A DNA stretch of 64,000 nt from Heliorestis convoluta (lineage in GTDB: Bacteria > Bacillota > Desulfitobacteriia > Heliobacteriales > Heliobacteriaceae): positions 3,108,001 through 3,172,000 of the forward strand of contig NZ_CP045875.1 of NCBI RefSeq assembly GCF_009649955.1, given 5' to 3'. The notes beneath the pieces were generated by a model. It saw only the letters and a program-made list of their open reading frames with translations, did no database searches and was not told the DNA's origin. The stretch's first letter is position 1; each line of letters starts with the position of its first letter. A program made the position numbers and the translations under genes. This document shows positions 1-64,000 of the stretch, piece by piece.

Positions 1-18
1 CATGAGCGTGAAGCCAAG

Positions 19-59
19 ACCCCTCCTCCTTGTAGTGAAAGTGGTAGGGGTATTTTTTT
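19..59 (+). terminator. Rho-independent terminator of a gene upstream of the window
   Basis: ACCCCT (19-24) pairs with AGGGGT (46-51) and is followed by a run of seven T. It would end a + strand transcript that enters from the left edge. Between it and position 210 I see no gene. Confidence 0.5.
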
Positions 60-210
60 GATTTTCCACTGTATGGACAAAGCTCATTCTGCTCGAAGAG
101 GGAACTGGAACGAATTAACTTTGGTTAAAGAGCTCAGAAAAAGCTGCTAAAGCACATGAAATGCTTTTTTGCGCTGGATTACCAGTAAATGCATCTCTTT
201 TTTACTTTTA

Positions 211-239
211 TTGCACCATCTACGAGGGTATTGTATAAT
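211..239 (+). promoter_or_regulatory. SigA-type promoter for the DUF1858 gene
   Basis: TTGCAC (211-216) and TATAAT (234-239) are separated by exactly 17 bases. The start codon of the next gene lies 45 bases downstream behind an AAAGGAGGTG ribosome site. Confidence 0.7.
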
Positions 240-283
240 TGAGCCTACGGTGTTTTCGAGCCCGTAAAGGAGGTGTTGTTACA

Positions 284-490
284 ATGATCACAAAAGATAT
301 GAGTATTGGTGATACCGTTTCAAAATTCCCACAAGTTGTACCTGTATTCATGAGCTTTGGAATGGGTTGCCTCGGTTGCTCTGCTGCTCGATTTGAGAAT
401 ATTGAGCAAGGTGCTCGTGCTCATGGTGTAGATGTAGATAAATTGATTGCAGAATTGAACCGTGTAGCCAGCCAAGGTGAAGAAAAGTAA
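284..490 (+). CDS. DUF1858 domain protein (hybrid-cluster-protein-associated redox disulfide family)
   Basis: A 68-residue protein consisting of little more than one DUF1858 domain. It has the family's redox-type CxxC in GMGCLGCS at about residues 26-32, preceded by the usual 'vi.kfP.vvpvF..fGm' pattern. Members are thought to act as small disulfide redox or Fe-S-assembly partners in anaerobes; the exact partner is unknown. I chose the ATG at 284 because AAAGGAGGTG ends a few bases before it. The longer reading from 239 would begin inside the -10 box. It is monocistronic: it has its own promoter and a strong terminator follows at once. Confidence 0.85.
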   Translation: MITKDMSIGDTVSKFPQVVPVFMSFGMGCLGCSAARFENIEQGARAHGVDVDKLIAELNRVASQGEEK

Positions 491-498
491 TTATTGAA

Positions 499-548
499 TG
501 CAAAAAAGAAGGATTTCTCACTGAAGTGAGAAATCCTTCTTTTTTGCA
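499..548 (+). terminator. Rho-independent terminator
   Basis: A long perfect hairpin (AAGGATTTCTCACT/AGTGAGAAATCCTT plus A/T arms) ends in a T run, 8 bases after the DUF1858 stop codon. The symmetric A and T tracts would let it work in both directions. Confidence 0.9.
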
Positions 549-608
549 TTATTCAGTTTATTTGGACCTTACAATCGTCGAGAAAGCCCTTTGTTGTGGT
601 GAATATTT

Positions 609-641
609 TTGCAATTACAACTTATTTGTAATATGTTGCAC
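609..641. repeat. Dyad upstream of the pduL-like gene, possible operator
   Basis: ATTACA and TGTAAT, about 8 bases apart, are nested in an outer TTGCA...TGTTGCA arrangement that overlaps the -35 box of the next promoter. The position suits a repressor site, but I cannot assign a regulator. Confidence 0.3.
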
Positions 642-665
642 AAAGTCGCTTGTGCCAAGTATAAT
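636..665 (+). promoter_or_regulatory. Promoter of the phosphotransacylase gene
   Basis: TTGCAC (636-641) and TATAAT (660-665) with an 18-base spacer, about 40 bases before the start codon at 708. Confidence 0.6.
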
Positions 666-707
666 TAGATTATCATTTTACGAATAAATCGGGAGGAGAA
701 CAGCATC

Positions 708-1349
708 ATGACAAAATACAACATTCCCGTACAAGTACCTGTCGGTGTTTCTAATAAACATATTCATCTCTCCCAGAATCATCTAGAACAACTTTTTGGA
801 CCCGGTCATAAGTTGACTGAATTGAAACCTCTTTATCAACCTGGACATTATGCATGCAAAGAAGTTCTTACCATTGCTGGTCCTAAAGGTATTATTCCCA
901 ATGTACGGGTGCTTGGTCCTCTTCGTTCTCAAACACAAGTGGAAGTATCTCGTACCGACTCTTATTTACTAGGAATTAAGCCACCTCTTCGTGACTCCGG
1001 AGACCTAGAAGGCTCAGCTGGCTGTATCTTAATGGGTCCGAAAGGAACAGTTGTCTTAGAAGAAGGCGTAATTATAGCAGCCAGACACATTCATTGTAGC
1101 CCTGAAGAAGCAGAAGCGCTTCAACTGAAGGATAAAGACCGTGTCAATCTTAGTGTGGCAGGCGAAAGATCGGTTATCTTTAACAATGTGCTAGTACGAG
1201 TAGCACATGGCTTGCGTTTAGAGCTTCATGTTGATACTGACGAGGCGAATGCTTCCTTCTTAGGTAATAGCGATTTCGCTTATATTCTTGAAAAGTCTAC
1301 AGAAAAAGAAGCGATTCCGCTTGTAGTAAAAGAGTTCCAAAAAGTTTAA
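708..1349 (+). CDS. pduL: PduL-type phosphate propanoyl/acetyl transferase
   Basis: A protein of 213 residues, the normal length of the PduL family, which is unrelated to classical Pta. These enzymes exchange CoA and phosphate between acyl-CoA and acyl-phosphate, linking acetyl- or propionyl-CoA to substrate-level phosphorylation. The family signatures are visible: VGVSNKHIHLS near residues 13-23, a central GP.RSQTQVE, and ARHIHCSPEEAE around residue 125, whose histidines belong to the zinc-binding site. No microcompartment shell gene or encapsulation peptide is seen, so a free housekeeping acetate-forming enzyme is more likely than a metabolosome enzyme. GGGAGGAG precedes the ATG. Confidence 0.9.
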   Translation: MTKYNIPVQVPVGVSNKHIHLSQNHLEQLFGPGHKLTELKPLYQPGHYACKEVLTIAGPKGIIPNVRVLGPLRSQTQVEVSRTDSYLLGIKPPLRDSGDLEGSAGCILMGPKGTVVLEEGVIIAARHIHCSPEEAEALQLKDKDRVNLSVAGERSVIFNNVLVRVAHGLRLELHVDTDEANASFLGNSDFAYILEKSTEKEAIPLVVKEFQKV

Positions 1350-1391
1350 AAATCGGGTGCAATGAAGAAGAAAAAAACATGGTATAATCTT

Positions 1392-1426
1392 AAGTGGCTA
1401 CATTTTATTTGGTAGTCACTTTTTTG
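1392..1426 (+). terminator. Terminator or attenuator hairpin before the HD-GYP gene
   Basis: AGTGGCTAC pairs with GTAGTCACT (one G-T pair) and is followed by a T run. A TATAAT sequence (1383-1388) lies directly upstream, so if that box is used the hairpin would sit in the leader of the next gene rather than ending pduL. Confidence 0.5.
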
Positions 1427-1470
1427 TTCTATTGCTATATTATGTGGGAGAGAGGAAAGAAGGGAATACT

Positions 1471-2529
1471 GTGCGACAAGTAGGCATTGATTATGTCAAT
1501 ATTGGTGATGTTCTTGAACGACCTATATTCGCAGCGGATGGCCAAGTTCTTTTGGGGCGAGGCGTTGTATTGTCAGCAGGATATATCTCTAAATTGAGAA
1601 ATCTTGGCATGACTGCCTTATACGTGAGAGATGAAAGATTTAGCGATATAGAGATTCGAGATGTTGTCACCGAAGAGACTCGACGAAAAGTGTTACGCGG
1701 TTTAAAAGATTCCACGGACATGATTCGCAGTGGAAAGAACTTTGAAAGTAAAAAACTTAAAGACTCGGTTCATCAAGTCATAGAAGAAGTAACAGCCAAT
1801 CACAGAGTATTAATTAGCTTTCCTGATATTCGAACGAATGAGAACCAACTGATGGCTCATAGTGTTCAAGTTTGTGTTCTTAGTACTTTACTGGGCATTG
1901 CTTGTGGACTTGATCGCTTTAGGCTTGCAGATCTAGCTACAGGAGCTCTTCTGCATGACGTAGGCATTACTTTGCTCCCCAAAGAGATTGCTGCTAAAAG
2001 CTTTTTGAAAATGACAGAGGATGAAAGAAAGTGCTTCAATGAACATACCACGAAAGGCTTTGAGCTTTTAAGGAAAAATGGAAATATTAACTTGCTATCG
2101 GCCCATGTGACCTATCAACATCATGAACATGTAGATGGTACAGGTTATCCACGAGGCATTGCTGGTGAGGAGATTCACCTTTTTGGTCGTATTACGGCAG
2201 TTTGTGACCTTTATGACAACTTGGTCAACGGTGGTTTAGAAGGCCGTAACTTGTTGCCTCACGAAGCTTGCGAATATCTTATGGCCCAGGCTGGCTCTCG
2301 TCTTGATGTAGAATTGGTGCGGCTTTTCTTAAAGAGCATCGCTGCTTACCCAACCGGTTCTTCGGTGCGTCTGTCTACAGGAGAAGTTGGTGTTGTTGTC
2401 GATCAGAACAGCTCTATGCCGATGCGTCCTGTAATTCGAGTTCTTGAAGAGCGCAGTCGTGTTATTGAGCCGATTGAGTACAACCTTATCACAGAAAAAA
2501 CTGTTTTTATTGAAGAAGTATTTCGCTAA
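1471..2529 (+). CDS. HD-GYP domain protein, probable cyclic-di-GMP phosphodiesterase
   Basis: This 352-residue cytoplasmic protein probably degrades cyclic di-GMP and so tunes motility and surface behaviour. The HD core is recognisable: H..Q near residue 132, LLHDVG about 40 residues later, then QHHEHVDGTGYPRG (the HD-GYP pattern, here with GYP intact) and an ITAVCDLYDNL helix. A C-terminal segment of about 80 residues follows that I do not recognise. There is no receiver or membrane sensor domain. I chose GTG 1471 because GGAAAGAAGGG is properly spaced before it; the longer ATG reading has no ribosome site. Confidence 0.85.
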   Translation: MRQVGIDYVNIGDVLERPIFAADGQVLLGRGVVLSAGYISKLRNLGMTALYVRDERFSDIEIRDVVTEETRRKVLRGLKDSTDMIRSGKNFESKKLKDSVHQVIEEVTANHRVLISFPDIRTNENQLMAHSVQVCVLSTLLGIACGLDRFRLADLATGALLHDVGITLLPKEIAAKSFLKMTEDERKCFNEHTTKGFELLRKNGNINLLSAHVTYQHHEHVDGTGYPRGIAGEEIHLFGRITAVCDLYDNLVNGGLEGRNLLPHEACEYLMAQAGSRLDVELVRLFLKSIAAYPTGSSVRLSTGEVGVVVDQNSSMPMRPVIRVLEERSRVIEPIEYNLITEKTVFIEEVFR

Positions 2530-2602
2530 TAGATTGTAACGTTAACAAGCTGGGCAATCTATCAGACAGAAGTCGATAGATCATATGCAGGCGAGTTGAC
2601 GA

Positions 2603-3490
2603 ATGAATATTTGGAAAAAGCGTATCAAAAGATGGTCCTATGAGATTACTGGGATTGCCCTCGGTTCTTTTATTTTTGCTTTCGGCCTTAACTATTTTAT
2701 TATTGCCAATCGTTTAGCAGAAGGCGGCCTCACTGGTGTCGTACTGATTTTACACTATCTCTTTGATTGGCCTGTAGGGCTTACTTATCTTCTCTTGAAC
2801 TTGCCTTTGTTTATAGCAGGGTGGCGTTTTTTAGGATCTGATTTTGCCTGGAAAACCCTTGTGGGTACAGTCTTTGTATCACTGGCCATTGAGCTGACAA
2901 AGCATTATCAAGCACCGATGACGGAAGACCTGCTTTTGGCTTCTTTATACGGTGGTGGTGCTGTTGGTCTTGGCCTTGGCATTATCTTTTATCTCGGAGG
3001 TAGTACAGGCGGCGCTGATGTTGTAGCTCGCTTTATCAATCATTACGGAGGCTGGCCGATTGGGCGAGGGTTGTTGCTCGTTGATACAATAGTGATTGTT
3101 GCAGTAGGCATTTTTTTTGGCTTGACTGTTGCTCTGTATACGCTCGTTGCTGTCTTTGTAGCCACAAGAGTGATTGATTTTGTCCAGGAAGGTGCTTATT
3201 CGGCCAAAGCTGCTACGATCATTTCTAAGAAAACCAAGATTATTGGAGAAGAAGTCGTTAGCAAGATGGGCAGAGGCGCTACTGTTTTTGTAGGCCGTGG
3301 AGCCTATACAGCACAGGAGAAGGACATTCTTTACTGTGTGGTAAGTCGAAGCGAACTCGTTCGTCTCAAAGCACTTGTCTATGAAGTAGATCCAACAGCT
3401 TTTATGATTATCAGCGATGTTCACGAAGTCTTTGGTGAAGGCTTTCGGCGATGGCCTTATAAAAGAAAAAGTGGTGCTGTAGATGGTTGA
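2603..3490 (+). CDS. YitT family membrane protein (DUF161 plus DUF2179)
   Basis: A protein of 295 residues with a typical YitT layout: five or six hydrophobic helices in the first 190 residues (GSFIFAFGLNYF, GLTGVVLILHYLF, and STGGADVVARFI, a conserved family signature), then a soluble DUF2179 domain containing YTAQEKDILYCVVSR. YitT proteins are uncharacterised membrane proteins, several per genome in spore formers; no substrate can be given. The last 34 bases overlap the 3' end of the convergent helicase gene, so the two transcripts must run into each other. Confidence 0.85.
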   Translation: MNIWKKRIKRWSYEITGIALGSFIFAFGLNYFIIANRLAEGGLTGVVLILHYLFDWPVGLTYLLLNLPLFIAGWRFLGSDFAWKTLVGTVFVSLAIELTKHYQAPMTEDLLLASLYGGGAVGLGLGIIFYLGGSTGGADVVARFINHYGGWPIGRGLLLVDTIVIVAVGIFFGLTVALYTLVAVFVATRVIDFVQEGAYSAKAATIISKKTKIIGEEVVSKMGRGATVFVGRGAYTAQEKDILYCVVSRSELVRLKALVYEVDPTAFMIISDVHEVFGEGFRRWPYKRKSGAVDG

Positions 3491-4989
3491 AAGGGAGTTA
3501 AGGGCCTCTGTAGAGGGGACTTCGGCTCTCTTTTTTCTTGTTCTGTTTGAATTTCTAATAGATGTTCAAGAACTTCTTTTTCCATCTTTTGACTTGCTTC
3601 TTGACTATATAAAAGCTGCTCTAAAGAACCGACCGTTGTTGTGAACATATTGATTTTTTCGTTCAGCAAGTCTAGCATATATTCCTCGATGGTATTGCGT
3701 GTACTTAAGTTGTAGACATGGACGTCTTTCTCTTGTCCAAGGCGATGAACGCGGCCGATTCTTTGTTCTAAACGCATAGGATTCCAGGGTAGATCGTAGT
3801 TGATCACTTGATGGCAGAATTGAAGATTAATTCCTTCACCACCAGACTCTGTCGAAAGAAGGACTGGGATGTCACTCTGGTAAAATTCACTTTGGGTAAT
3901 AGAGCGGGTCCATCTACCTAAGCCACCATGGTACGTTAAAAAGGGAATCCCGTCACTTTGCAAATGCATGGCTAGGTAGTCCAAAGTTTGAAGATACTCC
4001 GTAAAGATAATTACTTTGTCTTTGCTGTTTTTGATAAATTCTGTAACTACACGTCCTTTGGCATTATGGCGAATTTTTTTGGCAAGAGGTATTAATTCTG
4101 TCAAGCCCATTGCTTCAATTGTCCCTAAAGCTGCAAAAGAGCTAGAGCAGACTTCGCGTAACAAGGTTAATAGACCGAGGACACTTTTTTTCTCTTCTTT
4201 ACGACGTTGAAATTCGCTTCGTAGATATTGTACGACAGCATTATAGAGCACTCTTTCTGGCTCGGTCAGCTCAAGAGGTAGTAGATGAACTTTTCTTGGT
4301 GGTAGTTTTACTTCACATTCATGGCGATGATGACGAACCATAACTCCGGCAAGGATATCTTGTAACTCCTTAGGACTTTTTGGTTCTCTCTTGTTCTTCA
4401 TAAAGGCGCTTTGAAAATCTCGAAAGACGCCGAAGTAGCCAGGGCGAAGGAGATCGACAAGATGATAAAGCTCTTTGAGATCGTTTTGCACAGGTGTTGC
4501 AGTTAATAACAAGAGGTTGCGGCATCGTATCGATCGAACGAATTGATAGTTGCTACTTCGTGGGTTCTTAAGCCTGTGGGCCTCATCAATAATTACAATA
4601 TCATACTCGATAGATTGAATAAGCTCTGCATGAGGCGACCGTTTGGCCAGATCTAATGAAGCAACAACAAAAGGATGCCAGTTCCATCCATAATCCCGTT
4701 TGTTTACCCAGCAAGGGAATTCGAATTTGCTGCGCATTTCATGGGCCCATTGGCCTGTTAAGTTGGCGGGTGTAAGAATCAAAACTTTTTGTGCTTGTCC
4801 TCGATGTTGTAACTCTTTGGCAAAAAGGCCTGCTTCAATTGTTTTGCCCAATCCGACTTCATCGGCCAGAATGGCTCTACCAGCCATTGGATAAAGAGCT
4901 TTCCATGCTGCTTGTACCTGGTGGGGCAAGGGCTCGAAAGATAGCTGTTGCAAGCATTGTAAACGGCCCAATCTACTCATCCTTCCCAA
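3457..4989 (-). CDS. SNF2/RapA-type DEAD-like helicase
   Basis: A 510-residue SF2 ATPase with both RecA-like lobes. Motif I is DEVGLGKTIEAG near residue 43, motif II DEAH near residue 135, motif III LLTATP near 160. In the C-terminal lobe it has STESGGEGINLQ and IGRVHRLGQ (motifs V and VI, residues about 360-410). It lacks the N-terminal SWIM and zinc domains found in many bacterial SNF2 proteins and no partner gene is beside it. Likely a dsDNA translocase that remodels DNA-bound proteins such as RNA polymerase. The start is uncertain: TTG 4989 and ATG 4980 both lack a well-spaced ribosome site. Confidence 0.85.
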   Translation of the reverse strand: MGRMSRLGRLQCLQQLSFEPLPHQVQAAWKALYPMAGRAILADEVGLGKTIEAGLFAKELQHRGQAQKVLILTPANLTGQWAHEMRSKFEFPCWVNKRDYGWNWHPFVVASLDLAKRSPHAELIQSIEYDIVIIDEAHRLKNPRSSNYQFVRSIRCRNLLLLTATPVQNDLKELYHLVDLLRPGYFGVFRDFQSAFMKNKREPKSPKELQDILAGVMVRHHRHECEVKLPPRKVHLLPLELTEPERVLYNAVVQYLRSEFQRRKEEKKSVLGLLTLLREVCSSSFAALGTIEAMGLTELIPLAKKIRHNAKGRVVTEFIKNSKDKVIIFTEYLQTLDYLAMHLQSDGIPFLTYHGGLGRWTRSITQSEFYQSDIPVLLSTESGGEGINLQFCHQVINYDLPWNPMRLEQRIGRVHRLGQEKDVHVYNLSTRNTIEEYMLDLLNEKINMFTTTVGSLEQLLYSQEASQKMEKEVLEHLLEIQTEQEKREPKSPLQRPLTPFQPSTAPLFLL

Positions 4990-5128
4990 GGTACTGAAAG
5001 TAATTATTTTATTCTTCTGCTTATATCAGTTTTTCATGTTTGGTAAATATTCGGCTGCTTATCTTTTCAATTAACAGGTGTATATCTCTGGTGAGTGTAC
5101 ATAATAAGAGAAGTCTATTAAAAAAACC

Positions 5129-5157
5129 TTGGACAGCCCATGGTAATTTTTGATAAT
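5129..5157 (+). promoter_or_regulatory. Probable promoter of the glycosyltransferase operon
   Basis: TTGGAC (5129-5134) and GATAAT (5152-5157), 17-base spacer, lying about 40 bases before the ribosome site at 5184. Confidence 0.45.
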
Positions 5158-5198
5158 ATAACTTGAGAAAGAAATGACGTATAAGGAGGGCAACGGCC

Positions 5199-5936
5199 CT
5201 GTATATTCTTCTACCGGCTTACAATGAAGCAGCTAGTTTGCCAAAGCTATTGCAAAAATTTCACAGCCTTCGTCGGGATTATGAAGATCTGAAAATTGTT
5301 GTTGTTGACGATGGTTCACAAGACGAGACAGCGGCGATTGCAGAAAGCTTTAGTGAGGTACTCGATGTAAAAGTAATACGGCATGGTGAGAACAAAGGGT
5401 TAGGCTGTGCGATGATGACAGGCTTGCAGTGGATTTGTGAAAAAGGGACACCGAATGATGTTGTCGTTACCATGGATGCTGATGATACCCATGACCCCAA
5501 TCATATTCCTGCTATGTTGAAGAAAATGAATGAGGGGGCTGATGTAGTCATTGCTTCCCGCTATCAGCAAGGCGGTGAACAAGTTGGGTTGTCTCAATAT
5601 CGTCGGCTTATGTCTTGGGGCGCTTCAACTTTTCTAAGTGTTCTATTTGGTTTAGAAGGCGTCAAAGATTACTCTTCTGGTTATCGCGCTTATCGTGTCG
5701 GTCTTTTGCAGCAGGCTTTTGAGCGCTTTGGCTCACAGTTTATAGAGGCTCGTGGCTTTGACTGTATGGCCGAGATACTACTAAAATTGCGACCTTTTCG
5801 ACCTCAATTTGCCGAAGTACCTTTGGTGTTGCGCTATGATCGCAAAGCAGGACCTAGCAAGATGCCTGTTCTGGAGACGGTTTTTCAATATCTATTTTTG
5901 GCTAGAAAAGCTGCAAGGTTGGATGATCGTTCATGA
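5199..5936 (+). CDS. GT2 family glycosyltransferase, apparently started from CTG
   Basis: A 245-residue GT-A fold enzyme of the dolichol-phosphate-mannose-synthase type, which probably loads a sugar onto undecaprenyl phosphate. It has LPAYNEAASLPKLL at the N-terminus, VVDDGS (nucleotide binding), MDADDTHDP (metal-binding DxD), and a C-terminal SGYRAYR/GFDCMAEIL region. The frame is open from 5178 and the essential YILLPAYNEA strand is encoded from 5202, upstream of the first ATG/GTG/TTG (TTG 5238). AGGAGGG at 5184-5190 lies 8 bases before CTG 5199, which is therefore my start. Starting at 5238 would delete the first beta strand. It overlaps the next gene by 4 bases. Confidence 0.85.
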   Translation: MYILLPAYNEAASLPKLLQKFHSLRRDYEDLKIVVVDDGSQDETAAIAESFSEVLDVKVIRHGENKGLGCAMMTGLQWICEKGTPNDVVVTMDADDTHDPNHIPAMLKKMNEGADVVIASRYQQGGEQVGLSQYRRLMSWGASTFLSVLFGLEGVKDYSSGYRAYRVGLLQQAFERFGSQFIEARGFDCMAEILLKLRPFRPQFAEVPLVLRYDRKAGPSKMPVLETVFQYLFLARKAARLDDRS

Positions 5937-6319
5937 AACACAGCTTAGGTGATGGTCTTCCCATTATTCTACTTTCTATATTTATGGGCGCAGGTGGTCA
6001 GGTCTTATTTAAACTCGGTGCGAATAAGCTAGCTTTTCCTGAAGGTGCTCCCCTGGGGACAATGGCTGTACAAGGTTTCTTACAGATTGTTAAAAATCCC
6101 CTGATCCTTGGGGGATTTTTACTTTTTGGAATGAGCTCCTTACTCTGGATTGTAGCGATTTCTAAGGTGGAACTTAGTCTTGCTTATCCTATGGTGAGCC
6201 TTGGTTATGTACTGGTTCTCTTTTTGTCATGGGCTTTACTCGGTGAAACGATTACCTTGATTCGGATCAGTGGGGTGCTAGTTATTTGTTTAGGCGTATT
6301 TTTGATCGCGCAAAGCTAG
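5933..6319 (+). CDS. EamA/SMR-like half-size transporter (ArnE-type flippase subunit)
   Basis: A 128-residue protein with four predicted membrane helices, the size of a small multidrug-resistance or ArnE/ArnF subunit. The helix pattern includes LLSIFMGAGGQVLFKLGA at the N-terminus and a C-terminal RISGVLVICLGVFLI. Between a polyprenyl-phosphate glycosyltransferase and a GT-C glycosyltransferase it most likely helps flip the lipid-linked sugar across the membrane. Its ATG overlaps the stop region of the glycosyltransferase (ATGA), so translation is coupled. Confidence 0.75.
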   Translation: MKHSLGDGLPIILLSIFMGAGGQVLFKLGANKLAFPEGAPLGTMAVQGFLQIVKNPLILGGFLLFGMSSLLWIVAISKVELSLAYPMVSLGYVLVLFLSWALLGETITLIRISGVLVICLGVFLIAQS

Positions 6320-7809
6320 GTTTCCAACCCGACTTACAAGGGTTACATAGTCCTTTCGCACCTTGGTTGTTAGGAGGACTTCTTTTCGTCGCTTTATTGC
6401 TCCGCTTGCAAGGCATTGATGTGCCTTTTGCTGACTTTCACAGTTGGCGCCAGAGCGATACAGCGGCTGTGGCTCGTCATTTTTATGAATTAGAAATGAA
6501 TATTTTGCGACCGCAGCTTCATTACTATGGTGCACCACCCAATTATGCAGAGCTTGAATTTGGTTTGCTGCCCTTTATTACAGCTTTACTCTATCACCTC
6601 TGGGGAGGAGAAGCTGTTTGGATAGCACGTTCTGTTGTTGTTTTATTTTCTATTTGGTCTATTCTATCAATTTATCGAATTGCTCATCATTTTTGGGGTA
6701 CTTGGGCAAGCCTTGCTGCTGCATTTGTACTCGCTTTACATCCAACGTATGTTTATTTTTCGCGCTCTTATCAACCCGACGTTCCGATGATTGCACTGGC
6801 CTTAGCGGGTCTTGCGAATTTTTTAGCTTGGCGGAATAAGGGCTCTCTTTTTCATGCTGTACTCGGATGTTTTTGGTTAACGCTAGCTGTTCTTGTGAAA
6901 CCACCGGCTCTTATTTTCTATTTCCCGCTAGCAATATGGTGGTTTTATTCGGACCGCAACTGGTATATTGCCGCAGCGTACCTCTTTTTCCCGATTGCAT
7001 TTACGGCAGCTTATATATGGTCTATCCATGGCATTGCGCAGCATCCTTTTGTATCAGGTCTTACCATTGGCTTTGCCGGTCGTCTGTTAGAGCAAGGGAT
7101 CCCTTTAGGTTGGTTTAATGATGTTGCTCGTGGTCTGTTCTTCTATACTTTTACGCCGGCTCTTTTGTTGCCTGTCCTCGTAGGCTTATGGCGCGCCTTC
7201 AGTAGCGATGCTTGGAAGTGGATTCTCCCCTGGATCGTCGGTTTAACGGCTTTTTTTATGCTTGCAGGCAGCAACGTCTTAAATCTATTACAATATTACT
7301 ATCTTGTTGCTATACCACTTGTTGCTCTTCTGGTGGCAGCTGCATTATCGGAATCAGAGCGATTTCAAGATATGAATAGCTGGATTTGGCGGCAAAGCTG
7401 GCAAAAGATACGCTATACTGTACTGTTTTGGCTTTTTTTAGCAGGAGGCTCTTATCTCGTCGTTAACACCTATCATTGGTGGTTGCCACAATGGTGGTTG
7501 CAAGGTGAACCATGGCGCTACGAACTTTGGTACAATGTCGATGAAAAGGTCTTGCAAGTCGGAAGTAAGCTCGATGAGATCACGGACAAAGAAGATTTGC
7601 TTTTAATCGTTGAAGGGACCCCGCGGACCCTTTTTCATAGCAGACGCTTTGGATGGTTTATTGAGCCAACTCTTTTTAATGATACCTATCTGGAACGAGC
7701 TCGAGCAGAAGGTGCTGCTTATCTTGTTTGGATGGATAAGGATCCGCCTCCTTATGAGGGGGAGCGGGTATGGCATGAAGAAGGTTTTTGGCTTGTTGAT
7801 GTGAGATAG
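6286..7809 (+). CDS. GT-C family membrane glycosyltransferase (ArnT/PMT-like)
   Basis: This 507-residue integral membrane protein has about ten hydrophobic helices. Near residue 45 it has a periplasmic acidic motif, DFHSWRQSDTAAVARHF, of the kind that serves as catalytic base in ArnT-like enzymes, and LHPTYVYFSRSYQPDVP near residue 155. It should transfer a sugar from a polyprenyl-phosphate carrier to an acceptor on the outer face of the membrane. The TTG start at 6286 overlaps the previous gene by 34 bases in another frame. With the two genes before it, it forms a compact carrier-loading, flipping and transfer operon. The acceptor is unknown. Confidence 0.75.
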   Translation: MFRRIFDRAKLGFQPDLQGLHSPFAPWLLGGLLFVALLLRLQGIDVPFADFHSWRQSDTAAVARHFYELEMNILRPQLHYYGAPPNYAELEFGLLPFITALLYHLWGGEAVWIARSVVVLFSIWSILSIYRIAHHFWGTWASLAAAFVLALHPTYVYFSRSYQPDVPMIALALAGLANFLAWRNKGSLFHAVLGCFWLTLAVLVKPPALIFYFPLAIWWFYSDRNWYIAAAYLFFPIAFTAAYIWSIHGIAQHPFVSGLTIGFAGRLLEQGIPLGWFNDVARGLFFYTFTPALLLPVLVGLWRAFSSDAWKWILPWIVGLTAFFMLAGSNVLNLLQYYYLVAIPLVALLVAAALSESERFQDMNSWIWRQSWQKIRYTVLFWLFLAGGSYLVVNTYHWWLPQWWLQGEPWRYELWYNVDEKVLQVGSKLDEITDKEDLLLIVEGTPRTLFHSRRFGWFIEPTLFNDTYLERARAEGAAYLVWMDKDPPPYEGERVWHEEGFWLVDVR

Positions 7810-7815
7810 AAGAAC

Positions 7816-8199
7816 TTAAGGTTTTTTACCTTTCTTTGAAATGGCTTTCCGATGATTTACTACTTCATAAATACCCATAACGACTAAAAAACCTCCGAAA
7901 ATTTTACGCAAGAAGGGTGCTGGCAAATGGGAAGCCAGTGTTGCTCCTATTAAGGCACCTACAACAGCCCCGGACGCTAGTAAAAGAGCGAGCCGGGGCT
8001 TTACGTTGCCATTTTTAAAATGCGTAATAATGGCTACCGTAGAAATGGGTAAAAAGGCAGCTAGTGCAATGGCTTGGGCTTGATGTTGTCCGAGTTCGAG
8101 CAAAATGACAAGTGAAGGCACAAGCAGTGTGCCGCCGCCTAAAGCCAAACCGCTTAAAACACCGGCAAGAAGGCCGATGATTCCTAAGAAAATGGCCAT
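7816..8199 (-). CDS. TauE/SafE family half-size membrane protein, second of a pair
   Basis: A 127-residue protein with four predicted helices, about half the usual TauE/SafE anion exporter. It carries the family start signature LSGLALGGGTLLVPSLV and the HQAQAIALAAFLP segment. Its start overlaps the 3' end of the preceding homologous half by 16 bases. Two halves made from one mRNA could pair into one full-size transporter, possibly for sulfite, sulfoacetate or another small anion. Neither the substrate nor the pairing can be shown from sequence. Confidence 0.8.
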   Translation of the reverse strand: MAIFLGIIGLLAGVLSGLALGGGTLLVPSLVILLELGQHQAQAIALAAFLPISTVAIITHFKNGNVKPRLALLLASGAVVGALIGATLASHLPAPFLRKIFGGFLVVMGIYEVVNHRKAISKKGKKP

Positions 8200-8567
8200 A
8201 ACATTCTTACTCCTGCTACTATCATAAATAATCCCAATAGAAGGCGAAGATTCTTTGGTGAGATGTGATTCATTAAGCGAGCACCTAGATAAGCGCCAAC
8301 CATACCTGTAAGGGCGACAACGATAGTAAGTTGAAGAGGCAGAAAACCATGATACCAGTAAATTAAAGCGCTGGTGAGTGAGGTAGGTAAAATGACTGCC
8401 AAGGAAGTTCCATGGGCTTGATGTTGTGCCAGACTCAGAAAAAAGACAAGGGCTGGAATGACAATGGTCCCCCCACCTATGCCAACGAGACCATTCACCA
8501 GTCCTGTCGCCAGGCCGGCTAACAATAAAAAAAATAAAGTTCGTCGATTTACAGAAAAAAAAGACAT
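8184..8567 (-). CDS. TauE/SafE family half-size membrane protein, first of a pair
   Basis: Again 127 residues and four helices, homologous to its neighbour: LATGLVNGLVGIGGGTIVIPALVFF and HQAHGTSLAVILP match the corresponding stretch of the other half. In most bacteria the N- and C-terminal repeats of TauE/SafE are fused in one 250-residue chain; here they are separate, overlapping genes of equal size. There is no frameshift or stop inside either, so the split looks stable, not degenerate. GGGAGGC precedes the ATG. Confidence 0.8.
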   Translation of the reverse strand: MSFFSVNRRTLFFLLLAGLATGLVNGLVGIGGGTIVIPALVFFLSLAQHQAHGTSLAVILPTSLTSALIYWYHGFLPLQLTIVVALTGMVGAYLGARLMNHISPKNLRLLLGLFMIVAGVRMLWPFS

Positions 8568-8697
8568 AATAGCCTCCCTGCCTTGTGTCCTCTATGGTTT
8601 TCCCAAAGCTTCTAAGAAGGAATCTGGTATTCCATGTCTAATTACAAAAGTAAAGAGAAAAGGGAGCAGGAACTGTACACACAAGGGGGAGCAGGTG

Positions 8698-9447
8698 ATG
8701 AGATTACGAACCTTGATTGTCGATCAAGAGCACATGGCCCGTCAGAAGCTACGACAACAGTTAGAAAAATACGATCTGATCCAGCTCGTTGGTGAAGCAT
8801 CCTCTGCCCAGGAAGCCTTTGATTTACTCGAACATATCGACTATGCATTGATTTTCACAGAAGTAGAGCTTGCTGGTGGAAATGGGTTGGACCTTTGTGC
8901 CCGATTAAAAGAATCTGCGAACCCACCTCTTGTTATCTTTGTGACATCGTCGGAACAATATGCTTTGAAAGCCTATGAAGTTGATGCCATTGATTATCTG
9001 TTAAAGCCTTTTGCCGAAGAACGTATCGATGAGAGCATTCGTAAAATCAAACGCTTTAAGGCAAAAAATCAGTCTAAATCAAGTGCTTCCATGTCTTTGC
9101 AAAAAAATGTTTATCTAGGAATCATTCCCGTGGAGAAAAATGGGAAAACCATTCTTCTTAACCAAAGTGAAATTGTATATGCTTTTACTGACAAAGATGC
9201 TGTCTATATAAAAACAGCAGGAGAGCAATTTATCACCAAGTACACTTTAAAAGAATTAGAGACACGCCTGCAGGGACAGCATTTTTTCCGCTGTCATCGT
9301 TGCTATCTCGTGAATTTAGAAAAAACCAAAGAAGTGGTTCCTTTTTTTAACGGAACATTCACACTTATTGTGGATGATCTCGAAAAAAGCGAGGTTCCTG
9401 TCAGTCGTAGCCAATCGAAAAAGCTAAGAGAGTTACTCGGTTTATAG
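8698..9447 (+). CDS. LytTR family response regulator
   Basis: A protein of 249 residues with an N-terminal receiver domain (VDQEHMAR; the acceptor region reads FTEVELAGGNGL, where the usual phosphorylated Asp position appears to be Glu; then VTSSEQYALKAYEVDAIDYLLKPF) and a C-terminal LytTR DNA-binding domain from about residue 140 (YLGIIPVEKNGKTILLNQSEI, FFRCHRCYLVNLE). The Glu at the acceptor position would make it independent of phosphorylation. No sensor kinase gene is adjacent. ATG 8698 has GGGGAGCAGGTG before it; longer readings run into the divergent TauE gene. Confidence 0.8.
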   Translation: MRLRTLIVDQEHMARQKLRQQLEKYDLIQLVGEASSAQEAFDLLEHIDYALIFTEVELAGGNGLDLCARLKESANPPLVIFVTSSEQYALKAYEVDAIDYLLKPFAEERIDESIRKIKRFKAKNQSKSSASMSLQKNVYLGIIPVEKNGKTILLNQSEIVYAFTDKDAVYIKTAGEQFITKYTLKELETRLQGQHFFRCHRCYLVNLEKTKEVVPFFNGTFTLIVDDLEKSEVPVSRSQSKKLRELLGL

Positions 9448-9452
9448 TAAAG

Positions 9453-9490
9453 AAAACTCCAGTGATACACTGGGGTTTTCTTTTTATTTT
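9453..9490 (+). terminator. Terminator of the LytTR regulator
   Basis: AAAACTCCAGTG pairs with CACTGGGGTTTT and is followed by a T-rich tail. Confidence 0.85.
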
Positions 9491-9564
9491 ATCCTTTCTC
9501 CAGGGTCTTCTCTCATCAAAAAACACATATATAAGAGAGCAAGAAGAAGAGGGGAGCGGGTATC

Positions 9565-10323
9565 GTGGGAGGTGCTCTAGAAGACTTAATTGTGCCCATG
9601 CTGCTGCTGAGCTTTGTAGCTGGCTTTGCCACAACGCTAGGTGCCTTTGTTGTCTTATGGTGGCCCAATCTGCAACCCCAAAAACTTAGTGCTTTTCTTG
9701 GCTTTGCCAGTGGTGTAATGATAGTTGTCGTTGCCCTCGATCTATTACCGACGGCCTGGCAGTGGGGTGGGCTAGGTGCTATGGCAACCGGTTTTGTCAT
9801 GGGTTTCATAGTGATTGCAATAGCCGATCTACTTTTAACTCGCCTCACAAGATCGACCCTAGGAAATGGAACCATGGCACCTTTACGGAAAATGGGTTAC
9901 TTGATTGCGATTGGCATTTCATTGCATGACTTTCCCGAAGGTATTGCGATAGCCGCAGGGGCTGCTGCAGAAGTTCATCTTGGTTGGGTTGTGGCCTTGG
10001 CCATTGGGCTACACAACATTCCTGAGGGGATTGCTACAGCGGCACCTTTACGCATGAGTGGCTTACGGGCCTGGAAAATTATTTTGCTCACAGTCATTAT
10101 GTCACTGTTTACGCCACTTGGCACTTTACTTGGCTTTGGCTTACTTGCTATATCGACAGAAGTGTTGGCACAACTGATAGCCTTAGCAGGTGGTGCAATG
10201 GTTTATCTTGTCTGGGATGAGCTATGGCCTGAAGCGAGAAAAAATAGCCCTTTCTGGGCTTACACAGGTGCCTTAATCGGAGCCCTTTGCATGGTTGCTG
10301 TTTCCTTCATTCATCACCACTAA
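9565..10323 (+). CDS. ZIP family divalent metal transporter
   Basis: A 252-residue protein with eight predicted membrane helices. It has the two diagnostic metal-site helices of ZIP transporters: HDFPEGIAIAAG near residue 118 and HNIPEGIATAAP near residue 148. This matches the ZupT/GufA branch, which imports Zn2+, Fe2+ or Mn2+. The cytoplasmic loop between helices III and IV has no His-rich stretch. The GTG start follows GGGGAGCGGG. It stands alone between two terminated genes; no Zur or Fur box was recognised upstream. Confidence 0.85.
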   Translation: MGGALEDLIVPMLLLSFVAGFATTLGAFVVLWWPNLQPQKLSAFLGFASGVMIVVVALDLLPTAWQWGGLGAMATGFVMGFIVIAIADLLLTRLTRSTLGNGTMAPLRKMGYLIAIGISLHDFPEGIAIAAGAAAEVHLGWVVALAIGLHNIPEGIATAAPLRMSGLRAWKIILLTVIMSLFTPLGTLLGFGLLAISTEVLAQLIALAGGAMVYLVWDELWPEARKNSPFWAYTGALIGALCMVAVSFIHHH

Positions 10324-10411
10324 AAAGGGCAAAATCAAAAAATGGGAATATAAGGGATGACTTGTCCATATCTATGAAACAAAAGAGTTTCATAAGGGAG
10401 GACGAGTGGTC

Positions 10412-11056
10412 ATGGACAAAGATAGAAGCTGGTCAGCAGGTATTATCTTGCTTGTCACAGCGCTGGTTATTGCTTTTGGTCTTGGAGGATGCCAGGCCAT
10501 AGATCGGTATGTATCTATGAAACAAGATTTTAAAGCGAAAGAAACAGGCGTTATACCGACAGAAGGAACAGTCGTTATGGAACAAGAGACCTTTGAGCAA
10601 AGTGCAGAGCTCGATATGGACAATCCTCCTTTCTTAGGGGAGCAATACATACTAACGCTCTACTTTGCTGATTCGAAAGGACAAAATCTCGTTGCCGAAG
10701 AAAGATCGATACCCAAAACAGAAAGCCTGGCTCGCTCGGCTGTGCAAGAGCTGATTAAAGGACCAAACTTGACACAAGATGCCTCACCAACCGTTCCAAC
10801 CGGTACAAGGTTATTGGATATTAATATTCGGGATGGAATTTGTATTATTGATTTAAGCAAAGAGTTTAAAACGAATCATGAGGGTGGTTCAGCCGGAGAG
10901 ACCTTGACAGTGTATTCCATCGTAAATACACTTACCCAGTTTCCAACGGTAGAAAAAGTGCAGTTTCTGGTTGAAGGTCAGATCATAGAAAGTATTGCTG
11001 GTCATATGGATGTCTCTCAGGCTATGGCTAGACATAATGCTATGATTGCGGAATAA
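10412..11056 (+). CDS. GerM domain lipoprotein (sporulation/germination)
   Basis: A 214-residue secreted lipoprotein with a hydrophobic signal ending in LGGCQ (lipobox, Cys near residue 28) and one GerM domain at about residues 75-190 (LYFADSKGQNLVAEER, ARSAVQELIKGP, NIRDGICIIDLSKEF, TVEKVQFLVEGQ). GerM-domain proteins act at the forespore membrane and cortex in spore formers. B. subtilis GerM has two domains, so this is the shorter single-domain type. AAGGGAGG sits 9 bases before ATG 10412; GTG 10406 would be too close. The following amidase could act on the same cortex or wall substrate. Confidence 0.8.
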   Translation: MDKDRSWSAGIILLVTALVIAFGLGGCQAIDRYVSMKQDFKAKETGVIPTEGTVVMEQETFEQSAELDMDNPPFLGEQYILTLYFADSKGQNLVAEERSIPKTESLARSAVQELIKGPNLTQDASPTVPTGTRLLDINIRDGICIIDLSKEFKTNHEGGSAGETLTVYSIVNTLTQFPTVEKVQFLVEGQIIESIAGHMDVSQAMARHNAMIAE

Positions 11057-11081
11057 CCATGATTTTTATGTATAAATAAGA

Positions 11082-11134
11082 AAAAAAAGCCCGCAACTGT
11101 CGTCAAAATTCAGACGATGGTTGCGGGTTTTTTT
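11082..11134 (+). terminator. Terminator of the GerM gene
   Basis: CCCGCAAC (11090-11097) pairs with GTTGCGGG; the stem extends inward with GTC/GAC bases and ends in seven T. Confidence 0.9.
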
Positions 11135-11308
11135 GATCTACTTTATGATAGAAGCAGGGCATTTAAGAACCAATTCGACAAAAAAATGGTCATAGATGCG
11201 AATCTTTTTGGTAAGGATTGCTGATTGTAGCAATTCATCAAGTGAGTGAGATGGGGATGGGGATGTGAGAAATAACTCGCATTTTTTTAAGCAGGAGGCA
11301 AGTGTTGA

Positions 11309-12760
11309 ATGAAAAAAGAAATGATAACGCTATTACTAGGAGGTGTCTTGTTACTGTCTCCCCTTGCTTCTACGATGGCAGAAGCAGGGCAGAATGGCGC
11401 ATCACCAGGTTGGATTCATTCTAGCTGGCAAATGTTAAACCAGCAGCAAGAACTAAGAGGAGATCAGAAGGAATTAAGACCAGAGAAAAAGGATTTGCCA
11501 ATAGAGATGGAGAACTCTCTATTGCCAGAAGAACAGAAAAATACAAGAGCTGTTGTAAATGGACAAGTTGTCAATATCCGCTCCGGCCCTGGCACTTCCT
11601 ATTCAATTCTCACTACATACCGGGCCGGGCAGGTCGTTGAAGTCATAAAAAGTCAAGATCAATGGTCGCAGATTCGTATGAATAATGGCTCCCATGGCTG
11701 GATAGCACAATGGCTCTTACAATTTCCAGAAGAAAATGTAAAGAAAGAAGAACCAAAGGATTTCAAAGATGAAAATCCTACATATGATGATTCTAAAGAA
11801 AGAGATAGTCGCTTTGGCGTAGACCAGGGTTCTTGGTTGATCACAACAGAGTATTCGACCAATATTCGAAGCGGACCGGGCTGGGAATACAGCATTATAA
11901 AGACTGTGCCGAAAGGTCAAAGCTTTGAACTTCAGCAAGTACAAGATAATTGGTATCAAGTGTTGGAAAAGGGGCAGGTTATTGGTTGGTTAGCTTCCTG
12001 GTTAGCAAAAGCAGAACCCCTTTCTCCACAGGAGCCAGTCCAAGCAGACATCGATATGGAGAATCGAAGAAATGTTGGTGAAGCCAGTCGAGGAGGCTAT
12101 AATCCGACTGCGCCAGAAAACAACGTAGGAATTACACCTGAGAGTTATCTAAACTCTTCTAGCTTGACGGGTAAGACCATCGTTATTGACCCTGGCCATG
12201 GCAACTTAAATCTTCGTTGGAACGTTATTGATCCTGGTGCGGTAGGTCAACTGGGGACGAAGGAAAAAGATATTTGTCTGGATATAAGCTTACGACTGGA
12301 AGAGCACTTGAAAGCTCGGGGCGCGACTGTTATTCTGACACGGCGTGGAGATGGCGATATCGCTATTTCCAATGAGTTGCATTATCGAGCGGAAGTGGCC
12401 AACTCTGCCCAGGCCGATCTTTTTGTAAGCATACACAACAATGCCCACTTTAACAAAGATGTAGGAGGCATTGCTACTTTTTACTATGCTTCCGGTTCCT
12501 TGCAAGGACAAAAAAGTGAGAGAGTACGAGTTGCTTCTATGATTCAACAAGCTCTGGTACAAGAACTAGGGCGAAGAGATATTGGCATTAGAGAAGCGAA
12601 CTTTGTTGTCTTACGAGAGACCAAAATGCCCTCTGTTCTTGTAGAGATCTTATTTATCTCTAATCTAGAAGAAGAGCGATTGTTACAACAAGAAGATATC
12701 AGAGAAAGATCAGCCCGCTCTATTGCAGAAGCATTAGAACGGCATTTTGAACAGCCCTAA
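11309..12760 (+). CDS. SH3-domain N-acetylmuramoyl-L-alanine amidase
   Basis: A secreted wall hydrolase of 483 residues that cleaves the MurNAc-L-Ala bond of peptidoglycan. It has a signal peptide (residues 1-26), two bacterial SH3 domains at about 85-140 and 175-230 (NIRSGPGTSYSI and NIRSGPGWEYSI), a linker, and an Amidase_3 domain from about 285 to the end. The zinc and catalytic residues are in place: DPGHG, a KEKD glutamate, SIHNNA and VLVEILFISN. GCAGGAGG precedes the ATG. Given the GerM neighbour, a role in spore cortex or mother-cell wall lysis is possible; vegetative cell separation is equally possible. Confidence 0.9.
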   Translation: MKKEMITLLLGGVLLLSPLASTMAEAGQNGASPGWIHSSWQMLNQQQELRGDQKELRPEKKDLPIEMENSLLPEEQKNTRAVVNGQVVNIRSGPGTSYSILTTYRAGQVVEVIKSQDQWSQIRMNNGSHGWIAQWLLQFPEENVKKEEPKDFKDENPTYDDSKERDSRFGVDQGSWLITTEYSTNIRSGPGWEYSIIKTVPKGQSFELQQVQDNWYQVLEKGQVIGWLASWLAKAEPLSPQEPVQADIDMENRRNVGEASRGGYNPTAPENNVGITPESYLNSSSLTGKTIVIDPGHGNLNLRWNVIDPGAVGQLGTKEKDICLDISLRLEEHLKARGATVILTRRGDGDIAISNELHYRAEVANSAQADLFVSIHNNAHFNKDVGGIATFYYASGSLQGQKSERVRVASMIQQALVQELGRRDIGIREANFVVLRETKMPSVLVEILFISNLEEERLLQQEDIRERSARSIAEALERHFEQP

Positions 12761-12775
12761 TGGTAACAGATAAAC

Positions 12776-12804
12776 AAGCACGTGAGTTTTTTTCTCACGT
12801 GCTT
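12776..12804 (+). terminator. Hairpin after the amidase gene
   Basis: AAGCACGTGAG and CTCACGTGCTT form a perfect 11-bp stem around a T8 loop. There is no T run after it, so it may be a processing or pausing hairpin rather than a classical terminator. Confidence 0.55.
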
Positions 12805-12895
12805 CCTTCGTTGGTAACTTTTCTTTTCACCAAGCATATTATATGCTATGGTTTAAACGGACGATTTAGCGCCTTTTGGCTAGGAGTGAGGTCTT

Positions 12896-13753
12896 TTGAG
12901 ACGTTGCCAACCTATAGGACTTTTTGATTCAGGTGTTGGCGGATTAACAGTGGCTCAAGAAATATTTCGCCAACTTCCCCATGAAGAGATTCTTTATTAT
13001 GCCGATACAGCTCATGTACCTTATGGCCCTCGTCCTGCAGAAGAACTAATTCACTTTGCGACTGAGATTACCGCTTTTCTCGTGTCACAGGGTGCCAAGA
13101 TGATCCTCGTAGCCTGTAACACAAGTTCTTCTCTGGCACTACAAATGCTGCAAGAGCGTTTCCCAGTACCGATCATAGGCGTAGTCGATCCAGGTGCACA
13201 AGAAGCAGTTCGTATTACTCAAAACGGACGGGTCGGTGTTCTTGCTACAGAAGCAACGATTCGAAAAGGTGCTCACAGCATGCGCATTCAAGAACTCGAT
13301 CGATCCATCCAGGTAATAGGTCAAGCTTGTCCACGCTATGTGCCTTTGGTTGAATCGGGCCAATATTTATCAGCAGAAGCAGAACAAGCTTCTCGTCTCT
13401 ATCTTCAGCCCTTGATGGATGCATCGGTAGACACAATTATTTTAGGATGTACCCATTACCCCTATTTAGAACCATCGATTCGCAAAGTTATTGGTGATAA
13501 CATTCACTTGATCGATCCAGCTCGACAAACAGTCGCTAGAGGAATAGCTTTGATCGAAAGTGGTCTCGTACCAGCTCGTGATAGCCGCTATGGAAAACCT
13601 TGTCATCGTTATTACGTTAGCGGCGATTTACAGGCATTTCGTCAGGTCGGTGGACCACTCATTGGAATGCATCTTTTAACGGATATTCGCCAAGTTTCTC
13701 TCCATGGAATCTTAGATGGAGCTGCTCCACAGCTCATATCTGCAACAGCCTGA
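12896..13753 (+). CDS. murI: Glutamate racemase
   Basis: This 285-residue racemase makes D-glutamate for peptidoglycan. Motifs are clear: IGLFDSGVGGLTVAQEI at the N-terminus, YYADTAHVPYGPR, the first catalytic Cys in VACNTSSS (near residue 74) and the second in LGCTHYPYL (near residue 186). The start is TTG 12896, preceded by TAGGAGTGAG. It follows the wall amidase in the same direction but is separated from it by a hairpin. Confidence 0.93.
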   Translation: MRRCQPIGLFDSGVGGLTVAQEIFRQLPHEEILYYADTAHVPYGPRPAEELIHFATEITAFLVSQGAKMILVACNTSSSLALQMLQERFPVPIIGVVDPGAQEAVRITQNGRVGVLATEATIRKGAHSMRIQELDRSIQVIGQACPRYVPLVESGQYLSAEAEQASRLYLQPLMDASVDTIILGCTHYPYLEPSIRKVIGDNIHLIDPARQTVARGIALIESGLVPARDSRYGKPCHRYYVSGDLQAFRQVGGPLIGMHLLTDIRQVSLHGILDGAAPQLISATA

Positions 13754-13827
13754 AAGATGGCACTGCGTAGAATCTATCGAAGAAAGACTTGGAATTTGAA
13801 AGTGTGATTTGGGCGGTACAAGACGAT

Positions 13828-14808
13828 ATGAGCAAAAAAGTTGGAATTACAACAACCATACCAATAGAAGTTGTCTATGCAGCTGGTTTGAGGCCTGTTG
13901 ATCTAAACAATCTGTTTATTGCCGGAGAAAAACCAAATGAAGCAGTAGAAAAAGCAGAACAGGCTGGTTATCCACGGAACATCTGTGGTTGGATCAAAGG
14001 ACTCTATACAACTCTGTTGGAATCAAAAGAGATCGAGCAGGTTATAGCCGTCACACAAGGGGACTGCTCTAACACCCATGCTTTGATGGAAACTTGGCAA
14101 GCTGCAGGAATTGAAGTGATTCCTTTTGCCTTTCCCTATGATGGAGATTATGATCTGCTCAAATTGCAGATAGAAAAACTTATAAAAGCGCTTCATACAG
14201 ATTGGGATAGCGTTTATCTATGGAAGCAAAAGCTTGATAGAATACGCCAAAAAGCTCACCAAATCGATACGTGGACCTGGCAAAAAGGTTCTATCGATGG
14301 GAAGAACAATCATCAGGCTTTGGTTGGCTGTTCCGACTTTGACGGCAATCCTGATCAGTATGAAGCCTTTCTTGAACATATGCTACAAGCTGCAATTGGA
14401 CAAGAACAAAAAGGGGCGGTGCGCCTTGGTTATGTAGGCGTACCACCCATCTCCTATGATCTATACGATTATATTGAAAACCAAGGTGCCCAGATTGTGT
14501 TTAACGAGGTGCAGCGACAGTTTTCCATGCCCTTTGAGGTTTCTGACTTGGTCAAGCAGTATCAGCAGTACACCTATCCTTACTCCATTTTTCATCGACT
14601 CCGGGATATAGAGCAAGAAATTGAGCGTCGGAATATTGCGGGCATTATTCACTATACGCAGAGCTTTTGCTTTCGTCAAATCGAAGATATTATTTTGCGA
14701 CAAAGGCTCAATGTGCCCATATTGACCCTTGAAGGCGATCGACCAGGGCCTATAGATGCGAGAAGTCGCATGCGGATTGATGCTTTTATTGATATGTTGG
14801 CGTATTAA
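13828..14808 (+). CDS. 2-hydroxyacyl-CoA dehydratase D-component / double-cubane cluster family protein
   Basis: A 326-residue Fe-S protein of the HgdB/FldC/DCCP family. Cysteines available for cluster binding are in NICGWIKGLY, TQGDCSNTHAL, GCSDFDG and QSFCFRQIEDIIL. Only one such subunit is encoded, and its ATP-driven activator lies at 28370. That one-plus-one set resembles YjiM/YjiL and the double-cubane-cluster protein with its reductase, more than true heterodimeric dehydratases, so the substrate is unknown. I prefer ATG 13828 because MSKKVGITTTIPIEVVYAAG is the usual family start; TTG 13789 is also open. The last 285 bases are repeated exactly at 26784 and 27553. Confidence 0.8.
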   Translation: MSKKVGITTTIPIEVVYAAGLRPVDLNNLFIAGEKPNEAVEKAEQAGYPRNICGWIKGLYTTLLESKEIEQVIAVTQGDCSNTHALMETWQAAGIEVIPFAFPYDGDYDLLKLQIEKLIKALHTDWDSVYLWKQKLDRIRQKAHQIDTWTWQKGSIDGKNNHQALVGCSDFDGNPDQYEAFLEHMLQAAIGQEQKGAVRLGYVGVPPISYDLYDYIENQGAQIVFNEVQRQFSMPFEVSDLVKQYQQYTYPYSIFHRLRDIEQEIERRNIAGIIHYTQSFCFRQIEDIILRQRLNVPILTLEGDRPGPIDARSRMRIDAFIDMLAY

Positions 14809-14821
14809 TAACACAGCCCCC

Positions 14822-15287
14822 GGGCATGACTGGTCAGTACGAAAATAGATAATTTGTGGTGGGGTCAGGCGTTATGAATTCCTTCCGAACGGACTCATCC
14901 CACGCCATGAGCGGCAGCAAGCTGCCGATGGCTGAGGTCTGAAGTCCTCTCTCCAGGAAGTCATAACGCCTGACTCAGGTACATTTTGCTGGTTGTGACT
15001 GAGTTTTGGGCCTATTGCATTGCAAATACAATAGGTAGTTGCGGATAGAAGAAAGTTTCGCCAAGCTATTCCAACGGAAGTAACAATCAGCAAAAACCTT
15101 CTGGGTCAGGGCATCACGCTTTCCGCAGCGGGACTTGGGACCTCAGCTGTCGCCAGCTTGCTGGCGGTAACAGCGTGGGACCAGTCCAGAGCGGAGGAAA
15201 GCGTGATGACCTGGCCCCTCTATGAAGTAACCCCAACGTAATCAGGAAATATTGATTTTCATCGTTGGTTGTGCCCGACTGGGCATG
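14822..15287 (+). repeat. Paired-hairpin dispersed repeat, copy A (mosaic)
   Basis: A non-coding element of 466 bp that begins and ends with GGGCATG. It has two large imperfect hairpins: 14862-14976 and about 15105-15223. From 14524 to 14959 the sequence, including the dehydratase gene end and most of the first hairpin, is identical to copies B and C. From 14960 on it differs at roughly 30 positions. The copy is therefore a chimera of two element variants, with a recombination point at or just before 14960. The outer arms of hairpin 1 no longer match fully (CTGACTC against GGGTCAG). Confidence 0.9.
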
Positions 15288-15296
15288 ACTGGTTAG

Positions 15297-15824
15297 CTAA
15301 CGAGGAATATACTTAAAAATTTCACCCGTTTCAAAAGCATCAACAAGCCGATTCAGCCATTGGTAGTACTGTTGAGCTTCTTCAAGTCGGGCTACATCTC
15401 GTTGTGCTTTTTCTCTTAACTCATCAGGTGTTCTTTCGTCTGCGATCACAGCTTGAAGTTCTGAGAGAGAGCGTTCTATGGCGGCTTGGTTCATAACACT
15501 GCTTTTGCGCCACTTGATACAAAAGAAATGACTGAACGTTTCATACCAATCTTCTTCGACACGGTAGAGATCTTTTCGAACGCCTTTTTTCCATGTCTTT
15601 TCGACCATTTTGAGGTCTGTTAACGTTTTTACACCTGTGCTCATGCTCGTTTTGCTCATGCCCAGGGCTTCGCTCATTTCTTCAAGCGTCATCGGTCCAT
15701 CGTTAAAATAGAGGATACCGTAGAGTCGACCGATAGAAGGAGTTACGCCATAGAGGTCCATATTCTTAGAAAGAGCTTCTACGACTCTTTCCCGCGCTTT
15801 TTCGATGCGCTCTTGTGCATCCAC
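15297..15824 (-). CDS. GbsR-type (MarR-like) transcriptional regulator
   Basis: A 175-residue regulator closely resembling GbsR, the choline-responsive repressor of betaine genes in Bacillus: MDLYGVTPSIGRLYGILYF, then the helix-turn-helix MTLEEMSEALGMSKTSMSTGVKTL. It is divergent from a glycine-betaine ABC operon, the same neighbourhood as in Bacillus, which supports control of osmoprotectant uptake. Start: GTG 15824 lies 8 bases after AAGGAGG; ATG 15842, six codons longer, is also possible. Its stop codon is 10 bases from repeat copy A, so its 3' end abuts the recombination junction. Confidence 0.85.
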   Translation of the reverse strand: MDAQERIEKARERVVEALSKNMDLYGVTPSIGRLYGILYFNDGPMTLEEMSEALGMSKTSMSTGVKTLTDLKMVEKTWKKGVRKDLYRVEEDWYETFSHFFCIKWRKSSVMNQAAIERSLSELQAVIADERTPDELREKAQRDVARLEEAQQYYQWLNRLVDAFETGEIFKYIPR

Positions 15825-16022
15825 TGTTGTTTCCTCCTTCATTATCTCGCTCCATTGCCTTCTACAGTTTGCCTCTTTCATTGTATATAGATCGATTAAT
15901 AGATGAGATTTTTTCCTACACACCCTTTTGATTCTAATTGATCCCGCTGTTTGATGTAAAGTAGCAACATTTCCTTTAATGGATAGGAATCTGGAGGATA
16001 TGTACGGTGAAGGGACTTATGC

Positions 16023-16046
16023 TTTGTACAGTTTATTCTGTACAAA
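16023..16046. promoter_or_regulatory. Candidate operator for the GbsR-type regulator
   Basis: TTTGTACAG, six bases, CTGTACAAA: a perfect 9-bp inverted repeat in the 447-base gap between the regulator and the transporter operon, about 30 bases upstream of the operon's -35 box. A dimeric MarR-like repressor is expected to bind such a site. Assigning it to this regulator is an inference from position and symmetry. Confidence 0.6.
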
Positions 16047-16077
16047 AATTTCAGACCTTATGAACCTTATATGCTTT

Positions 16078-16107
16078 TTGATCTTTTTATTGCTTGTCTC
16101 TTATAAT
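16078..16107 (+). promoter_or_regulatory. Promoter of the glycine-betaine transporter operon
   Basis: TTGATC (16078-16083) and TATAAT (16102-16107), 18-base spacer. A leader of about 160 bases follows before the start codon; I see no known riboswitch in it. Confidence 0.55.
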
Positions 16108-16271
16108 TAAAAAGGTTCGATAGTTTTGGTAAAAAATACATCACTTTTACTGTACTTGCTATCTAGACCTGTGTTTCTGCTCTGGATTCCGAGATTCCTA
16201 GTATTTTTGCCAGTACGACCAAGCTTTATGGCTTACGTTTACTGGCGAAGAAGTTTGAAGGTGATAAAAAA

Positions 16272-17594
16272 TTGGCGAAAATTAAAGTTCAAAATGTAAG
16301 CAAGTTATTCGGCAAGCAAAAGAAAAAAGCTTTACAGCTTATCGATGCAGGACTGGGCAAGCAGGATATTTTAGAGCAAACAGGTGTAGCCGTAGGTGTA
16401 CACAATGTTAGCTTTGAGGTGCAACCCGGCGAAATTTTTGTGATTATGGGTTTATCGGGCAGTGGAAAGTCTACGTTGCTTCGAATGTTGAATCGCTTGA
16501 TTGAGCCGACTTCTGGTGAGATCTACATAGACGGTTCCAACCTTGTTGCGATGAAAGAGGACGCGTTGAGAGAACTGCGTCGCAAAAAGATTAGTATGGT
16601 TTTTCAACGCTTTGCTCTTCTTCCTCATCGCACAGTGCTCGCTAATGCTGCCTATGGCTTAGAGATTCAGGGTATGGCGGAAGCTGAACGGAAAGAAAAA
16701 GCGCAAGAAGCACTTCATCTTGTAGGTTTGCAAGGTTGGGAAGAGTCCTATCCCGATGAATTAAGTGGCGGTATGCAACAAAGAGTCGGCCTAGCAAGGG
16801 CACTGGCCAACGATCCCGATATACTTTTGATGGATGAAGCTTTTAGCGCTTTAGATCCGCTCATTCGAAAAGATATGCAAGACGAGCTTTTATCTTTGCA
16901 AGCGACGATGGAAAAAACGATCATCTTTATTACCCACGATCTTGATGAAGCGTTGCGCATTGGCGATCGCATTGCCTTAATGAAAGATGGCAAAATCGTG
17001 CAGTTGGGTTCACCAGAAGAGATATTAATGAATCCATCTAATTCTTATGTAGAGCGATTTGTAGAAGATATTGATCTCTCCCGCGTTTTAACAGCAGGTC
17101 ATGTCATGAATCGCCCTGAAACGATGGGTCTTGACAAAGGACCTCGTGTAGCTTTGCAGTTAATGCGTGAACGAGGTATCTCTACGATTTATGTGGTCGA
17201 TCGAAAACAAGTTCTTCACGGCGTGATCACAGCACAAGATGCTTCCAAGGCAATCGAAAAAGGCTTGTCCTTACAAGATATATTGATTCGCTCTGTTCCG
17301 ACTGTTTCTTTGGACACCCTTCTTTCTGATTTATTCGACAGGGTCTCAACCTCACCCGTGCCCGTTGCTGTTGTGGATGACCAAGGTAGAATCAAAGGTC
17401 TATTGATTAAAGGCGTCATTCTCGGCGCTCTAGCGGGAAATAAAGAAGCTCTTTCTTTTGATAAAGTTTTAGAAAAACAGAGTCTAGAAGATTTGCAGGA
17501 GGGACAAGGCGCTACACCCCAAGAACTACATCAAGAAAGTCAACGTAAGAATGAAAAGGATAGTCAAGCTCTTCCGGAAAGAGAGGTGGGCTAG
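16272..17594 (+). CDS. opuAA: Glycine betaine/proline ABC transporter, ATP-binding protein
   Basis: A 440-residue ATPase that drives uptake of glycine betaine or related osmoprotectants. It has the ProV-specific N-terminal extension (SKLFGKQKKKALQLIDAG), Walker A GLSGSGKST near residue 62, LSGGMQQRVGLARAL, Walker B LLMDEAFSALDP, and two C-terminal CBS domains (about residues 275-390) that sense ionic strength in OpuA. The TTG start follows GAAGGTG. The last 30 residues are a charged, Gln/Glu-rich tail beyond the usual family end. It overlaps nothing and is two bases from the permease gene. Confidence 0.93.
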   Translation: MAKIKVQNVSKLFGKQKKKALQLIDAGLGKQDILEQTGVAVGVHNVSFEVQPGEIFVIMGLSGSGKSTLLRMLNRLIEPTSGEIYIDGSNLVAMKEDALRELRRKKISMVFQRFALLPHRTVLANAAYGLEIQGMAEAERKEKAQEALHLVGLQGWEESYPDELSGGMQQRVGLARALANDPDILLMDEAFSALDPLIRKDMQDELLSLQATMEKTIIFITHDLDEALRIGDRIALMKDGKIVQLGSPEEILMNPSNSYVERFVEDIDLSRVLTAGHVMNRPETMGLDKGPRVALQLMRERGISTIYVVDRKQVLHGVITAQDASKAIEKGLSLQDILIRSVPTVSLDTLLSDLFDRVSTSPVPVAVVDDQGRIKGLLIKGVILGALAGNKEALSFDKVLEKQSLEDLQEGQGATPQELHQESQRKNEKDSQALPEREVG

Positions 17595-17596
17595 CC

Positions 17597-18427
17597 ATGG
17601 GTGAGCTCTTGCCAAAAATTCCGGTAGATCGAGCTATCGAAGCGGTGCTTGACTTTTTCCTTACGCATTTTGAGGGCTTTTTCCGCTTTTTGTCAAAGCA
17701 CTTGGAAAACTTTGTTGAACTCCTTGTTTTTATGATGTCTTTCTTTCCTTCTATTGTGTTGATTGCAGCACTTGCTGCTCTAGCTTGGTATGTTCGTGAT
17801 TGGAAATTTGCACTCTTCACGGGTCTCGGTTTGCTCTTTATTGAAAACATTGGTTATTGGAAGCAGACCATTGATACGCTTGCTCTTGTCTTAACGGCTG
17901 TGGCCATATCTGTGCTCCTCGGTGTACCAATAGGGATTTTATCAGCGCAACGAGATGGTGTCCGCAATGTGGTGACACCCATTCTTGACTTTATGCAGAC
18001 CATGCCTGCTTTCGTTTATCTCATTCCAGCTATCTTTTTCTTTGGTCTCGGTGTGGTACCTGGCATTGTAGCTTCTGTGATTTTTGCTATGCCTCCAACG
18101 ATTCGATTGACCAACCTAGGGATTCGACAAGTGCCGGCTGATCTGGTTGAAGTGTCTGATGCTTTTGGCTCTACAGCAAAGCAAAAGTTGTTGAAAGTTC
18201 AGTTGCCACTGGCTATGCCGACGATCATGGCTGGCGTGAATCAGAGCATTATGTTGGCACTGTCAATGGTCGTCATTGCTTCTATGATTGGCGCTCCAGG
18301 CCTTGGCGAAGAGGTGTACCGGGCTGTAACACAATTAAAAATTGGTTCTGGCTTTGAGGCTGGTCTAGCCATTGTCGTACTTGCCATTGTGCTGGATCGG
18401 TTTACTCAAAATATAAAAAAGAAGTAG
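17597..18427 (+). CDS. opuAB: Glycine betaine/proline ABC transporter, permease
   Basis: A 276-residue ProW-type permease. A soluble N-terminal segment leads into an amphipathic/transmembrane region, followed by the BPD permease core with the ATPase-contact loop at about residues 180-215 (DAFGSTAKQKLLKVQLPLAMP, the EAA motif). TMQTMPAFVYLIP/FFGLGVVPG is characteristic of betaine permeases. It is the second gene of the operon, directly after the ATPase. Confidence 0.93.
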   Translation: MGELLPKIPVDRAIEAVLDFFLTHFEGFFRFLSKHLENFVELLVFMMSFFPSIVLIAALAALAWYVRDWKFALFTGLGLLFIENIGYWKQTIDTLALVLTAVAISVLLGVPIGILSAQRDGVRNVVTPILDFMQTMPAFVYLIPAIFFFGLGVVPGIVASVIFAMPPTIRLTNLGIRQVPADLVEVSDAFGSTAKQKLLKVQLPLAMPTIMAGVNQSIMLALSMVVIASMIGAPGLGEEVYRAVTQLKIGSGFEAGLAIVVLAIVLDRFTQNIKKK

Positions 18428-18442
18428 AAAGGGGTTCTAGCT

Positions 18443-19351
18443 TTGAAAATTTCGTTTTTACAAGGTAAGAAAAAGCTAATGACACTCGCACTTACGGTAG
18501 GTTTTGCCGTTGCTTTGGCTGGCTGTGGCCAGGAAGGAACTGTCGATGGTGATGCTTCGATCGGTGCACAAGTTAATTATCAGATTACAGGAATTGATCC
18601 TGGTGCAGGCCTAATGAGAGCCACCGATCGAGTGCTTGAAGAGTATGAGTTAGATGGCTGGCGTGTACAGACGGGGTCCGGTCCTGCCATGACTGCCGCA
18701 TTAACGCGGGCTTACAACAACGAAGAGCCCATTATTGTAACAGGTTGGACACCACACTGGAAATTTTCTAAGTTCGATCTCAAGTATCTTGACGATCCGA
18801 AAGGCATTTATGGCGATGAGGAGTTCGTACATACGATTGTTCGCCTAGGCTTGAAGGATGATCATCCTGCTGCCTATGAAGTGCTGGATCGTTTTGCTTG
18901 GACGCCTGATGACATGGCTTCTATTATGGTGATGGTGGAAGATGGAATGCAGCCTACTGAGGCAGCCGCTTCTTGGATTGCCGACAATGCTGAAACTGTA
19001 GCAACCTGGACCGAAGGTGTAGAAGCCGTAGACGGTGATAGGCTCACTCTCGCCTATGTGGCTTGGGATTCTGAAATTGCTAGTAACAATGTGATTGCGC
19101 AAGTTCTAGAGACTGTTGGTTACGATGTGACGTTGCGTCAAGTAGAGCCTGGTCCCATGTGGGCTGGCGTAGCCGATGGCAGTGCCGATGCTATGGTAGC
19201 AGCCTGGTTGCCAACGACTCATGCGGACTATTACAGTGAATTCGAAGGTCGCTTTGAAGATCTTGGTGTGAATATGGTAGGAACGCGCATTGGTTTGGTC
19301 GTTCCTGCTTATATGGATATTGATTCAATTGAAGATTTGAATTCTAAGTAA
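18443..19351 (+). CDS. opuAC: Glycine betaine-binding lipoprotein of the ABC transporter
   Basis: A 302-residue substrate-binding protein anchored by a lipobox (LAGC, Cys near residue 28). The mature part has the OpuAC fold: VNYQITGIDPGAG, then GSGPAMTAALTRAY, and VTGWTPHWKFSKFDLKYLDDP, whose tryptophan belongs to the aromatic cage for the trimethylammonium head. A second WLPTTHADYY motif also matches the family. TTG start after AAAGGGG. A strong terminator ends the operon just after this gene. Confidence 0.93.
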   Translation: MKISFLQGKKKLMTLALTVGFAVALAGCGQEGTVDGDASIGAQVNYQITGIDPGAGLMRATDRVLEEYELDGWRVQTGSGPAMTAALTRAYNNEEPIIVTGWTPHWKFSKFDLKYLDDPKGIYGDEEFVHTIVRLGLKDDHPAAYEVLDRFAWTPDDMASIMVMVEDGMQPTEAAASWIADNAETVATWTEGVEAVDGDRLTLAYVAWDSEIASNNVIAQVLETVGYDVTLRQVEPGPMWAGVADGSADAMVAAWLPTTHADYYSEFEGRFEDLGVNMVGTRIGLVVPAYMDIDSIEDLNSK

Positions 19352-19354
19352 GGT

Positions 19355-19394
19355 AAAGGACCCTTCAGGCTGACGAGCCGAGGGTCCTTTTTTT
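19355..19394 (+). terminator. Terminator of the betaine transporter operon
   Basis: AAAGGACCCT pairs with AGGGTCCTTT, followed by a T run. Confidence 0.92.
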
Positions 19395-19430
19395 ATCGCT
19401 GCCAAGGTCGGAATGCCTTGGTTATATTTC

Positions 19431-19459
19431 TTGTCTGAATTGTGAAAAAGAGGTATAAT
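19431..19459 (+). promoter_or_regulatory. Promoter of the HipA-like gene
   Basis: TTGTCT (19431-19436) and TATAAT (19454-19459) with a 17-base spacer, 39 bases before the start codon. Confidence 0.65.
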
Positions 19460-19497
19460 ATTACATTGATAAAGCTGTGGGAAGGGAAGTAAAGCGG

Positions 19498-20661
19498 ATG
19501 AACTATACACTTATGAATAAGTATAGGCCCGTTGTGGAACTGAGCATTGACGAGGAAACGTCCGCTATCATAAAGGTCGGTCAGGTGCTTCATCCGGATT
19601 ATCTTCCAGTGGGTATCCAGATTACCAGGGGGATTCCAGACAGAAAAAGCCTCAATGACTGGTGGCGCGGACGTTCTATTCCAGCCAGCCGTTCCGGTAT
19701 ACGGAAAGCGCTTGCCCTTTTAAATGTATCCCATACGGAGCAGCTTCTCACCAAGTGCTATGGCTTGAGCCTGTCAGACCAGTATTGGATCAACCCCATA
19801 GAGCAGCCTTTGAAATGGGAGAATATTAATTTTTTCGAGAATACTTTTTCGGACGATGTAGGGAACGCTCTCTTTGGTCAGGCACCAGAAATCGGTGAGC
19901 TAGATTTGCTCTCGCCTTGCAATACTTCCGACGGATGGCTGAAAAAGAAGTGGAAGATTCTCGCTGGGGAACGGGTCCTCATCAAATCCGGAAGCAATCC
20001 ATTCCAGCAAGAACCTTTAAACGAGGTCCTTGCCACCTCCTTGCACAAGCGTCTGAACGGTGCGACCTATGTTCCGTACCATCTGATCTGGGAGAACAAC
20101 GTCCCCTACAGCGTCTGCTCGAATATAGTCACACCGGATACGGAGCTGGTTAGCGCCTACAACATTTTCAAGAGCCGAAAAAAGCAAAATCATCATTCTT
20201 TCTACGAGCACTTCTTGTTATGTTGCGACCACTTAGGCATATCAGGTATGAAGGAATTTTTGGACTATCTGCTAGTCTTTGATTTCCTGATTGTAAACAC
20301 AGACCGGCACTTCAATAACTTTGGCTGCATCCGAAACGTAGAAACTTTACATTGGCAGGGTCCCGCGCCGATTTTTGATAGTGGAACAAGTCTGTGGCAC
20401 GATCAAGTGAGTAGAGCCATTCTGCCGCAAAGCGATGTGCCTTGTCAGCCCTTCAAGGCTACTCACAGTCAACAGATTGTCCTTGCAGGCAATCTTGATT
20501 GGGTGGATTTTTCCGCCCTCCAAGATCTAGACGAGGAATTCCGAGCATTGCTTTCATCTTCTCCCTACATTGATGAGCCAAGAACCAATGCTTTATGTGC
20601 AGGGCTGAAGGGCCGTATACTTCAGTTGGAACAACTCGCCCTCAAACAGAAAATGCAGTAG
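19498..20661 (+). CDS. HipA-like protein kinase
   Basis: A protein of 387 residues with kinase landmarks in HipA order. RVLIKSGSN near residue 160 takes the place of the ATP-binding lysine strand; LNEVLATSLHKRL follows. NTDRHFNNFG near residue 265 is the catalytic DxxxxN loop, and PIFDSGTSLW near 290 the metal-binding Asp. The first 110 residues contain a segment (SLNDWWRGRSIPASRSGIRKAL) that may replace the HipB-like DNA-binding partner. No separate hipB gene is beside it, so it is either a solo kinase or carries its own regulator. Its GC-richer sequence differs from the AT-rich genes that follow. Confidence 0.7.
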   Translation: MNYTLMNKYRPVVELSIDEETSAIIKVGQVLHPDYLPVGIQITRGIPDRKSLNDWWRGRSIPASRSGIRKALALLNVSHTEQLLTKCYGLSLSDQYWINPIEQPLKWENINFFENTFSDDVGNALFGQAPEIGELDLLSPCNTSDGWLKKKWKILAGERVLIKSGSNPFQQEPLNEVLATSLHKRLNGATYVPYHLIWENNVPYSVCSNIVTPDTELVSAYNIFKSRKKQNHHSFYEHFLLCCDHLGISGMKEFLDYLLVFDFLIVNTDRHFNNFGCIRNVETLHWQGPAPIFDSGTSLWHDQVSRAILPQSDVPCQPFKATHSQQIVLAGNLDWVDFSALQDLDEEFRALLSSSPYIDEPRTNALCAGLKGRILQLEQLALKQKMQ

Positions 20662-20705
20662 CAGTGCTATCAAGCTGAGAGATTTTTTACTTGAGTCGGT
20701 CGAAG

Positions 20706-21059
20706 CTAGGCCCCTTCTGTCCCTAAATCTTTCATCAACTTTTGTACTGCTCTTTTTTCAATCCTGGAAACATAGGATCGTGAAATACCTAAGTTCTTAG
20801 CAATCTCACGCTGCGTTTGCCGAACACCACTGAGAAGTCCGTACCGTAATTCTAGAACGTAACGTTCTCTTTTCGTTAGTTTTTTCATCTTGTTGAGCAA
20901 TCTCGCTTGTTCGAGAGCGCTTTCGACGATATCAGGTACGCTGTCGCCGTCGGAACCTAAAATATCGATAAGAGTAATCTCATTGCCTTCTTTGTCAACG
21001 CCAATGGGATCGTGAAGAGATACTTCACCGCGCGTTTTCTTCATGGCCCGTAAGTGCAT
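20706..21059 (-). pseudogene. sigK: 3' half of sigK (sigma regions 3-4 only)
   Basis: The 117 readable residues match the C-terminal half of the mother-cell sigma factor sigma-K: MHLRAMKKTRGEVSLHDPIG, DKEGNEITLIDIL and the region 4 helix-turn-helix TQREIAKNLGISRSYVSRIEKR. Regions 1 and 2, which bind the -10 element and core polymerase, are absent. The homology extends a few codons upstream (EIL before MHLR) to about 21068, and then stops; this is almost exactly where skin elements interrupt sigK in other spore formers. No ribosome site precedes the ATG. A tyrosine recombinase gene lies 275 bases away. Either this is the distal half of an interrupted sigK or a displaced relic; the 5' half is not in the window. 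Confidence 0.85.
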
Positions 21060-21100
21060 GAGGATTTCGATATTAAAGTCATTATAGTAGCGGAAATATT

Positions 21101-21241
21101 TTACTTTTTATGGTTTGTTGGCTTACTTTCTTTTTCTTGTTCTTTATGTTTTTTGATGTATTTTTTATATAAATAGTAGTAGCACTTCAATTTGTTTATT
21201 TTTGTGCGTTCACCTTCCACTATTCGCACAGATAAAGCCAT
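21101..21241 (-). CDS. Small basic protein, unknown
   Basis: A 46-residue reading frame, MALSVRIVEGERTK followed by a Lys/Tyr-rich tail (KCYYYLYKKYIKKHK). The ATG at 21241 has AGGGGGTG 8 bases upstream. It lies between the recombinase gene and the sigK fragment on the same strand. The start region forms a hairpin (AAGCCATC with GATGGCTT, 21233-21283), which could limit its translation. The basic composition would suit a recombination directionality factor or a nucleic-acid binding peptide, but that is speculation. Confidence 0.45.
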   Translation of the reverse strand: MALSVRIVEGERTKINKLKCYYYLYKKYIKKHKEQEKESKPTNHKK

Positions 21242-21333
21242 CGCACCCACCCCCTGCTACAGGGTATGATGTGATGGCTTGTCTTTATTTTTGTAATTTA
21301 TCTTCGTTTTTCGGTTTTAGAGAAAAGTGATGA

Positions 21334-21891
21334 TTATAAAACTCTCCGTTTCATCTTCCCTCTAAGCTCTATAGGGTTCACGTGGGTATATATTTGCGTA
21401 GTCCGTATATCTGCATGACCGAGGATATCCTGAACTTCACGGATATTAAAGTCGTCGTTCAATAGCTCCGTGGCACAAGTATGACGTAGCATATGTGCAT
21501 GAACTCTTTTTATTCCAGCTCGTTTGCAGTACCGCTCTAACATGGCATTGACATATCGTGGATTCACAGGGTTCCCTTCTAGTGTACATAAAAATGTCTT
21601 TGACCCTTTTGGTTTTACTTCTTTCCAATCCCGTAAGGCAACAATTGTTGGATAGTCCAAAGGCACGACTCTCTCCTTATCTCCTTTACCTACTATTCTT
21701 ATTTGGCCTTCTGCCCACTGAATTTGACTTGTTCTTAGCCCTACTGCTTCTGAGACTCTAAGTCCTGACCTATACATGAGGAGTATTAAACCTAGATTTC
21801 TTTTTCCAGTCATACAACGACAGTTAATTACACTAATTAGTTTCCGCACCTCTTCTTTTGTAACGATTGTGGGCAATCTCCGCTTTGTCAT
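21334..21891 (-). CDS. Tyrosine recombinase (catalytic domain only)
   Basis: This 185-residue site-specific recombinase of the XerC/D-integrase superfamily has the full active-site set in order: Arg in MYRSGLRVSEAVGL, Lys in VGKGDKERVVPL, HxxR in HMLRHTCATEL, His in LGHADIRTTQ and the nucleophile Tyr in IYTHV. The N-terminal core-binding (SAM-like) domain is missing, making it similar to short integrases of mobile elements. ATG 21891 follows GGGAGG at 8 bases. It reads toward the sigK fragment; the arrangement suggests a sigK-associated element, though known skin elements use serine recombinases. Confidence 0.85.
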   Translation of the reverse strand: MTKRRLPTIVTKEEVRKLISVINCRCMTGKRNLGLILLMYRSGLRVSEAVGLRTSQIQWAEGQIRIVGKGDKERVVPLDYPTIVALRDWKEVKPKGSKTFLCTLEGNPVNPRYVNAMLERYCKRAGIKRVHAHMLRHTCATELLNDDFNIREVQDILGHADIRTTQIYTHVNPIELRGKMKRRVL

Positions 21892-22075
21892 TTTAATCCC
21901 TCCCAAAAACAAATAGTACTTAATTTATACATTATAAGTACTATATAACCTTCTTTTTCATTTCCATGTGGCTTTTGTATAAATTCGGTACTATTTTGTA
22001 TGTCGAGTAATAAATTTAGTTGTCTTATTAGTAGTTAGCAACGTCCAACTTAGTGAATATTTAGAATAAATATAC

Positions 22076-22138
22076 AAAAAAAGAAAGCGACCATAAATCC
22101 CATTCAATAAGGCTAAAGTCACTTTCTTTTTTGGGAAA
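22076..22138. terminator. Bidirectional terminator after the AT-rich gene cluster
   Basis: AAAAAAGAAAGCGAC pairs with GTCACTTTCTTTTTT around a 29-base loop. It has T tracts in both directions, so it can end the minus-strand operon that stops at 22283. The remainder of the 391-base gap 21892-22282 shows no gene. Confidence 0.6.
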
Positions 22139-22282
22139 AAATGCTTGGCGTAAATCGTGGTAACTCTAAAAATGTTTTTATGATCGCTAGGAAACATGTT
22201 CTTGCAAGTGAGTAGCTTCACTTTGCTCAATTTATCCTCGCATTATAAGTATCTAATCAAAGCTATAGTTTATATATAATTG

Positions 22283-23455
22283 TTAAACACTTAAACCGCT
22301 TTGTTTGATTTTGTTAAATAATACCTTTTTTGTGATAGTATCATTGTAATGCCACTCAATTAATGTTACATTTTCTTTCTTGCACAAAGCTTTCTTCTTA
22401 CTATCTAATTCAATTCTTCGTTTAAAGCTTTCTTCTCCCCCAAAAAAATCTATAGGTTCGTAATGCTGTAATCCCTGATATTCAAAGGCTAATCTAAGAC
22501 TTGGAATATAAATATCTAAAGATTGAGGACATAACCATGATGGTCGATGTTGAAAAATCGCATCTTCAAAATACTTTGCTACGAGGTCAAATAATTTTTT
22601 TTCGGATTCCCATCTAACATGTATTTTGTTTGATTTAACTAAGTCAGTATAAATTTGCTCTTTTTCTGCTTTCCATATGTCGCAATTTTCATCATTAATA
22701 TGTTCTCTAATGAATTTTTCTGTTTTTTCGTATTCTTCTTGAATAGGAACCATTATTTTCTCTCTCAAGAAGAATGACATTTCTAACTCCGTGTCAAAAA
22801 CATTTTCTTTCATTATTTGTTCAATTATCTCTCTAGTTTCTTTTATCTTATAAGGATCTGTATCACGTCTAAACATGTTTCCGCAAAAATGAACTAAATC
22901 ATTTGGTTTTGGAAATATGGTTGGTTTACCATTAAACGATGCCAAGTCTGTAATAAAAGATAAATCACTTCCGTAAATTCTATAGCCTATTAAACCCTGA
23001 GCTCCAATACTCCAAGGTATAAGTCTGGATAGTAATAAGATATTTTTAAACTCTCGTTTTTCAAAACAAATCATATGGTTAATACTGGTGTCATCTGGTA
23101 CTAGATTGGGCAAAGTTTTAAAAATAGAAGCTCTATTTGCCACTTCAACAGCTATGTAATAATTTTTCCTAGGTAAATAACTAAAAAACATAGTAATAAG
23201 GTTATCATTCTTATACTTTTCTATATCATTGAGTAAAGGTCTTAACCATTCTTCTATATCAGCTTTCCTAGGAGAAGTAGCCAAGTTTTTTATTTCCTTC
23301 TCTGTGGAATCCCAAATCTCCATTTCTTCATTCATTGTTACCATTAAAAAGTTTTCTAGACCTAGCTCTTTAAACTCAGAAGATATTCTTTCAATGGATA
23401 CATTATTTTTTTTATTGCTAAGACGACTATAGAATTCTTCAAGTTTCAAAAGCAC
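22283..23455 (-). CDS. PD-(D/E)XK nuclease-like protein of an AT-rich accessory cluster
   Basis: A 390-residue protein whose last 100 residues look like a restriction-endonuclease-fold domain: QSLDIYIPSLRLAFEYQGLQ gives the Asp and ExQ positions, and RIELDSKKKALCKKE the following Lys; a Vsr-like WHY strand comes after. The first 290 residues are mostly helical, charged and not recognised. The start is GTG 23455 or, better spaced after AGGAGG, TTG 23449. It is the last gene of a three-gene minus-strand set with a zinc-ribbon protein and an ATPase-nuclease. Codon use is much more AT-rich than the flanks, suggesting transfer. A defence role is an inference. Confidence 0.6.
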   Translation of the reverse strand: MLLKLEEFYSRLSNKKNNVSIERISSEFKELGLENFLMVTMNEEMEIWDSTEKEIKNLATSPRKADIEEWLRPLLNDIEKYKNDNLITMFFSYLPRKNYYIAVEVANRASIFKTLPNLVPDDTSINHMICFEKREFKNILLLSRLIPWSIGAQGLIGYRIYGSDLSFITDLASFNGKPTIFPKPNDLVHFCGNMFRRDTDPYKIKETREIIEQIMKENVFDTELEMSFFLREKIMVPIQEEYEKTEKFIREHINDENCDIWKAEKEQIYTDLVKSNKIHVRWESEKKLFDLVAKYFEDAIFQHRPSWLCPQSLDIYIPSLRLAFEYQGLQHYEPIDFFGGEESFKRRIELDSKKKALCKKENVTLIEWHYNDTITKKVLFNKIKQSGLSV

Positions 23456-23461
23456 CCCTCC

Positions 23462-23677
23462 TCATCTTTCATAAACAAAAAACAAGTTTTTTCCACAACT
23501 CGGGCAGTAAATGCAAAGCCTGTATTCATTTTCATTAAAACCGTAAATGTTAGCTATAGGCTTATTTAAAATATGAACAGTGTAGCTTCTTGTTAACATA
23601 TACTCAGGTATCATAGCCATCCACTCAAAGCTATAATTGCAATCATCACAAGTAAGATGTCCTGTAAGACTAGACAA
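23462..23677 (-). CDS. Small zinc-ribbon protein
   Basis: A 71-residue protein with two CxxC pairs, LTCDDCNYSF near the N-terminus and YCPSCGKNLFF near the C-terminus, consistent with a single zinc ribbon. The TTG start at 23677 has AGGAGGGG immediately upstream. It ends six bases before the nuclease-like gene starts, so the two are co-translated. Function unknown; likely an accessory subunit of this three-gene set. Confidence 0.6.
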   Translation of the reverse strand: MSSLTGHLTCDDCNYSFEWMAMIPEYMLTRSYTVHILNKPIANIYGFNENEYRLCIYCPSCGKNLFFVYER

Positions 23678-23713
23678 ATATTCCCCTCCTAGTGATTATC
23701 CAAAGCTGAATCG

Positions 23714-24826
23714 TCATTGTTTCTGGAACTTCAAACCTAAATTTTTTTCTATAAATTCCTTCATTCTAATTATCTTAATTTTCGTTAGTAAGCTTTGATT
23801 GTCTAAATAATAAATATTTTTACCTTCTTTATCTTTCCCTATATACAATTCTCTTTCTTCATCTTGGACATCGGACATTAATATTGAGCCATGTTTTAGA
23901 TCCTTTTCAAAATCCCAACAAATAATCCATCTGATATTCGAAAAAGAGTGGTTAAAGTTTTTACTTAAAACATATTTCAGTTCCACATACCAATATTCAC
24001 AATCTGATATTTTATTATCAGTCTTATTTCTCGCTATAATATCTATTCCTTGTCTTGTATTATAATCTAATGGTTCAAAGTCGAACTTATCTGGAAATAT
24101 GGTGTAAATCATAATAAATAAACCAAATAATTCCGATTCATTTTTTGGTTCAAGCACTGAAATTTCGTTTATCTTTAAGATTCTTCTCTTTGCTATTGAT
24201 TCTTTTCTTTGATTAAACTCCACATTTTCGATTCTTAATGTTTTCTCTTCTAATTGCCACTTTTGAAGTGTATTTATATCTTTTTTGTATAGAAATTCAT
24301 CTATGCTTTCTAATATAGTATTAAGTTCCTTTTTTAGTTCTTCAACTATTTGTGGCTCTGTATTTGCAATTGTTCCACGATTTGCTGTTAGTTTTAGGTT
24401 TTGACAATTAATAAATCCGTGAAGTAGAGTATATGAACTTGTCCCTCCACCAAAACCACTAATCCATTCGTTTACTCTTTGTATAGGGATGAAATCTTTA
24501 CACAACCAAATTCCATAACGGTCTTGAACCTTGTAATAGCCTTTTGTTTTACTTTTCTTTTTTCTTAAAAGTGGATTATATGATTGCTTAGCTTCATTTC
24601 CTTCAAAATATATTACAGCATCATACTTTACCTCTGGTCTATGCTCGAGTCTTTGGTTTATAAAAGTGAATTTTTTCGCATAATAATCTATTGCATTTGC
24701 ACTGTACTTTTCAAATAACTCTTCAATATTATCATTTTGTTCTGCAAATATATGCCCAAACTTCAGTTCTTCATAATTTTCAACATCTAAACATTTCAAA
24801 TAAACCTTAAAATCTGGTGGTACGTT
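23714..24826 (-). pseudogene. HSP90-like (GHKL) ATPase with nuclease-like tail, 5' end cut off by an IS element
   Basis: The remaining 370 codons resemble the second half of large HSP90/MORC-like ATPases: YGIWLCKDFIPIQRVNEWI, then NLKLTANRGTIANT. The C-terminal domain has a D-ExK pattern (GIDIIARN, WYVELKYVL) suggesting a restriction-type nuclease fold. The N-terminal ATP-binding GHKL domain is missing. The open frame runs without a start codon straight into the terminal repeat of the IS at 24826, where a stop appears. TTG 24799 is the first possible start but has no ribosome site. It heads the operon with the zinc ribbon and the nuclease, so the set is probably inactive. Confidence 0.75.
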
Positions 24827-26492
24827 CCCAATGTCATAAACCTATGCTTCCAATAATTTAAAATTATCGTTAAAATCCTCGTATACTACGATAATTTTGC
24901 TCATTCGCTTTAGCAAAACTATACGATAGGGGATGATAGCAAAGGCCGTTATAATAAAAATGACAATACAATGCCCGGGACTTGCTTTTGGAATTAAATA
25001 ACAAGCCCCTATGAACTCTGTTTAATTACTTTCAACAGATCAGTATTGTATAGAAAATGAGTTTACAGTGATCTCTTCTTATTCATAGTATTTTTATTAG
25101 CATTACCTCTCATATTGCGAGGGCTACTTCTTCCAGGACGTATTGGTACTACATTGCGATGCAGCTCATCCATAATCTTACGAAACATGGCCGTTCGCTT
25201 TTCAGTGTTATCTTCAAGTAACATAAGTACTAACGAATCTTTCAATTTACCAATTAGAATGTTTATATTGACCTGATATTTATACTTTAAATCTTTATCT
25301 TCATTTTTTTGTGTAATTTCTTCATTCACTTCATTTTTCGCTAACGCTGCCATATTTGCTAAGTACATGGAAGCATAAAAATCTTGCTTTACAGCAAGTT
25401 CCGTTTCTCCTGTGAAATTTTGTAGTTGAAGTTTGTTCTTTAATTCATCAAATTTTACTTCTATCCCCCAACGCTTGAAGTAAAGCGATTTGAATTCTTG
25501 AATCCCCAGGCTTTCATCAAATAGGTTTGTGACAAGAACTTCCTCTATCTCAGAGTCTAACATGAATCGAAGAAGACGAACCTTAATTGGTTTTCCTTTA
25601 ACCATAATCTCAATAATTTGATCTGGTTCCTGTGCTAAATTAAACTCAGTCATCGAATTAACTTTCACACGCATTAGGTACTTAATTTTGCTACTTTCTA
25701 AGTATGCGATGAAATCTTTCGAGGGATATCCACGGTCAAAAAGAATAAGGTCATTTTTTAGACCCAAAGTTTTTAATTTCTCAATCAGTTTTATAGCAAT
25801 TTCTCTTTCACCAGTGGTATATTTAGTAATCTCTGATGCAAGTATCATGTCATTTTCAATATCGTAAATACATGATGCTTTAGCACGTGCAAGCTTAACA
25901 TCCTTACCTTCGGCATAACCAAAAGCTTTTCTTAATTCTTCTGAATTGTGTACTTCCAAAATTGATGCATCGATAGAAGAAAGTCTATATCCGTTAAATT
26001 TTTTAAAGTCGTCATCACCATAGTACCAAGTTATTATATTGTCGCCCATTTTAACAAAGGCTTCGTGCGAAACTTTCTGTCTTGCTTGGGAGAATCCTTG
26101 CTTTGTAATAGTGTATTCCACCCCTTTGATTTTTTCAAAGTATAAATCTAATTCTAATTGCAATGTCTTTTTTACATAGTTAAGTATAAATAAGATGAGA
26201 TCATTAAAAGTCATTTTACAATTAACTGCTCGTGTGAAATAAGTGGGTTTTATTCTATTTTCACACATAAAGACAATATCAGCAATAAGTTTCTCTGTAT
26301 GTAGTAATCCATCCAAAAAAGTCTTCATAGAAACAATCGTCACCATTCTTTATTTGATATACCAATTAATGATATACAAAATAATATGGTGACGATTTAA
26401 AAAGTCAATCATTTTTAATTATTCATTCCACATTGATTAACAGCCTAATAAAAACCAACCTATTTATGGAACCATAGGTTTATGACATTGGG
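24827..26492 (-). mobile_element. IS4-family insertion sequence
   Basis: A 1666-bp element bounded by 26-bp inverted repeats with one mismatch: CCCAATGTCATAAACCTATG at 24827 and its complement ending at 26492. It holds one full-length transposase gene. The flanking bases (TACGTT left, CACGCC right) do not form a target duplication, so the sequences now on its two sides were probably not joined originally; a deletion or recombination adjacent to the element is likely. Confidence 0.9.
25063..26346 (-). CDS. IS4-family DDE transposase
   Basis: An intact transposase of 427 residues. The catalytic residues are visible: first Asp in SSIDASILEV (about residue 122), second Asp in LILFDRGYPSKDF (about 200), and the Glu within the IS4 signature Y-2-R-3-E-6-K, YFKRWGIEVKFDELK (about 288-302). 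The C-terminus is basic, as usual. It fills most of the element between the two inverted repeats. With full-length sequence and matching ends it could still be active. Confidence 0.9.
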   Translation of the reverse strand: MVTIVSMKTFLDGLLHTEKLIADIVFMCENRIKPTYFTRAVNCKMTFNDLILFILNYVKKTLQLELDLYFEKIKGVEYTITKQGFSQARQKVSHEAFVKMGDNIITWYYGDDDFKKFNGYRLSSIDASILEVHNSEELRKAFGYAEGKDVKLARAKASCIYDIENDMILASEITKYTTGEREIAIKLIEKLKTLGLKNDLILFDRGYPSKDFIAYLESSKIKYLMRVKVNSMTEFNLAQEPDQIIEIMVKGKPIKVRLLRFMLDSEIEEVLVTNLFDESLGIQEFKSLYFKRWGIEVKFDELKNKLQLQNFTGETELAVKQDFYASMYLANMAALAKNEVNEEITQKNEDKDLKYKYQVNINILIGKLKDSLVLMLLEDNTEKRTAMFRKIMDELHRNVVPIRPGRSSPRNMRGNANKNTMNKKRSL

Positions 26493-26783
26493 CACGCCCC
26501 AGTAGCCTTGCACGAGTAGGAAAAGATTACTTTTATTCAAAATAAAGTAAAAAAGAGCTGTTTTCAAAAAAACTCTTTACAAAATGAAAAAAACTCCTAT
26601 TGTAGAAAGAGTAGACCTTGTTCGGTTCCCAACACCAACAAGTCTTTCTACAAAGGAGTTCCAAAAATTGAATAACATAAGTATAAAACAGAAAAATGGT
26701 CATACGTCAATGCTTATCGATGCTTCCATGGAACAGTACAAATGCCCTTTGTTAAATTATGAATATGATAAACTTGATACCGA
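26493..26783 (+). pseudogene. Remnant: long hairpin and truncated reading frame
   Basis: Between the IS and repeat unit B lies an AT-rich 291-base scrap. ACTCCTATTGTAGAAAGA (near 26596) is complementary to TCTTTCTACAAAGGAGT (near 26645) and would form a stem of about 18 bp. A frame starting TTG 26668 behind AAAGGAGTTCC encodes NISIKQKNGHTSMLIDASM and about 20 more residues, then is cut at the exact edge of the 769-bp unit (26784). It may be the 5' end of another transposase gene, but I cannot name it. Confidence 0.4.
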
Positions 26784-27068
26784 TCCATGCCCTTTGAGGT
26801 TTCTGACTTGGTCAAGCAGTATCAGCAGTACACCTATCCTTACTCCATTTTTCATCGACTCCGGGATATAGAGCAAGAAATTGAGCGTCGGAATATTGCG
26901 GGCATTATTCACTATACGCAGAGCTTTTGCTTTCGTCAAATCGAAGATATTATTTTGCGACAAAGGCTCAATGTGCCCATATTGACCCTTGAAGGCGATC
27001 GACCAGGGCCTATAGATGCGAGAAGTCGCATGCGGATTGATGCTTTTATTGATATGTTGGCGTATTAA
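26784..27068 (+). pseudogene. Truncated 3' copy of the dehydratase gene, unit B
   Basis: The last 94 codons plus stop of the gene at 13828-14808, beginning at the codon region for MPFEVSDLVKQYQQY and ending AFIDMLAY. No promoter or ribosome site precedes it. One cluster cysteine (SFCFRQ) remains; the fragment cannot be functional by itself. Confidence 0.95.
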
Positions 27069-27081
27069 TAACACAGCCCCC

Positions 27082-27552
27082 GGGCATGACTGGTCAGTAC
27101 GAAAATAGATAATTTGTGGTGGGGTCAGGCGTTATGAATTCCTTCCGAACGGACTCATCCCACGCCATGAGCGGCAGCAAGCTGCCGATGGCTGAGGTCT
27201 GAAGTCCTCTCTCCAGGAATTCATAACGCCTGACCCAGGTACATCTTGCTGGTTGTGACTGAGTTTGGGCCTATTGCAAATACAAATACAATAGGCAGTT
27301 GCGTATACATCGCAGAAAGGTGCGCAAAGCAATGTCAACGGAAAGTAACAATCAGCAAAAACGCTCTGGGCCTGGGCATCACGATTTCCAGAGCGGGACT
27401 TGGGACCTCAGCTGTCGCCAGCTTGCTGGCGGTAACAGCGTGGGACCAGTCCAGAGCGGAGGAAAGCGTGATGCCCAGGCCCCTCTATGAAGTAACCCCC
27501 ATGTGATCAGGAAATATTGATTTTCATCGTTGGTTGTGCCCGACCGGGCATG
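27082..27552 (+). repeat. Paired-hairpin dispersed repeat, copy B
   Basis: This 471-bp copy starts with GGGCATG and ends with CCCGACCGGGCATG. Hairpin 1 is 27122-27236 and hairpin 2 is 27368-27482, each 115 bases. Outer arms are perfect: GTCAGGCGTTATGAATTCC with its complement in hairpin 1, GGGCCTGGGCATCACG with its complement in hairpin 2. Between them is a smaller stem GCCTATTG...CAATAGGC. Reading frames crossing it differ between copies and are not genes. Confidence 0.95.
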
Positions 27553-27837
27553 TCCATGCCCTTTGAGGTTTCTGACTTGGTCAAGCAGTATCAGCAGTAC
27601 ACCTATCCTTACTCCATTTTTCATCGACTCCGGGATATAGAGCAAGAAATTGAGCGTCGGAATATTGCGGGCATTATTCACTATACGCAGAGCTTTTGCT
27701 TTCGTCAAATCGAAGATATTATTTTGCGACAAAGGCTCAATGTGCCCATATTGACCCTTGAAGGCGATCGACCAGGGCCTATAGATGCGAGAAGTCGCAT
27801 GCGGATTGATGCTTTTATTGATATGTTGGCGTATTAA
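27553..27837 (+). pseudogene. Truncated 3' copy of the dehydratase gene, unit C
   Basis: Identical to the fragment in unit B: about 94 codons plus stop of the dehydratase gene, with no start signals of its own. Confidence 0.95.
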
Positions 27838-27850
27838 TAACACAGCCCCC

Positions 27851-28321
27851 GGGCATGACTGGTCAGTACGAAAATAGATAATTTGTGGTGGGGTCAGGCG
27901 TTATGAATTCCTTCCGAACGGACTCATCCCACGCCATGAGCGGCAGCAAGCTGCCGATGGCTGAGGTCTGAAGTCCTCTCTCCAGGAATTCATAACGCCT
28001 GACCCAGGTACATCTTGCTGGTTGTGACTGAGTTTGGGCCTATTGCAAATACAAATACAATAGGCAGTTGCGTATACATCGCAGAAAGGTGCGCAAAGCA
28101 ATGTCAACGGAAAGTAACAATCAGCAAAAACGCTCTGGGCCTGGGCATCACGATTTCCAGAGCGGGACTTGGGACCTCAGCTGTCGCCAGCTTGCTGGCG
28201 GTAACAGCGTGGGACCAGTCCAGAGCGGAGGAAAGCGTGATGCCCAGGCCCCTCTATGAAGTAACCCCCATGTGATCAGGAAATATTGATTTTCATCGTT
28301 GGTTGTGCCCGACCGGGCATG
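27851..28321 (+). repeat. Paired-hairpin dispersed repeat, copy C
   Basis: Identical to copy B. Hairpin 1 is 27891-28005 and hairpin 2 is 28137-28251. It forms the immediate upstream region of the dehydratase activator gene, so any transcript entering from the left must pass through both hairpins. Confidence 0.95.
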
Positions 28322-28369
28322 GAGGGTTAACATTAAAGTTTAATGAAGATGGGGGCTTTTGCAAAGTCT

Positions 28370-29122
28370 ATGAATATTGGACTTGATCTTGGGAGTCGCT
28401 TTGTCAAAGCCGTTTTTTTTCGAGAAGGTACTATGGTAGAACAACGGTATTACGATACGCTTGCTTTTTATCGACAGTATGGCCGCAAAATAGGAGAAGA
28501 GCTGGTCATCGATAAAAAAGCACTACAATGGCCTTCTTATGAAAGTGTTGTCTCAACAGGCTACGGAAGGAATTTGATTCAAGTCTCTGGGGGCAAGGCT
28601 ATCCCTGAGCTACGAGCTCATACAACGGGTGCTATCTACCAAACGGGACTTCAAGACTTTACCTTGCTTGACTTGGGTGGACAAGATAGTAAAGTTATCA
28701 AAGTGAAAAATGGGCGTATGATTGATTTTCGAACGAATGATAAATGCGCAGCCTCTTCAGGACGGTATCTAGAGAATATGGCGCATGTCTTAGGCCTAAA
28801 GGTGGAAGAATTAAGCAATTGTCTGGATAACCCCGTCCCTCTTTCTTCGACCTGTGCTGTTTTTGGAGAATCAGAATTGATTGGACGTATTATTGAAGGA
28901 CATAGCATCGAAGCTTTAGCTGCCGGTGTTAATGAAACGATTGTTAAACGAGTAGAACCAATGCTTAAAGAACTTTATAGCCCGACCATCGTCTTTACTG
29001 GTGGTGTCGCCTACAATAGTGCCATCAAAACCATGTTACGAGAGGTAGTTCAAGCAGAAATTATCGTCCCCCAGTATCCCCAATTAAACGGTGCCATCGG
29101 TTGTGCTGTTTACCCAGTATGA
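28370..29122 (+). CDS. BadF/BadG/BcrA/BcrD ATPase, activator (reductase) of the 2-hydroxyacyl-CoA dehydratase family
   Basis: A 250-residue HgdC-type ATPase of the actin/Hsp70 fold. It uses ATP to push an electron at very low potential into the dehydratase or double-cubane protein. GLDLGSRFVKAV is the phosphate-1 loop, LLDLGGQDSKVI phosphate-2, FTGGVAYN the adenosine motif. The two cysteines that hold a [4Fe-4S] cluster across the homodimer are in NDKCAASSGRYLE (about residue 126) and SSTCAVFGESEL (about 161). ATG 28370 begins with the conserved MNIGLDLG; ATG 28343 is possible. Its presumed partner is 13.5 kb away at 13828, separated by rearrangement. Confidence 0.9.
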   Translation: MNIGLDLGSRFVKAVFFREGTMVEQRYYDTLAFYRQYGRKIGEELVIDKKALQWPSYESVVSTGYGRNLIQVSGGKAIPELRAHTTGAIYQTGLQDFTLLDLGGQDSKVIKVKNGRMIDFRTNDKCAASSGRYLENMAHVLGLKVEELSNCLDNPVPLSSTCAVFGESELIGRIIEGHSIEALAAGVNETIVKRVEPMLKELYSPTIVFTGGVAYNSAIKTMLREVVQAEIIVPQYPQLNGAIGCAVYPV

Positions 29123-29140
29123 GAAAGGAGCTAAGAAGCT

Positions 29141-29983
29141 ATGCGTAGAATAACCTTTGAGCAAATCGCCTGTGCAGTAGAAAAGCTCTGCATAGAAGCT
29201 AACACGATTATCGGTGATGATGTCAACAACGCTTTAAAGAGGGCCTGTAACCAAGAAGCCTCATCACTAGGGCAATCGATTATCCAAAAAATACTAGAGA
29301 ATAATGATATCGCTGCTCGAGAAAGTGTTCCCATATGTCAAGATACAGGCATGGCCGTTATTTTCGTAGACTGGGGACAAGATGTACGCTTTGAAGGCTC
29401 AGATATTAAAGAAGCCATCCATGAAGGTGTCCGTAGAGGCTATGACAAAGGATATCTGCGCAAATCAGTTGTACAAGATCCCCTAGAGCGTATTAATACA
29501 GGTGATAACACCCCGGCAGTCATTCACTTTGATCTCGTACCAGGAGATAAAGTGCATATCCTTGTAGCACCAAAAGGCTTTGGCAGTGAAAATATGAGTG
29601 CACTTAAAATGTTTAAGCCTTCTGAAGGGATTGAAGCTGTCAAAAAACTTGTTATCGATACGGTAGACAATGCCGGTTCAAACCCCTGTCCACCCATTGT
29701 TATTGGCGTTGGCATTGGTGGAACTATGGAAAAATCAGCTATATTGGCGAAAAAAGCTTTAATGCGTACCATCGGAACATCAAATCCTAAGCCACATCTT
29801 GCTGCTTTGGAAAAAGAACTGCTTGAAAAAATCAATGGTCTTGGCATAGGACCACAAGGGCTCGGTGGCACTACAACAGCGCTGGCTGTTCATGTAGAAA
29901 CGTATCCAACCCACATTGCAGGCTTGCCTGTTGCAGTAAACATAAATTGTCATGTTACGCGTCATGCTGAGGTAGAACTATAA
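29141..29983 (+). CDS. fumA: Class I fumarate hydratase, alpha (N-terminal) subunit
   Basis: A 280-residue subunit of the oxygen-sensitive [4Fe-4S] fumarase that interconverts fumarate and malate. Cluster cysteines are in PICQDTGMAVIF (about residue 66), GSNPCPPIVIGVGIGGT (about 185) and in the C-terminal NINCHVTRHAE. It is 280 residues, as expected for the two-subunit form found in Clostridia and archaea. Tartrate dehydratase is closely related and cannot be fully excluded. The beta subunit gene starts 22 bases downstream; it may be co-transcribed with the activator gene, 18 bases upstream. Confidence 0.9.
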   Translation: MRRITFEQIACAVEKLCIEANTIIGDDVNNALKRACNQEASSLGQSIIQKILENNDIAARESVPICQDTGMAVIFVDWGQDVRFEGSDIKEAIHEGVRRGYDKGYLRKSVVQDPLERINTGDNTPAVIHFDLVPGDKVHILVAPKGFGSENMSALKMFKPSEGIEAVKKLVIDTVDNAGSNPCPPIVIGVGIGGTMEKSAILAKKALMRTIGTSNPKPHLAALEKELLEKINGLGIGPQGLGGTTTALAVHVETYPTHIAGLPVAVNINCHVTRHAEVEL

Positions 29984-30004
29984 AGAATGAAAGGGGAGAG
30001 AATT

Positions 30005-30559
30005 GTGGAAGCCAAAAAGATAAAGACACCGCTGACAAGAGAGCAAGCCAAAGAACTGCGAGCAGGCGATCAAGTTTTGATTAATGGTGTTATCTACACC
30101 GGGCGTGACGCTGCTCACAAGAGAATGATAGAAACATTAGATAGAGGAGAAGATCTTCCCTTTGATGTTCAAGATGCTGTCATCTATTATGTGGGCCCCT
30201 GTCCTGCAAAACCGGGACAGGTAATTGGCTCAGCAGGACCCACCACATCAGGTCGGATGGACGCCTACGCGCCAACTTTGATTGTCAAAGGATTGACCGG
30301 AATGATTGGAAAAGGCTTGCGAACCTCAGCCGTCATTGAGGCCATGAAAGAGCATGGCTCTGTCTACTTTGCGGCCATTGGCGGTGCTGGCGCATTAATG
30401 GCCCGTACCATCAAAGAATCCGAGGTCATCGCTTACGACGATCTTGGCACAGAAGCAATCCGCCGATTGATTGTAGAAGATTTTCCTGCCATTGTTGTAA
30501 TTGATAGCCAAGGTAATAACTTATATGAGCAGGGCAAGGAAGCGTATAGAAAAAAATAA
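30005..30559 (+). CDS. fumB: Class I fumarate hydratase, beta (C-terminal) subunit
   Basis: A 184-residue partner of the alpha subunit. Typical segments are LRAGDQVLINGVIYTGRDAAHKR, YYVGPCPAKPGQVIGSAGPTTSGRMD and IGKG, which carry the substrate-binding residues. GTG 30005 lies about 7 bases after GGGGAG; the ATG at 29987 would precede that ribosome site. Confidence 0.9.
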   Translation: MEAKKIKTPLTREQAKELRAGDQVLINGVIYTGRDAAHKRMIETLDRGEDLPFDVQDAVIYYVGPCPAKPGQVIGSAGPTTSGRMDAYAPTLIVKGLTGMIGKGLRTSAVIEAMKEHGSVYFAAIGGAGALMARTIKESEVIAYDDLGTEAIRRLIVEDFPAIVVIDSQGNNLYEQGKEAYRKK

Positions 30560-30608
30560 GTCTAACCTATGCAACGATAGGAAACCTTAATGTGTGAGGA
30601 GGAAAATA

Positions 30609-31328
30609 ATGGCTCGTTCAGATGGCCGTTCTCCAGAACAATTGAGAACTGTTCGAATCGAAAAAGATTATTTAATTCACCCAGAAGGCTCTGTCTTAAT
30701 TACCATGGGAAAGACCAAAGTAATCTGTACAGCTACAATAGAAGAGAAAGTACCGCCTTTTCAAAAAGGAAGTGGAAAAGGTTGGGTTACAGCAGAGTAC
30801 GCCATGTTACCAAGAGCCACAGGAACGCGGACCCAAAGAGAATCAACACGAGGGAAACAACAAGGGCGAACCATGGAGATTCAACGCCTTATCGGTCGAG
30901 CTTTACGGTCTATTGTTGATCTACAACGTTTAGGAGAAAGAACCATTTGGATCGATTGTGACGTTATACAAGCCGATGGTGGGACTCGAACAGCTGCCAT
31001 TACAGGTGCTTTTATTGCCTTACATGAGGCTTGTGCTAAGTTGTTACAGAAAGGTTCTATTCAGCAAACTCCTCTGCTCCAACAGTTAGCGGCTATTAGT
31101 GTAGGAAAAGTAAACAACCAACTGCTTCTTGATCTTTGTTACGAGGAAGACTCGCAAGCAGAAGTGGATATGAACGTAGTCATGACCGGTGATGGCAAAT
31201 TTGTTGAGTTACAGGGAACTGCAGAAGGGGTACCTTTCTCACGACAAGACATGGATGGCATGATTCGTTTGGCGCAAAAAGGAATTAACGAATTGCTAGA
31301 GATCCAAAGAAAAATAATTAACAAATAG
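30609..31328 (+). CDS. rph: Ribonuclease PH
   Basis: A 239-residue phosphorolytic 3'-exoribonuclease that trims tRNA 3' ends. Family motifs: [54 protein letters not shown] (phosphate and RNA binding), [21 protein letters not shown] and the C-terminal [17 protein letters not shown] 30609 follows GTGAGGAGGAAA. It is followed by the XTP diphosphatase gene, a common pairing in Bacillota, and a tRNA gene 84 bases further on. Confidence 0.95.
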
Positions 31329-31371
31329 TGATTGGACAAAATTAAGGCTCCTGTCATGAGGAGTTGAAGCA

Positions 31372-32010
31372 ATGCAGATTATTTTAGCAACAAATAATAT
31401 GGGAAAAGTTCGTGAATTTGAAGCGATGACAGCAAGTCAACGTTCCCCCCTACCCGTACAATGGCTTTCTCTGCGCAACTTTCCTGAAATCGGAGAAATT
31501 GAAGAGACAGGAAAGAGCTTTCGCGAGAATGCTTTGTTAAAAGCACAGTGCGTAGCCAATAAGACAGGGTTGGCTGCATTAGCTGATGACTCAGGGTTGC
31601 AAGTTGACGCCTTACAAGGTGCACCAGGTATATACTCTGCTCGCTATGCTGGTGAACCCAAAGACGATCGGCGCAATAACGAGAAGCTTCTTCAAGAATT
31701 AGCAGGTGTACCTTTCGAGAAAAGAACAGCCCGTTTTACTTGTGTATTAGCCCTGGCTTTGCCTGATGGACAAAAATTTTTTGCAGAAGGTGCTTGTTAT
31801 GGACTCATAGCCCAAGAAGGTCTTGGAGAAGGCGGCTTTGGCTATGACCCCCTTTTCTACTTACCCTTTTACAAAAAAACAATGGCACAACTAAGTAGTG
31901 ATGTAAAAAATCGAATTAGTCATCGTGCCTCGGCCATGGAAAAAATGTTTTTTTTATTACGGGCACTGCTTTTTCCAGAGCCAGAACCATTAAGAAAACC
32001 CAACTTCTAG
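31372..32010 (+). CDS. rdgB: XTP/dITP diphosphatase (RdgB/HAM1)
   Basis: A 212-residue house-cleaning pyrophosphatase that removes dITP, XTP and similar nucleotides. ILATNNMGKVREFEAM is the N-terminal substrate loop, ALADDSGLQVDALQGAPGIYSARYAG the central motif and GFGYDPLFYLP the base-binding segment, followed by AQLSSDVKNRISHRASA. The length is slightly above the usual 200 because of a C-terminal tail. GAGGAGTTG precedes the ATG. Confidence 0.95.
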   Translation: MQIILATNNMGKVREFEAMTASQRSPLPVQWLSLRNFPEIGEIEETGKSFRENALLKAQCVANKTGLAALADDSGLQVDALQGAPGIYSARYAGEPKDDRRNNEKLLQELAGVPFEKRTARFTCVLALALPDGQKFFAEGACYGLIAQEGLGEGGFGYDPLFYLPFYKKTMAQLSSDVKNRISHRASAMEKMFFLLRALLFPEPEPLRKPNF

Positions 32011-32029
32011 CAATAAGGAAAAGCTTCTC

Positions 32030-32058
32030 TTGACAAAAAGAAATGGTTTCGTTAATAT
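32030..32058 (+). promoter_or_regulatory. Promoter of the tRNA-Leu gene
   Basis: TTGACA (32030-32035), 17 bases, TAATAT (32053-32058), about 37 bases before the tRNA. Confidence 0.65.
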
Positions 32059-32094
32059 ATTATGGTATCAGCAAAGATTGCTTGGCAAGCAGAT

Positions 32095-32177
32095 GCGGGA
32101 GTGGCGGAATTGGTAGACGCACTGGATTTAGGTTCCAGCGGGCAACCGTGGGGGTTCAAGTCCCTTCTCCCGTACCA
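32095..32177 (+). tRNA. tRNA-Leu, anticodon UAG
   Basis: The acceptor strands GCGGGAG and CTCCCGT pair (one G-U). The D arm has GGTAGACGC. The anticodon stem CTGGA/TCCAG encloses loop TTTAGGT, giving anticodon TAG. A short variable arm is followed by GGTTCAAGTCC in the T arm, and CCA is encoded. Length 83, class II as expected for leucine. Confidence 0.95.
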
Positions 32178-32247
32178 GCAATGCTCTTGCCGCTGCTACA
32201 GGCCTCATGAAGGTGATCCATCTGATGATTACATTAGGAAAAGGTTC

Positions 32248-32275
32248 AACCTCGGTGTGCCATCGCCGAGGTTTT
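32248..32275 (+). terminator. Terminator after tRNA-Leu
   Basis: AACCTCGG pairs with CCGAGGTT, followed by TT. The rest of the 345-base gap up to the trigger factor gene shows no gene. Confidence 0.6.
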
Positions 32276-32522
32276 ACTATTAGCTATTTAAAAAAGCGTA
32301 TAAAGCATAGATTATCAACGATTTGTCAAAGATAAATCGTAATGAAAAAGCAATAATTGGGAAAAATACTTCTTGACTGCAATGCGAAAAAAGCTCCTTC
32401 AGCAGGAAAACGTAGATGTTCGTAGAATGATCATCTTATGCTTTTTCTCAATATCGGTTACACTATGCTGGTAGAACGCCCAGGGTGGCAAGTTACGTAG
32501 AAAAGACGAGAGGTGTACATAG

Positions 32523-33821
32523 GTGAAATCAACGGTGGAAAAGATAGACCAGAATAAGGTTGTACTGGAAGTTGAAGTACCTGTAGAAAAGTTTGAAGCT
32601 GCACTTGGTAAAGCCTACAAGAAAGTCGTTACTAAGGTAACCATACCAGGCTTTCGTAAAGGTAAGGCGCCTCGTAAGATTGTAGAACAATTTTATGGTC
32701 CTGAGATTCTTTTTGAAGACGCTCTAGAGATTGTCGTGCCAGAAGCCTATTTTGCAGCTGTTGAAGAACAAGGGGTAGAGCCAGTCGACCAACCAAACTT
32801 TGATATGGTTCAACTGGAAGTAGGGAAACCTCTCATCTTTAAAGCAACCGTTACAGTAAAACCAGAAGTGGCTTTGGGTGAATACAAAGGACTAGAATAC
32901 CAGGTAGAGTCTGTAGAGATTACAGAAGAAGCGGTTCAACAGCAACTAGATAGTTTACAAAAGCGTCACGCCAAAATGGCTGTATTGTCTGAAGACGCAG
33001 AAGCCCAGATGGGAGATACTGTAACTATTGACTTCCAAGGATTCAAAGATGGCGTACCTTTTGAAGGTGGTAAAGGGGAAGACTATCATTTAGAACTCGG
33101 TAGCAACACTTTTATTCCTGGCTTTGAAGATGGATTGGTTGGAGCAAAAGTGGGCGAAGAGAGAACTTTAGAGTTAACATTCCCAGAAGAATACCATGTT
33201 GCAGATTTAGCAGGCCAGCCTGTACAATTCAAAACTGTTCTGAAAGAAATGAAGCGTAAAGAATATGCTGCTATAGATGATGAATTTGCTAAAGACGTAA
33301 GTGATTTTGAAACATTAGATGAACTGAAAGAAGATATTCGTAAAAACCTTCAGACGCAGGCAGAGCAAGCACAAGATAGAGAAATGCGCAACACACTGAT
33401 CGAAAAAGCTGTCGAATCTGTCGAAGTAGAAATTCCTTCCGCTATGGTTGAAGAAAGAGCCGAACAGATGCTGCAAGACTATGGCAGACGTCTTGAATAT
33501 CAAGGCTTATCTTTGGATAAGTTCTTAGAAATGACGAAGCAAGATATAAATGGCTTGCGGGCTCAGTTTACACCAGAAGCAGAAAAGTCTGTGAAAAGAG
33601 ATCTTGTCTTACAAGCCATTGCCAAAACAGAAAATTTGGATGTTAGCGAAGAAGAAATCAATCAAGAAATTGAAACTTTGGCTGCTAACTATAACCAACC
33701 TGCCGATGTATTGCGTAAATTGCTTGTAGACAATGGTCAACTAGACAATCTAACCGAAAGTCTTAAAGCTGACAAAGCAGTTCAGTTTTTAGTAGACCAT
33801 GCGAAAGCTGTAGAAGCATAA
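32523..33821 (+). CDS. tig: Trigger factor (ribosome-associated chaperone)
   Basis: A protein of 432 residues with the normal three domains. The N-terminal ribosome-binding domain contains FRKGKAPRKIVEQFYG (the GFRxGxxP signature). The FKBP-like prolyl isomerase domain is at about 155-245 (GDTVTIDFQGFKDGVPFEGG, FIPGFEDGLVGAKVGEER), and the helical C-terminal domain forms the arms. It binds nascent chains at the ribosome exit. GTG start after GAGAGGTG. First of the tig-clpP-clpX-lonB-lonA-engB series, all on the same strand. Confidence 0.96.
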   Translation: MKSTVEKIDQNKVVLEVEVPVEKFEAALGKAYKKVVTKVTIPGFRKGKAPRKIVEQFYGPEILFEDALEIVVPEAYFAAVEEQGVEPVDQPNFDMVQLEVGKPLIFKATVTVKPEVALGEYKGLEYQVESVEITEEAVQQQLDSLQKRHAKMAVLSEDAEAQMGDTVTIDFQGFKDGVPFEGGKGEDYHLELGSNTFIPGFEDGLVGAKVGEERTLELTFPEEYHVADLAGQPVQFKTVLKEMKRKEYAAIDDEFAKDVSDFETLDELKEDIRKNLQTQAEQAQDREMRNTLIEKAVESVEVEIPSAMVEERAEQMLQDYGRRLEYQGLSLDKFLEMTKQDINGLRAQFTPEAEKSVKRDLVLQAIAKTENLDVSEEEINQEIETLAANYNQPADVLRKLLVDNGQLDNLTESLKADKAVQFLVDHAKAVEA

Positions 33822-33892
33822 TTTTACATTCTATTGAACTACAGCTCTAGTTGAGACATAGACTGAACTGTATATTGAGGAGGATACCGTGG

Positions 33893-34489
33893 ATGAGCCA
33901 CTTGGTGCCTATGGTTGTAGAGCAAACAAATCGTGGTGAGCGTGCTTATGACATTTATTCACGATTGTTAAAGGACCGAATTATCATCCTTGGTGGACCG
34001 ATTGATGATACTGTAGCGAATTTAGTCGTAGCTCAATTGCTTTTCTTGGAAGCAGAAGACCCTGACAAAGATATCCACCTTTACATTAACAGCCCTGGTG
34101 GTGCTATAACTGCTGGGTTTGCCATATATGACACTATGCAACTGATTCGCTGTAACGTATCCACAATTTGTGTAGGGATGGCTGCATCGATGGGTGCTTT
34201 CCTATTGGCGGCAGGAGAGAAAGGCAAGCGTTATGCTCTACCCAATGCAGAGGTAATGATTCATCAACCTCTCGGTGGGGTTCGAGGTCAAGCTGCCGAA
34301 ATCGAAATTCACGCACGCCATATTCTAAAAACAAGAGAGCGCCTTAACAAAATTCTTGCTGACCGAACCGGTCAGCCTCTAGAAAGAATCGAAAAGGACA
34401 CCGACCGCGACTACTTCATGTCTGCAGAAGAATCGAAATCATATGGTATCATCGACGGGGTGATGGAGTTTAAGCCAGCCAAGGCATGA
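33893..34489 (+). CDS. clpP: ATP-dependent Clp protease proteolytic subunit
   Basis: A 198-residue serine protease that forms the tetradecameric Clp barrel. The catalytic Ser is in [14 protein letters not shown] (near residue 98), the His in [11 protein letters not shown] (near 123), and the Asp follows in the [19 protein letters not shown] region. ATG 33893 follows GAGGAGG; a short propeptide-like start [11 protein letters not shown] is present. It is followed 19 bases later by its unfoldase clpX. Confidence 0.96.
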
Positions 34490-34508
34490 GTAGCAGAGAG
34501 GTGAGGTT

Positions 34509-35771
34509 ATGTACAAAGGTTTTGGTGACGACAAAGGTCAACTAAAGTGTTCTTTCTGCGGAAAACTACAAGACCAGGTTAAGAAACTGGTTGCTGGCCC
34601 TGGTGTGTATATCTGTGATGAATGTATTGAGCTTTGCAATGAAATCATTGAAGAGGAATTGCAAGAAGAGAACAGCTTCGATCTGGGGGATATCCCCAAA
34701 CCCAAGGAAATTCGAGAAATTCTTGACCAATATGTGATTGGCCAGGAACAAGCCAAAAAAGCATTGTCAGTGGCTGTATACAATCACTACAAGCGTATTA
34801 ACTTGGGTTCAAAAATCGACGATATTGAATTGCAAAAGTCCAATATCGTTATGCTGGGGCCTACTGGTAGCGGAAAGACATTGCTAGCCCAGACGCTAGC
34901 AAGGATTCTCAATGTACCTTTTGCCATTGCGGATGCTACGTCACTTACAGAAGCAGGTTATGTCGGGGAAGATGTAGAAAACATCTTGCTCAAGTTAATC
35001 CAAGCTGCTGACTATGATGTTGAAAAAGCAGAAAAAGGCATTGTTTACATTGATGAGATTGATAAGATTGCTCGCAAATCAGAAAATCCTTCCATTACTC
35101 GAGATGTATCCGGTGAAGGCGTACAACAAGCTTTATTGAAAATTCTAGAAGGAACGGTTGCTTCAGTACCGCCTCAAGGAGGACGAAAGCACCCCCATCA
35201 AGAGTTTATTCAACTTGATACGACCAACATCTTATTCATCTGTGGCGGTGCCTTTGATGGCATCGATAAGATGATTATGAATCGTGTCGGTAAAAAATCA
35301 ATGGGCTTTGGCGCTGACATACGAGGCAAAGAAGACAAAAAGATTGGCGAGATCTTACGAGATATCTTACCAGGTGACCTACTCAAATTTGGACTTATTC
35401 CCGAATTTGTCGGTCGTCTGCCAGTAATTGTCACACTTGACGCGCTTGATGAAGAAGCCTTAGTGCGGATTCTTACAGAGCCGAAAAATGCTCTTGTTAA
35501 GCAATACCAAAAATTCTTTGAGCTTGATCAAGTGAACTTGGAGTTTACCGAAGATGCATTAAAAGCAATTTCGGCTGAAGCTATCAAGCGAAACACAGGT
35601 GCTCGAGGATTAAGAGCCATTTTAGAAGAAGTAATGCTTGATGTCATGTTCGATATCCCGTCCCGTACAGACGTCAATAAATGTATCGTCACCAAAGAAG
35701 TAATTCAAAAGCAACAAGAACCAGTGCTTGTCACCAGTGATCGGAAGAAGAAAAAGGAAGAATCTGCTTAG
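34509..35771 (+). CDS. clpX: Clp protease ATP-binding subunit ClpX
   Basis: A 420-residue AAA+ unfoldase. The N-terminal zinc domain uses CSFCGK and CDECIELC (residues about 15-40). Walker A is [11 protein letters not shown] (near 120), Walker [11 protein letters not shown] (near 180), and FVGRLPVIV and [12 protein letters not shown] mark the sensor regions; the ClpP-contact IGF-type loop is represented by [11 protein letters not shown] terminator follows, closing a tig-clpP-clpX transcription unit. Confidence 0.96.
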
Positions 35772-35777
35772 AATTAC

Positions 35778-35814
35778 AAAAACCCCTGAGGGACCATTCC
35801 CCTCAGGGGTTTTT
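35778..35814 (+). terminator. Terminator after clpX
   Basis: AAAAACCCCTGAGGG and CCCCTCAGGGGTTTTT form a long perfect stem with a T tail. Confidence 0.92.
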
Positions 35815-35887
35815 CCATGGTTATAAAATAAGGAGCAAGATGAATACTAAGGAGGATTGGTAACTACAAGAAACGGAGTGACCGACA

Positions 35888-37621
35888 TTGTCTTTTTGGT
35901 CTAGTCTAAACGGATTTCTAGGACTGCTCCAAATCTTCTTCATCATCATCATTGGCACCTATTTTTGGCACCTTCTTCGCAACCAACAGAGCAACAAATC
36001 AGCTGTGGAAAGAGAATCAAAAAAAGAGCTTGATAAACTGCAATTACTAAGAAATATCAGCTTATCAGAACCATTGTCTGAAAAAACGAGGCCTACCACT
36101 TTTTCCGAAATCGTAGGGCAGAATGAAGGTGTCAAAGCCTTAAAAGCAGCTCTTTGTGGCCCCAATCCACAGCATGTACTCATCTACGGACCGCCCGGCG
36201 TTGGAAAAACAGCCGCAGCTCGACTGGTTTTAGAAGAAGCCATTGCCAATCCCCTATCACCTTTTCGTGAAGATGCCAAATTTATTGAAATTGATGGAGC
36301 AACAGCACGCTTTGATGAGCGTGGCATTGCAGATCCCCTCATTGGTTCTGTACACGATCCTATCTATCAAGGTGCTGGTGCCATGGGTATGGCCGGAATT
36401 CCTCAACCAAAACAAGGTGCAGTCACGAAAGCGCATGGTGGTATTTTATTTATAGACGAAATTGGTGAATTGCACCCCATTCAGATTAATAAACTTCTAA
36501 AAGTGCTAGAGGATCGGAAAGTTATTCTGGAAAGTGCCTACTATTCCAGTGAAGACAATAACATACCTGGCCATATTCATGACATTTTTCAAAACGGATT
36601 ACCGGCCGATTTCCGCCTCGTAGGCGCCACAACAAGGTTGCCTCAAGAAATACCAGCGGCCATTCGCAGTCGCTGCTTAGAAATTTACTTCCGGTCTCTA
36701 AATGGCGAAGAAATTGCTGTTATTGCCGAAGGCGCAGCATCGAAGGTCATGATGGGCATACCGAAGGAAGCGATTACCGTCATTCAGCAATATGCAACCA
36801 ATGGACGGGAAGCCGTAAATATTGTACAAATCGCAGCAGGAATTGCGTTGAGCGATGAAAAAAAGGAATTATCAGTAGAAGATGTTGAGTGGGTTGTCCA
36901 TTCGGGACAATATAACAGAAGACCTGATCGAAAAGTCCCATCTGAATCACAAGTAGGCCTTGTCAATGGTTTAGCCGTAACAGGCCCATCTACAGGTGTA
37001 TTAATGGAGATTGAAGCCACTGTTATGCCTGCTAAGAAAGGACGAGGCGGCATCACCGTTACAGGCATTGTAGATGAAGAAGAAATGGGAGGAATGGGCG
37101 GCAGAACCATTAAGAGAAGAAGCCTTGTAAAAACATCGGTAGACAATGTACTCACAGCCCTTCGCCAGAAAAGCGACATTGAGCCAAGAGACTGGGACAT
37201 TCACATTAACTTTCCAGGCGGAACACCGATAGATGGACCATCTGCTGGTATTGCAATGGCAACGGCCATTTACTCAGCCATACAAGGAATGCCGGTACAT
37301 CATAAAGTGGCCATGACAGGGGAAATATCAGTACGGGGACATGTTAAGCCTGTTGGTGGTGTACTCGCTAAAATAGAAGCAGCCCGAATTGCAGGGGCAG
37401 AGCGAGTTCTCATACCGCGAGAGAATTGGTTGGAAAGTTTTCAATCCATAGATTCACCCAAGGTAATTCCCATCAGTTCTCTCGATCAAGTCTTTGCAGA
37501 AGCCTTGATCGAAAAGGACCAAGAAAGCAAAGAAGAATTTCAGAAAAGTCACGAATTGCTCCCGGCTGCTGCTTTTGGTGTTATTGCATCCGATTCTATG
37601 GAAGAGCAACCGACCCTATGA
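35888..37621 (+). CDS. lonB: ATP-dependent protease LonB (membrane-anchored, sporulation-type)
   Basis: A 577-residue Lon family protease of the spore-former LonB class. It has one N-terminal membrane helix (IFFIIIIGTYFWHLL), no long substrate domain, an AAA+ module (Walker A GPPGVGKTAAA near residue 103, Walker B ILFIDEIGEL near 190) and a C-terminal protease domain with catalytic Ser in GTPIDGPSAGIAMA and Lys in KPVGGVLAKIEAA. In Bacillus it acts in the forespore under SigF. The TTG start at 35888 lacks a strong site next to it; AAGGAGG lies further up. Confidence 0.93.
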   Translation: MSFWSSLNGFLGLLQIFFIIIIGTYFWHLLRNQQSNKSAVERESKKELDKLQLLRNISLSEPLSEKTRPTTFSEIVGQNEGVKALKAALCGPNPQHVLIYGPPGVGKTAAARLVLEEAIANPLSPFREDAKFIEIDGATARFDERGIADPLIGSVHDPIYQGAGAMGMAGIPQPKQGAVTKAHGGILFIDEIGELHPIQINKLLKVLEDRKVILESAYYSSEDNNIPGHIHDIFQNGLPADFRLVGATTRLPQEIPAAIRSRCLEIYFRSLNGEEIAVIAEGAASKVMMGIPKEAITVIQQYATNGREAVNIVQIAAGIALSDEKKELSVEDVEWVVHSGQYNRRPDRKVPSESQVGLVNGLAVTGPSTGVLMEIEATVMPAKKGRGGITVTGIVDEEEMGGMGGRTIKRRSLVKTSVDNVLTALRQKSDIEPRDWDIHINFPGGTPIDGPSAGIAMATAIYSAIQGMPVHHKVAMTGEISVRGHVKPVGGVLAKIEAARIAGAERVLIPRENWLESFQSIDSPKVIPISSLDQVFAEALIEKDQESKEEFQKSHELLPAAAFGVIASDSMEEQPTL

Positions 37622-37702
37622 TAAAATGCTGGGATTTCCCTCATGAATATAGTAAAATGAGGATATTCCTTTGCTCGCAACAGGTTACAGGAGGTGTCCC
37701 TT

Positions 37703-40138
37703 ATGTCTGAAGAAAAGAAAGAGCGGCAAATTGTGCAAGAGCTTCCTCTCTTACCTTTAAGAGGGATTATTGTTTTCCCATATATGGTCGTCCATCTCGA
37801 TGTAGGACGGGAACGTTCTGTGAGCGCCGTAGAAGAAGCGATGGCTCAAGATCGCTTGATTTTCTTAGCTACCCAAAAAGAAGCGCAAACGGATCAACCG
37901 AAAGAAGAAGATATTTATAAGATTGGTACGGTTGCAGAGGTTAAACAACTCCTAAAATTGCCCGGAGGAACGATCAGAGTCCTTGTAGAAGGGTTGGCTC
38001 GTGCTGAGATAGAAGAATATCTAGCCATAGAACCCTATATGAAAGTTCAAGTTCGTGAGCATGTAGAGGAAGAAGAAAAAACAGCAGCTTTAGAAGCTTT
38101 AATGCGATCTCTGGTCAATCAATTTGAGCAATACGTTAAAATATCGAAAAAGATTCCCCCTGAAACCTTTGTTTCCGTTGTAGCAGTTGAAGATCCTGGT
38201 AGATTTGCAGATATCATTGCTTCTCATCTAAACTTAAAAACACAAGACAAGCAAGAAATACTAGAAGCACTTGATATCACCAAACGATTAGAGTTGCTAT
38301 CGGAAATTCTAGCCAAAGAAATGGAGATCTTAGAGCTAGAACGTAAAATTAATGTTCGCGTACGTAAGCAAATGGAAAAAACGCAAAAGGAATACTATTT
38401 ACGCGAACAAATCAAAGCGATTCAAAAAGAATTGGGCGATAAAGATGATAGGCAAGCAGAGTCTGAAGAATTACGAGAGAAGATTCAGAAAGCGAAGCTG
38501 CCAAAAGAAGTAAAAGAAAAAGCTTTAAGAGAGTTAGAGCGCCTAGAGAAAATGCCACCGATGGTGGCAGAAGCAACAGTTGTTCGAAACTATTTAGAAT
38601 GGCTCTTAGCACTACCTTGGTCTAAGCAGACGAAAGATCGGCTTGATGTAGATAAAGCAGAAGAAATTCTCAATGAAGATCATTTTGGCTTAGAAAAAGT
38701 AAAAGAGAGAATTATCGAGTACCTAGCCATTCGTAAGTTAACGCAAAAGCCAAAAGGTCCGATCATCTGTTTCGTAGGCCCTCCCGGTGTAGGTAAAACT
38801 TCACTGGCTCGCTCCATAGCCAGAGCCTTAGAACGAAAGTTTGTACGACTTTCTCTAGGTGGTGTTCGTGATGAAGCAGAGATTCGCGGGCACAGACGGA
38901 CCTATGTCGGCGCCATGCCAGGTAGAATTATTCAAGGTATGAGAACATCCGGCTCGAAAAACCCTCTCTTTCTTCTCGACGAAATCGACAAGATGACCAT
39001 GGATTTTCGAGGTGACCCAGCTTCCGCCCTTTTAGAAGTGCTTGATCCAGAACAGAACAGTACTTTTTCTGATCATTTTATTGAAGTACCTTTTGATCTT
39101 TCTAAAGTTATGTTTCTTACTACAGCCAACGGGATTCACAGCATCCCACGACCACTGCTTGATCGCATGGAGCTTATTCATATTGCTGGATACACAGAAG
39201 AAGAAAAAGTACGAATTGCCCAAGACTATCTCATTCCCAAACAGCTCAAAGATCATGGCTTGAAAGAAGAGCAAGTCCAAATCTCAGAAAATACATTGCG
39301 AAGAATTATCCGTGAATATACTCGTGAAGCTGGTGTTCGTAATCTGGAAAGAGAAGTCGCTGCACTCTGTAGAAAAAGTGCAAGAGCCATTGTTAAAGAA
39401 CCTGAGAAAATCATATCCATCTCCTCAGGCACTGTACCGACGTACCTGGGCATACCTCGCTTTCGCTACGGTTTGGCTGAGATGGAGTCTCAAGTTGGCG
39501 TAGCCACGGGTCTTGCATGGACAGAAACAGGTGGAGATACTTTAGCGATTGAAGTGGCCTTACTTCCTGGCAAAGGCACCTTGTCTCTAACAGGTAAACT
39601 TGGTGATGTGATGAAAGAATCAGCACAAGCAGGCATTACCTACGTTCGCTCAAGAGCCAAGCATTTGAATATTGATGAAAAATTCTACCAGAACACGGAC
39701 ATTCATATTCACGTCCCAGAAGGTGCCATTCCAAAAGACGGACCTTCTGCTGGTATAACCATGGCCATCGCACTCACTTCAGCTTTAACGAAACGTCCTA
39801 TCAACAAAGAAGTGGCTATGACAGGAGAAATTACACTCCGTGGTAGAGTTCTCCCCGTAGGGGGTATAAAAGAAAAGGTCTTAGCAGCCAATCGAGCAGG
39901 TTGTACAAAAGTCATCTTGCCTGCCGATAACAAAAAAGATCTAGAAGATGTACCAGCCAACATTAAAAAGAAATTAAAATTCTTCCTGGTAGAGCATATG
40001 GACCAAGTGATTGCAGAGGCTTTGCTTGATGCCCTACCGACGGATAATACAGAGCCACCAGAAAGCTTATCAACGCAGAAAGATAATGAAAATGGCTCTG
40101 CCTTTCACGAAGAAGTTCCCACAGGATTACAAAGCTAA
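37703..40138 (+). CDS. lon: ATP-dependent protease La (LonA)
   Basis: A protein of 811 residues with the full LonA layout: N-terminal substrate domain (PLLPLRGIIVFPYMVVHLDVGR), coiled-coil region at about 190-300 rich in Glu/Lys, AAA+ ATPase (Walker A GPPGVGKTSLA near 358, FLLDEIDKM) and protease domain with Ser in PKDGPSAGITMA and Lys in GGIKEKVLAANRAG. The C-terminal tail of about 30 residues is Ser/Thr/Glu-rich. Start ATG 37703, directly after CAGGAGGTG. The gene follows lonB and precedes engB, the order standard in Bacillota. Confidence 0.96.
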   Translation: MSEEKKERQIVQELPLLPLRGIIVFPYMVVHLDVGRERSVSAVEEAMAQDRLIFLATQKEAQTDQPKEEDIYKIGTVAEVKQLLKLPGGTIRVLVEGLARAEIEEYLAIEPYMKVQVREHVEEEEKTAALEALMRSLVNQFEQYVKISKKIPPETFVSVVAVEDPGRFADIIASHLNLKTQDKQEILEALDITKRLELLSEILAKEMEILELERKINVRVRKQMEKTQKEYYLREQIKAIQKELGDKDDRQAESEELREKIQKAKLPKEVKEKALRELERLEKMPPMVAEATVVRNYLEWLLALPWSKQTKDRLDVDKAEEILNEDHFGLEKVKERIIEYLAIRKLTQKPKGPIICFVGPPGVGKTSLARSIARALERKFVRLSLGGVRDEAEIRGHRRTYVGAMPGRIIQGMRTSGSKNPLFLLDEIDKMTMDFRGDPASALLEVLDPEQNSTFSDHFIEVPFDLSKVMFLTTANGIHSIPRPLLDRMELIHIAGYTEEEKVRIAQDYLIPKQLKDHGLKEEQVQISENTLRRIIREYTREAGVRNLEREVAALCRKSARAIVKEPEKIISISSGTVPTYLGIPRFRYGLAEMESQVGVATGLAWTETGGDTLAIEVALLPGKGTLSLTGKLGDVMKESAQAGITYVRSRAKHLNIDEKFYQNTDIHIHVPEGAIPKDGPSAGITMAIALTSALTKRPINKEVAMTGEITLRGRVLPVGGIKEKVLAANRAGCTKVILPADNKKDLEDVPANIKKKLKFFLVEHMDQVIAEALLDALPTDNTEPPESLSTQKDNENGSAFHEEVPTGLQS

Positions 40139-40173
40139 AAGTTTTATTAAGAAATTTTTACCAAAAGGAATTA

Positions 40174-40212
40174 CCGCGCGCCATGAAGGCAGGCGCGCGG
40201 TTTTCTTCTTTG
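40174..40212 (+). terminator. Terminator between lonA and engB
   Basis: CCGCGCGCC and GGCGCGCGG pair perfectly, followed by TTTTCTTCTTT. engB starts just 16 bases after it, so engB must depend on read-through or on the hairpin being an attenuator. Confidence 0.8.
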
Positions 40213-40227
40213 ATACTAGGAGGTACT

Positions 40228-40863
40228 ATGGAAGAAGAACGCAACCATCCACCCTATCGTATTACAGAGTCTCATTTTGTAATCAGCGCTGTTGGGCCTG
40301 ATCAGTATCCTGAAGAGCCCTGGCCAGAAGTAGCCATGGTAGGACGCTCTAACGTAGGAAAATCGTCCCTCATCAATAAGATTTGCAATCGTAAAAACAT
40401 GGCTCGTACATCATCGAAGCCAGGAAAGACGCAAACGCTTAATTTTTATCAAATCAATAAAGATGCACACCTCGTAGACTTACCTGGTTACGGCTATGCC
40501 AACGTACCCAAGTCATTGAAATCAACTTGGGGTAAAATGATGGAACGATATCTTCGGGATCGTCAGCAATTGCGAGGCGTTTTACAACTTATCGATATTC
40601 GGCACAGCCCTACGAAAGATGATGTAGCGATGAATGAATGGCTGGCTCACTTTGGCATTGCAACAGCCGTCATTATAACCAAAGCAGACAAAATCTCCAA
40701 AGGAAGATATCCTCAACATGTCAAAGAAATTCGCAAAACTTTGAACATAGCCCCCCATATCCCAACGATTATCTTTTCAGCTGAAACGGGCGAAGGCAAA
40801 GAAGAAGTTCTTGAATTACTCGATTATCTCTGGCACTTTGAAGAAGGAGAAATCGATAGCTAA
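40228..40863 (+). CDS. engB: Ribosome biogenesis GTPase EngB (YsxC/YihA)
   Basis: A 211-residue GTPase needed for assembly of the 50S subunit. G1 is GRSNVGKSSLINK (near residue 35), G2 is around KPGKTQTLNFY, G3 DLPGYGYANVPK, G4 ITKADKISKG and G5 FSAETGEG. ATG 40228 follows CTAGGAGG; longer readings include the terminator hairpin. It closes the protease-chaperone cluster. Confidence 0.96.
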   Translation: MEEERNHPPYRITESHFVISAVGPDQYPEEPWPEVAMVGRSNVGKSSLINKICNRKNMARTSSKPGKTQTLNFYQINKDAHLVDLPGYGYANVPKSLKSTWGKMMERYLRDRQQLRGVLQLIDIRHSPTKDDVAMNEWLAHFGIATAVIITKADKISKGRYPQHVKEIRKTLNIAPHIPTIIFSAETGEGKEEVLELLDYLWHFEEGEIDS

Positions 40864-40864
40864 A

Positions 40865-40897
40865 CCAGCTCTACGCAAAAAGGGCTGGCTTTTTTTT
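40865..40897 (+). terminator. Terminator after engB
   Basis: CCAGC pairs with GCTGG across an A-rich loop, followed by eight T. Confidence 0.7.
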
Positions 40898-40984
40898 CAC
40901 CATTTTTGCTATAACCGCATAGGGTATTTCGAAGAAAAAAAGTGATAATGAAATTCAAATTCATAAAAAGGATGTGCAATTACC

Positions 40985-42841
40985 ATGTGCGGTATAGCAG
41001 GTTGGTTTGATAGTGAAAGAGATTTACGCTCAAAAAGTGCTAGCGTAGAATTGGAAAAAATGGTAAATCATCTGTCTCATCGAGGCCCTGATGCCTCTGC
41101 GCAATGGCAATCACAAGCCGTTGCCTTAGGGCATAGTCGATTAATCGTCGTGGACCCGGCAGGAGGCGCTCAGCCGATGATTCGCTGTCAAGGCAATAAC
41201 AAGTTTGTTATTGTTTATAACGGTGAGCTATATAACACACCGGAGCTACGGCAAGACTTAGTTGACGCAGGTTATACTTTTCAGTCTCATTCAGATACGG
41301 AAGTTTTGCTGAACGCTTTTATCCACTGGCGACAAGGTGCTGTTGAGCGACTTAATGGTATATATGCTTTTGCAGTCTGGGACGTAGAAAAACAAAGTCT
41401 CTTTATGGCACGGGATCGTTTTGGTGTAAAACCACTGTTCTATACCCAACGGGGAAGTGCTTTTCTTTTCGCATCAGAGCTTAAAGCGCTACTGGCGCAT
41501 GAATTGATTGAACCGGAAGTGGATGTAGAAGGTCTAGCAGAAATCTTTGCCCTGGGGCCGGCGCGCACACCAGGTCATGGTGTTTTTCGTGATATTAAAG
41601 AATTAAAGCCTGGTCATGCACTAGAAATCAATGGGCAGGGAAAACGAATCTGGCCCTATTGGCAACTGGTTAGCAAAGAGCATGAAGAGGATCTAGAGCA
41701 AACAACATCTATGGTGCGAGAGTTGCTAGAAGACGCTGTAACCCGACAGTTGGTTGCTGATGTACCTATCTGTACCTTCCTCTCAGGAGGACTTGACTCC
41801 AGTGCTCTAACGGCGCTCGCTGCTCAGAAATATAATCTAGAAGGAGAAAAACTGCGTTCTTTTTCTGTTGATTATCAGGACAATGAGCGCTATTTCAAAG
41901 CCGGAGACTTTCAGCCCGATGCCGATCGCCCTTGGATTGAAAGGGTATCAAAGCATTATGGTACCGACCATCGTTATGTAGTCATTAACACAGAGCAACT
42001 CATTGAATCGCTCTATGAGGCTATGCGAGGACGGGATCTTCCTGGGATGGCTGATGTAGATGGTTCGTTGCTTCTTTTCTGCAAGGAGGTTAAAAAAGAA
42101 GCCACAGTAGCCCTTTCCGGAGAATGTGCTGATGAAGTTTTTGGAGGCTATCCTTGGTTTCATCGTCAAGAAATCTTAGAGAAAGATCAATTTCCATGGT
42201 CTCCTTTACAAGCAGATCGTTTTACTTTTCTATCGCCTCAATTACGCCATGAAATGAAGCCAGAAGAATATCTATCTCGTCGCTACAGAGAGTCGATAGA
42301 AGAAGTGCCTAGACTGCCTGGTGAAGAATCTATAGAGGCACGACGCCGGGAAATCTTTTACCTGAATATTCAATGGTTCATGGCCAATCTATTGGATCGT
42401 AAAGATAGAATGAGCATGGCGACAGGATTAGAAGTGCGTGTACCTTTTTGCGATCATCGCTTGGTTGAGTATGCGTGGAATATACCCTGGTCGATGAAAG
42501 CTTGGAAAGGTCGCGAAAAAGGTTTGCTACGGCGTGCCTTACAAGGCCTACTGCCTGATGATGTTATTGAACGCAAAAAAAGTCCCTATCCGAAAACCCA
42601 TCACCCAGTCTATCGTCAAACAGTCATTCGTCAATTGCAAGAAGTACTTCATGACAGCAATTCGCCATTGTTAGCCCTTGTGGATCGTAACTACCTACTT
42701 TCCTTATTAGAAAGAGAAAAGCAGGTAGAAGGTACAATGGAGCGACCTTGGTTTGGTCAATTAATGACTCGGCCACAGTTTTTTGCTTACCTATTGCAAG
42801 TAAATATGTGGCTTCAAGAATATAAAGTGAAAATTTGTTAA
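40985..42841 (+). CDS. asnB: Asparagine synthetase, glutamine-hydrolysing
   Basis: A 618-residue enzyme that makes asparagine from aspartate, ATP and glutamine ammonia. The N-terminal glutaminase domain starts with the processed catalytic cysteine (MCGIAGWF) and contains SHRGPD, YNGELYN and FGVKPLFY. The synthetase domain begins near residue 230, with the PP-loop FLSGGLDSSALTAL and SGECADEVFGGYPW. The length and C-terminal arm fit the YisO/AsnB branch of Bacillota. It is transcribed alone, between engB's terminator and the next gene. Confidence 0.93.
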   Translation: MCGIAGWFDSERDLRSKSASVELEKMVNHLSHRGPDASAQWQSQAVALGHSRLIVVDPAGGAQPMIRCQGNNKFVIVYNGELYNTPELRQDLVDAGYTFQSHSDTEVLLNAFIHWRQGAVERLNGIYAFAVWDVEKQSLFMARDRFGVKPLFYTQRGSAFLFASELKALLAHELIEPEVDVEGLAEIFALGPARTPGHGVFRDIKELKPGHALEINGQGKRIWPYWQLVSKEHEEDLEQTTSMVRELLEDAVTRQLVADVPICTFLSGGLDSSALTALAAQKYNLEGEKLRSFSVDYQDNERYFKAGDFQPDADRPWIERVSKHYGTDHRYVVINTEQLIESLYEAMRGRDLPGMADVDGSLLLFCKEVKKEATVALSGECADEVFGGYPWFHRQEILEKDQFPWSPLQADRFTFLSPQLRHEMKPEEYLSRRYRESIEEVPRLPGEESIEARRREIFYLNIQWFMANLLDRKDRMSMATGLEVRVPFCDHRLVEYAWNIPWSMKAWKGREKGLLRRALQGLLPDDVIERKKSPYPKTHHPVYRQTVIRQLQEVLHDSNSPLLALVDRNYLLSLLEREKQVEGTMERPWFGQLMTRPQFFAYLLQVNMWLQEYKVKIC

Positions 42842-42860
42842 AGTACCGACATATCTATAC

Positions 42861-42888
42861 CTTGTAAGAAAGAAAAAAAACTTACAAG
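42861..42888. repeat. Short inverted repeat after asnB
   Basis: CTTGTAAG and CTTACAAG surround an A-rich 12-base spacer, just before the ribosome site of the next gene. It could be an mRNA hairpin at the asnB end or a regulator site. Confidence 0.35.
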
Positions 42889-42903
42889 AAAAGGAGTGCG
42901 CCG

Positions 42904-44034
42904 ATGAGGATAGGGCATGTGCGCAAAGTTTATGCCGGGGCTAATAGTTCGATAGGCTTTTTTTCTTACTATGATCAAATTATAGAACCTGATTGCACCC
43001 GTATTCTGGTCATCAAAGGTGGACCTGGTGTCGGAAAGTCTTCTCTGATGAAGTCTATCAGTGCAGTAATGCAAGAAAAAGGGCTAGACGTGGAACATCA
43101 TTGCTGCTCATCTGATAACGACTCTATTGACGGATTGGTTATTCCAGCCATAGGTGTTGCTTTGTTAGACGGTACAGCACCTCATGTGGTAGATCCTAAG
43201 AATCCCGGCGTGGTTGATGAAATTATTCATCTTGGCGATTATTGGGATGAAAGTAAGCTTGTTGGTTCAAAAGCTGAAGTTATACGTTGCAACCGTCAGG
43301 TAGGGCGACTCTTTTCAGTTGCCTATAGCCGCTTGCGTGAAGCAAGAGTGGCTCATGACGAATGGGAATCATATATCAGTGAAAGTGTGCACTGGCCCTC
43401 CATTCACAATGTGACAGAAGAAATTCATGCTCAGGTCTTTCAAGGTATTACGGCCAATTATCAAAGAGAAGCAAAGATACGCCATCTTTTTGCCAATGCC
43501 ATTACGCCTCAAGGTCTTGTTAACTATGTTTCTACCTTATTATCAGGTTATGAACATTGCTATCTGCTACAAGGCTATCCAGGCACTGGTAAATCAACGA
43601 TCCTTTCATCAATCGTAGAAAAAGCGAAAAGGGTAGGGTTAGACTGTGAAGTCTATCATTGCCCCTTTGACCCTCAAAAAATTGATCTGGTATTCATTAA
43701 AGATTTAAAAACCCTTTTTATTGCAGAATCAGAATTGCTCAAATTGGATCTAAGTAATCATAAGCTCCGACAGCAAAAGATTGATCTTAACGAAATGATC
43801 AAAGATACCCTTCTATCGAAGTGGGCACCGGATATATCATCGGCAAAAACACGTTTCTGGCATGTATTTCAGGAAGCTGTAAAAGCCGTTGGTCGCGCCA
43901 AAGCCTATCATGATGAACTGGAGAAATACTATATACCACACATGGACTTTTCAGCGATTAATGAGCGAAGAGAAAGAATCAAAGAAAGAATCTTAGAATA
44001 TGCAAAAGCACAAAAAGTCTTAGCGCCTTCGTAA
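42904..44034 (+). CDS. Two-P-loop ATPase of the PRK06851 type, function unknown
   Basis: This 376-residue cytoplasmic protein consists of two similar P-loop halves: VIKGGPGVGKSSLMKSI near residue 40 and LLQGYPGTGKSTILSSI near residue 227. A CxxD-like stretch, HHCCSSDNDSIDG, follows the first P-loop. I recognise it as a family found mostly in spore-forming Bacillota with no assigned function. AAAGGAG precedes the ATG. It ends with a strong terminator and has no obvious partner. Confidence 0.7.
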   Translation: MRIGHVRKVYAGANSSIGFFSYYDQIIEPDCTRILVIKGGPGVGKSSLMKSISAVMQEKGLDVEHHCCSSDNDSIDGLVIPAIGVALLDGTAPHVVDPKNPGVVDEIIHLGDYWDESKLVGSKAEVIRCNRQVGRLFSVAYSRLREARVAHDEWESYISESVHWPSIHNVTEEIHAQVFQGITANYQREAKIRHLFANAITPQGLVNYVSTLLSGYEHCYLLQGYPGTGKSTILSSIVEKAKRVGLDCEVYHCPFDPQKIDLVFIKDLKTLFIAESELLKLDLSNHKLRQQKIDLNEMIKDTLLSKWAPDISSAKTRFWHVFQEAVKAVGRAKAYHDELEKYYIPHMDFSAINERRERIKERILEYAKAQKVLAPS

Positions 44035-44070
44035 ATCCTTTCTCTTAAAAGACCTATATGGAGAGCCTCG

Positions 44071-44098
44071 CCTTGACAGAAATGTCAAGGTTTTTTTA
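44071..44098 (+). terminator. Terminator
   Basis: CCTTGACA and TGTCAAGG with a four-base loop, then seven T. Confidence 0.93.
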
Positions 44099-44193
44099 TT
44101 GTTTACCCTACTCATTGAATGATGTAGATGAACTTTGGTAAAAATACATACTACAGTAAGGACATATTGAATAGATACACAGGAGGGTACCAC

Positions 44194-44904
44194 ATGAATT
44201 TGTTGCAAGACAAGATTACGAAAGAAAAGGCACTTCAAAAGTTAGATGAAGAACATCGTCGTTATAGACAAGTTCTAGAAGCGGCTTATGCTTTATCAGA
44301 AGAGATGATGCAAGCAGCCTTAGAACCTTTACACAAAGAATTACAGGCCATTCGTGGACAAGTAGAGACCATCAAAACAATGGCTCAACCTCAAGTACAA
44401 GACAAAGAGCATTATCAAGAGTCAGAGCAGAAAGCGCAAGAGAAAAAGAGTACTCCTAGAGGTAGAAACAATCGTAAAAAAGAAGAGAAAAGTACCAGAA
44501 GCAGAATTCGTTGGGGCAACACAGAAGAAGAGATTCGTAAAACGGTATTTGAACAGTTGCAATCCTTAGAAAGTCGCGGAAAAGAGATTACTATTACAAC
44601 GATTAAAACTGAAGTTCCAAGTATGATGCGCTATGTTTATGGTGATAAAGCGCTCTTCAAAGGTATTGGAGAATTAATGGAAGAATATGAAGAAGCAAAA
44701 AGCAGTGACACCTATCAAGAAGATAGCAACAGCAACAATGTCAGCAAAAATTATAAAGAAGAGCAAAGTACATTGATGTCTCGTGTCGTTGAGTTGCCTG
44801 CTATGGAAAGACCTAGCTTTAATCTAACTGATAGCGCAGAAGATACAGAAAGAATGCCTTTTGCTCAGACGGAACAAGAAACGGTTTTATATCGAAGTGA
44901 GTAG
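44194..44904 (+). CDS. Coiled-coil protein of unknown function
   Basis: A 236-residue highly charged protein that I do not recognise. Residues 1-65 form a probable coiled coil (KALQKLDEEHRRYRQVLEAAYAL). A basic low-complexity linker follows (GRNNRKKEEKSTRSRIR, about 90-110). Residues about 110-175 may form a small domain with a helix-turn-helix flavour (EITITTIKTEVPSMMRYVYGDKALFKGIGELMEEYEE). The tail is Ser/Asn/Glu-rich and disordered. ATG 44194 follows CAGGAGGG. No signal peptide or membrane segment. The middle domain recalls DNA-binding regulators, but this is weak. Confidence 0.55.
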   Translation: MNLLQDKITKEKALQKLDEEHRRYRQVLEAAYALSEEMMQAALEPLHKELQAIRGQVETIKTMAQPQVQDKEHYQESEQKAQEKKSTPRGRNNRKKEEKSTRSRIRWGNTEEEIRKTVFEQLQSLESRGKEITITTIKTEVPSMMRYVYGDKALFKGIGELMEEYEEAKSSDTYQEDSNSNNVSKNYKEEQSTLMSRVVELPAMERPSFNLTDSAEDTERMPFAQTEQETVLYRSE

Positions 44905-45018
44905 CTTGGTCGAGTGAGCTATACTTAAAAGGCAACAAAAGTATAAGATGAAGAAGTAACAAAGCTAACAAAGCTGCACCTTATAACAAAGGTAATTATA
45001 TGAAAATGTAAAACATGA

Positions 45019-45065
45019 AAGGTTCTTACGTTCTATTTGTAGAAGTAACGTAAGAACCTTTTTTG
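45019..45065 (+). terminator. Terminator
   Basis: AAGGTTCTTACGTT and AACGTAAGAACCTT form a perfect stem followed by a T run. Confidence 0.93.
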
Positions 45066-45105
45066 ATAGAGATAGGGAGAGTAGGCCTTAGGAGGTGACA
45101 ATTGG

Positions 45106-45540
45106 ATGAAGGCGATAGACGGTTTTTCTACAAGCCAAATCAAGATACAAAGCCCAACCGTTGCAGGAATTGGCGCAGGTGGATTGAGCAACCCATCTTT
45201 TCAACAACTGCTTGATGGAAAAATAACAGAAAAAGCGGAGCAATTGGCTCAAGCCATTGATAGTGAGATAGAAAAAGGGCAAGGAAAAGGCTCGAAAGAG
45301 GCTGAGGAGAAGCGACTTCGTGAACTCTGCCAAGACTTTGAGTCCCTCTTAATTCACCAGATGATTAAAAGCATGCGCAGCACCATCGATCGCTCTCAAT
45401 TGATTCCGGAAAGTCCAGGACGTCAAATATGGGAAGGTATGCTCGATGAAGAGTATTCCAAAGAGATGGCTAAGAAAGAAGAGCTTGGCCTTGCTACCAT
45501 GCTTTATGAAGATTTGAGTAGAGGCTTGGGGCGAAAATAG
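45106..45540 (+). CDS. FlgJ-like flagellar rod-binding protein
   Basis: A protein of 144 residues corresponding to the rod-binding N-terminal domain of FlgJ: LCQDFESLLIHQMIKSMRSTIDRS (about residues 72-95) and IWEGMLDEEYSKEMAKKEELGLATMLYEDL. The C-terminal muramidase domain of proteobacterial FlgJ is absent, as is usual in Bacillota. It would act as a cap or scaffold while the flagellar rod passes through the wall. No other flagellar gene is in the window. Start ATG 45106 after TAGGAGGTG. Confidence 0.8.
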   Translation: MKAIDGFSTSQIKIQSPTVAGIGAGGLSNPSFQQLLDGKITEKAEQLAQAIDSEIEKGQGKGSKEAEEKRLRELCQDFESLLIHQMIKSMRSTIDRSQLIPESPGRQIWEGMLDEEYSKEMAKKEELGLATMLYEDLSRGLGRK

Positions 45541-45559
45541 CGGTATAGTTATCCTATAG

Positions 45560-45608
45560 AACTTATCAAAAGAAAAGCGTAAAAGCTTAGATTTTGGTAA
45601 GTTTTTTT
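45560..45608 (+). terminator. Terminator after the rod-binding gene
   Basis: AACTTATCAAAA pairs with TTTTGGTAAGTT and is followed by a T run. Confidence 0.85.
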
Positions 45609-45740
45609 CTATGCTTTTTTAGAATGCCTTTTCTTTTTCTTGAACTTCCTTCATAGAAAGCAATAAGAAGGCTATAGCAGGAACCTCTGAAGGGGTGATA
45701 GAAATAGTTTAGAAAGAAGACGATGCGGAGGAGTGGTTTT

Positions 45741-48239
45741 GTGGTAACAGCAAGGGGTTCCAGGGGGAGGCCTAGACAAATCTATCGAGTTCCTTCTCAG
45801 AAGCTATCGGCCTATTGTGAACCTCAACGTTTTGCCTTTGCTTCAACGGAAGAAGTTGAACCTTTAGCAATTCCTTTGATTGGGCAAGATAAAGCCCTTC
45901 GTGCCATGGATTTTGGTATGGCGATTACACAACAAGGATTTCATATTTTTGTAACCGGTCCAGTAGGAACGGGAAAAAGTGATTTTGCACTTTCTCGAGT
46001 GAAAGAAAGGGCTGCCGATAGAGATATACCACCTGATCTTCTTATTGTGCACAATTTCAAGCAACCGGAGCGACCGCTCTGTTTATTTTTACCTGCTGGT
46101 AGGGGCTGTGAATTTCGAGAAGATATAAAGTGGCTTTATGAAGAAATGCGGACGGGACTTCGTAAAGCGATTGAAGATGAAGAATTTGAACAACGTAAAA
46201 ATGAATACTTGCAACAAGTAGAAGCGAAGCTGGCAGAAGCTTTTTATGAAATGGAAGAGTCGGCTCGGTTAGAGGGCTTTGTACTGCAAAAAAGTAGCAA
46301 TGGTATTTTTACGGTACCTCTCAACGATTCAGGCAAAGCTATGACCAAGGAAGAGTTCGAGGATTTAGAAGAAGAAGAACGGCAGCTCCTTTCTGCTAAA
46401 GAGCGGAAGTTAGAAATGCAGTTGGCTCATATTGTGCGACGAACTAGAAGTATACAGAAAGAAACGACGACCCATCTCGGTGATATGGAAAAAGAAGCAG
46501 CTCGACAAGCGACAGTGCCCCTTGTTGAAATCCTTATAGCGAAGTATGAAGAAATAGATAAAGTAAAAGACTATCTTTTTGCTATGCAAGAAGATGTAGT
46601 GCGCCATCTCGATGAAATGAAAGAATCAAATCTAGAAGGAGAAAAGACAGAACAAGTTTTATCTTTGTCTACCATGAGCAGAATAGGCAAAAAAGAGACA
46701 ATGAAACGCTATGAAGTCAATCTTTTTGTAGATCGGTCCAAAGAAAGTGGCGCGCCTGTTGTCATTGAAATGAATCCTACCTATAACAATCTTTTTGGCA
46801 AGCTGGAGTATCGAAGTACTTTTGGGAGTCTGGTTACCGATTTTACGATGTTCAAAGCAGGCGCCATTCATAAAGCCAATGGTGGTTATCTTATCCTTCC
46901 TGCCAAAGAGCTTCTTACAGCACCGGGTGCTTGGGATGGTCTCAAAAGAATTCTCAAAAAAGGAGAAATGACTGTTGAGAATCTTGGAGATCATCTTGGT
47001 CTATCGGTGGCAACTACGATCAAGCCAGAGCCCATTCCCATTGATCTGAAAGTCGTTCTGTTGGGTCATCCGAAGATTTACAATTTATTATATCAATGGG
47101 ACGAAGATTTTCAGAAATTATTCAAAGTTCGTGTTGATTTTGCATCTTATGTAGAGCGGCAAGATAAAACGATGGATCAATATGCAGCCTATATTAGTAC
47201 GCTTTGTCGTCAGGAAAAGCTGTTGCCTTTTGATGCAGCGGCTGTGGCAGCTGTTATTGATGATGCCAGTCGACGGATGAGTCATCAGCTGAAGCTATCT
47301 GTTAACGTAGAAGAGATGAGAGATCTACTGGTTCAATCGTCACTCTGGGCGAAGCAAGCAGGTGCACAATTCGTTGGAGCAGAACATATTGAAAAAGCTG
47401 TAGAAGAAAAGCGATATCGACGTAGTCGTCTGGAAGAACAAGTAAGAGAGCTTATGCAAGAAGGTACTATTTTAATTGATACAGATGGCGCCGTGCTAGG
47501 GCAGGTAAATGCACTAGCCCTCGTTCAGCAAGGCGATTATATCTTCGGTAAGCCCAGTCGTATCACAGCTAGCCTTTATATGGGGCGAAATGGTATTGTG
47601 AATATTGAGCGCGAGACTCATATGAGCGGACAGAGTCACTCCAAAGGGATTCTTATCCTTTCTTCTTTCTTTGCTTCTCGCTTTGCGAAAGATCGCCCTC
47701 TTGCTTTTAGTGCGACCCTAACATTTGAACAGCTCTATGAAGGCGTGGATGGCGATAGCGCCTCTTCGGCGGAACTCTATGCCTTGATGTCCCTGATGGC
47801 AGATCTACCCCTTGATCAATCTATTGCCGTTACAGGATCGGTGAATCAAAAGGGAGAAATTCAGCCTATCGGTGGCGTCAATGAGAAGGTAGAAAGCTTT
47901 TTTTATCTTTGTAAAAAGCGAGGCCTAACAGGAAAGCAAGGCGTCATCATTCCTGTACAGAATTTGCCCCATTTGATGCTGCATCGAGATGTGATTCAAG
48001 CGGTGGAAGATGAATTTTTTCATATCTACGCTATTAAAAATGTTGATGAAGGCATAGCGATTTTAACAGGTCTGGAAGCAGGAGAAATGAGTGATGAAGG
48101 TCTTTATCCGGCAGACTCTGTCAATGGTCGTATTGCGGATACACTACAAGCGATGAACGACAAATGGCGTAAACTTCAAGGCCCCAATGGCAAAAGTAGT
48201 AAAAATGGCTTTGTTCAGAAAAAAGCTAAAAAAAGCTAA
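45741..48239 (+). CDS. Lon-related AAA protease (LonH/YcbZ type)
   Basis: A protein of 832 residues that differs from LonA and LonB. An N-terminal AAA-type segment has Walker A TGPVGTGKSDFA (about residue 75), then a long helical insertion (about 130-300) rich in Glu/Lys. A second ATPase-like region follows (HKANGGYLILPAKELL, about 375). The C-terminal Lon protease domain carries Ser in GDSASSAELYALMS (about 675) and Lys in GGVNEKVESFF (about 715). It belongs to the AAA_32/LonH group, whose substrates are unknown. GTG 45741 follows GCGGAGG; an ATG at 45723 would overlap that site. Confidence 0.85.
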   Translation: MVTARGSRGRPRQIYRVPSQKLSAYCEPQRFAFASTEEVEPLAIPLIGQDKALRAMDFGMAITQQGFHIFVTGPVGTGKSDFALSRVKERAADRDIPPDLLIVHNFKQPERPLCLFLPAGRGCEFREDIKWLYEEMRTGLRKAIEDEEFEQRKNEYLQQVEAKLAEAFYEMEESARLEGFVLQKSSNGIFTVPLNDSGKAMTKEEFEDLEEEERQLLSAKERKLEMQLAHIVRRTRSIQKETTTHLGDMEKEAARQATVPLVEILIAKYEEIDKVKDYLFAMQEDVVRHLDEMKESNLEGEKTEQVLSLSTMSRIGKKETMKRYEVNLFVDRSKESGAPVVIEMNPTYNNLFGKLEYRSTFGSLVTDFTMFKAGAIHKANGGYLILPAKELLTAPGAWDGLKRILKKGEMTVENLGDHLGLSVATTIKPEPIPIDLKVVLLGHPKIYNLLYQWDEDFQKLFKVRVDFASYVERQDKTMDQYAAYISTLCRQEKLLPFDAAAVAAVIDDASRRMSHQLKLSVNVEEMRDLLVQSSLWAKQAGAQFVGAEHIEKAVEEKRYRRSRLEEQVRELMQEGTILIDTDGAVLGQVNALALVQQGDYIFGKPSRITASLYMGRNGIVNIERETHMSGQSHSKGILILSSFFASRFAKDRPLAFSATLTFEQLYEGVDGDSASSAELYALMSLMADLPLDQSIAVTGSVNQKGEIQPIGGVNEKVESFFYLCKKRGLTGKQGVIIPVQNLPHLMLHRDVIQAVEDEFFHIYAIKNVDEGIAILTGLEAGEMSDEGLYPADSVNGRIADTLQAMNDKWRKLQGPNGKSSKNGFVQKKAKKS

Positions 48240-48269
48240 CCATAAGCCGAGAAAGTAAACAAAGAAAAA

Positions 48270-48312
48270 ACCCTGGAGTTAGGGCCCTTCTCTCCAGGGT
48301 TTACTTTTTTTT
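48270..48312. terminator. Bidirectional terminator between convergent genes
   Basis: ACCCTGGAG and CTCCAGGGT form a perfect stem. The + strand continues TTACTTTTTTTTT, and the minus strand continues TTTTTTC. It serves the Lon-like gene on + and the small genes on -. Confidence 0.9.
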
Positions 48313-48480
48313 GCTTTGATGAGGCCCCGGGTCGCTCGGCTTATCTACGGTAGGTTGATGATCGATGAGCAGATCATGGCCGAGGTTATTCGCTTCTTCT
48401 GTCAGAGCAAGGTGATCCAGTTCTGTGAATCTGCTTGTTTTTTGGGAATCGCCCTTTTGATTAACATCACCAGGTTTCAA
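48301..48480 (-). CDS. Small hydrophilic protein, unknown (second of a pair)
   Basis: A frame of 59 residues: it opens MKPGDVNQKGDSQKTS, has a middle TELDHLALTEEANNLGHDLL and a Pro/Lys-rich end (PGPHQSKKK). TTG 48480 follows AGGAGG at 5-6 bases, and the stop codon sits on a terminator that works on this strand. It overlaps the end of the upstream small gene by 14 bases, implying coupled translation. A competing + strand frame (48316-48696) has no ribosome site and hydrophobic, unstructured composition, so I reject it. Function unknown; the Asp/His-rich makeup resembles small spore or acid-soluble proteins only superficially. Confidence 0.6.
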   Translation of the reverse strand: MKPGDVNQKGDSQKTSRFTELDHLALTEEANNLGHDLLIDHQPTVDKPSDPGPHQSKKK

Positions 48481-48580
48481 TTTCTACCTCCTCTTCTGAG
48501 GCATTGTCCTTATGATCAGGCTGAAGTTCATGAAGAGAATCTTTTTTGTCATCATGAAGGGTTGGAATTTCAGGGTTCAA
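48467..48580 (-). CDS. Small acidic protein, unknown (first of a pair)
   Basis: A frame of 37 residues, MNPEIPTLHDDKKDSLHEL then an acidic end EEEVEIETW. AAGGAGG lies 11 bases before TTG 48580; CTG 48583 (8 bases) or ATT 48586 (5 bases) would be better spaced, so the exact start is open. The stop codon TGA overlaps the start region of the 59-residue frame, the layout of a two-gene operon. The upstream 120 bases are very AT-rich and may contain the promoter. Confidence 0.5.
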   Translation of the reverse strand: MNPEIPTLHDDKKDSLHELQPDHKDNASEEEVEIETW

Positions 48581-48792
48581 CAGAATTGCCACCTCCTTTT
48601 CTATTTGCTTTTAGATTGTGCCTTTTTTCAAATTTACATACTCTTTTATCGCTATTCGCTTTTTTTAAGAAAACTATTTTTACAATATACTATTGAAACC
48701 ATAACCCCCTAGGGGTATAATTAGGCCATGTCGGATGCAGACTATGGATAAAAGGAATTTATAACGATAGAGATGGAAAGGTGGCGAACAAA

Positions 48793-48990
48793 ATGCCTAT
48801 GTATGAATACAGGTGTATACATTGTAATCACCTCTTTTCACTGTTGCGCCCCTATAGCAGTCGTGATGAACAAGTGATTTGCCCTCATTGTCAATCTGAT
48901 CAAGTTAGACGACTTGTCAGTTCTTTTGCTAGTAATACGAACAGCTCAAGTTCTGGTAGTAGTTGCGGAAGCGGAGGCTTTTTCCGCTGA
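48793..48990 (+). CDS. FmdB-type zinc-ribbon protein
   Basis: This 65-residue protein is a member of the FmdB/CxxC_CXXC_SSSS family: MYEYRCIHCNHLF gives the first CxxC and VICPHCQSDQVRR the second, followed by the typical Ser/Gly-rich tail. It probably binds zinc; members are common but unassigned, sometimes called regulators. ATG 48793 has GGAAAGGTGG at the right distance; GTG 48781 lies inside that site. Confidence 0.8.
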   Translation: MPMYEYRCIHCNHLFSLLRPYSSRDEQVICPHCQSDQVRRLVSSFASNTNSSSSGSSCGSGGFFR

Positions 48991-49036
48991 GGTTAATACA
49001 GAGGAACCAGTTTGGTTCCTTTAGGCGGTGATTATT

Positions 49037-49114
49037 TTGCCCTGGGATCTCATTGTTCCGCTTGCATTGCCGATACTTTGGGTATATCTAATTGTAAGTG
49101 GTAAAGCCGGATGA
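49037..49114 (+). CDS. Possible 25-residue membrane peptide
   Basis: TTG 49037 begins a frame encoding PWDLIVPLALPILWVYLIVSGKAG, a single hydrophobic helix, stopping at 49114. TTAGGCGGTG lies 7-10 bases upstream. It sits between the zinc-ribbon gene and a terminator on the same strand. A chance frame is possible; the helix and the ribosome site make it worth recording. A small hairpin CTCCCggcGGGAG follows at about 49133. Confidence 0.35.
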   Translation: MPWDLIVPLALPILWVYLIVSGKAG

Positions 49115-49260
49115 AGTACCAATTCGTGTCGTCTCCCGGCGGGAGATAAAAATGAGAAGCAAAGTGATTCACAAAGACAAGAAAATGTAGAACCGTAGCG
49201 CGTTACAATATTGCTATCTTCTTACCCTATTGGGTTTTTGTTATACTCCCTCTATGTAGA

Positions 49261-49291
49261 CCCTCCAGATTTACTGGAGGGCTCTTTTTTT
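49261..49291 (+). terminator. Terminator of the zinc-ribbon gene region
   Basis: CCCTCCAG and CTGGAGGG with a five-base loop, then CTCTTTTTTT. Confidence 0.88.
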
Positions 49292-49302
49292 GTTAGGCGC
49301 TA

Positions 49303-51522
49303 TTAATGCACTTGCGTTGATGACAAGCCCAGAGCTTTACGTTTTGTCTCAATTTCATTGATATAGATTTGCACTGTTTTTTCTGCATCAAGCTCAACAA
49401 CGACTTTTCCAAGTCCTAGTTCGGCTGTTGTTTCCGTTAAGGTCTTGACGACTAGATCACTGCCTGTAATGGAGGGCACCGGAGCTACATGAACCATCCA
49501 ACCCAAGGCGAGGGCTGTGCAGGCGTCAGCCACTGCTTTTTGTTCTAGATACTCGGGGGCTCCGATTACAAGAGGAAGCATGTTCGTGTCAACATCAAGG
49601 GCGTCGGCCAACTCTTTGGCTGTTAAGGTCATTTTACCAATATCGACACAAGCTCCAAAGTTTAGGACAGGAGGGATGCCTAGAGCTTCACAGACTTTAC
49701 GCAGACCTGAACCTGCTTCGGCTGCTGCAGCCGGATCGGTGAGGCCTCCATATTGCATGACACTAGAAGTACAGCCGCCTGAAAGAACTAGAATATTATT
49801 TTTAATTAAACCTTGTGTTATTTTGAAGATATTGCTGCCACCTTGACCATAGCGAGCCGTTGTGCAACCAACGATAGTAGCAATACCACGAATATTGCCA
49901 TTGGCGATTTCATCAATCAGTGGCTTGAAAGAACCTCCGAGAGCTGCTTTTACTGATTCGGTGGAGAAACCGACCATGCATTTTTCGCTTACATAAGGTG
50001 GAATATAGACTTGTCTTTTTTCGGCTTTTCGAGCTTTGAAAGCATCGATGGCCATTTCCAAGGCTTTTCTTGCTTGTTCTCGCATTATTTCTGGACGGAA
50101 GTCGAGAGACTCTGTATCAGGCATACGGATAACAGGGTCTACCGATAACATCTTTGTGCCATAGCGTTTTGCATAGAGTGGCAAGGTGGGAACTGTGCAG
50201 TTGTAATCAAAAGTCCATAAATCAACAGCCCCGGTGGCAAAGAGATATTCCTCTGACAGCCATTCGCCTTCCTGGTTGCCAAAAGCTTTAAGGTTGTGAA
50301 TGCCCGAATAGTTCATCAATTGTTGCCCTTCACAGACGTGCCCAAGTACTTGTAAGCTTTCGGCACCTGCTTGTCGGGCTTTTTCTTGCCATTCATCGGA
50401 AGAGGCTTCTTCGATGAGTACATGAGCCAAGAGCGGCATGTGACCATTGGTGATAATATTGACACGGTTTTCTTTCAAGAGGCCCATGTTTTGCTTTTTA
50501 ATGGTCGGTTGCTGGGTGCCCATCAGAATTTCTTGAATGATATTGAGCATTAGCAGTCCTTGATATTCGTTGGCGACGCCCAATCGGACCGACTTAAGTA
50601 GGAAGTAGATGGGGTCGGCATTTAAATTGGTCATGCACATGCTTTGGGCCATTGCTACTTCTGCATTGGCTCCTCCAGGAAAGATGTCAAGCTTGCGCCA
50701 GAGTTCTTTACGGCGAGAGGGAGCAAAAGCTTCTGTAGTCTGCGAAGGTTCATAATGAGGGCGACAAATATCAGCAATAACCCAATTGGCAAAATCAGCG
50801 GCGAGATCGTTAACGCTTTTGCCTGTGTCTAAGCCAGCAAGAGAGGCCCAATGTTTTAATTTTTCTGGTTCACGAATTTTAAGGCCACTTTCGGGATGAA
50901 GAGCTGCGGCCTTTAACGTGCGGGCCGCTTGATGACAATGATAGACGTTGGCTGCAGTGCCGATGGTGACATGGCGATACATAAAGTTACGAGCAACCAT
51001 TACGTGAGCATCGACACCACAAACACCACGCTGCACTTTTTCAGAGATACGGCAAGGACCGTTGGCACAGAGTTGGCAGGACAATCCTTCTACGCAAAAT
51101 TTACAACGAACTTTTTCTTGTTCTGTGAAGCGGTCGAAGACGTTGGTCAAGCCTTGATCGTGTACAGACTTGTACATAACACGCATGGCTGGATCAAGAA
51201 TGACATTTAAGGGATAGCCTTCTTTACTTTGGTCATCTTTGTGGGCTACATGTTCCCGTTGCCAGCGATGGACATCACCGGGTGGCGGTGCTACTTTTTC
51301 ATCGATCATAAACTTTGGAACTTGATGATGTTCATCTTGGTGGGCTGTTGGGTCATTGGTGCCCGATTGAGGATGACGATCGGGTGCGCGCTCTATTGTT
51401 TTACCTGGAATGGTCGGGTCCGTAGAGTGTTGTAGATCCCTTGAAGAATAGTCACCTGTCGGGGTTGGTGCCATTGCTTTACCTGGCTGACCTTGCTCAG
51501 GATACTTCTTATCATGGCTCAT
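49303..51522 (-). CDS. cooS: Anaerobic CO dehydrogenase catalytic subunit (CooS) with long N-terminal extension
   Basis: A Ni-Fe CO dehydrogenase of 739 residues; typical CooS proteins have about 630-640. Fe-S ligands of the B and D clusters lie in CKFCVEGLSCQLCANGPCRI (residues 140-159). Likely C-cluster ligands are in TNGHMPLLAH, GHVCEGQQLM, FDYNCTVPTL, VGCTTARYG, SGGCTSS and VADACTALAL, so the enzyme looks complete. The first about 105 residues are an added hydrophilic Pro/His/Gln/Asp-rich segment without recognisable fold (QDEHHQVPK, GDVHRWQREHVAHKDD). No cooF, cooC, hydrogenase or acetyl-CoA synthase gene is adjacent. A His-rich tail could bind nickel; that is a guess. Confidence 0.9.
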   Translation of the reverse strand: MSHDKKYPEQGQPGKAMAPTPTGDYSSRDLQHSTDPTIPGKTIERAPDRHPQSGTNDPTAHQDEHHQVPKFMIDEKVAPPPGDVHRWQREHVAHKDDQSKEGYPLNVILDPAMRVMYKSVHDQGLTNVFDRFTEQEKVRCKFCVEGLSCQLCANGPCRISEKVQRGVCGVDAHVMVARNFMYRHVTIGTAANVYHCHQAARTLKAAALHPESGLKIREPEKLKHWASLAGLDTGKSVNDLAADFANWVIADICRPHYEPSQTTEAFAPSRRKELWRKLDIFPGGANAEVAMAQSMCMTNLNADPIYFLLKSVRLGVANEYQGLLMLNIIQEILMGTQQPTIKKQNMGLLKENRVNIITNGHMPLLAHVLIEEASSDEWQEKARQAGAESLQVLGHVCEGQQLMNYSGIHNLKAFGNQEGEWLSEEYLFATGAVDLWTFDYNCTVPTLPLYAKRYGTKMLSVDPVIRMPDTESLDFRPEIMREQARKALEMAIDAFKARKAEKRQVYIPPYVSEKCMVGFSTESVKAALGGSFKPLIDEIANGNIRGIATIVGCTTARYGQGGSNIFKITQGLIKNNILVLSGGCTSSVMQYGGLTDPAAAAEAGSGLRKVCEALGIPPVLNFGACVDIGKMTLTAKELADALDVDTNMLPLVIGAPEYLEQKAVADACTALALGWMVHVAPVPSITGSDLVVKTLTETTAELGLGKVVVELDAEKTVQIYINEIETKRKALGLSSTQVH

Positions 51523-51547
51523 CCTTATCGGCTGCTCCTTGCTTTAA

Positions 51548-51585
51548 GAAACCGGAGAAGAGAGAATTCCCTTCTCCGGTTTCTC
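51548..51585. terminator. Hairpin between the Gln/Ser-rich gene and cooS
   Basis: GAAACCGGAGAAG and CTTCTCCGGTTTC form a perfect 13-bp stem. In the cooS direction it is followed by only TTTCTTAAAGC and then cooS's own ribosome site, so it could be a partial terminator or attenuator between two co-directional genes. Confidence 0.65.
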
Positions 51586-51600
51586 TTTGTTATTTTTCAA

Positions 51601-52365
51601 TTAATAGCTTGAACCAGATGTGTTGAAAGGCATTTGGCTGGAATTGTAGGCATAAGGGCTATAATCACCACGAATGGATCCTTGCTGAGTGGTAGGGTTC
51701 ATAGAAGTGCTTTGTGTTCCCATGGTCATGTTTATAGGGGATGTATAGGTAGAACCAGAACCGCCCATGGTTGTTGTAGTGAAAGGTTGTTGTTGACCCA
51801 TTGTATAGGAAGGAGTGCTGTAAGTGCCTGCAGCGCTAGAAAAATCTTGCGGTGGGCCATCGTGCTTCATACCGATGCTAGGACTGCTGAAGCTAGTGGT
51901 GCTGCCCATGCCAGTAGAACCGTAGCTAGAAATGCCCGTTCCAGAAGTGGTCGTTGATCCAAAACCTGTTGTTCCTGTTCCATAGGTGCTCATACCTTGA
52001 CTGTCCGTACCATAGCTAGGTCCATCACCCATGATGGTACTGCCGTAGGAGGTGCTAAAAGGTGTTGTGCTGGTCATGCCCATGGTGGTCATGGAAGTGT
52101 TCGGTGTCATGGTTGTGCCCATGGGATAAGAACGAGTGGAGTAGCTTTGGTTTTGGCTAGCGATAGTTTGTAATTGCTGCGTCATTTGAGAGCAAATGCC
52201 TTGTAGTTGACGCAGTTGGTTTTGAGATTGTCCTTCGCTTTGGGCAATGGAAGCAAGTTGTTGTTGGTTGCGACGCTCCGATTGTTCCATCTGACTTAAT
52301 GCAGTTTCTACTTGGCGGAGTTGGGATTGCAGACTTTGAATTTGTTGCTGTACAAAAGGTTCCAT
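51601..52365 (-). CDS. Gln-rich coiled-coil / Ser-Thr-Gly-rich low-complexity protein
   Basis: A protein of 254 residues with two distinct parts. Residues 1-70 are a Gln-rich coiled coil (VQQQIQSLQSQLRQVETAL), with the heptad pattern of spore-coat or small coat-like proteins. Residues 75-254 are low complexity: repeated S/T-Y-G, TTMG, GSTxMG and SYGT units, with Met and Tyr but almost no charged residues. No signal peptide or membrane segment. AAGGAGG precedes the ATG. The family is not recognised; a structural protein of the spore coat or exosporium is a reasonable inference. Being 79 bases upstream of cooS, they may share a transcript. Confidence 0.65.
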   Translation of the reverse strand: MEPFVQQQIQSLQSQLRQVETALSQMEQSERRNQQQLASIAQSEGQSQNQLRQLQGICSQMTQQLQTIASQNQSYSTRSYPMGTTMTPNTSMTTMGMTSTTPFSTSYGSTIMGDGPSYGTDSQGMSTYGTGTTGFGSTTTSGTGISSYGSTGMGSTTSFSSPSIGMKHDGPPQDFSSAAGTYSTPSYTMGQQQPFTTTTMGGSGSTYTSPINMTMGTQSTSMNPTTQQGSIRGDYSPYAYNSSQMPFNTSGSSY

Positions 52366-52473
52366 TTTTGTAGGCCTCCTTGTTGTAATGGCTTGGACTA
52401 CCTTTACAGTTCCCCTGTTGGAATGACGGTAATCAAGGAGGTTTTTGGAAATTGGTTTTGTTGGACCAAACTT

Positions 52474-52896
52474 TCCTGATCACGTTGGGGTTACTTTATG
52501 CGGGGGCCTGGTCATCACGCTTTCCTCCGCTCTGGACTGGTCCCACGCTGTTACCGCCAGCAAGCTACTGATACGCTGAGGTCCCAAGTCCCGCTGCGGA
52601 AAGCGTGATGCCCAGGCCCAGAGGGTTTTTGCTGATTGTTACTCCCGTTGGAATAGCTTGGCGAAACTTCCTGCTATACGCAACGGCTATTGTATTTGCA
52701 ATGCAATAGGCCAAAACTCAGTCACAACCAGCAAGATGTACCTGGGTCAGGCGTTATGACTTCCTGGAGAGAGGACTTCAGACCTCAGCCTTTCACGCAG
52801 CTTGCTGCCGCTTATGGCGTGGGATGAGTCCGTTCGGAAGGAAATCATAACGCCTGACCCCACCACAGAGTAGCAATTAACCATTTTCGTACTAGC
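52474..52896 (-). repeat. Paired-hairpin dispersed repeat, copy D (diverged, ends eroded)
   Basis: Inverted relative to copies A-C. Hairpin 2 is about 52504-52619 and hairpin 1 about 52744-52860. Both terminal GGGCATG motifs are lost and the inner stems carry unpaired changes (for example CTACTGATACG in place of CTGGCGACAG), so this is the oldest or least constrained copy. It fills most of the 696-base gap 52366-53061; the rest holds no gene. Confidence 0.9.
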
Positions 52897-53061
52897 CAAA
52901 GTAGGAACTTTTTCAGTAGCTCCGATGGTTATGCTGTATCGTAAAACCTGTTATCCAGAGACATTTAGCTTCCGGTGACAAGTTGAGTGTGAAGCATTGC
53001 ACTATACCCCAACGAAGAGATAGAATAAAAGAAAAAATCTCCTGATGAGGAGGCTAAGAGA

Positions 53062-53754
53062 GTGAAGGAACAAGAAAAAGCCCTGATCATTCTATCAGGC
53101 GGCTTGGACTCTACGACTACAATGGCCTTGGCGCAAGAAGCAGGCTATTGCTTGTATACCATAACTTTTGATTACGAGCAGCGTCATGGAAGGGAAATTG
53201 AAGCGGCTAAAGCTGTGGCCGCTTATTATGAGGCGCCTCATCATGTGATCAAGCTGGGCCATATTTTTGCCGAGAATGCCTTGTCGAAGGCTCGTCCCAC
53301 TGAAGGAAGAGGTGAGCAAAAGACCTATTCGCTCGAGCAAAAAGGGGATGAAATTCCGGATACCTATGTACCGGCTCGCAATATTCTCTTTCTAGCATTG
53401 GCTCTTTCTTATGCCGAGAAAATCAAGGCAAGAGCGCTTTATATGGGAGTGAATGCTCTTGATCATCCGGGTTATCCTGACTGTCGACCTCCATTTATTG
53501 AGGCCTTTCAGCAGGTTATTGATCAAGGGACCGAAAGAGGTGTGCTTGGAGAAGGGGTGCGCTTGGAGACGCCTTTGCTTTATTTAAAGAAAGAAGAGAT
53601 TTTACAAATCGCCTTACGCTTAGATTGCCCCCTTCATCTAACCCATACATGCTACGCAGGAGAAAGTCCCGCCTGTGGGGTTTGTGCGAGTTGTATAAAT
53701 CGTCGACAAGCTTTTCATAATCTAGGTCTACAAGATCCAATACCGTATCAGTAA
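53062..53754 (+). CDS. queC: 7-cyano-7-deazaguanine (preQ0) synthase
   Basis: A 230-residue PP-loop enzyme that converts carboxydeazaguanine to preQ0 using ATP and ammonia. The PP-loop is LSGGLDSTTTMALAQ (about residue 11), followed by FDYEQRHGREIEAA and YVPARNILFLALAL. The zinc site is formed by four Cys in THTCYAGESPACGVCASC near the C-terminus. No queD, queE or folE is adjacent. Its AGGAGG is part of a small hairpin CTCCTgatgAGGAG that could limit translation. GTG start. The next gene begins one base after its stop codon. Confidence 0.95.
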   Translation: MKEQEKALIILSGGLDSTTTMALAQEAGYCLYTITFDYEQRHGREIEAAKAVAAYYEAPHHVIKLGHIFAENALSKARPTEGRGEQKTYSLEQKGDEIPDTYVPARNILFLALALSYAEKIKARALYMGVNALDHPGYPDCRPPFIEAFQQVIDQGTERGVLGEGVRLETPLLYLKKEEILQIALRLDCPLHLTHTCYAGESPACGVCASCINRRQAFHNLGLQDPIPYQ

Positions 53755-53755
53755 G

Positions 53756-54490
53756 ATGGTTATTTATCTATATGATGGTTCCTTCGAGGGACTTCTTACT
53801 TCCATTTATGAAGCCTATTATCGTCGTGAGGAACCAGAAGAGATTCACTCGCTTGCGTCTGTCTACACGGCGTCACTTTTTGCATCTTCTGTGACCATTG
53901 AGACAGATCCAGAAAAAGCAGAAAAAGTAGTGCAATCGATTCAGAATAAAATTTCCTCTCAGGCCTTTCGTCATAGTGCCTATGCTTTTCTATCGGAAGC
54001 AAAAGGAGCAGAGCTATTTATCTATCAATATCTTCGTCTCGGTTGGAAAGTCGGTCCTGATGTAGATCGCTATCTTGTCGATCCGGTCTGGACAATTCAT
54101 CAATTGAGCGGCAAAGTGGCTAAAGAGAGACATCGCATGCTAGGCTTATTGCGATTTCGTTTATTACGTGATGATATCTACTATGGACCTATGGAAACAG
54201 ATCACAATATTCTTGGATTGCTAGCGCCACACTTTACAAGACGACTGGCTGATCAGAATTGGATTATTCATGATAAGAAAAGATCGATGGCGGCTCTTTA
54301 TAATCAAAAAGAGTGGATTCTAACAGATCTTAATAGAGAGCAAGTCATCAGTCTTGCGCCGGAAGAAAAAGAGTATCAAGCACTGTGGAAAGATTATTTC
54401 AACAATGTTACTATTACAGAGAGAAAGAATCTGAAACAACAACGAAGTTATATGCCTTTTCGCTACTGGTCTTATTTAATTGAAAAGTAG
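53756..54490 (+). CDS. DUF4130 domain protein (TIGR03915-like, probable DNA metabolism)
   Basis: A 244-residue protein of the DUF4130 family, with VIYLYDGSFEGLLTSIYEAYY at the start and the diagnostic DPVWTIHQLSGKVAKERHRMLGLLRFRLL, YGPMETDHNILGLLAPHFTRRLADQNWIIHDKKRSMAALYN. The family usually sits beside a radical-SAM protein and is thought to take part in DNA modification or repair. Here its partner is instead queC, one base upstream, which suggests a link with a deazaguanine product. The relation is inferred from context; the radical-SAM partner is not in the window. Confidence 0.85.
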   Translation: MVIYLYDGSFEGLLTSIYEAYYRREEPEEIHSLASVYTASLFASSVTIETDPEKAEKVVQSIQNKISSQAFRHSAYAFLSEAKGAELFIYQYLRLGWKVGPDVDRYLVDPVWTIHQLSGKVAKERHRMLGLLRFRLLRDDIYYGPMETDHNILGLLAPHFTRRLADQNWIIHDKKRSMAALYNQKEWILTDLNREQVISLAPEEKEYQALWKDYFNNVTITERKNLKQQRSYMPFRYWSYLIEK

Positions 54491-54541
54491 TATCCTTTCT
54501 TAATTCTTTGACATAAACTTAAAATGGATGCTCTAGAGTTG

Positions 54542-54570
54542 TTGACAGCAAACTATAGAGGTGCTACAAT
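54542..54570 (+). promoter_or_regulatory. Promoter of the lysine riboswitch-lysA transcript
   Basis: TTGACA (54542-54547), 17 bases, TACAAT (54565-54570); transcription would start about 40 bases before the riboswitch. Confidence 0.75.
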
Positions 54571-54614
54571 TTATGTACCAGTAACAACAGCATAGGGTAT
54601 GCCTCATCTCGAAG

Positions 54615-54790
54615 GAGTTGAGGTAGAGGCGCGGTAGTTCAAGAGTAGATTCAAGAAGGTCCAAAGGCATGGACGATGCATTGAATTGAAAGGGTTCAAC
54701 CGCCGAAGCTGAGACGATTGCACAAGTCCCAGCTGGGTCTGCAGTGAATAGCTGCAGGACTGTCACCACGGAGCATTCCCACCTTGATTT
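54615..54790 (+). ncRNA. Lysine riboswitch (L box)
   Basis: Conserved L-box blocks appear in order: GTAGAGGCGCGGTAG, AAGAGTA, GAAAGGG, CCGCCGAAGC, CAGCTGGGTCTGC, AGTGAATAGCTGCAGGACTG and TCACCACGGAGCATTCCCACC. The outer P1 strands close around 54617 and 54785. It lies directly upstream of diaminopimelate decarboxylase, the last step of lysine synthesis, and is followed by a terminator, so lysine should switch transcription off. Confidence 0.93.
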
Positions 54791-54865
54791 TCTAAGGCGC
54801 TCTTATTGTGGTGGAGCACTATCTTACTAGGGAGTAGAGAGGGCATTTTTCGTGTTGACGTAATA

Positions 54866-54895
54866 AGTCGCCGAGAACGCTCGGCGGCTTTTTTG
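54866..54895 (+). terminator. Riboswitch-controlled terminator before lysA
   Basis: AGTCGCCGAG pairs with CTCGGCGGCT, then a T run. It is the OFF-state terminator of the lysine riboswitch expression platform. Confidence 0.88.
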
Positions 54896-54966
54896 TGTAC
54901 TTTTCGAGATATGGGTTACAATGGATCACAACTAGAATGGGCTATACAGATAAGGGGCGAGGAATC

Positions 54967-56280
54967 ATGAAACTTCAAGGTACAGCGATGATTAACGAAA
55001 AAGGGCATTTATCCATAGGTGGATGCGACACTGTTGAATTGGTACAAAAACATGGAAGTCCACTTTATGTAATGGATGAGACTTTTCTTCGTGATAACTG
55101 TCGAGCCTACTATCAGGCTTTTAGTGCATCAGGAAATGGCGAAGTCATCTATGCCTCTAAAGCTTTCATGAACCTGGCCATGTGTCGAGTCATTGAAGAG
55201 GAAGGTCTTGGACTGGATGTTGTATCTGGTGGTGAGCTTTATACGGCTCGCAGAGCAGGCTTCCCCATGGAGAAAGTATACTTTCATGGCAACAACAAGA
55301 CAGACGCAGAACTTCAACAAGCTATAGAATATGGCATTGGCCACATTGTGCTTGACAATCACTATGAGATGGAACGACTTAACAACATTGCTGGGCGAGC
55401 AGGCAGAACGGTGAAGGTGCTTTTGCGCATTACGCCAGGCATTGAATGCCATACCCACGAGTTTATTCGAACAGGTCAAATTGACTCCAAATTTGGCTTT
55501 CCTCTCCCTACAGGTCAAGCCATGGAAGCAATTCAAGCCGTTGTAGAATGTAACAATCTTATCTACGATGGACTTCATTGTCATATTGGCTCTCAGATTT
55601 TCGAACTAGAATCATTCCGCTACGCTGCGGAAGTTATGATGAACTTTATTGAAGAGATTCACCAAAAGACTGGTGCTGTTACTTCCATCTTGAATCTTGG
55701 CGGTGGCTTTGGCATTCGTTACACAGAATCGGACGAACCAGCCGATATTAACGACTATGCAAGAACCGTTCTTGGTGCTGTACAAGGGGAAGCTGAAAAA
55801 AGAGGATTGACCATTCCGAAAGTGGTCGTCGAACCTGGACGCTCCATTGCCGGTCCTACTGGAACGACTTTATACACCATTGGGTCTGTCAAAGAAATTC
55901 ATGGCGTTCGCAAGTATGTCGCTGTAGACGGCGGTATGAACGACAACCCTCGTCCTGCTCTTTACGGCTCCCGCTACGAAGCCATGATTGCCAACAAAGC
56001 AGAGCAAGCAGCTGAAGAAGTTGTTTCAATTACAGGAAAATGTTGTGAATCTGGAGACATGTTAATCTGGGATGTAAGCTTACCAAAAGCAGAAAGTGGC
56101 GATATTCTCGCTGTATCAAGCACAGGTGCTTACAACTACACCATGTCTATGAACTATAATCGCATTGGACGTCCTGCTGTCGTCTTTGTTCGCGATGGAC
56201 AGTCTGCAGTCGTTGTAGAAAGAGAATCCTTAGATGATCTCATTCGCAATGATCGGATTCCACCTTATCTACAAAGATAA
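54967..56280 (+). CDS. lysA: Diaminopimelate decarboxylase
   Basis: A 437-residue PLP enzyme that decarboxylates meso-diaminopimelate to L-lysine. PLP-Lys is in IYASKAFMNLAM (about residue 62), with GLDVVSGGEL, HCHIGSQIFE, LNLGGGFGIRY, VVEPGRSIAGPTG and the active-site CCESGDMLIWD from the second subunit. ATG 54967 follows GGGGCGAGGAA; the upstream frame from 54895 overlaps the riboswitch terminator. Controlled by the lysine riboswitch in its leader. Confidence 0.95.
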   Translation: MKLQGTAMINEKGHLSIGGCDTVELVQKHGSPLYVMDETFLRDNCRAYYQAFSASGNGEVIYASKAFMNLAMCRVIEEEGLGLDVVSGGELYTARRAGFPMEKVYFHGNNKTDAELQQAIEYGIGHIVLDNHYEMERLNNIAGRAGRTVKVLLRITPGIECHTHEFIRTGQIDSKFGFPLPTGQAMEAIQAVVECNNLIYDGLHCHIGSQIFELESFRYAAEVMMNFIEEIHQKTGAVTSILNLGGGFGIRYTESDEPADINDYARTVLGAVQGEAEKRGLTIPKVVVEPGRSIAGPTGTTLYTIGSVKEIHGVRKYVAVDGGMNDNPRPALYGSRYEAMIANKAEQAAEEVVSITGKCCESGDMLIWDVSLPKAESGDILAVSSTGAYNYTMSMNYNRIGRPAVVFVRDGQSAVVVERESLDDLIRNDRIPPYLQR

Positions 56281-56361
56281 GGGTATCGAATGAATATCCT
56301 ATAACCACGGAAGCAATCTTATTAACATACTCGTGAGACTACGTGAAAGGGGTGACGGAAG

Positions 56362-56463
56362 ATGTCAGAAAAATTTTATGAGTTGGCTATGGAACAATTA
56401 AGAAAACAAACAGAGGATCAAGCTACCGAAACCGTCGCTGAAACAGTCGAAGAGAGAGAGTAA
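56362..56463 (+). CDS. 33-residue acidic peptide
   Basis: MSEKFYELAMEQLRKQTED and 14 more residues, ending VEERE: an amphipathic, acidic helix. AAAGGGGTGA is 8 bases before ATG 56362, and a very strong terminator follows 48 bases after the stop. It could be a small last gene of the lysA transcript. No family recognised. Confidence 0.55.
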   Translation: MSEKFYELAMEQLRKQTEDQATETVAETVEERE

Positions 56464-56510
56464 AAGGTTGTCCTAAGCATGGTTATATAGGGCTATCGAT
56501 TATCGAAACT

Positions 56511-56553
56511 AAAATGCGGTACCCAGCTTTTTGAGCTGGTACCGCATTTTTTT
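56511..56553 (+). terminator. Terminator
   Basis: AAAATGCGGTACCCAGCT and AGCTGGTACCGCATTTT form an 18-bp near-perfect stem, with T7 following. Confidence 0.95.
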
Positions 56554-56586
56554 CTTGATCTTCCCTATGGTAAAGTGATATAACAT

Positions 56587-56606
56587 ATATAAGAATATAA
56601 TTATAT
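56587..56606. promoter_or_regulatory. Possible ArsR-type operator upstream of the permease gene
   Basis: ATATAA and TTATAT flank eight AT bases, 60 bases before the permease start. ArsR/SmtB repressors bind such AT-rich imperfect dyads, and an arsR gene lies in this group. AT-richness makes chance matches common. Confidence 0.35.
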
Positions 56607-56666
56607 AATGTTGAGATTGTTCCTTATCTCTATTTTTGGCCATGCTTTTTCAGGAGGTTTTTTCTG

Positions 56667-57836
56667 ATGAAAGAGCGCAACAAATTTCTACTCATGCTCT
56701 TGATTTTTTTGGCTGCCTTTTATATTCCTCTAGATAGTGCCAGAGTACAAGGTGCCTTGATAGAAGCTTTTTATATGTTACAAGATTATGCAAGAGAGCA
56801 TGTCTTAACGTGCTTGATCCCGGCTTTCTTTATAGCCGGTGCCATTGCCATTTTCGTATCTCAAGCAGCGGTGCTCAAGTATTTTGGTGCTGCTGCCAAT
56901 AAAGTTTTATCTTATGCTGTAGCATCTGTCTCAGGTACTATCTTGGCCGTCTGTTCTTGCACCGTCTTGCCACTTTTTGCTGGCATCTATATGCGTGGCG
57001 CAGGTATTGGACCAGCAACGGCTTTCTTGTTCTCGGGACCGGCCATTAATGTGCTCGCTATTATACTAACAGCAAAAGTGTTAGGTTGGGAATTAGGTGT
57101 TGCTCGAGCCATTGGAGCGATTGTTTTTTCCATTGTTATTGGTCTTCTGATGCACCTTATCTTTTTGAAAGAGGAAAAAGAAAAAGAAGTTGCTTCCTTC
57201 CATATACCTGCAGAAGAAGATCGACGGAGCCTCTGGCAATATATCGTCTACTTTGGTACTATGATTTTACTCTTAATTACAGCTTCTTGGGGAAGACCAC
57301 CGGAAGATGGAGGTTTTTTCTACTTTGTCTATACCATAAAATGGCCTCTTACTGTCTCATTGTTGATTCTATTGGCTATACTGTTGAAACGCTGGTTTAC
57401 CCAAGAAGAACGAAAAGAGTGGGTGGGATCAACTTGGTCGTTTACCAAACAGATCTTCCCGTTGCTCTTAATCGGTGTTCTCGTTGCAGGCTTTCTCATG
57501 GGCCGACCTGGCACAGATAGTGGTATCATACCTGCAGAATACGTGAGTGCTCTTGTAGGTGGCAACTCTCTCAGTGCCAACTTCTTGGCTGCTTTTCTTG
57601 GTGCTTTTATGTACTTTGCCACACTGACAGAAGTGCCTATCTTACAAGGTCTCCTAGGAAGCGGCATGGGCAAAGGTCCCGCTTTGGCGTTGCTCTTAGC
57701 AGGTCCCTCTTTAAGCTTGCCAAACGTCATCGTTATTCATCAGATCATGGGTTTTAAGAAAACAGCCGTCTATGTAGTTTTGGTTGTAACGATGGCGACA
57801 ATCAGTGGATTTATCTTCGGTACTTTTTGGGGATAA
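56667..57836 (+). CDS. Permease of the ArsP/YraQ (UPF0718, DUF318) family
   Basis: A 389-residue membrane protein with about ten helices. The diagnostic Cys-Ser-Cys helix is present as AVCSCTVLPLFAGIYMRGAGIGPATAFLFSGPAINVLAI (about residues 90-128), and a second related half ends ALLLAGPSLSLPNVIV. ArsP members export trivalent organoarsenicals, others have unknown substrates. The genes for a thioredoxin-like protein and an ArsR-type repressor nearby favour efflux of arsenical, metal or thiol-reactive compounds. CAGGAGG precedes the ATG. Confidence 0.85.
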   Translation: MKERNKFLLMLLIFLAAFYIPLDSARVQGALIEAFYMLQDYAREHVLTCLIPAFFIAGAIAIFVSQAAVLKYFGAAANKVLSYAVASVSGTILAVCSCTVLPLFAGIYMRGAGIGPATAFLFSGPAINVLAIILTAKVLGWELGVARAIGAIVFSIVIGLLMHLIFLKEEKEKEVASFHIPAEEDRRSLWQYIVYFGTMILLLITASWGRPPEDGGFFYFVYTIKWPLTVSLLILLAILLKRWFTQEERKEWVGSTWSFTKQIFPLLLIGVLVAGFLMGRPGTDSGIIPAEYVSALVGGNSLSANFLAAFLGAFMYFATLTEVPILQGLLGSGMGKGPALALLLAGPSLSLPNVIVIHQIMGFKKTAVYVVLVVTMATISGFIFGTFWG

Positions 57837-57872
57837 CGCTATAAGACAGAAAAAGTGAAAGGAAGATATTCT

Positions 57873-58103
57873 ATGGATATTAAAGTTCTCGGAACGGGCT
57901 GTCCAAAATGTAACCAGCTAGAAGAAAGAGTAAAAAAAGTTGTTCAAGAGCTAGGTCAAAAGGCTACCGTATCCAAAGTAGGCGATATCAAAGAGATTAT
58001 GTCTTATGGTGTAATGATGACACCCGCTTTGGTTGTGGACGGAGAGGTAAAGTTCTCTGGAAAGCTGCCTTCGGAAGAGGAAATCAAAAACCTTTTTGCA
58101 TAA
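57873..58103 (+). CDS. Small redox-active thioredoxin-like protein
   Basis: A 76-residue protein of the TM0996/MTH895 family: MDIKVLGTGCPKCNQLEERV holds the CxxC (Cys 10 and 13), and the cis-Pro region is MMTPALVVDGEVKFSGKLP. It is commonly encoded directly after DUF318 permeases, where it may reduce or carry the substrate. ATG 57873 follows GAAAGGAAG; the gene ends with its own terminator. Confidence 0.9.
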   Translation: MDIKVLGTGCPKCNQLEERVKKVVQELGQKATVSKVGDIKEIMSYGVMMTPALVVDGEVKFSGKLPSEEEIKNLFA

Positions 58104-58110
58104 GCGAGCA

Positions 58111-58147
58111 AAGGCCTTCCGGCATTGAACTGTGGAAGGCCTTTTCC
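58111..58147 (+). terminator. Terminator of the permease-thioredoxin operon
   Basis: AAGGCCTTCC and GGAAGGCCTT with TTTCC after it. Confidence 0.88.
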
Positions 58148-58158
58148 TGTTAACCCCC

Positions 58159-58624
58159 CATGCCCGGTCGGGCACAACCATTTGATGAAAATCAGCTTTT
58201 TCTGATTACGTTGGGGTTACTTTGTGCAGGGGCCTGGTCATCACGCTTTCCTCCGCTCTGGACTGGTCCCACGCTGTTACCGCCAGCAAGCTGGCGACAG
58301 CTGAGGTCCCAAGTCCCGCTGCGGAAAGCGTGATGCCCAGGCCCAGAGGGCTTTTTACTGATTGTTACTTTCCGTTGACATTGCTTTGCGTAACGTCCTG
58401 CTATGTTTACACAGCTGCCTATTGTATTTGCAATAGGCCCAAACTCAGTCACAACCAGCAAAATGTACCTGGGTCAGGCGTTATGAATTCCTGGAGAGAG
58501 GACTTCAGACCTCAGCCATCGGCAGCTTGCTGCCGTTCATGGCGTGGGATGAGTCCGTTCGGAAGGAAATCATAACGCCTGACCCACCACAAATTATCTA
58601 TTTTCGTCTTAACCAGCCATGCCC
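58159..58624 (-). repeat. Paired-hairpin dispersed repeat, copy E
   Basis: A 466-bp inverted copy with both GGGCATG ends (CATGCCC on +). Hairpin 2 is 58230-58344 and hairpin 1 is 58471-58585, each 115 bases as in copies B and C. The flanks GGGGGGTTAACAGG and GGCTGGTTAAGAC (element strand) share a GGTTAA just outside the GGGCATG on both sides. It sits between the permease-thioredoxin operon and the arsR gene. Confidence 0.93.
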
Positions 58625-58667
58625 GACTAAGACGTACTGTTATCACTGAAGGAGGATAGACTACAGC

Positions 58668-59012
58668 ATGATTGAAACGAAACAACAAGAAGATCTCTCT
58701 TTCTGGGTCGAACTCTTCAAAGTACTAAGCGACAAAAGTCGATTAACCATTTTAGCTTTGCTCATGAACAAGCCCCTTTGCGTTTGCGAAATTGTCAACT
58801 ATCTAGGCATGACCCAACCAGCCGTCTCACAACACCTGCGTCGCTTGAAAGCTGTTGATTTAGTGAAAGAACGCAAAGAAGGACAATGGGTTGTCTACCG
58901 AGCCCATCAGGAAAAAATTGCTTGTCTTCAACAAGCCTATGGAAGACTTTTTCAATTTGGAGCAAAGGAAATTGAAAAAGTAGAAATGTTAAGACCGCTA
59001 TCAACAGAATAA
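58668..59012 (+). CDS. ArsR/SmtB family transcriptional repressor
   Basis: A 114-residue winged-helix regulator. The DNA-recognition helix is GMTQPAVSQHLRRLKAVDLVKERKEG, and the metal site CVCEIV (about residues 38-43) matches the As(III)/Sb(III)-sensing CVC(D/E)L of ArsR. It likely represses the nearby permease-thioredoxin genes in the absence of arsenite or a similar thiophilic compound. AAGGAGG precedes the ATG. Its separation from these genes by repeat copy E suggests insertion into a once continuous group. Confidence 0.9.
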   Translation: MIETKQQEDLSFWVELFKVLSDKSRLTILALLMNKPLCVCEIVNYLGMTQPAVSQHLRRLKAVDLVKERKEGQWVVYRAHQEKIACLQQAYGRLFQFGAKEIEKVEMLRPLSTE

Positions 59013-59095
59013 GTTAAGGAACCTTTCTTCACGATGGGGAAGAAAGCATGGTATAATATTTAGAATTAACGATAAAGCAAGAGGTGGGTCGGAGC

Positions 59096-61750
59096 TTGGA
59101 GATTATTCTTACCCACAATAATACGGATTTTGATGGCATTGCTTCGGCTTATGGAGCACACAAATTGTACCCAAGAGCTGTTCCTGTCTTACCGAGCAAG
59201 CTTGGGGCGAATGTACAAGAATTTATGGCTCTGCACAAAGATACATTGGGCTTCAAAAGCGTCAAGAAAATCAATCCGCAAAAAGTGAAAAGAATTATTC
59301 TGGTGGATACGAAGTCGCCCAATCGTGTCGGTCCTTTGGGCAAGCTTTTACGGGATCCTCGAGTAGATGTGCATATTTTCGATCATCATCCTCCAGGGGA
59401 AGACGATGCTGTAGGCTCCTACATCAATCAAGACAATGTAGGCGCTGTTACAACGCTGATTGTAGAAGAAATGCAGAAACGAAAGGTAAAGCTTACTTCT
59501 TTCGATGCGACTTTACTCGCTTTAGGTATTTATGAAGATACAGGCAGCCTTATGTTTTCTACGACGACAGCCCGCGATGCAGCAGCGATTGCCTATTTGT
59601 TGCAGCAAGGAGCCAACTTAGCTGTTGTTAGCGAATTTATCGATCGACCGCTTTCGGTAGAACAAAGAATGCTCTTTCACATGATCATGAAAAATGCAGA
59701 AGTGCATATGATTCAAGGTCTGAAGATTGTTATAACCCAGGCGACGGTAAAAGAGTATATTGAAGGGCTAAGCTTGCTCGTCTATAAACTTAGTGAAAAT
59801 GAAAGTCCCGATGTTATTTTTGCTGTTGTCAAAATGGACGATCGCGTTGTTGTTGTAGGCCGTAGCCGAATTGAGCATGTGAAAGTGAACAAACTGCTGC
59901 TCCCTTTAGGTGGAGGCGGTCACGGCGCTGCAGCTGCTGCTACCATAAAAGGTGCCATTCCAGAAGAGATTGTACCGATCTTACTGGAGCGACTCTATGA
60001 GACCATAGAACCCCAAAAAGGGGCTCGAGAGATCATGTCATCGCCTGTCAAATCGGTGACCTCGAATACGACGATTGAAGAAGCAGGAAAAGTATTGCTT
60101 CGTTATGGTCATACAGGCATGCCCATCGTAGATGGTGATAAATTGGTCGGTGTTATCAGTCGCCGCGATCTAGACAAAGCTTTTTTTCATGGCCTTCGTC
60201 ATGCACCTGTTAAAGGCTTTATGTCTCGTAACGTTATCACCATCGGTCCAGAGAGCTCAATACGAGAAATTCAACGGTTGATGATTGAACAAGACATTGG
60301 ACGCCTGCCAGTCTTAGAAAAAGGAAAGCTCATCGGAATTGTATCGCGTACAGATGTACTGCGTACGTTACACGGAGACGATACACCTCGGATCTATCGC
60401 ACCAACTTTCCTTCTTTATCTCCAGAAGAGCCTAAAATGCTTCTTGACGACAATCGGCTCGATATTTTACTGGAAGAACGTTTGCCAGAAAAGATTCTTC
60501 ATCTTTTCCACAACATTGGTCAACTGGCTGACGAAGCAAACGTAAAAGTCTATGTAGTAGGTGGCTTTGTACGTGATCTCTTGCTGGGAGTAGAAAACCT
60601 TGATATAGACCTTGTGGTAGAAGGCGATGGCATTGCTTTTTCTACAAGGTTGGCTCGCTTTTTACGAGCTCGATTGCGTGTTCATGAGAAGTTCGGAACA
60701 GCCATGCTTGTCTGGGATGATCAGAAAATCGATGTAGCTACTGCACGTAGAGAATTTTACCAACATCCTGCGGCGCTTCCTCAGGTAGAAGCATCGAATT
60801 TGCGGCAAGATCTCTATCGTCGTGATTTTACCATTAATGCCTTGGCGATACAGCTGAATTTACCTGCTTTTGGCTATCTCGTTGACTTTTTCTCAGGTCG
60901 AAGAGATTTAGAACAAGGCTTAATTCGTGTCCTATATAACCTAAGCTTTGTTGAAGATCCAACTCGAATTATCAGAGCCATACGGTTTGAACAACGTTAT
61001 GGCTTTATGATGGAAGCAGAGACTTTAGAATTTGCCCATGAAGCGATTTCACGGAAAATGATCGGAGAAGTTTCTTTTGAGCGCATGTTTGACGAGTTGT
61101 TGTTGATTTTGCAGGAAAAAAATCCTGTACCAGCCTTGTGTAGAGTTACAGAGTTCGGTATTTGGGAATTTTTTCTGCCCGATCTCCAGTGGAGCGATGG
61201 GCTTGAAAGCGAACTAGCCAATGTTACCACCCTTCAGCATCTCTTAAAAGAGCAGCAATGGTGGGATAGCAAGAGTCAGTGGATTTCTTACTTTTTGGTT
61301 CTTACCAAACACCTCAAGCCTGACGGAATAGAAGTAGCTCTTCAACGGTATCCTCTCAAGCTTTGGATTCGTGAAGCCATTGTAACAATATCAGAAGAAG
61401 GCTTTCGAGTTGCGCAAGAGCTAGATAAATGGTTAAAAGGCGGAAAAAACAGTGAACTAGATGAGATACTACAAGGCTGGTCTGTAGAAGCCTTTCTTTC
61501 CCTGCGAGCAACCTATCCCGTTCAAGAGACTATCCTCCTTTTGGAAGCGTGGCAGGCAATCCGAAAAACGAGTATTTCTATTACAGGCAATGATATTAAA
61601 GCCTTGGGCATTAAGCCTGGTCCAATTTACGGAGAGATTATGAATAGGCTTCGTGTAGAAAGATTGGATGGAACTGTGCAAAGTTCTGAAGAAGAACGAC
61701 AACGGTTACGGGAGATCTTGATTGAACTGGGTTATGGAAGTAAAGACTAG
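59096..61750 (+). CDS. tRNA nucleotidyltransferase fused to DHH phosphoesterase and CBS domains
   Basis: A three-part protein of 884 residues. Residues 1-300: DHH/DHHA1 phosphoesterase (THNNTDFDGIASA, DTKSPNR, FDHHPPGE, GGGGHGAAAAA). Residues about 305-430: two CBS domains (IMSSPVKSVTS, FMSRNVITIGP). Residues about 480-884: class II poly(A)polymerase/CCA-adding head and tail (VVGGFVRDLLLG, LDIDLVVEGDG, RRDFTINALAI, IIRAIRFEQRYGF). In lineages with this fusion it adds A or CCA to tRNA 3' ends; the DHH part may have a separate nanoRNase or c-di-AMP role. TTG 59096 is better spaced from GAGGTG than GTG 59084. Confidence 0.88.
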   Translation: MEIILTHNNTDFDGIASAYGAHKLYPRAVPVLPSKLGANVQEFMALHKDTLGFKSVKKINPQKVKRIILVDTKSPNRVGPLGKLLRDPRVDVHIFDHHPPGEDDAVGSYINQDNVGAVTTLIVEEMQKRKVKLTSFDATLLALGIYEDTGSLMFSTTTARDAAAIAYLLQQGANLAVVSEFIDRPLSVEQRMLFHMIMKNAEVHMIQGLKIVITQATVKEYIEGLSLLVYKLSENESPDVIFAVVKMDDRVVVVGRSRIEHVKVNKLLLPLGGGGHGAAAAATIKGAIPEEIVPILLERLYETIEPQKGAREIMSSPVKSVTSNTTIEEAGKVLLRYGHTGMPIVDGDKLVGVISRRDLDKAFFHGLRHAPVKGFMSRNVITIGPESSIREIQRLMIEQDIGRLPVLEKGKLIGIVSRTDVLRTLHGDDTPRIYRTNFPSLSPEEPKMLLDDNRLDILLEERLPEKILHLFHNIGQLADEANVKVYVVGGFVRDLLLGVENLDIDLVVEGDGIAFSTRLARFLRARLRVHEKFGTAMLVWDDQKIDVATARREFYQHPAALPQVEASNLRQDLYRRDFTINALAIQLNLPAFGYLVDFFSGRRDLEQGLIRVLYNLSFVEDPTRIIRAIRFEQRYGFMMEAETLEFAHEAISRKMIGEVSFERMFDELLLILQEKNPVPALCRVTEFGIWEFFLPDLQWSDGLESELANVTTLQHLLKEQQWWDSKSQWISYFLVLTKHLKPDGIEVALQRYPLKLWIREAIVTISEEGFRVAQELDKWLKGGKNSELDEILQGWSVEAFLSLRATYPVQETILLLEAWQAIRKTSISITGNDIKALGIKPGPIYGEIMNRLRVERLDGTVQSSEEERQRLREILIELGYGSKD

Positions 61751-61759
61751 GAGGAAAAA

Positions 61760-62392
61760 ATGCTTGATTTATCCTTGGCTTCTCTGGCGGCGAAAGCGCC
61801 GGCCATACTGTTGGGCTTAGCCCTTCACGAGTACGCCCATGCCAAGGCCGCTACGATGCTTGGGGATCCCACGCCGGAACAGGAAGGTCGCTTAACGATT
61901 AACCCTTTGCCGCACCTTGATGTCATTGGCACCTTGATGCTGATCATTGCGCCGATTGGATGGGCCAAACCTGTCAATGTAAATCCTTACAACTTTCGGG
62001 GCGACCCAAAACGTGGCATGATGTATGTTTCCTTAGCGGGACCGGCCATGAACATCTTTTTAGCCCTTATATCGATGATTTTGCTTGTTGGTTTTTACAG
62101 ACAGCCGGAACTTCATAGCGTCTTACAATGGATGATTATTGTAAATATCTCTTTGGCTGTCTTTAATATGCTCCCCATTCCACCACTGGATGGTTCGAAA
62201 GTACTAGCAGGATTGTTACCGTACCGACATCTAGGCTGGATGAGTAAGGTAGAACAATACGGTCCCCTCATTCTTATTGTAGCTGTTGTTACAGGCATTG
62301 CACAAATGATCATTCGACCTCTTTGGATACTCGTCCACGATGGCTTTATCTATCCCATAGGTCGATTTATAGGATCTTTTATATTTTTTTGA
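61760..62392 (+). CDS. Site-2 type membrane metalloprotease (M50)
   Basis: A 210-residue polytopic protease with the zinc motif LHEYAHAKAA (HExxH at about residues 22-26) in its first helix, and the second ligand motif NMLPIPPLDGSKVL (NPxDG type) near residue 140. It would cut membrane-embedded substrates; this short form without a PDZ domain is common next to trpS and scpA in Bacillota. GGAGGAAAA precedes the ATG and the gene begins nine bases after the tRNA nucleotidyltransferase. Confidence 0.9.
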   Translation: MLDLSLASLAAKAPAILLGLALHEYAHAKAATMLGDPTPEQEGRLTINPLPHLDVIGTLMLIIAPIGWAKPVNVNPYNFRGDPKRGMMYVSLAGPAMNIFLALISMILLVGFYRQPELHSVLQWMIIVNISLAVFNMLPIPPLDGSKVLAGLLPYRHLGWMSKVEQYGPLILIVAVVTGIAQMIIRPLWILVHDGFIYPIGRFIGSFIFF

Positions 62393-62419
62393 TATCGCTT
62401 TTTAGGAGGAACCAAAACG

Positions 62420-63424
62420 GTGAAAAAAGGCACAATTTTTAGTGGCATGCGACCTACAGGCCGCTTGCATATTGGTCACCTGAGTGTCCTAGAGAACTGG
62501 GTACGCTTACAGGATGACTATAACTGCATTTACGGCATTGTGGATTGGCATGCCCTGACCACTTCTTTTGAAGATGTACAAGCTTTACAAAATAACATTC
62601 GTGAAATTGCTTTAGATTGGCTTTCCGCAGGCTTAGATCCTGAGAAAAGCATCATTATGGTACAATCTCAAGTTAAAGAACATGCTGAGTTGCATTTGCT
62701 GTTCTCGATGATGACACCCCTTAGCTGGTTAGAACGTTGTCCGACTTACAAAGACCAGGTGCAGCAGTTCGGTCAACAAGGAAAAGAAATTAACATGTAT
62801 GGCTTTTTAGGCTATCCTTTATTACAATCAGCTGATATCTTGCTCTATCGAGCCGATCATGTTCCTGTTGGACAAGACCAACTTCCTCATATTGAGATTT
62901 GTCGAGAAGTAGCACGACGATTTAATTATCTCTATCAGCAAGAGCTTTTCCCGGAGCCACAAGCGCTGCTTTCGAAAGTAGCCCTCCTACCAGGCATTGA
63001 TAAACGTAAAATGAGCAAGTCCTACGGCAATGACATTCCTTTATCAGCATCAGCAGAAGAAGTGAAAGAAAAAGTTCGTCTGATGGTTACTGATCCATCT
63101 CGCGTGAAAAAGACCGATCCAGGCGATCCTTCTGTCTGTGTCGTTCATAGCTATCATGAGATTTACAATGCCGAAGAAGTAGAGGAGCACGCCCAAGGTT
63201 GCCGCAGTGCAGGCATTGGTTGTGTGGCTTGTAAAAAACGGCTTGCTGTTAAGCTAGAAGAAGTCCTAGGACCGATTCGGGAACGTCGTCAAGAGTTGCT
63301 TTCTCGACCCGGCTTGGTCGATGAGATTCTAGAAGAAGGATCCAGAAAAGCTCGTGCCATTGCTGCTGAAACAATGATGCAAGTGCGAGAAGCTATGGGT
63401 GTAAAAGGCCCTTTAGAAAGGTAA
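62420..63424 (+). CDS. trpS: Tryptophan-tRNA ligase
   Basis: A 334-residue class I synthetase. HIGH motif as GRLHIGHLSVLENW (about residue 17), KMSKS as DKRKMSKSYGNDI (about residue 196). A C-terminal CVACKK pair may be a zinc or structural element. GTG start after TTAGGAGGA. It overlaps nothing and scpA begins five bases later. Confidence 0.95.
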   Translation: MKKGTIFSGMRPTGRLHIGHLSVLENWVRLQDDYNCIYGIVDWHALTTSFEDVQALQNNIREIALDWLSAGLDPEKSIIMVQSQVKEHAELHLLFSMMTPLSWLERCPTYKDQVQQFGQQGKEINMYGFLGYPLLQSADILLYRADHVPVGQDQLPHIEICREVARRFNYLYQQELFPEPQALLSKVALLPGIDKRKMSKSYGNDIPLSASAEEVKEKVRLMVTDPSRVKKTDPGDPSVCVVHSYHEIYNAEEVEEHAQGCRSAGIGCVACKKRLAVKLEEVLGPIRERRQELLSRPGLVDEILEEGSRKARAIAAETMMQVREAMGVKGPLER

Positions 63425-63428
63425 AAAG

Positions 63429-64000
63429 ATGACCTATCGAGTCAATCTTCCTGTTTTTGAAGGACCTTTTGACTTGCTCTTTCATCTGATTGAGAAGAAA
63501 GAATTGGATATCTATGATATACCAATTGGTCAAATCACAGCAGAGTACTTGAACTACTTGCGACAAATGGAAGAGTTGGACCTGGAAGTGGCCAGCTCTT
63601 TTCTTGTCATGGCAGCCACATTGCTATCTATCAAAGCACGGATGCTTTTGCCCAAGCCGGCAGCGTCCGAAGAAGGAGAAGCTGAGGAAATTGATCCGCG
63701 GCAAGAACTGGTTGATCGATTGTTAGAATATCGAAAATACAAAGCTGTCGCAGAATTACTAAAGTCAAAAGAAGAAGAGTATGGGAGAAACTTCCCAAGA
63801 TCCATCGATCCGGCCAGTTTAGCGCATCTCTTTGCGGAAGAGGACCCTTTACAAGGTATTATGATAGGTGATTTGCTCGAATCTTTGCGCAATGCTCTTC
63901 AGGAAGAAGAGGAAAAAGAGCTCGTAACAGAAATCCCAAAAGAAGAAATCTCCATTCAACAGCGGATGAAAGAACTACTAGAGAAAGTGGAAGCGCAAGG
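63429..64000 (+). CDS. scpA: Segregation and condensation protein A, 5' part
   Basis: The first 190 codons of the kleisin subunit that links the two heads of the SMC complex in chromosome segregation. YRVNLPVFEGPFDLLFHLIEKKELDIYDIPI is the SMC neck-binding N-terminal domain, followed by LRQMEELDLEVASSFLVMAATLLSIKARMLLP. The gene runs off the right edge; the C-terminal winged-helix domain is outside. scpB usually follows. Confidence 0.93.
   Translation, partial: MTYRVNLPVFEGPFDLLFHLIEKKELDIYDIPIGQITAEYLNYLRQMEELDLEVASSFLVMAATLLSIKARMLLPKPAASEEGEAEEIDPRQELVDRLLEYRKYKAVAELLKSKEEEYGRNFPRSIDPASLAHLFAEEDPLQGIMIGDLLESLRNALQEEEEKELVTEIPKEEISIQQRMKELLEKVEAQ

Follow-up and report, generated by a model that had tools for sequence, protein, structure and literature searches.

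What event yields a repeat copy that equals two others base for base up to one position and differs from them throughout beyond it? The question is raised by copy A of a repeated unit in the window, the whole 64,000-nucleotide stretch of the Heliorestis convoluta chromosome analysed here, in which copies B and C of the same unit follow at the far end of an 11.5-kb block. Positions are those of the window unless marked as genome positions.

Copy A switches from identity to divergence inside a hairpin

The earlier note held that 14524-14959 equals 26784-27219, that about 30 changes appear only after 14959, and that copy A is a chimera. The identity is exact and extends to the third copy (14524-14959 = 26784-27219 = 27553-27988, a run of 436 bases), and the 34 differing columns of the A/B pairwise alignment all lie 3′ of 14959, as do all 36 columns that differ between A and B in a family alignment of 59 copies. 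An even spread of differences over the unit, which would have spoken against a switch, was looked for at base level and is not what the alignment holds (P = 1.7e-13 for 34 of 34 differences beyond column 436 of 770 if evenly spread); the observation stands. The repeated unit opens with 285 bases from the 3′ end of an hgdD-like protein gene; these lie outside the element proper, which is non-coding, about 450 bases long and made up of two long hairpins. Upstream of 14524, 26784 and 27553, homology between the three copies was not found.

14524..14959, + strand: left part of copy A, identical in B and C; 285 nt of hgdD 3′ end, then the left part of the element to mid-hairpin 1
14862..14978, + strand: hairpin 1 of copy A; fold -35.3 kcal/mol, z -8.0
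14930..14959, + strand: switch interval, 30 nt identical in A, in B/C and in element 433366+ (genome position)
14960..15287, + strand: right part of copy A; short-spacer subfamily, nearest copy element 433366+, beside sleB
15104..15222, + strand: hairpin 2 of copy A; fold -40.6 kcal/mol, z -7.2
26784..27552, + strand: unit B; hgdD 3′ end and element, 769 nt, identical to C
27553..28321, + strand: unit C; identical to B over 769 bases, followed by the activator gene

In the family alignment, A alone carries the variant at two of the 36 columns and B/C alone at three; of the remaining columns, one has an allele found in just one further copy, and nearly all the others have alleles found in several. 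With about 30 of 36 differing columns carrying alleles of other copies, A does combine two element copies, as had been claimed, and point mutation of A is rejected. A genomic copy matching 14960-15287 had been proposed as a check, and the nearest one, element 433366+, is identical to A over 14930-15249 except at 14975 and 15008, where A has changes of its own (a T at 14975 and an additional G within a G run at 15008). Leftwards, the first mismatch between A and 433366+ is at 14929, and rightwards the first mismatch between A and B is at 14960, which delimits the switch to 30 nt. The arms of hairpin 1 are indeed mismatched in A (AATTCC / GGAAGTC), but they are no recombination scar: no other arm pair is as frequent in the family (23 of 59 copies have it), and the mismatch therefore marks no event in A.

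A dispersed family of two-hairpin elements

Around 77 copies of the element, 59 of them nearly complete, were located in the genome by pattern search and by mapping of fetched stretches, the copies being compared over sequence stretches around elements and rRNA starts. The element hairpins, folded as single-stranded DNA, have z of about -7 to -9; the ends of the element vary between copies while the internal hairpins are clear, and no target duplication is evident by eye at element copies. Two stretches are common to most copies, 14885-14959 and 15109-15215; 31-mers around 14885-14940 are present in 37-52 of the 59 copies, and in about 40 of 59 at the join. In the window, examples are the following.

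14838-15288: element of copy A
27098-28321: elements of units B and C
52467..52878, - strand: element copy D
58159..58607, - strand: element copy E

Miniature inverted-repeat and REP/BIME-like palindromic repeats occur in bacteria. The present elements are like REP families (PMC3733652) and MITEs in being short, non-coding, hairpin-forming and dispersed (about 77 copies in one genome), and unlike them in their length of about 450 bp, in their two 115-nt hairpins of related sequence and in matching no Rfam family. At the Rfam gathering threshold the element has no family match, and below it matches at chance level only; a known RNA family was thus rejected as its identity. Related element pieces exist in H. 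acidaminivorans and in one further heliobacterium, and a pattern scan of the contigs of genomes other than its own matched at two loci, including one in H. acidaminivorans. The family is apparently undescribed.

A short palindromic module, GGTTGTGCCCGACCGGGCATG, occurs at genome positions 809474-809897 and in about 60 places, at element ends but also alone or clustered without hairpins. Between copies D and E, the window has a lysine riboswitch at 54616-54829 (Rfam RF00168, 105.8 bits).

The two halves of A come from different chromosomal neighbourhoods

Gene order in related genomes identifies the native context of each half. In six other heliobacteria the hgdD gene adjoins a dehydratase activator gene, and both genes are present in the window.

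13789..14808, + strand: hgdD-like gene, intact; 2-hydroxyglutaryl-CoA dehydratase D-component family (Pfam PF06050 HGD-D, E 1.4e-34)
28343..29122, + strand: dehydratase activator gene, BadF/BcrA family (Pfam PF01869, E 5.3e-36)

The window is collinear with H. acidaminivorans contig C34 over 4231-52471 except for an insertion between hgdD and the activator gene, synteny resuming at 28335, after unit C. In H. acidaminivorans the order sleB, element fragment, gbsR, opuA, ..., sigK is found, and in the H. convoluta record element 433366+ adjoins sleB and the right part of A adjoins gbsR. From these gene orders and the collinearity with C34, the left part of A is native and its right part imported, the native junction of element and activator gene being that of C. 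As judged from alleles and neighbours, copy A is the left part of the hgdD-activator element (N hereafter) continued by the right part of the sleB-gbsR element (X). Separately, collinearity with C34 ends exactly at element D, with the last syntenic base at 52471, and this may be another doubtful join.

An 11.5-kb block interrupts the hgdD-activator pair

Six other heliobacteria have hgdD and the activator gene side by side; here the block between A and B separates them, and it contains the following features.

15288..26783: block between A and B, 11.5 kb
15297-15923, - strand: gbsR-like gene
16272-19351, + strand: opuA
20706-21059 (given also as 20704-21069), - strand: C-terminal half of sigK
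21334-21912, - strand: tyrosine integrase gene adjoining the sigK C-half
24823-26496: DDE transposase IS with ~30-bp inverted ends, inserted beside a truncated IS
26490..26783, + strand: truncated IS, first 293 nt; 99% match to a longer copy at 3034.5 kb (genome), stopping at the junction

The join at 26783/26784 is blunt: the first 293 bases of the IS give way to hgdD sequence, with a one-base overlap. In H. acidaminivorans, gbsR-opuA and sigK sit in another region, and the block probably belongs elsewhere in the chromosome, as far as gene order can tell. A horizontally acquired island was rejected for the left part of the block, where gbsR, opuA and sigK are chromosomal genes with H. acidaminivorans orthologues. 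ORF 19477-20661 has weak HipA_C similarity, and H. acidaminivorans has two other genes at this place, from opuA to sigK.

The N-terminal half of sigK lies at genome positions 2750885-2751345 on the + strand; after it comes a 498-aa ORF, by its sequence a putative serine recombinase. In the record, whose order is doubtful, the halves are 378 kb apart and in opposite orientation, and sporadic spore formation is reported for strain HH. Unless the block is misplaced, sigK would need rejoining by inversion. A split sigK whose N-half adjoins a 498-aa recombinase-like gene resembles the skin element of Bacillus and Clostridioides (PMC5025042). In a skin-type element the halves are in direct orientation and excision rejoins the gene; the present halves are not (N-half +, C-half -, 378 kb apart), and the C-half belongs to a block that is probably misplaced.

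Further flank duplications of near-zero age

When the flanks of all copies were compared, A and B proved not to be the only pair of this kind. Five pairs of elements have one exact shared flank and switch inside the element (genome positions 883082/2727758, 923771/1774893, 445962/2918124, 433366/1244979 and 1057178/1114470), and a further pair, 922723/1747977, has the flank alone in common. The seven shared tracts, A/B included, are 200-530 nt each and together hold 1 mismatch in about 2,500 nt, at a divergence of element copies from each other that is commonly 5-12%. At their outer ends these tracts break off bluntly, and microhomology is slight or absent; the shared flank is on the left in three pairs and on the right in others, and the switch points vary within the element, falling in or beside 14885-14959 and 15109-15215, the stretches common to most copies. 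An AMP-ligase-like gene is complete at 434 kb, and its first part is also present with copy 1244979. A process acting over time would leave duplications of intermediate divergence, and none was seen among the seven tracts, which counts for assembly over recombination.

The record joins truncated 16S genes to other sequence

CP045875, of Heliorestis convoluta HH, was published as a complete circular chromosome of 3,218,981 bases (PMC7143216), of which the window is bases 3108001-3172000. It was assembled with Velvet from 14-fold 454 GS20 and 35-fold Illumina GAIIx data, long reads not being mentioned in the published methods. A search with the 16S 5′ end found ten 16S rRNA starts in the record, nine of which stop after about 65-365 nt and continue as other sequence or meet the end of the record.

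Cut 16S starts (genome positions): 133561; 3215447; 3218868; 3334; 1681800; 1448503; 1459256; 3003546; 3035062
16S running directly into 23S-like sequence: at 3448, 3215511 and 1459338
16S running into element pieces: at 3035242 and 1681688
16S running into other DNA: at 1448185, 3003331 and near 133925

The 23S at 3448 is spanned by an LSU match, those at 3215511 and 1459338 were read by eye, and other 23S calls are Rfam matches. One 16S start runs up against the end of the record, whose first bases lie within the 3′ part of 23S; the tenth enters a stretch reading N and may be a complete gene. Nine 16S stumps are not credible biology, and we therefore conclude that contigs were butt-joined at repeats, so that false joins at repeats are present elsewhere in the same record. 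GS20 reads are about 100 bases long and the default k-mer limit of Velvet is 31; the element, at 450 bp and in about 77 copies, is a repeat longer than the reads, with identical stretches at the join.

A contig misjoin is the probable origin of copy A

Taken together, these results suggest, with a probability of roughly 0.78, that copy A is a contig misjoin from short-read assembly and that the join at 14930-14959 is false. Reads of N (hgdD-N-activator) and X (sleB-X-gbsR) would share the 30 identical bases of hairpin 1 at 14930-14959, and the assembler or a finisher would have crossed there from N into X, giving a contig with hgdD, N-left, X-right, gbsR, opuA and the C-half of sigK. This contig would end 293 bases into an IS repeat and would have been butt-joined there to contigs starting in hgdD, B and C, which would hold the hgdD-N-activator junction of the actual chromosome; one chromosomal piece would then have gone into the record repeatedly, and this would account for the 436 identical bases.

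Several lines of evidence favour this misjoin. Besides the 16S stumps of a record built from short reads with Velvet, these are the near-identity of the seven flank duplications, with no spread of ages; the start of B and C at the same base without upstream homology, like contigs leaving one graph node; the resemblance of the 26783/26784 join to the 16S joins, a repeat being entered for 293 nt and followed by unrelated DNA; the position of the switch points in or beside stretches common to most copies; and the restoration of both the hgdD-activator and the sleB-element-gbsR orders when the block is returned. Known short-read contig misjoins are alike in their repeats longer than reads, in joins at stretches identical among copies, in duplicated contig ends and in truncated rRNA genes butted to other sequence. 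They are unlike the present case in that the record, published as a single finished circle, shows almost no gap characters here and leaves its joins unmarked.

Other points weigh against a misjoin. The right part of A differs from 433366+ at 14975 and 15008, which requires a sequencing or consensus error or a repeat collapse; the stretch common to N and X, at 30 nt, is below read length; publication presented the record as a complete circle; a block that had truly moved would disrupt these adjacencies too, and the restored order by itself does not tell the two apart; and the double output of a 769-nt unit by short-read assembly lacks a detailed account.

Alternative explanations

The earlier note had read the switch as a trace of homologous recombination or gene conversion; the composite nature of A upholds part of this reading, while the changed right flank and the butt-joined contigs of the record make it not the best explanation. 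Real ectopic recombination, the strongest competitor though an unlikely one, would consist of an N x X crossover within the 30 bases of hairpin 1 joining hgdD to gbsR, with the far end closed by illegitimate joining inside the IS (homology-facilitated illegitimate recombination) and the 769-nt unit then duplicated in tandem. Both halves do come from identifiable and correctly oriented partners, the switch lies within 14930-14959 with flanks exchanged (hgdD on the left, gbsR on the right), homologous exchange favours the same conserved stretches as assembly, and A has two private changes relative to 433366+. One homologous end, in the element, together with one blunt end is moreover the pattern described in PMC3240628, in a system where the DNA is incoming and linear; here it is the cell's own chromosome, and both sources are still present in duplicate.

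This duplication is a difficulty for the crossover: N-left is found in A, B and C and X-right in A and 433366+, a conservative exchange would not duplicate both, and no reciprocal X-left/N-right product was seen next to the activator gene. Recombination would also need several separate events, would have to account for seven flank duplications all of near-zero age in a record that contains false joins at repeats, and would leave the sigK halves opposite and 378 kb apart in a strain reported to make spores. A broader reading, that the joins are real and that the ~77 hairpin elements are live exchange points which recently shuffled element-bounded segments, carrying gene fragments, breaking an operon and leaving sigK as two inverted halves at a distance of 378 kb, which inversion by a recombinase, in place of excision, could reunite, appears improbable.

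Transposition of the unit with misread ends, carrying along 285 nt of the neighbouring gene, is very unlikely. The unit starts with CCATGCCC and ends with GGGCATG, so that its ends form an inverted repeat of 7 bases (at least 7 by direct reading), and short flank pieces are common to other element copies; however, shared flanks on either side and variable switch points would not be given by a fixed-end transposase, no transposase with matching ends was noticed, and the block between A and B would be left unexplained. Gene conversion, in which some other copy would have replaced A's right half with flanks kept, agrees with a block of alleles found in other copies and is the least probable of all, since a tract inside the element cannot change the flank and the right flank of A is gbsR, whereas in six other heliobacteria the activator gene follows hgdD; conversion alone is rejected.

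Implications for heliobacterial genomics

Few heliobacterial genomes seem to have been finished, CP045875 among them. Should its joins at this repeat and at the rRNA operons be false, conclusions based on this record about gene order and operons, the number of rRNA genes, sigK or apparent recombination would need checking. The element family itself merits proper study, given a long-read assembly.

Follow-up and report, generated by a model that had tools for sequence, protein, structure and literature searches.

Several described systems of short repeats and insertion sequences resemble the element reported here. REPs are palindromes of 20–40 bp with stems of 5–13 bp (PMC3733652). Bacterial MITEs such as QMITE2 and the pneumococcal RUP/SPRITE type are short and gene-free, carry terminal inverted repeats and direct repeats, form a stable hairpin, and cluster with other elements (PMC10969869). 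IS1630, an IS30-family insertion sequence of Mycoplasma fermentans, is reported to target and duplicate inverted repeats, the duplications being 16–26 bp (PMC3317919 and its reference 47).

The window (the whole 64-kb stretch of Heliorestis convoluta DNA that was analysed) harbors a dispersed repeat built of large hairpins, which the original prediction likened to REPIN/BIME elements. The hairpins probably represent a non-autonomous, MITE-like element that targets and duplicates terminator palindromes and that, in Heliorestis, has been reworked into an inverted dimer of mosaic build.

Composite repeats in Heliorestis convoluta

Five copies of the composite element are found in the window, each consisting, as predicted, of two hairpins of about 115 nt with homologous cores in inverted orientation. 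Copy A (14815–15279, forward strand) has hairpin 1 at 14862–14974 and hairpin 2 at 15103–15217. Copy B (27075–27545, forward) contains hairpin 1 at 27122–27236 on the forward strand and hairpin 2 at 27368–27482 on the reverse strand, 115 nt each, and copy C (27844–28314, forward) has the same arrangement at 27891–28005 (forward) and 28137–28251 (reverse). Copies D (52472–52893; hairpin 1 at 52744–52860, hairpin 2 at 52504–52619) and E (58166–58625; hairpin 1 at 58471–58585, hairpin 2 at 58230–58344) lie on the reverse strand. The 57-base core of hairpin 1 does align without gaps to the reverse complement of hairpin 2, at 79% identity (E 6e-9). Open reading frames inside the hairpins were rejected as chance ORFs.

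The dispersal of the five copies needs one qualification. Copies B and C sit in two units (26784–27552 and 27553–28321, both forward) that form an exact tandem duplication (769/769 identical), each unit comprising a gene tail of about 290 bp followed by the repeat. The 769-bp unit is 95.6% identical, gene tail included, to 14524–15287, the region of copy A, which is the likely source of both. Copies B and C thus reflect segmental and tandem duplication rather than separate insertions, and the five window copies represent about three independent insertions. The gene tail (26784–27074 and 27553–27837) reads like a 2-hydroxyacyl-CoA dehydratase subunit, the gene end from 14.5–14.8 kb having been duplicated together with its repeat. 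A lysine riboswitch (RF00168, 105.8 bits) is also present in the window, at 54616–54829.

The H. convoluta genome, a single contig of 3,218,981 bp, contains at least 150 core hairpins according to a covariance model of the core; relatives carry the core as well, and the family is larger than the original prediction supposed. Among the matches listed in this genome are 60 head-to-head pairs, spaced mostly by 233–257 nt, and 30 singles, which bears out the inverted-dimer, BIME-like plan. The inverted dimer was seen in H. convoluta only, the single hairpin being the basic unit in other genomes. The same restriction applies to the mosaic of several palindromic and other motifs that characterizes BIMEs: the H. 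convoluta composite is embedded in other small repeats, including the palindromic module GGTTGTGCCCGACCGGGCATG and the REP-like GGGGACGTTTCGTTTGGCA. The module GGTTGTGCCCGACCGGGCATG stands on both sides of many composites, and in the window it has four matches (15267–15287, 27532–27552 on the forward strand, 28301–28321, and 58159–58179) against none expected by chance. The REP-like repeat GTGTCACGGGGACGTTTCGTTTGGCA is nested with the composite at L145, L155, L167, and other loci.

Terminator-like hairpins are commoner beside the Heliorestis composites than 400 nt away (16/59 versus 4/59), an excess for which intergenic position alone could be enough. The hairpins occur in both orientations relative to genes, and no conserved neighbouring gene was found next to them. 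The genome paper of H. convoluta HH-T (PMC7143216) uses the word “repeat” in the context of CRISPR alone, and the hairpins thus seem to have gone unreported there. In Rfam, the hairpins gave no match at the gathering threshold or at E ≤ 1, in line with the original prediction, which knew of no described family.

Distribution of the hairpin core

A class-level scan of 83 genomes gave matches only in four heliobacteria and suggested an element restricted to this group, a notion overturned by a draw of 398 genomes from the phylum. Strong, mostly multi-copy core matches were obtained there in the family-level groups f34, f37, f45, and f93 (best E per genome 1.3e-19), together with a weaker match in f139, and the cores from these other Bacillota families keep the same loops and bulges. 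A weak match in an Acidobacteria MAG (Thermoanaerobaculum; L207, 607–706; E 2e-4) is possibly due to chance and was not accepted. Plasmid, phage, and viral relatives of the hairpin were sought and none found, and a search of viral contig annotation for a neighbouring protein gave no lead. The hairpin family extends across several Bacillota families, through which it has spread, apparently as a gene-less mobile element.

In Heliorestis acidaminivorans the hairpins, about a dozen, are solitary and share their core with those of H. convoluta. Their outer arms of 15–22 bp have almost nothing in common, yet they are still complementary; the arms look homogenised in H. convoluta and diverged in H. 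acidaminivorans. At least four of these hairpins have the same flanking genes as an H. convoluta element on both sides: L066/L121, L068/L123, L071/L126 (beside tRNAs), and L067/L149 (beside OLE RNA). A fifth, L070/L151, is matched on one side, and a further pair, L065/L160, was rejected because the loci are neighbouring. The OLE RNA (RF01071) adjoining the site common to both species occupies 1823–2437 of L067 and 87–703 of L149. Four other H. convoluta insertion sites are empty in H. acidaminivorans.

Heliobacterium mobile and Heliobacterium chlorum have about 5 hairpins per genome, nearly all of them directly 3′ of 23S rRNA genes, where they are inserted in some rRNA operons between the 23S rRNA and a conserved CTGTGTAGTTTTC box. 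Hairpin-bearing and hairpin-less operons coexist within one Heliobacterium genome, and degraded rRNA sequence is found next to, or not far from, L106 and L113. Unrelated hairpin repeats occur in the spacer behind 23S rRNA at L179 and L199 (H. acidaminivorans) and at L178 and L186 (genome G004); it seems that palindromic repeats of heliobacteria commonly land in this spacer.

Covariation and possible constraint on the fold

The conserved part of the element appears to be a structured hairpin core of about 85 nt, set within longer arms that would vary freely while remaining complementary. Among 56 distinct sequences, 20 of the 29 core pairs show two-sided changes. When the arms are added and the structure pairs are tested as their own set, 12 of 45 structure pairs covary significantly (E<0.05) versus 0 of 6,171 others, as the original prediction of covarying pairs would have it. 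The null in this test replays each column's substitutions on the tree, using our own script modelled on R-scape rather than R-scape itself. In an all-pairs test of the core alone, no pair falls below 0.05, and the five best pairs are all in the structure. With the other families added, 23 of 29 core pairs have two-sided changes and the score is 0.42 (0.15 for shuffled and at most 0.07 for slid controls); alignments fitted to a model lean towards that model, a concern limited by the slid controls and by counting the arm register outward from the core.

The further claim that compensatory changes mean that the fold itself has been selected stands only in part. Unpaired core bases are conserved across families, a C being present in 47/47 sequences and a T in 46/47, for example, and this does argue for a constraint on the core. 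For the fold as a whole the claim goes too far, because mismatches show no consistent strand bias, the direction of G·T versus A·C counts varying by subset and method, and because paired changes can also arise through template-switch repair.

Template switching in imperfect palindromes is established from E. coli, and the covariation of the arms could be purely mutational, with the polymerase copying one arm onto the other and no selection on the fold. Such a process would account for two-sided changes far outnumbering one-sided ones (221 cells in 20 pairs), for the mismatches without strand bias, and for arms that diverge completely and keep their complementarity. It should, however, erase internal loops and bulges that are asymmetric, yet these are retained in several families, and it sits poorly with the stepwise A–T, T·G, and C–G states at one H. 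convoluta arm position. It accounts for the arms and not for the core or its spread, and we regard it as a somewhat doubtful explanation.

It is unlikely that the core is primarily a functional structured RNA, in its own or neighbouring transcripts, with the fold selected as RNA and mobility secondary. Such an RNA would display the covarying stems and the cross-family conservation of unpaired bases that are seen here, and the sites common to the two Heliorestis species and the location in transcribed rRNA operons are consistent with it. A G·U-type excess on one strand is not consistently seen, however, and the mixed orientation relative to genes, the lack of an Rfam relative, and the lack of a conserved neighbouring gene also speak against an RNA function.

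Element ends, probable mobility, and comparison with known systems

In the genomes G191 and G449 the element is gene-free, measures about 142 bp, and is bounded by imperfect terminal inverted repeats, CAGACCGTCGACAAA and CAGCTTGTAGACAAA. The CAGCTTGTAGACAAA and CAGACCGTCGACAAA ends face each other in G191, in both orientations, and the copies there tend to have a locus-specific palindrome on both sides. Of 37 elements bounded by these repeats (mostly from G191, a few from G449), 29 are flanked by direct repeats, versus 3 of 716 mismatched pairings; an independent score was obtained as well. These direct repeats are 16–31 bp long (median 21) and are mostly stem-loops folding end to end, many of them followed by T-rich sequence like intrinsic terminators. 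Examples are AAAGGCCGGTTCCCCGGCCTTT at L255, ACCGGTGCGTCACCGCACCGGT at L251, and a 31-bp repeat at L304.

G191 also contains elements of 202, 266, and 408 bp with the same ends and with other or rearranged insides. At L265–L269 and L300, 266- and 408-bp elements with unrelated insides are flanked by duplicated palindromes, and a wider group of gene-free elements in this genome shares one set of ends. Since elements with other insides share these ends, such mobility does not require the hairpin core in G191, and the core may be a passenger.

The proposed MITE-like element would be a unit of about 142 bp that landed on a palindrome, usually a terminator-like one, and left it as a direct repeat on either side; in G191 and G449 it looks recently active. 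A putative transposase acting in trans would recognise the inverted repeats and, as IS1630 is reported to do, integrate across palindromes. Insertion would duplicate the stop hairpin and leave it unbroken, and should therefore do almost no harm, so that copies can accumulate in intergenic space. The H. convoluta composites would have arisen by head-to-head joining of two diverged hairpin units, their combination with other small repeats, and amplification to at least 60 pairs. The Heliorestis and Heliobacterium copies may be old insertions of the same core that moved by the same route and whose ends have since decayed or been rebuilt.

Mobility is favoured by the four empty sites in H. acidaminivorans, by the occupied and empty rRNA operons of a single Heliobacterium genome, by the numerous pairs and singles in H. 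convoluta, and by the recurrence of the core, loops conserved, in other Bacillota families; the facing inverted repeats and flanking direct repeats, as sequence patterns, also point to it. Against a mobile element stands the failure to find a helper or an autonomous copy: no pair of ends 0.7–4 kb apart occurs among the matches listed, the flanking genes are host genes, and the search for a helper gene bearing these ends gave none. Target duplications, CAG...CTG ends, and terminal inverted repeats were likewise not seen at the Heliorestis and Heliobacterium copies. IS30 genes are present in G191, G156, and G115, and an IS30 helper was rejected, the G191 copies lacking the element's ends and other carriers having no such genes. 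A reverse transcriptase or retron origin was also rejected, no PF00078 being present in H. convoluta.

Movement by a RAYT (TnpA-REP) transposase, the mechanism of REPIN/BIME elements to which the original prediction pointed, is very improbable and already contradicted. The inverted dimers and their mosaic combination with other repeats would suit it, but PF01797 Y1 transposases amount to one short IS200-like protein (136 aa) in H. convoluta and none in H. mobile or H. chlorum, REP stems are only 5–13 bp (PMC3733652), and target duplications such as those of G191 are inconsistent with HUH transposition. H. acidaminivorans has three PF01797 Y1 transposases, longer than that of H. convoluta. That the core originated as a hairpin for pre-rRNA processing and then escaped and spread, as its usual place behind 23S rRNA in H. 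mobile and H. chlorum might suggest, is scarcely credible because operons with and without it coexist, and its handful of copies per genome compares with 15–17 matches to the 23S end, it is absent from sampled H. convoluta operons, other hairpins fill the same spacer in other species, and the core is found away from rRNA in other genomes.

Tentatively, the hairpins may form a new structured nucleic-acid family across Bacillota families, in which the core would be recognised through its fold, as RNA or single-stranded DNA, and a putative transposition system would integrate across terminator hairpins and duplicate them whole. The proposed element ties a widespread, unannotated hairpin family to a mobile element that would spare the stop signals it hits, and it supplies natural variation of arm sequences under retained pairing. 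It thereby becomes possible to test whether selection or palindrome repair maintains large genomic hairpins, and how transposases locate terminators.

Compared with known systems, the family shares with REPIN/BIME elements its dispersed palindromes and, in H. convoluta, its inverted dimers and mosaic combination with other repeats. It differs in a hairpin several times longer (115 nt versus 20–40 bp, PMC3733652), as the original prediction had stressed, in the absence of RAYT from most carriers, and in the terminal inverted repeats and target duplications of G191; the analogy with REPINs holds for the shape but not for the mechanism. Bacterial MITEs are similar in being short and gene-free, with terminal inverted repeats, direct repeats, a stable hairpin, and a tendency to cluster. 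These MITE features are found in G191 and G449, the target duplication there at the 29 of 37 elements and not in heliobacteria, and an autonomous parent with the same ends is absent among the matches listed. Unlike those MITEs, the element has a core conserved with covariation across bacterial families and direct repeats that are palindromes of variable length. IS1630 differs in encoding a transposase within 1.2–1.4 kb, whereas the element here has no gene and no IS30 transposase with matching ends was found; in the duplication of an inverted-repeat target, as reported in PMC3317919, IS1630 is nonetheless the closest precedent found.
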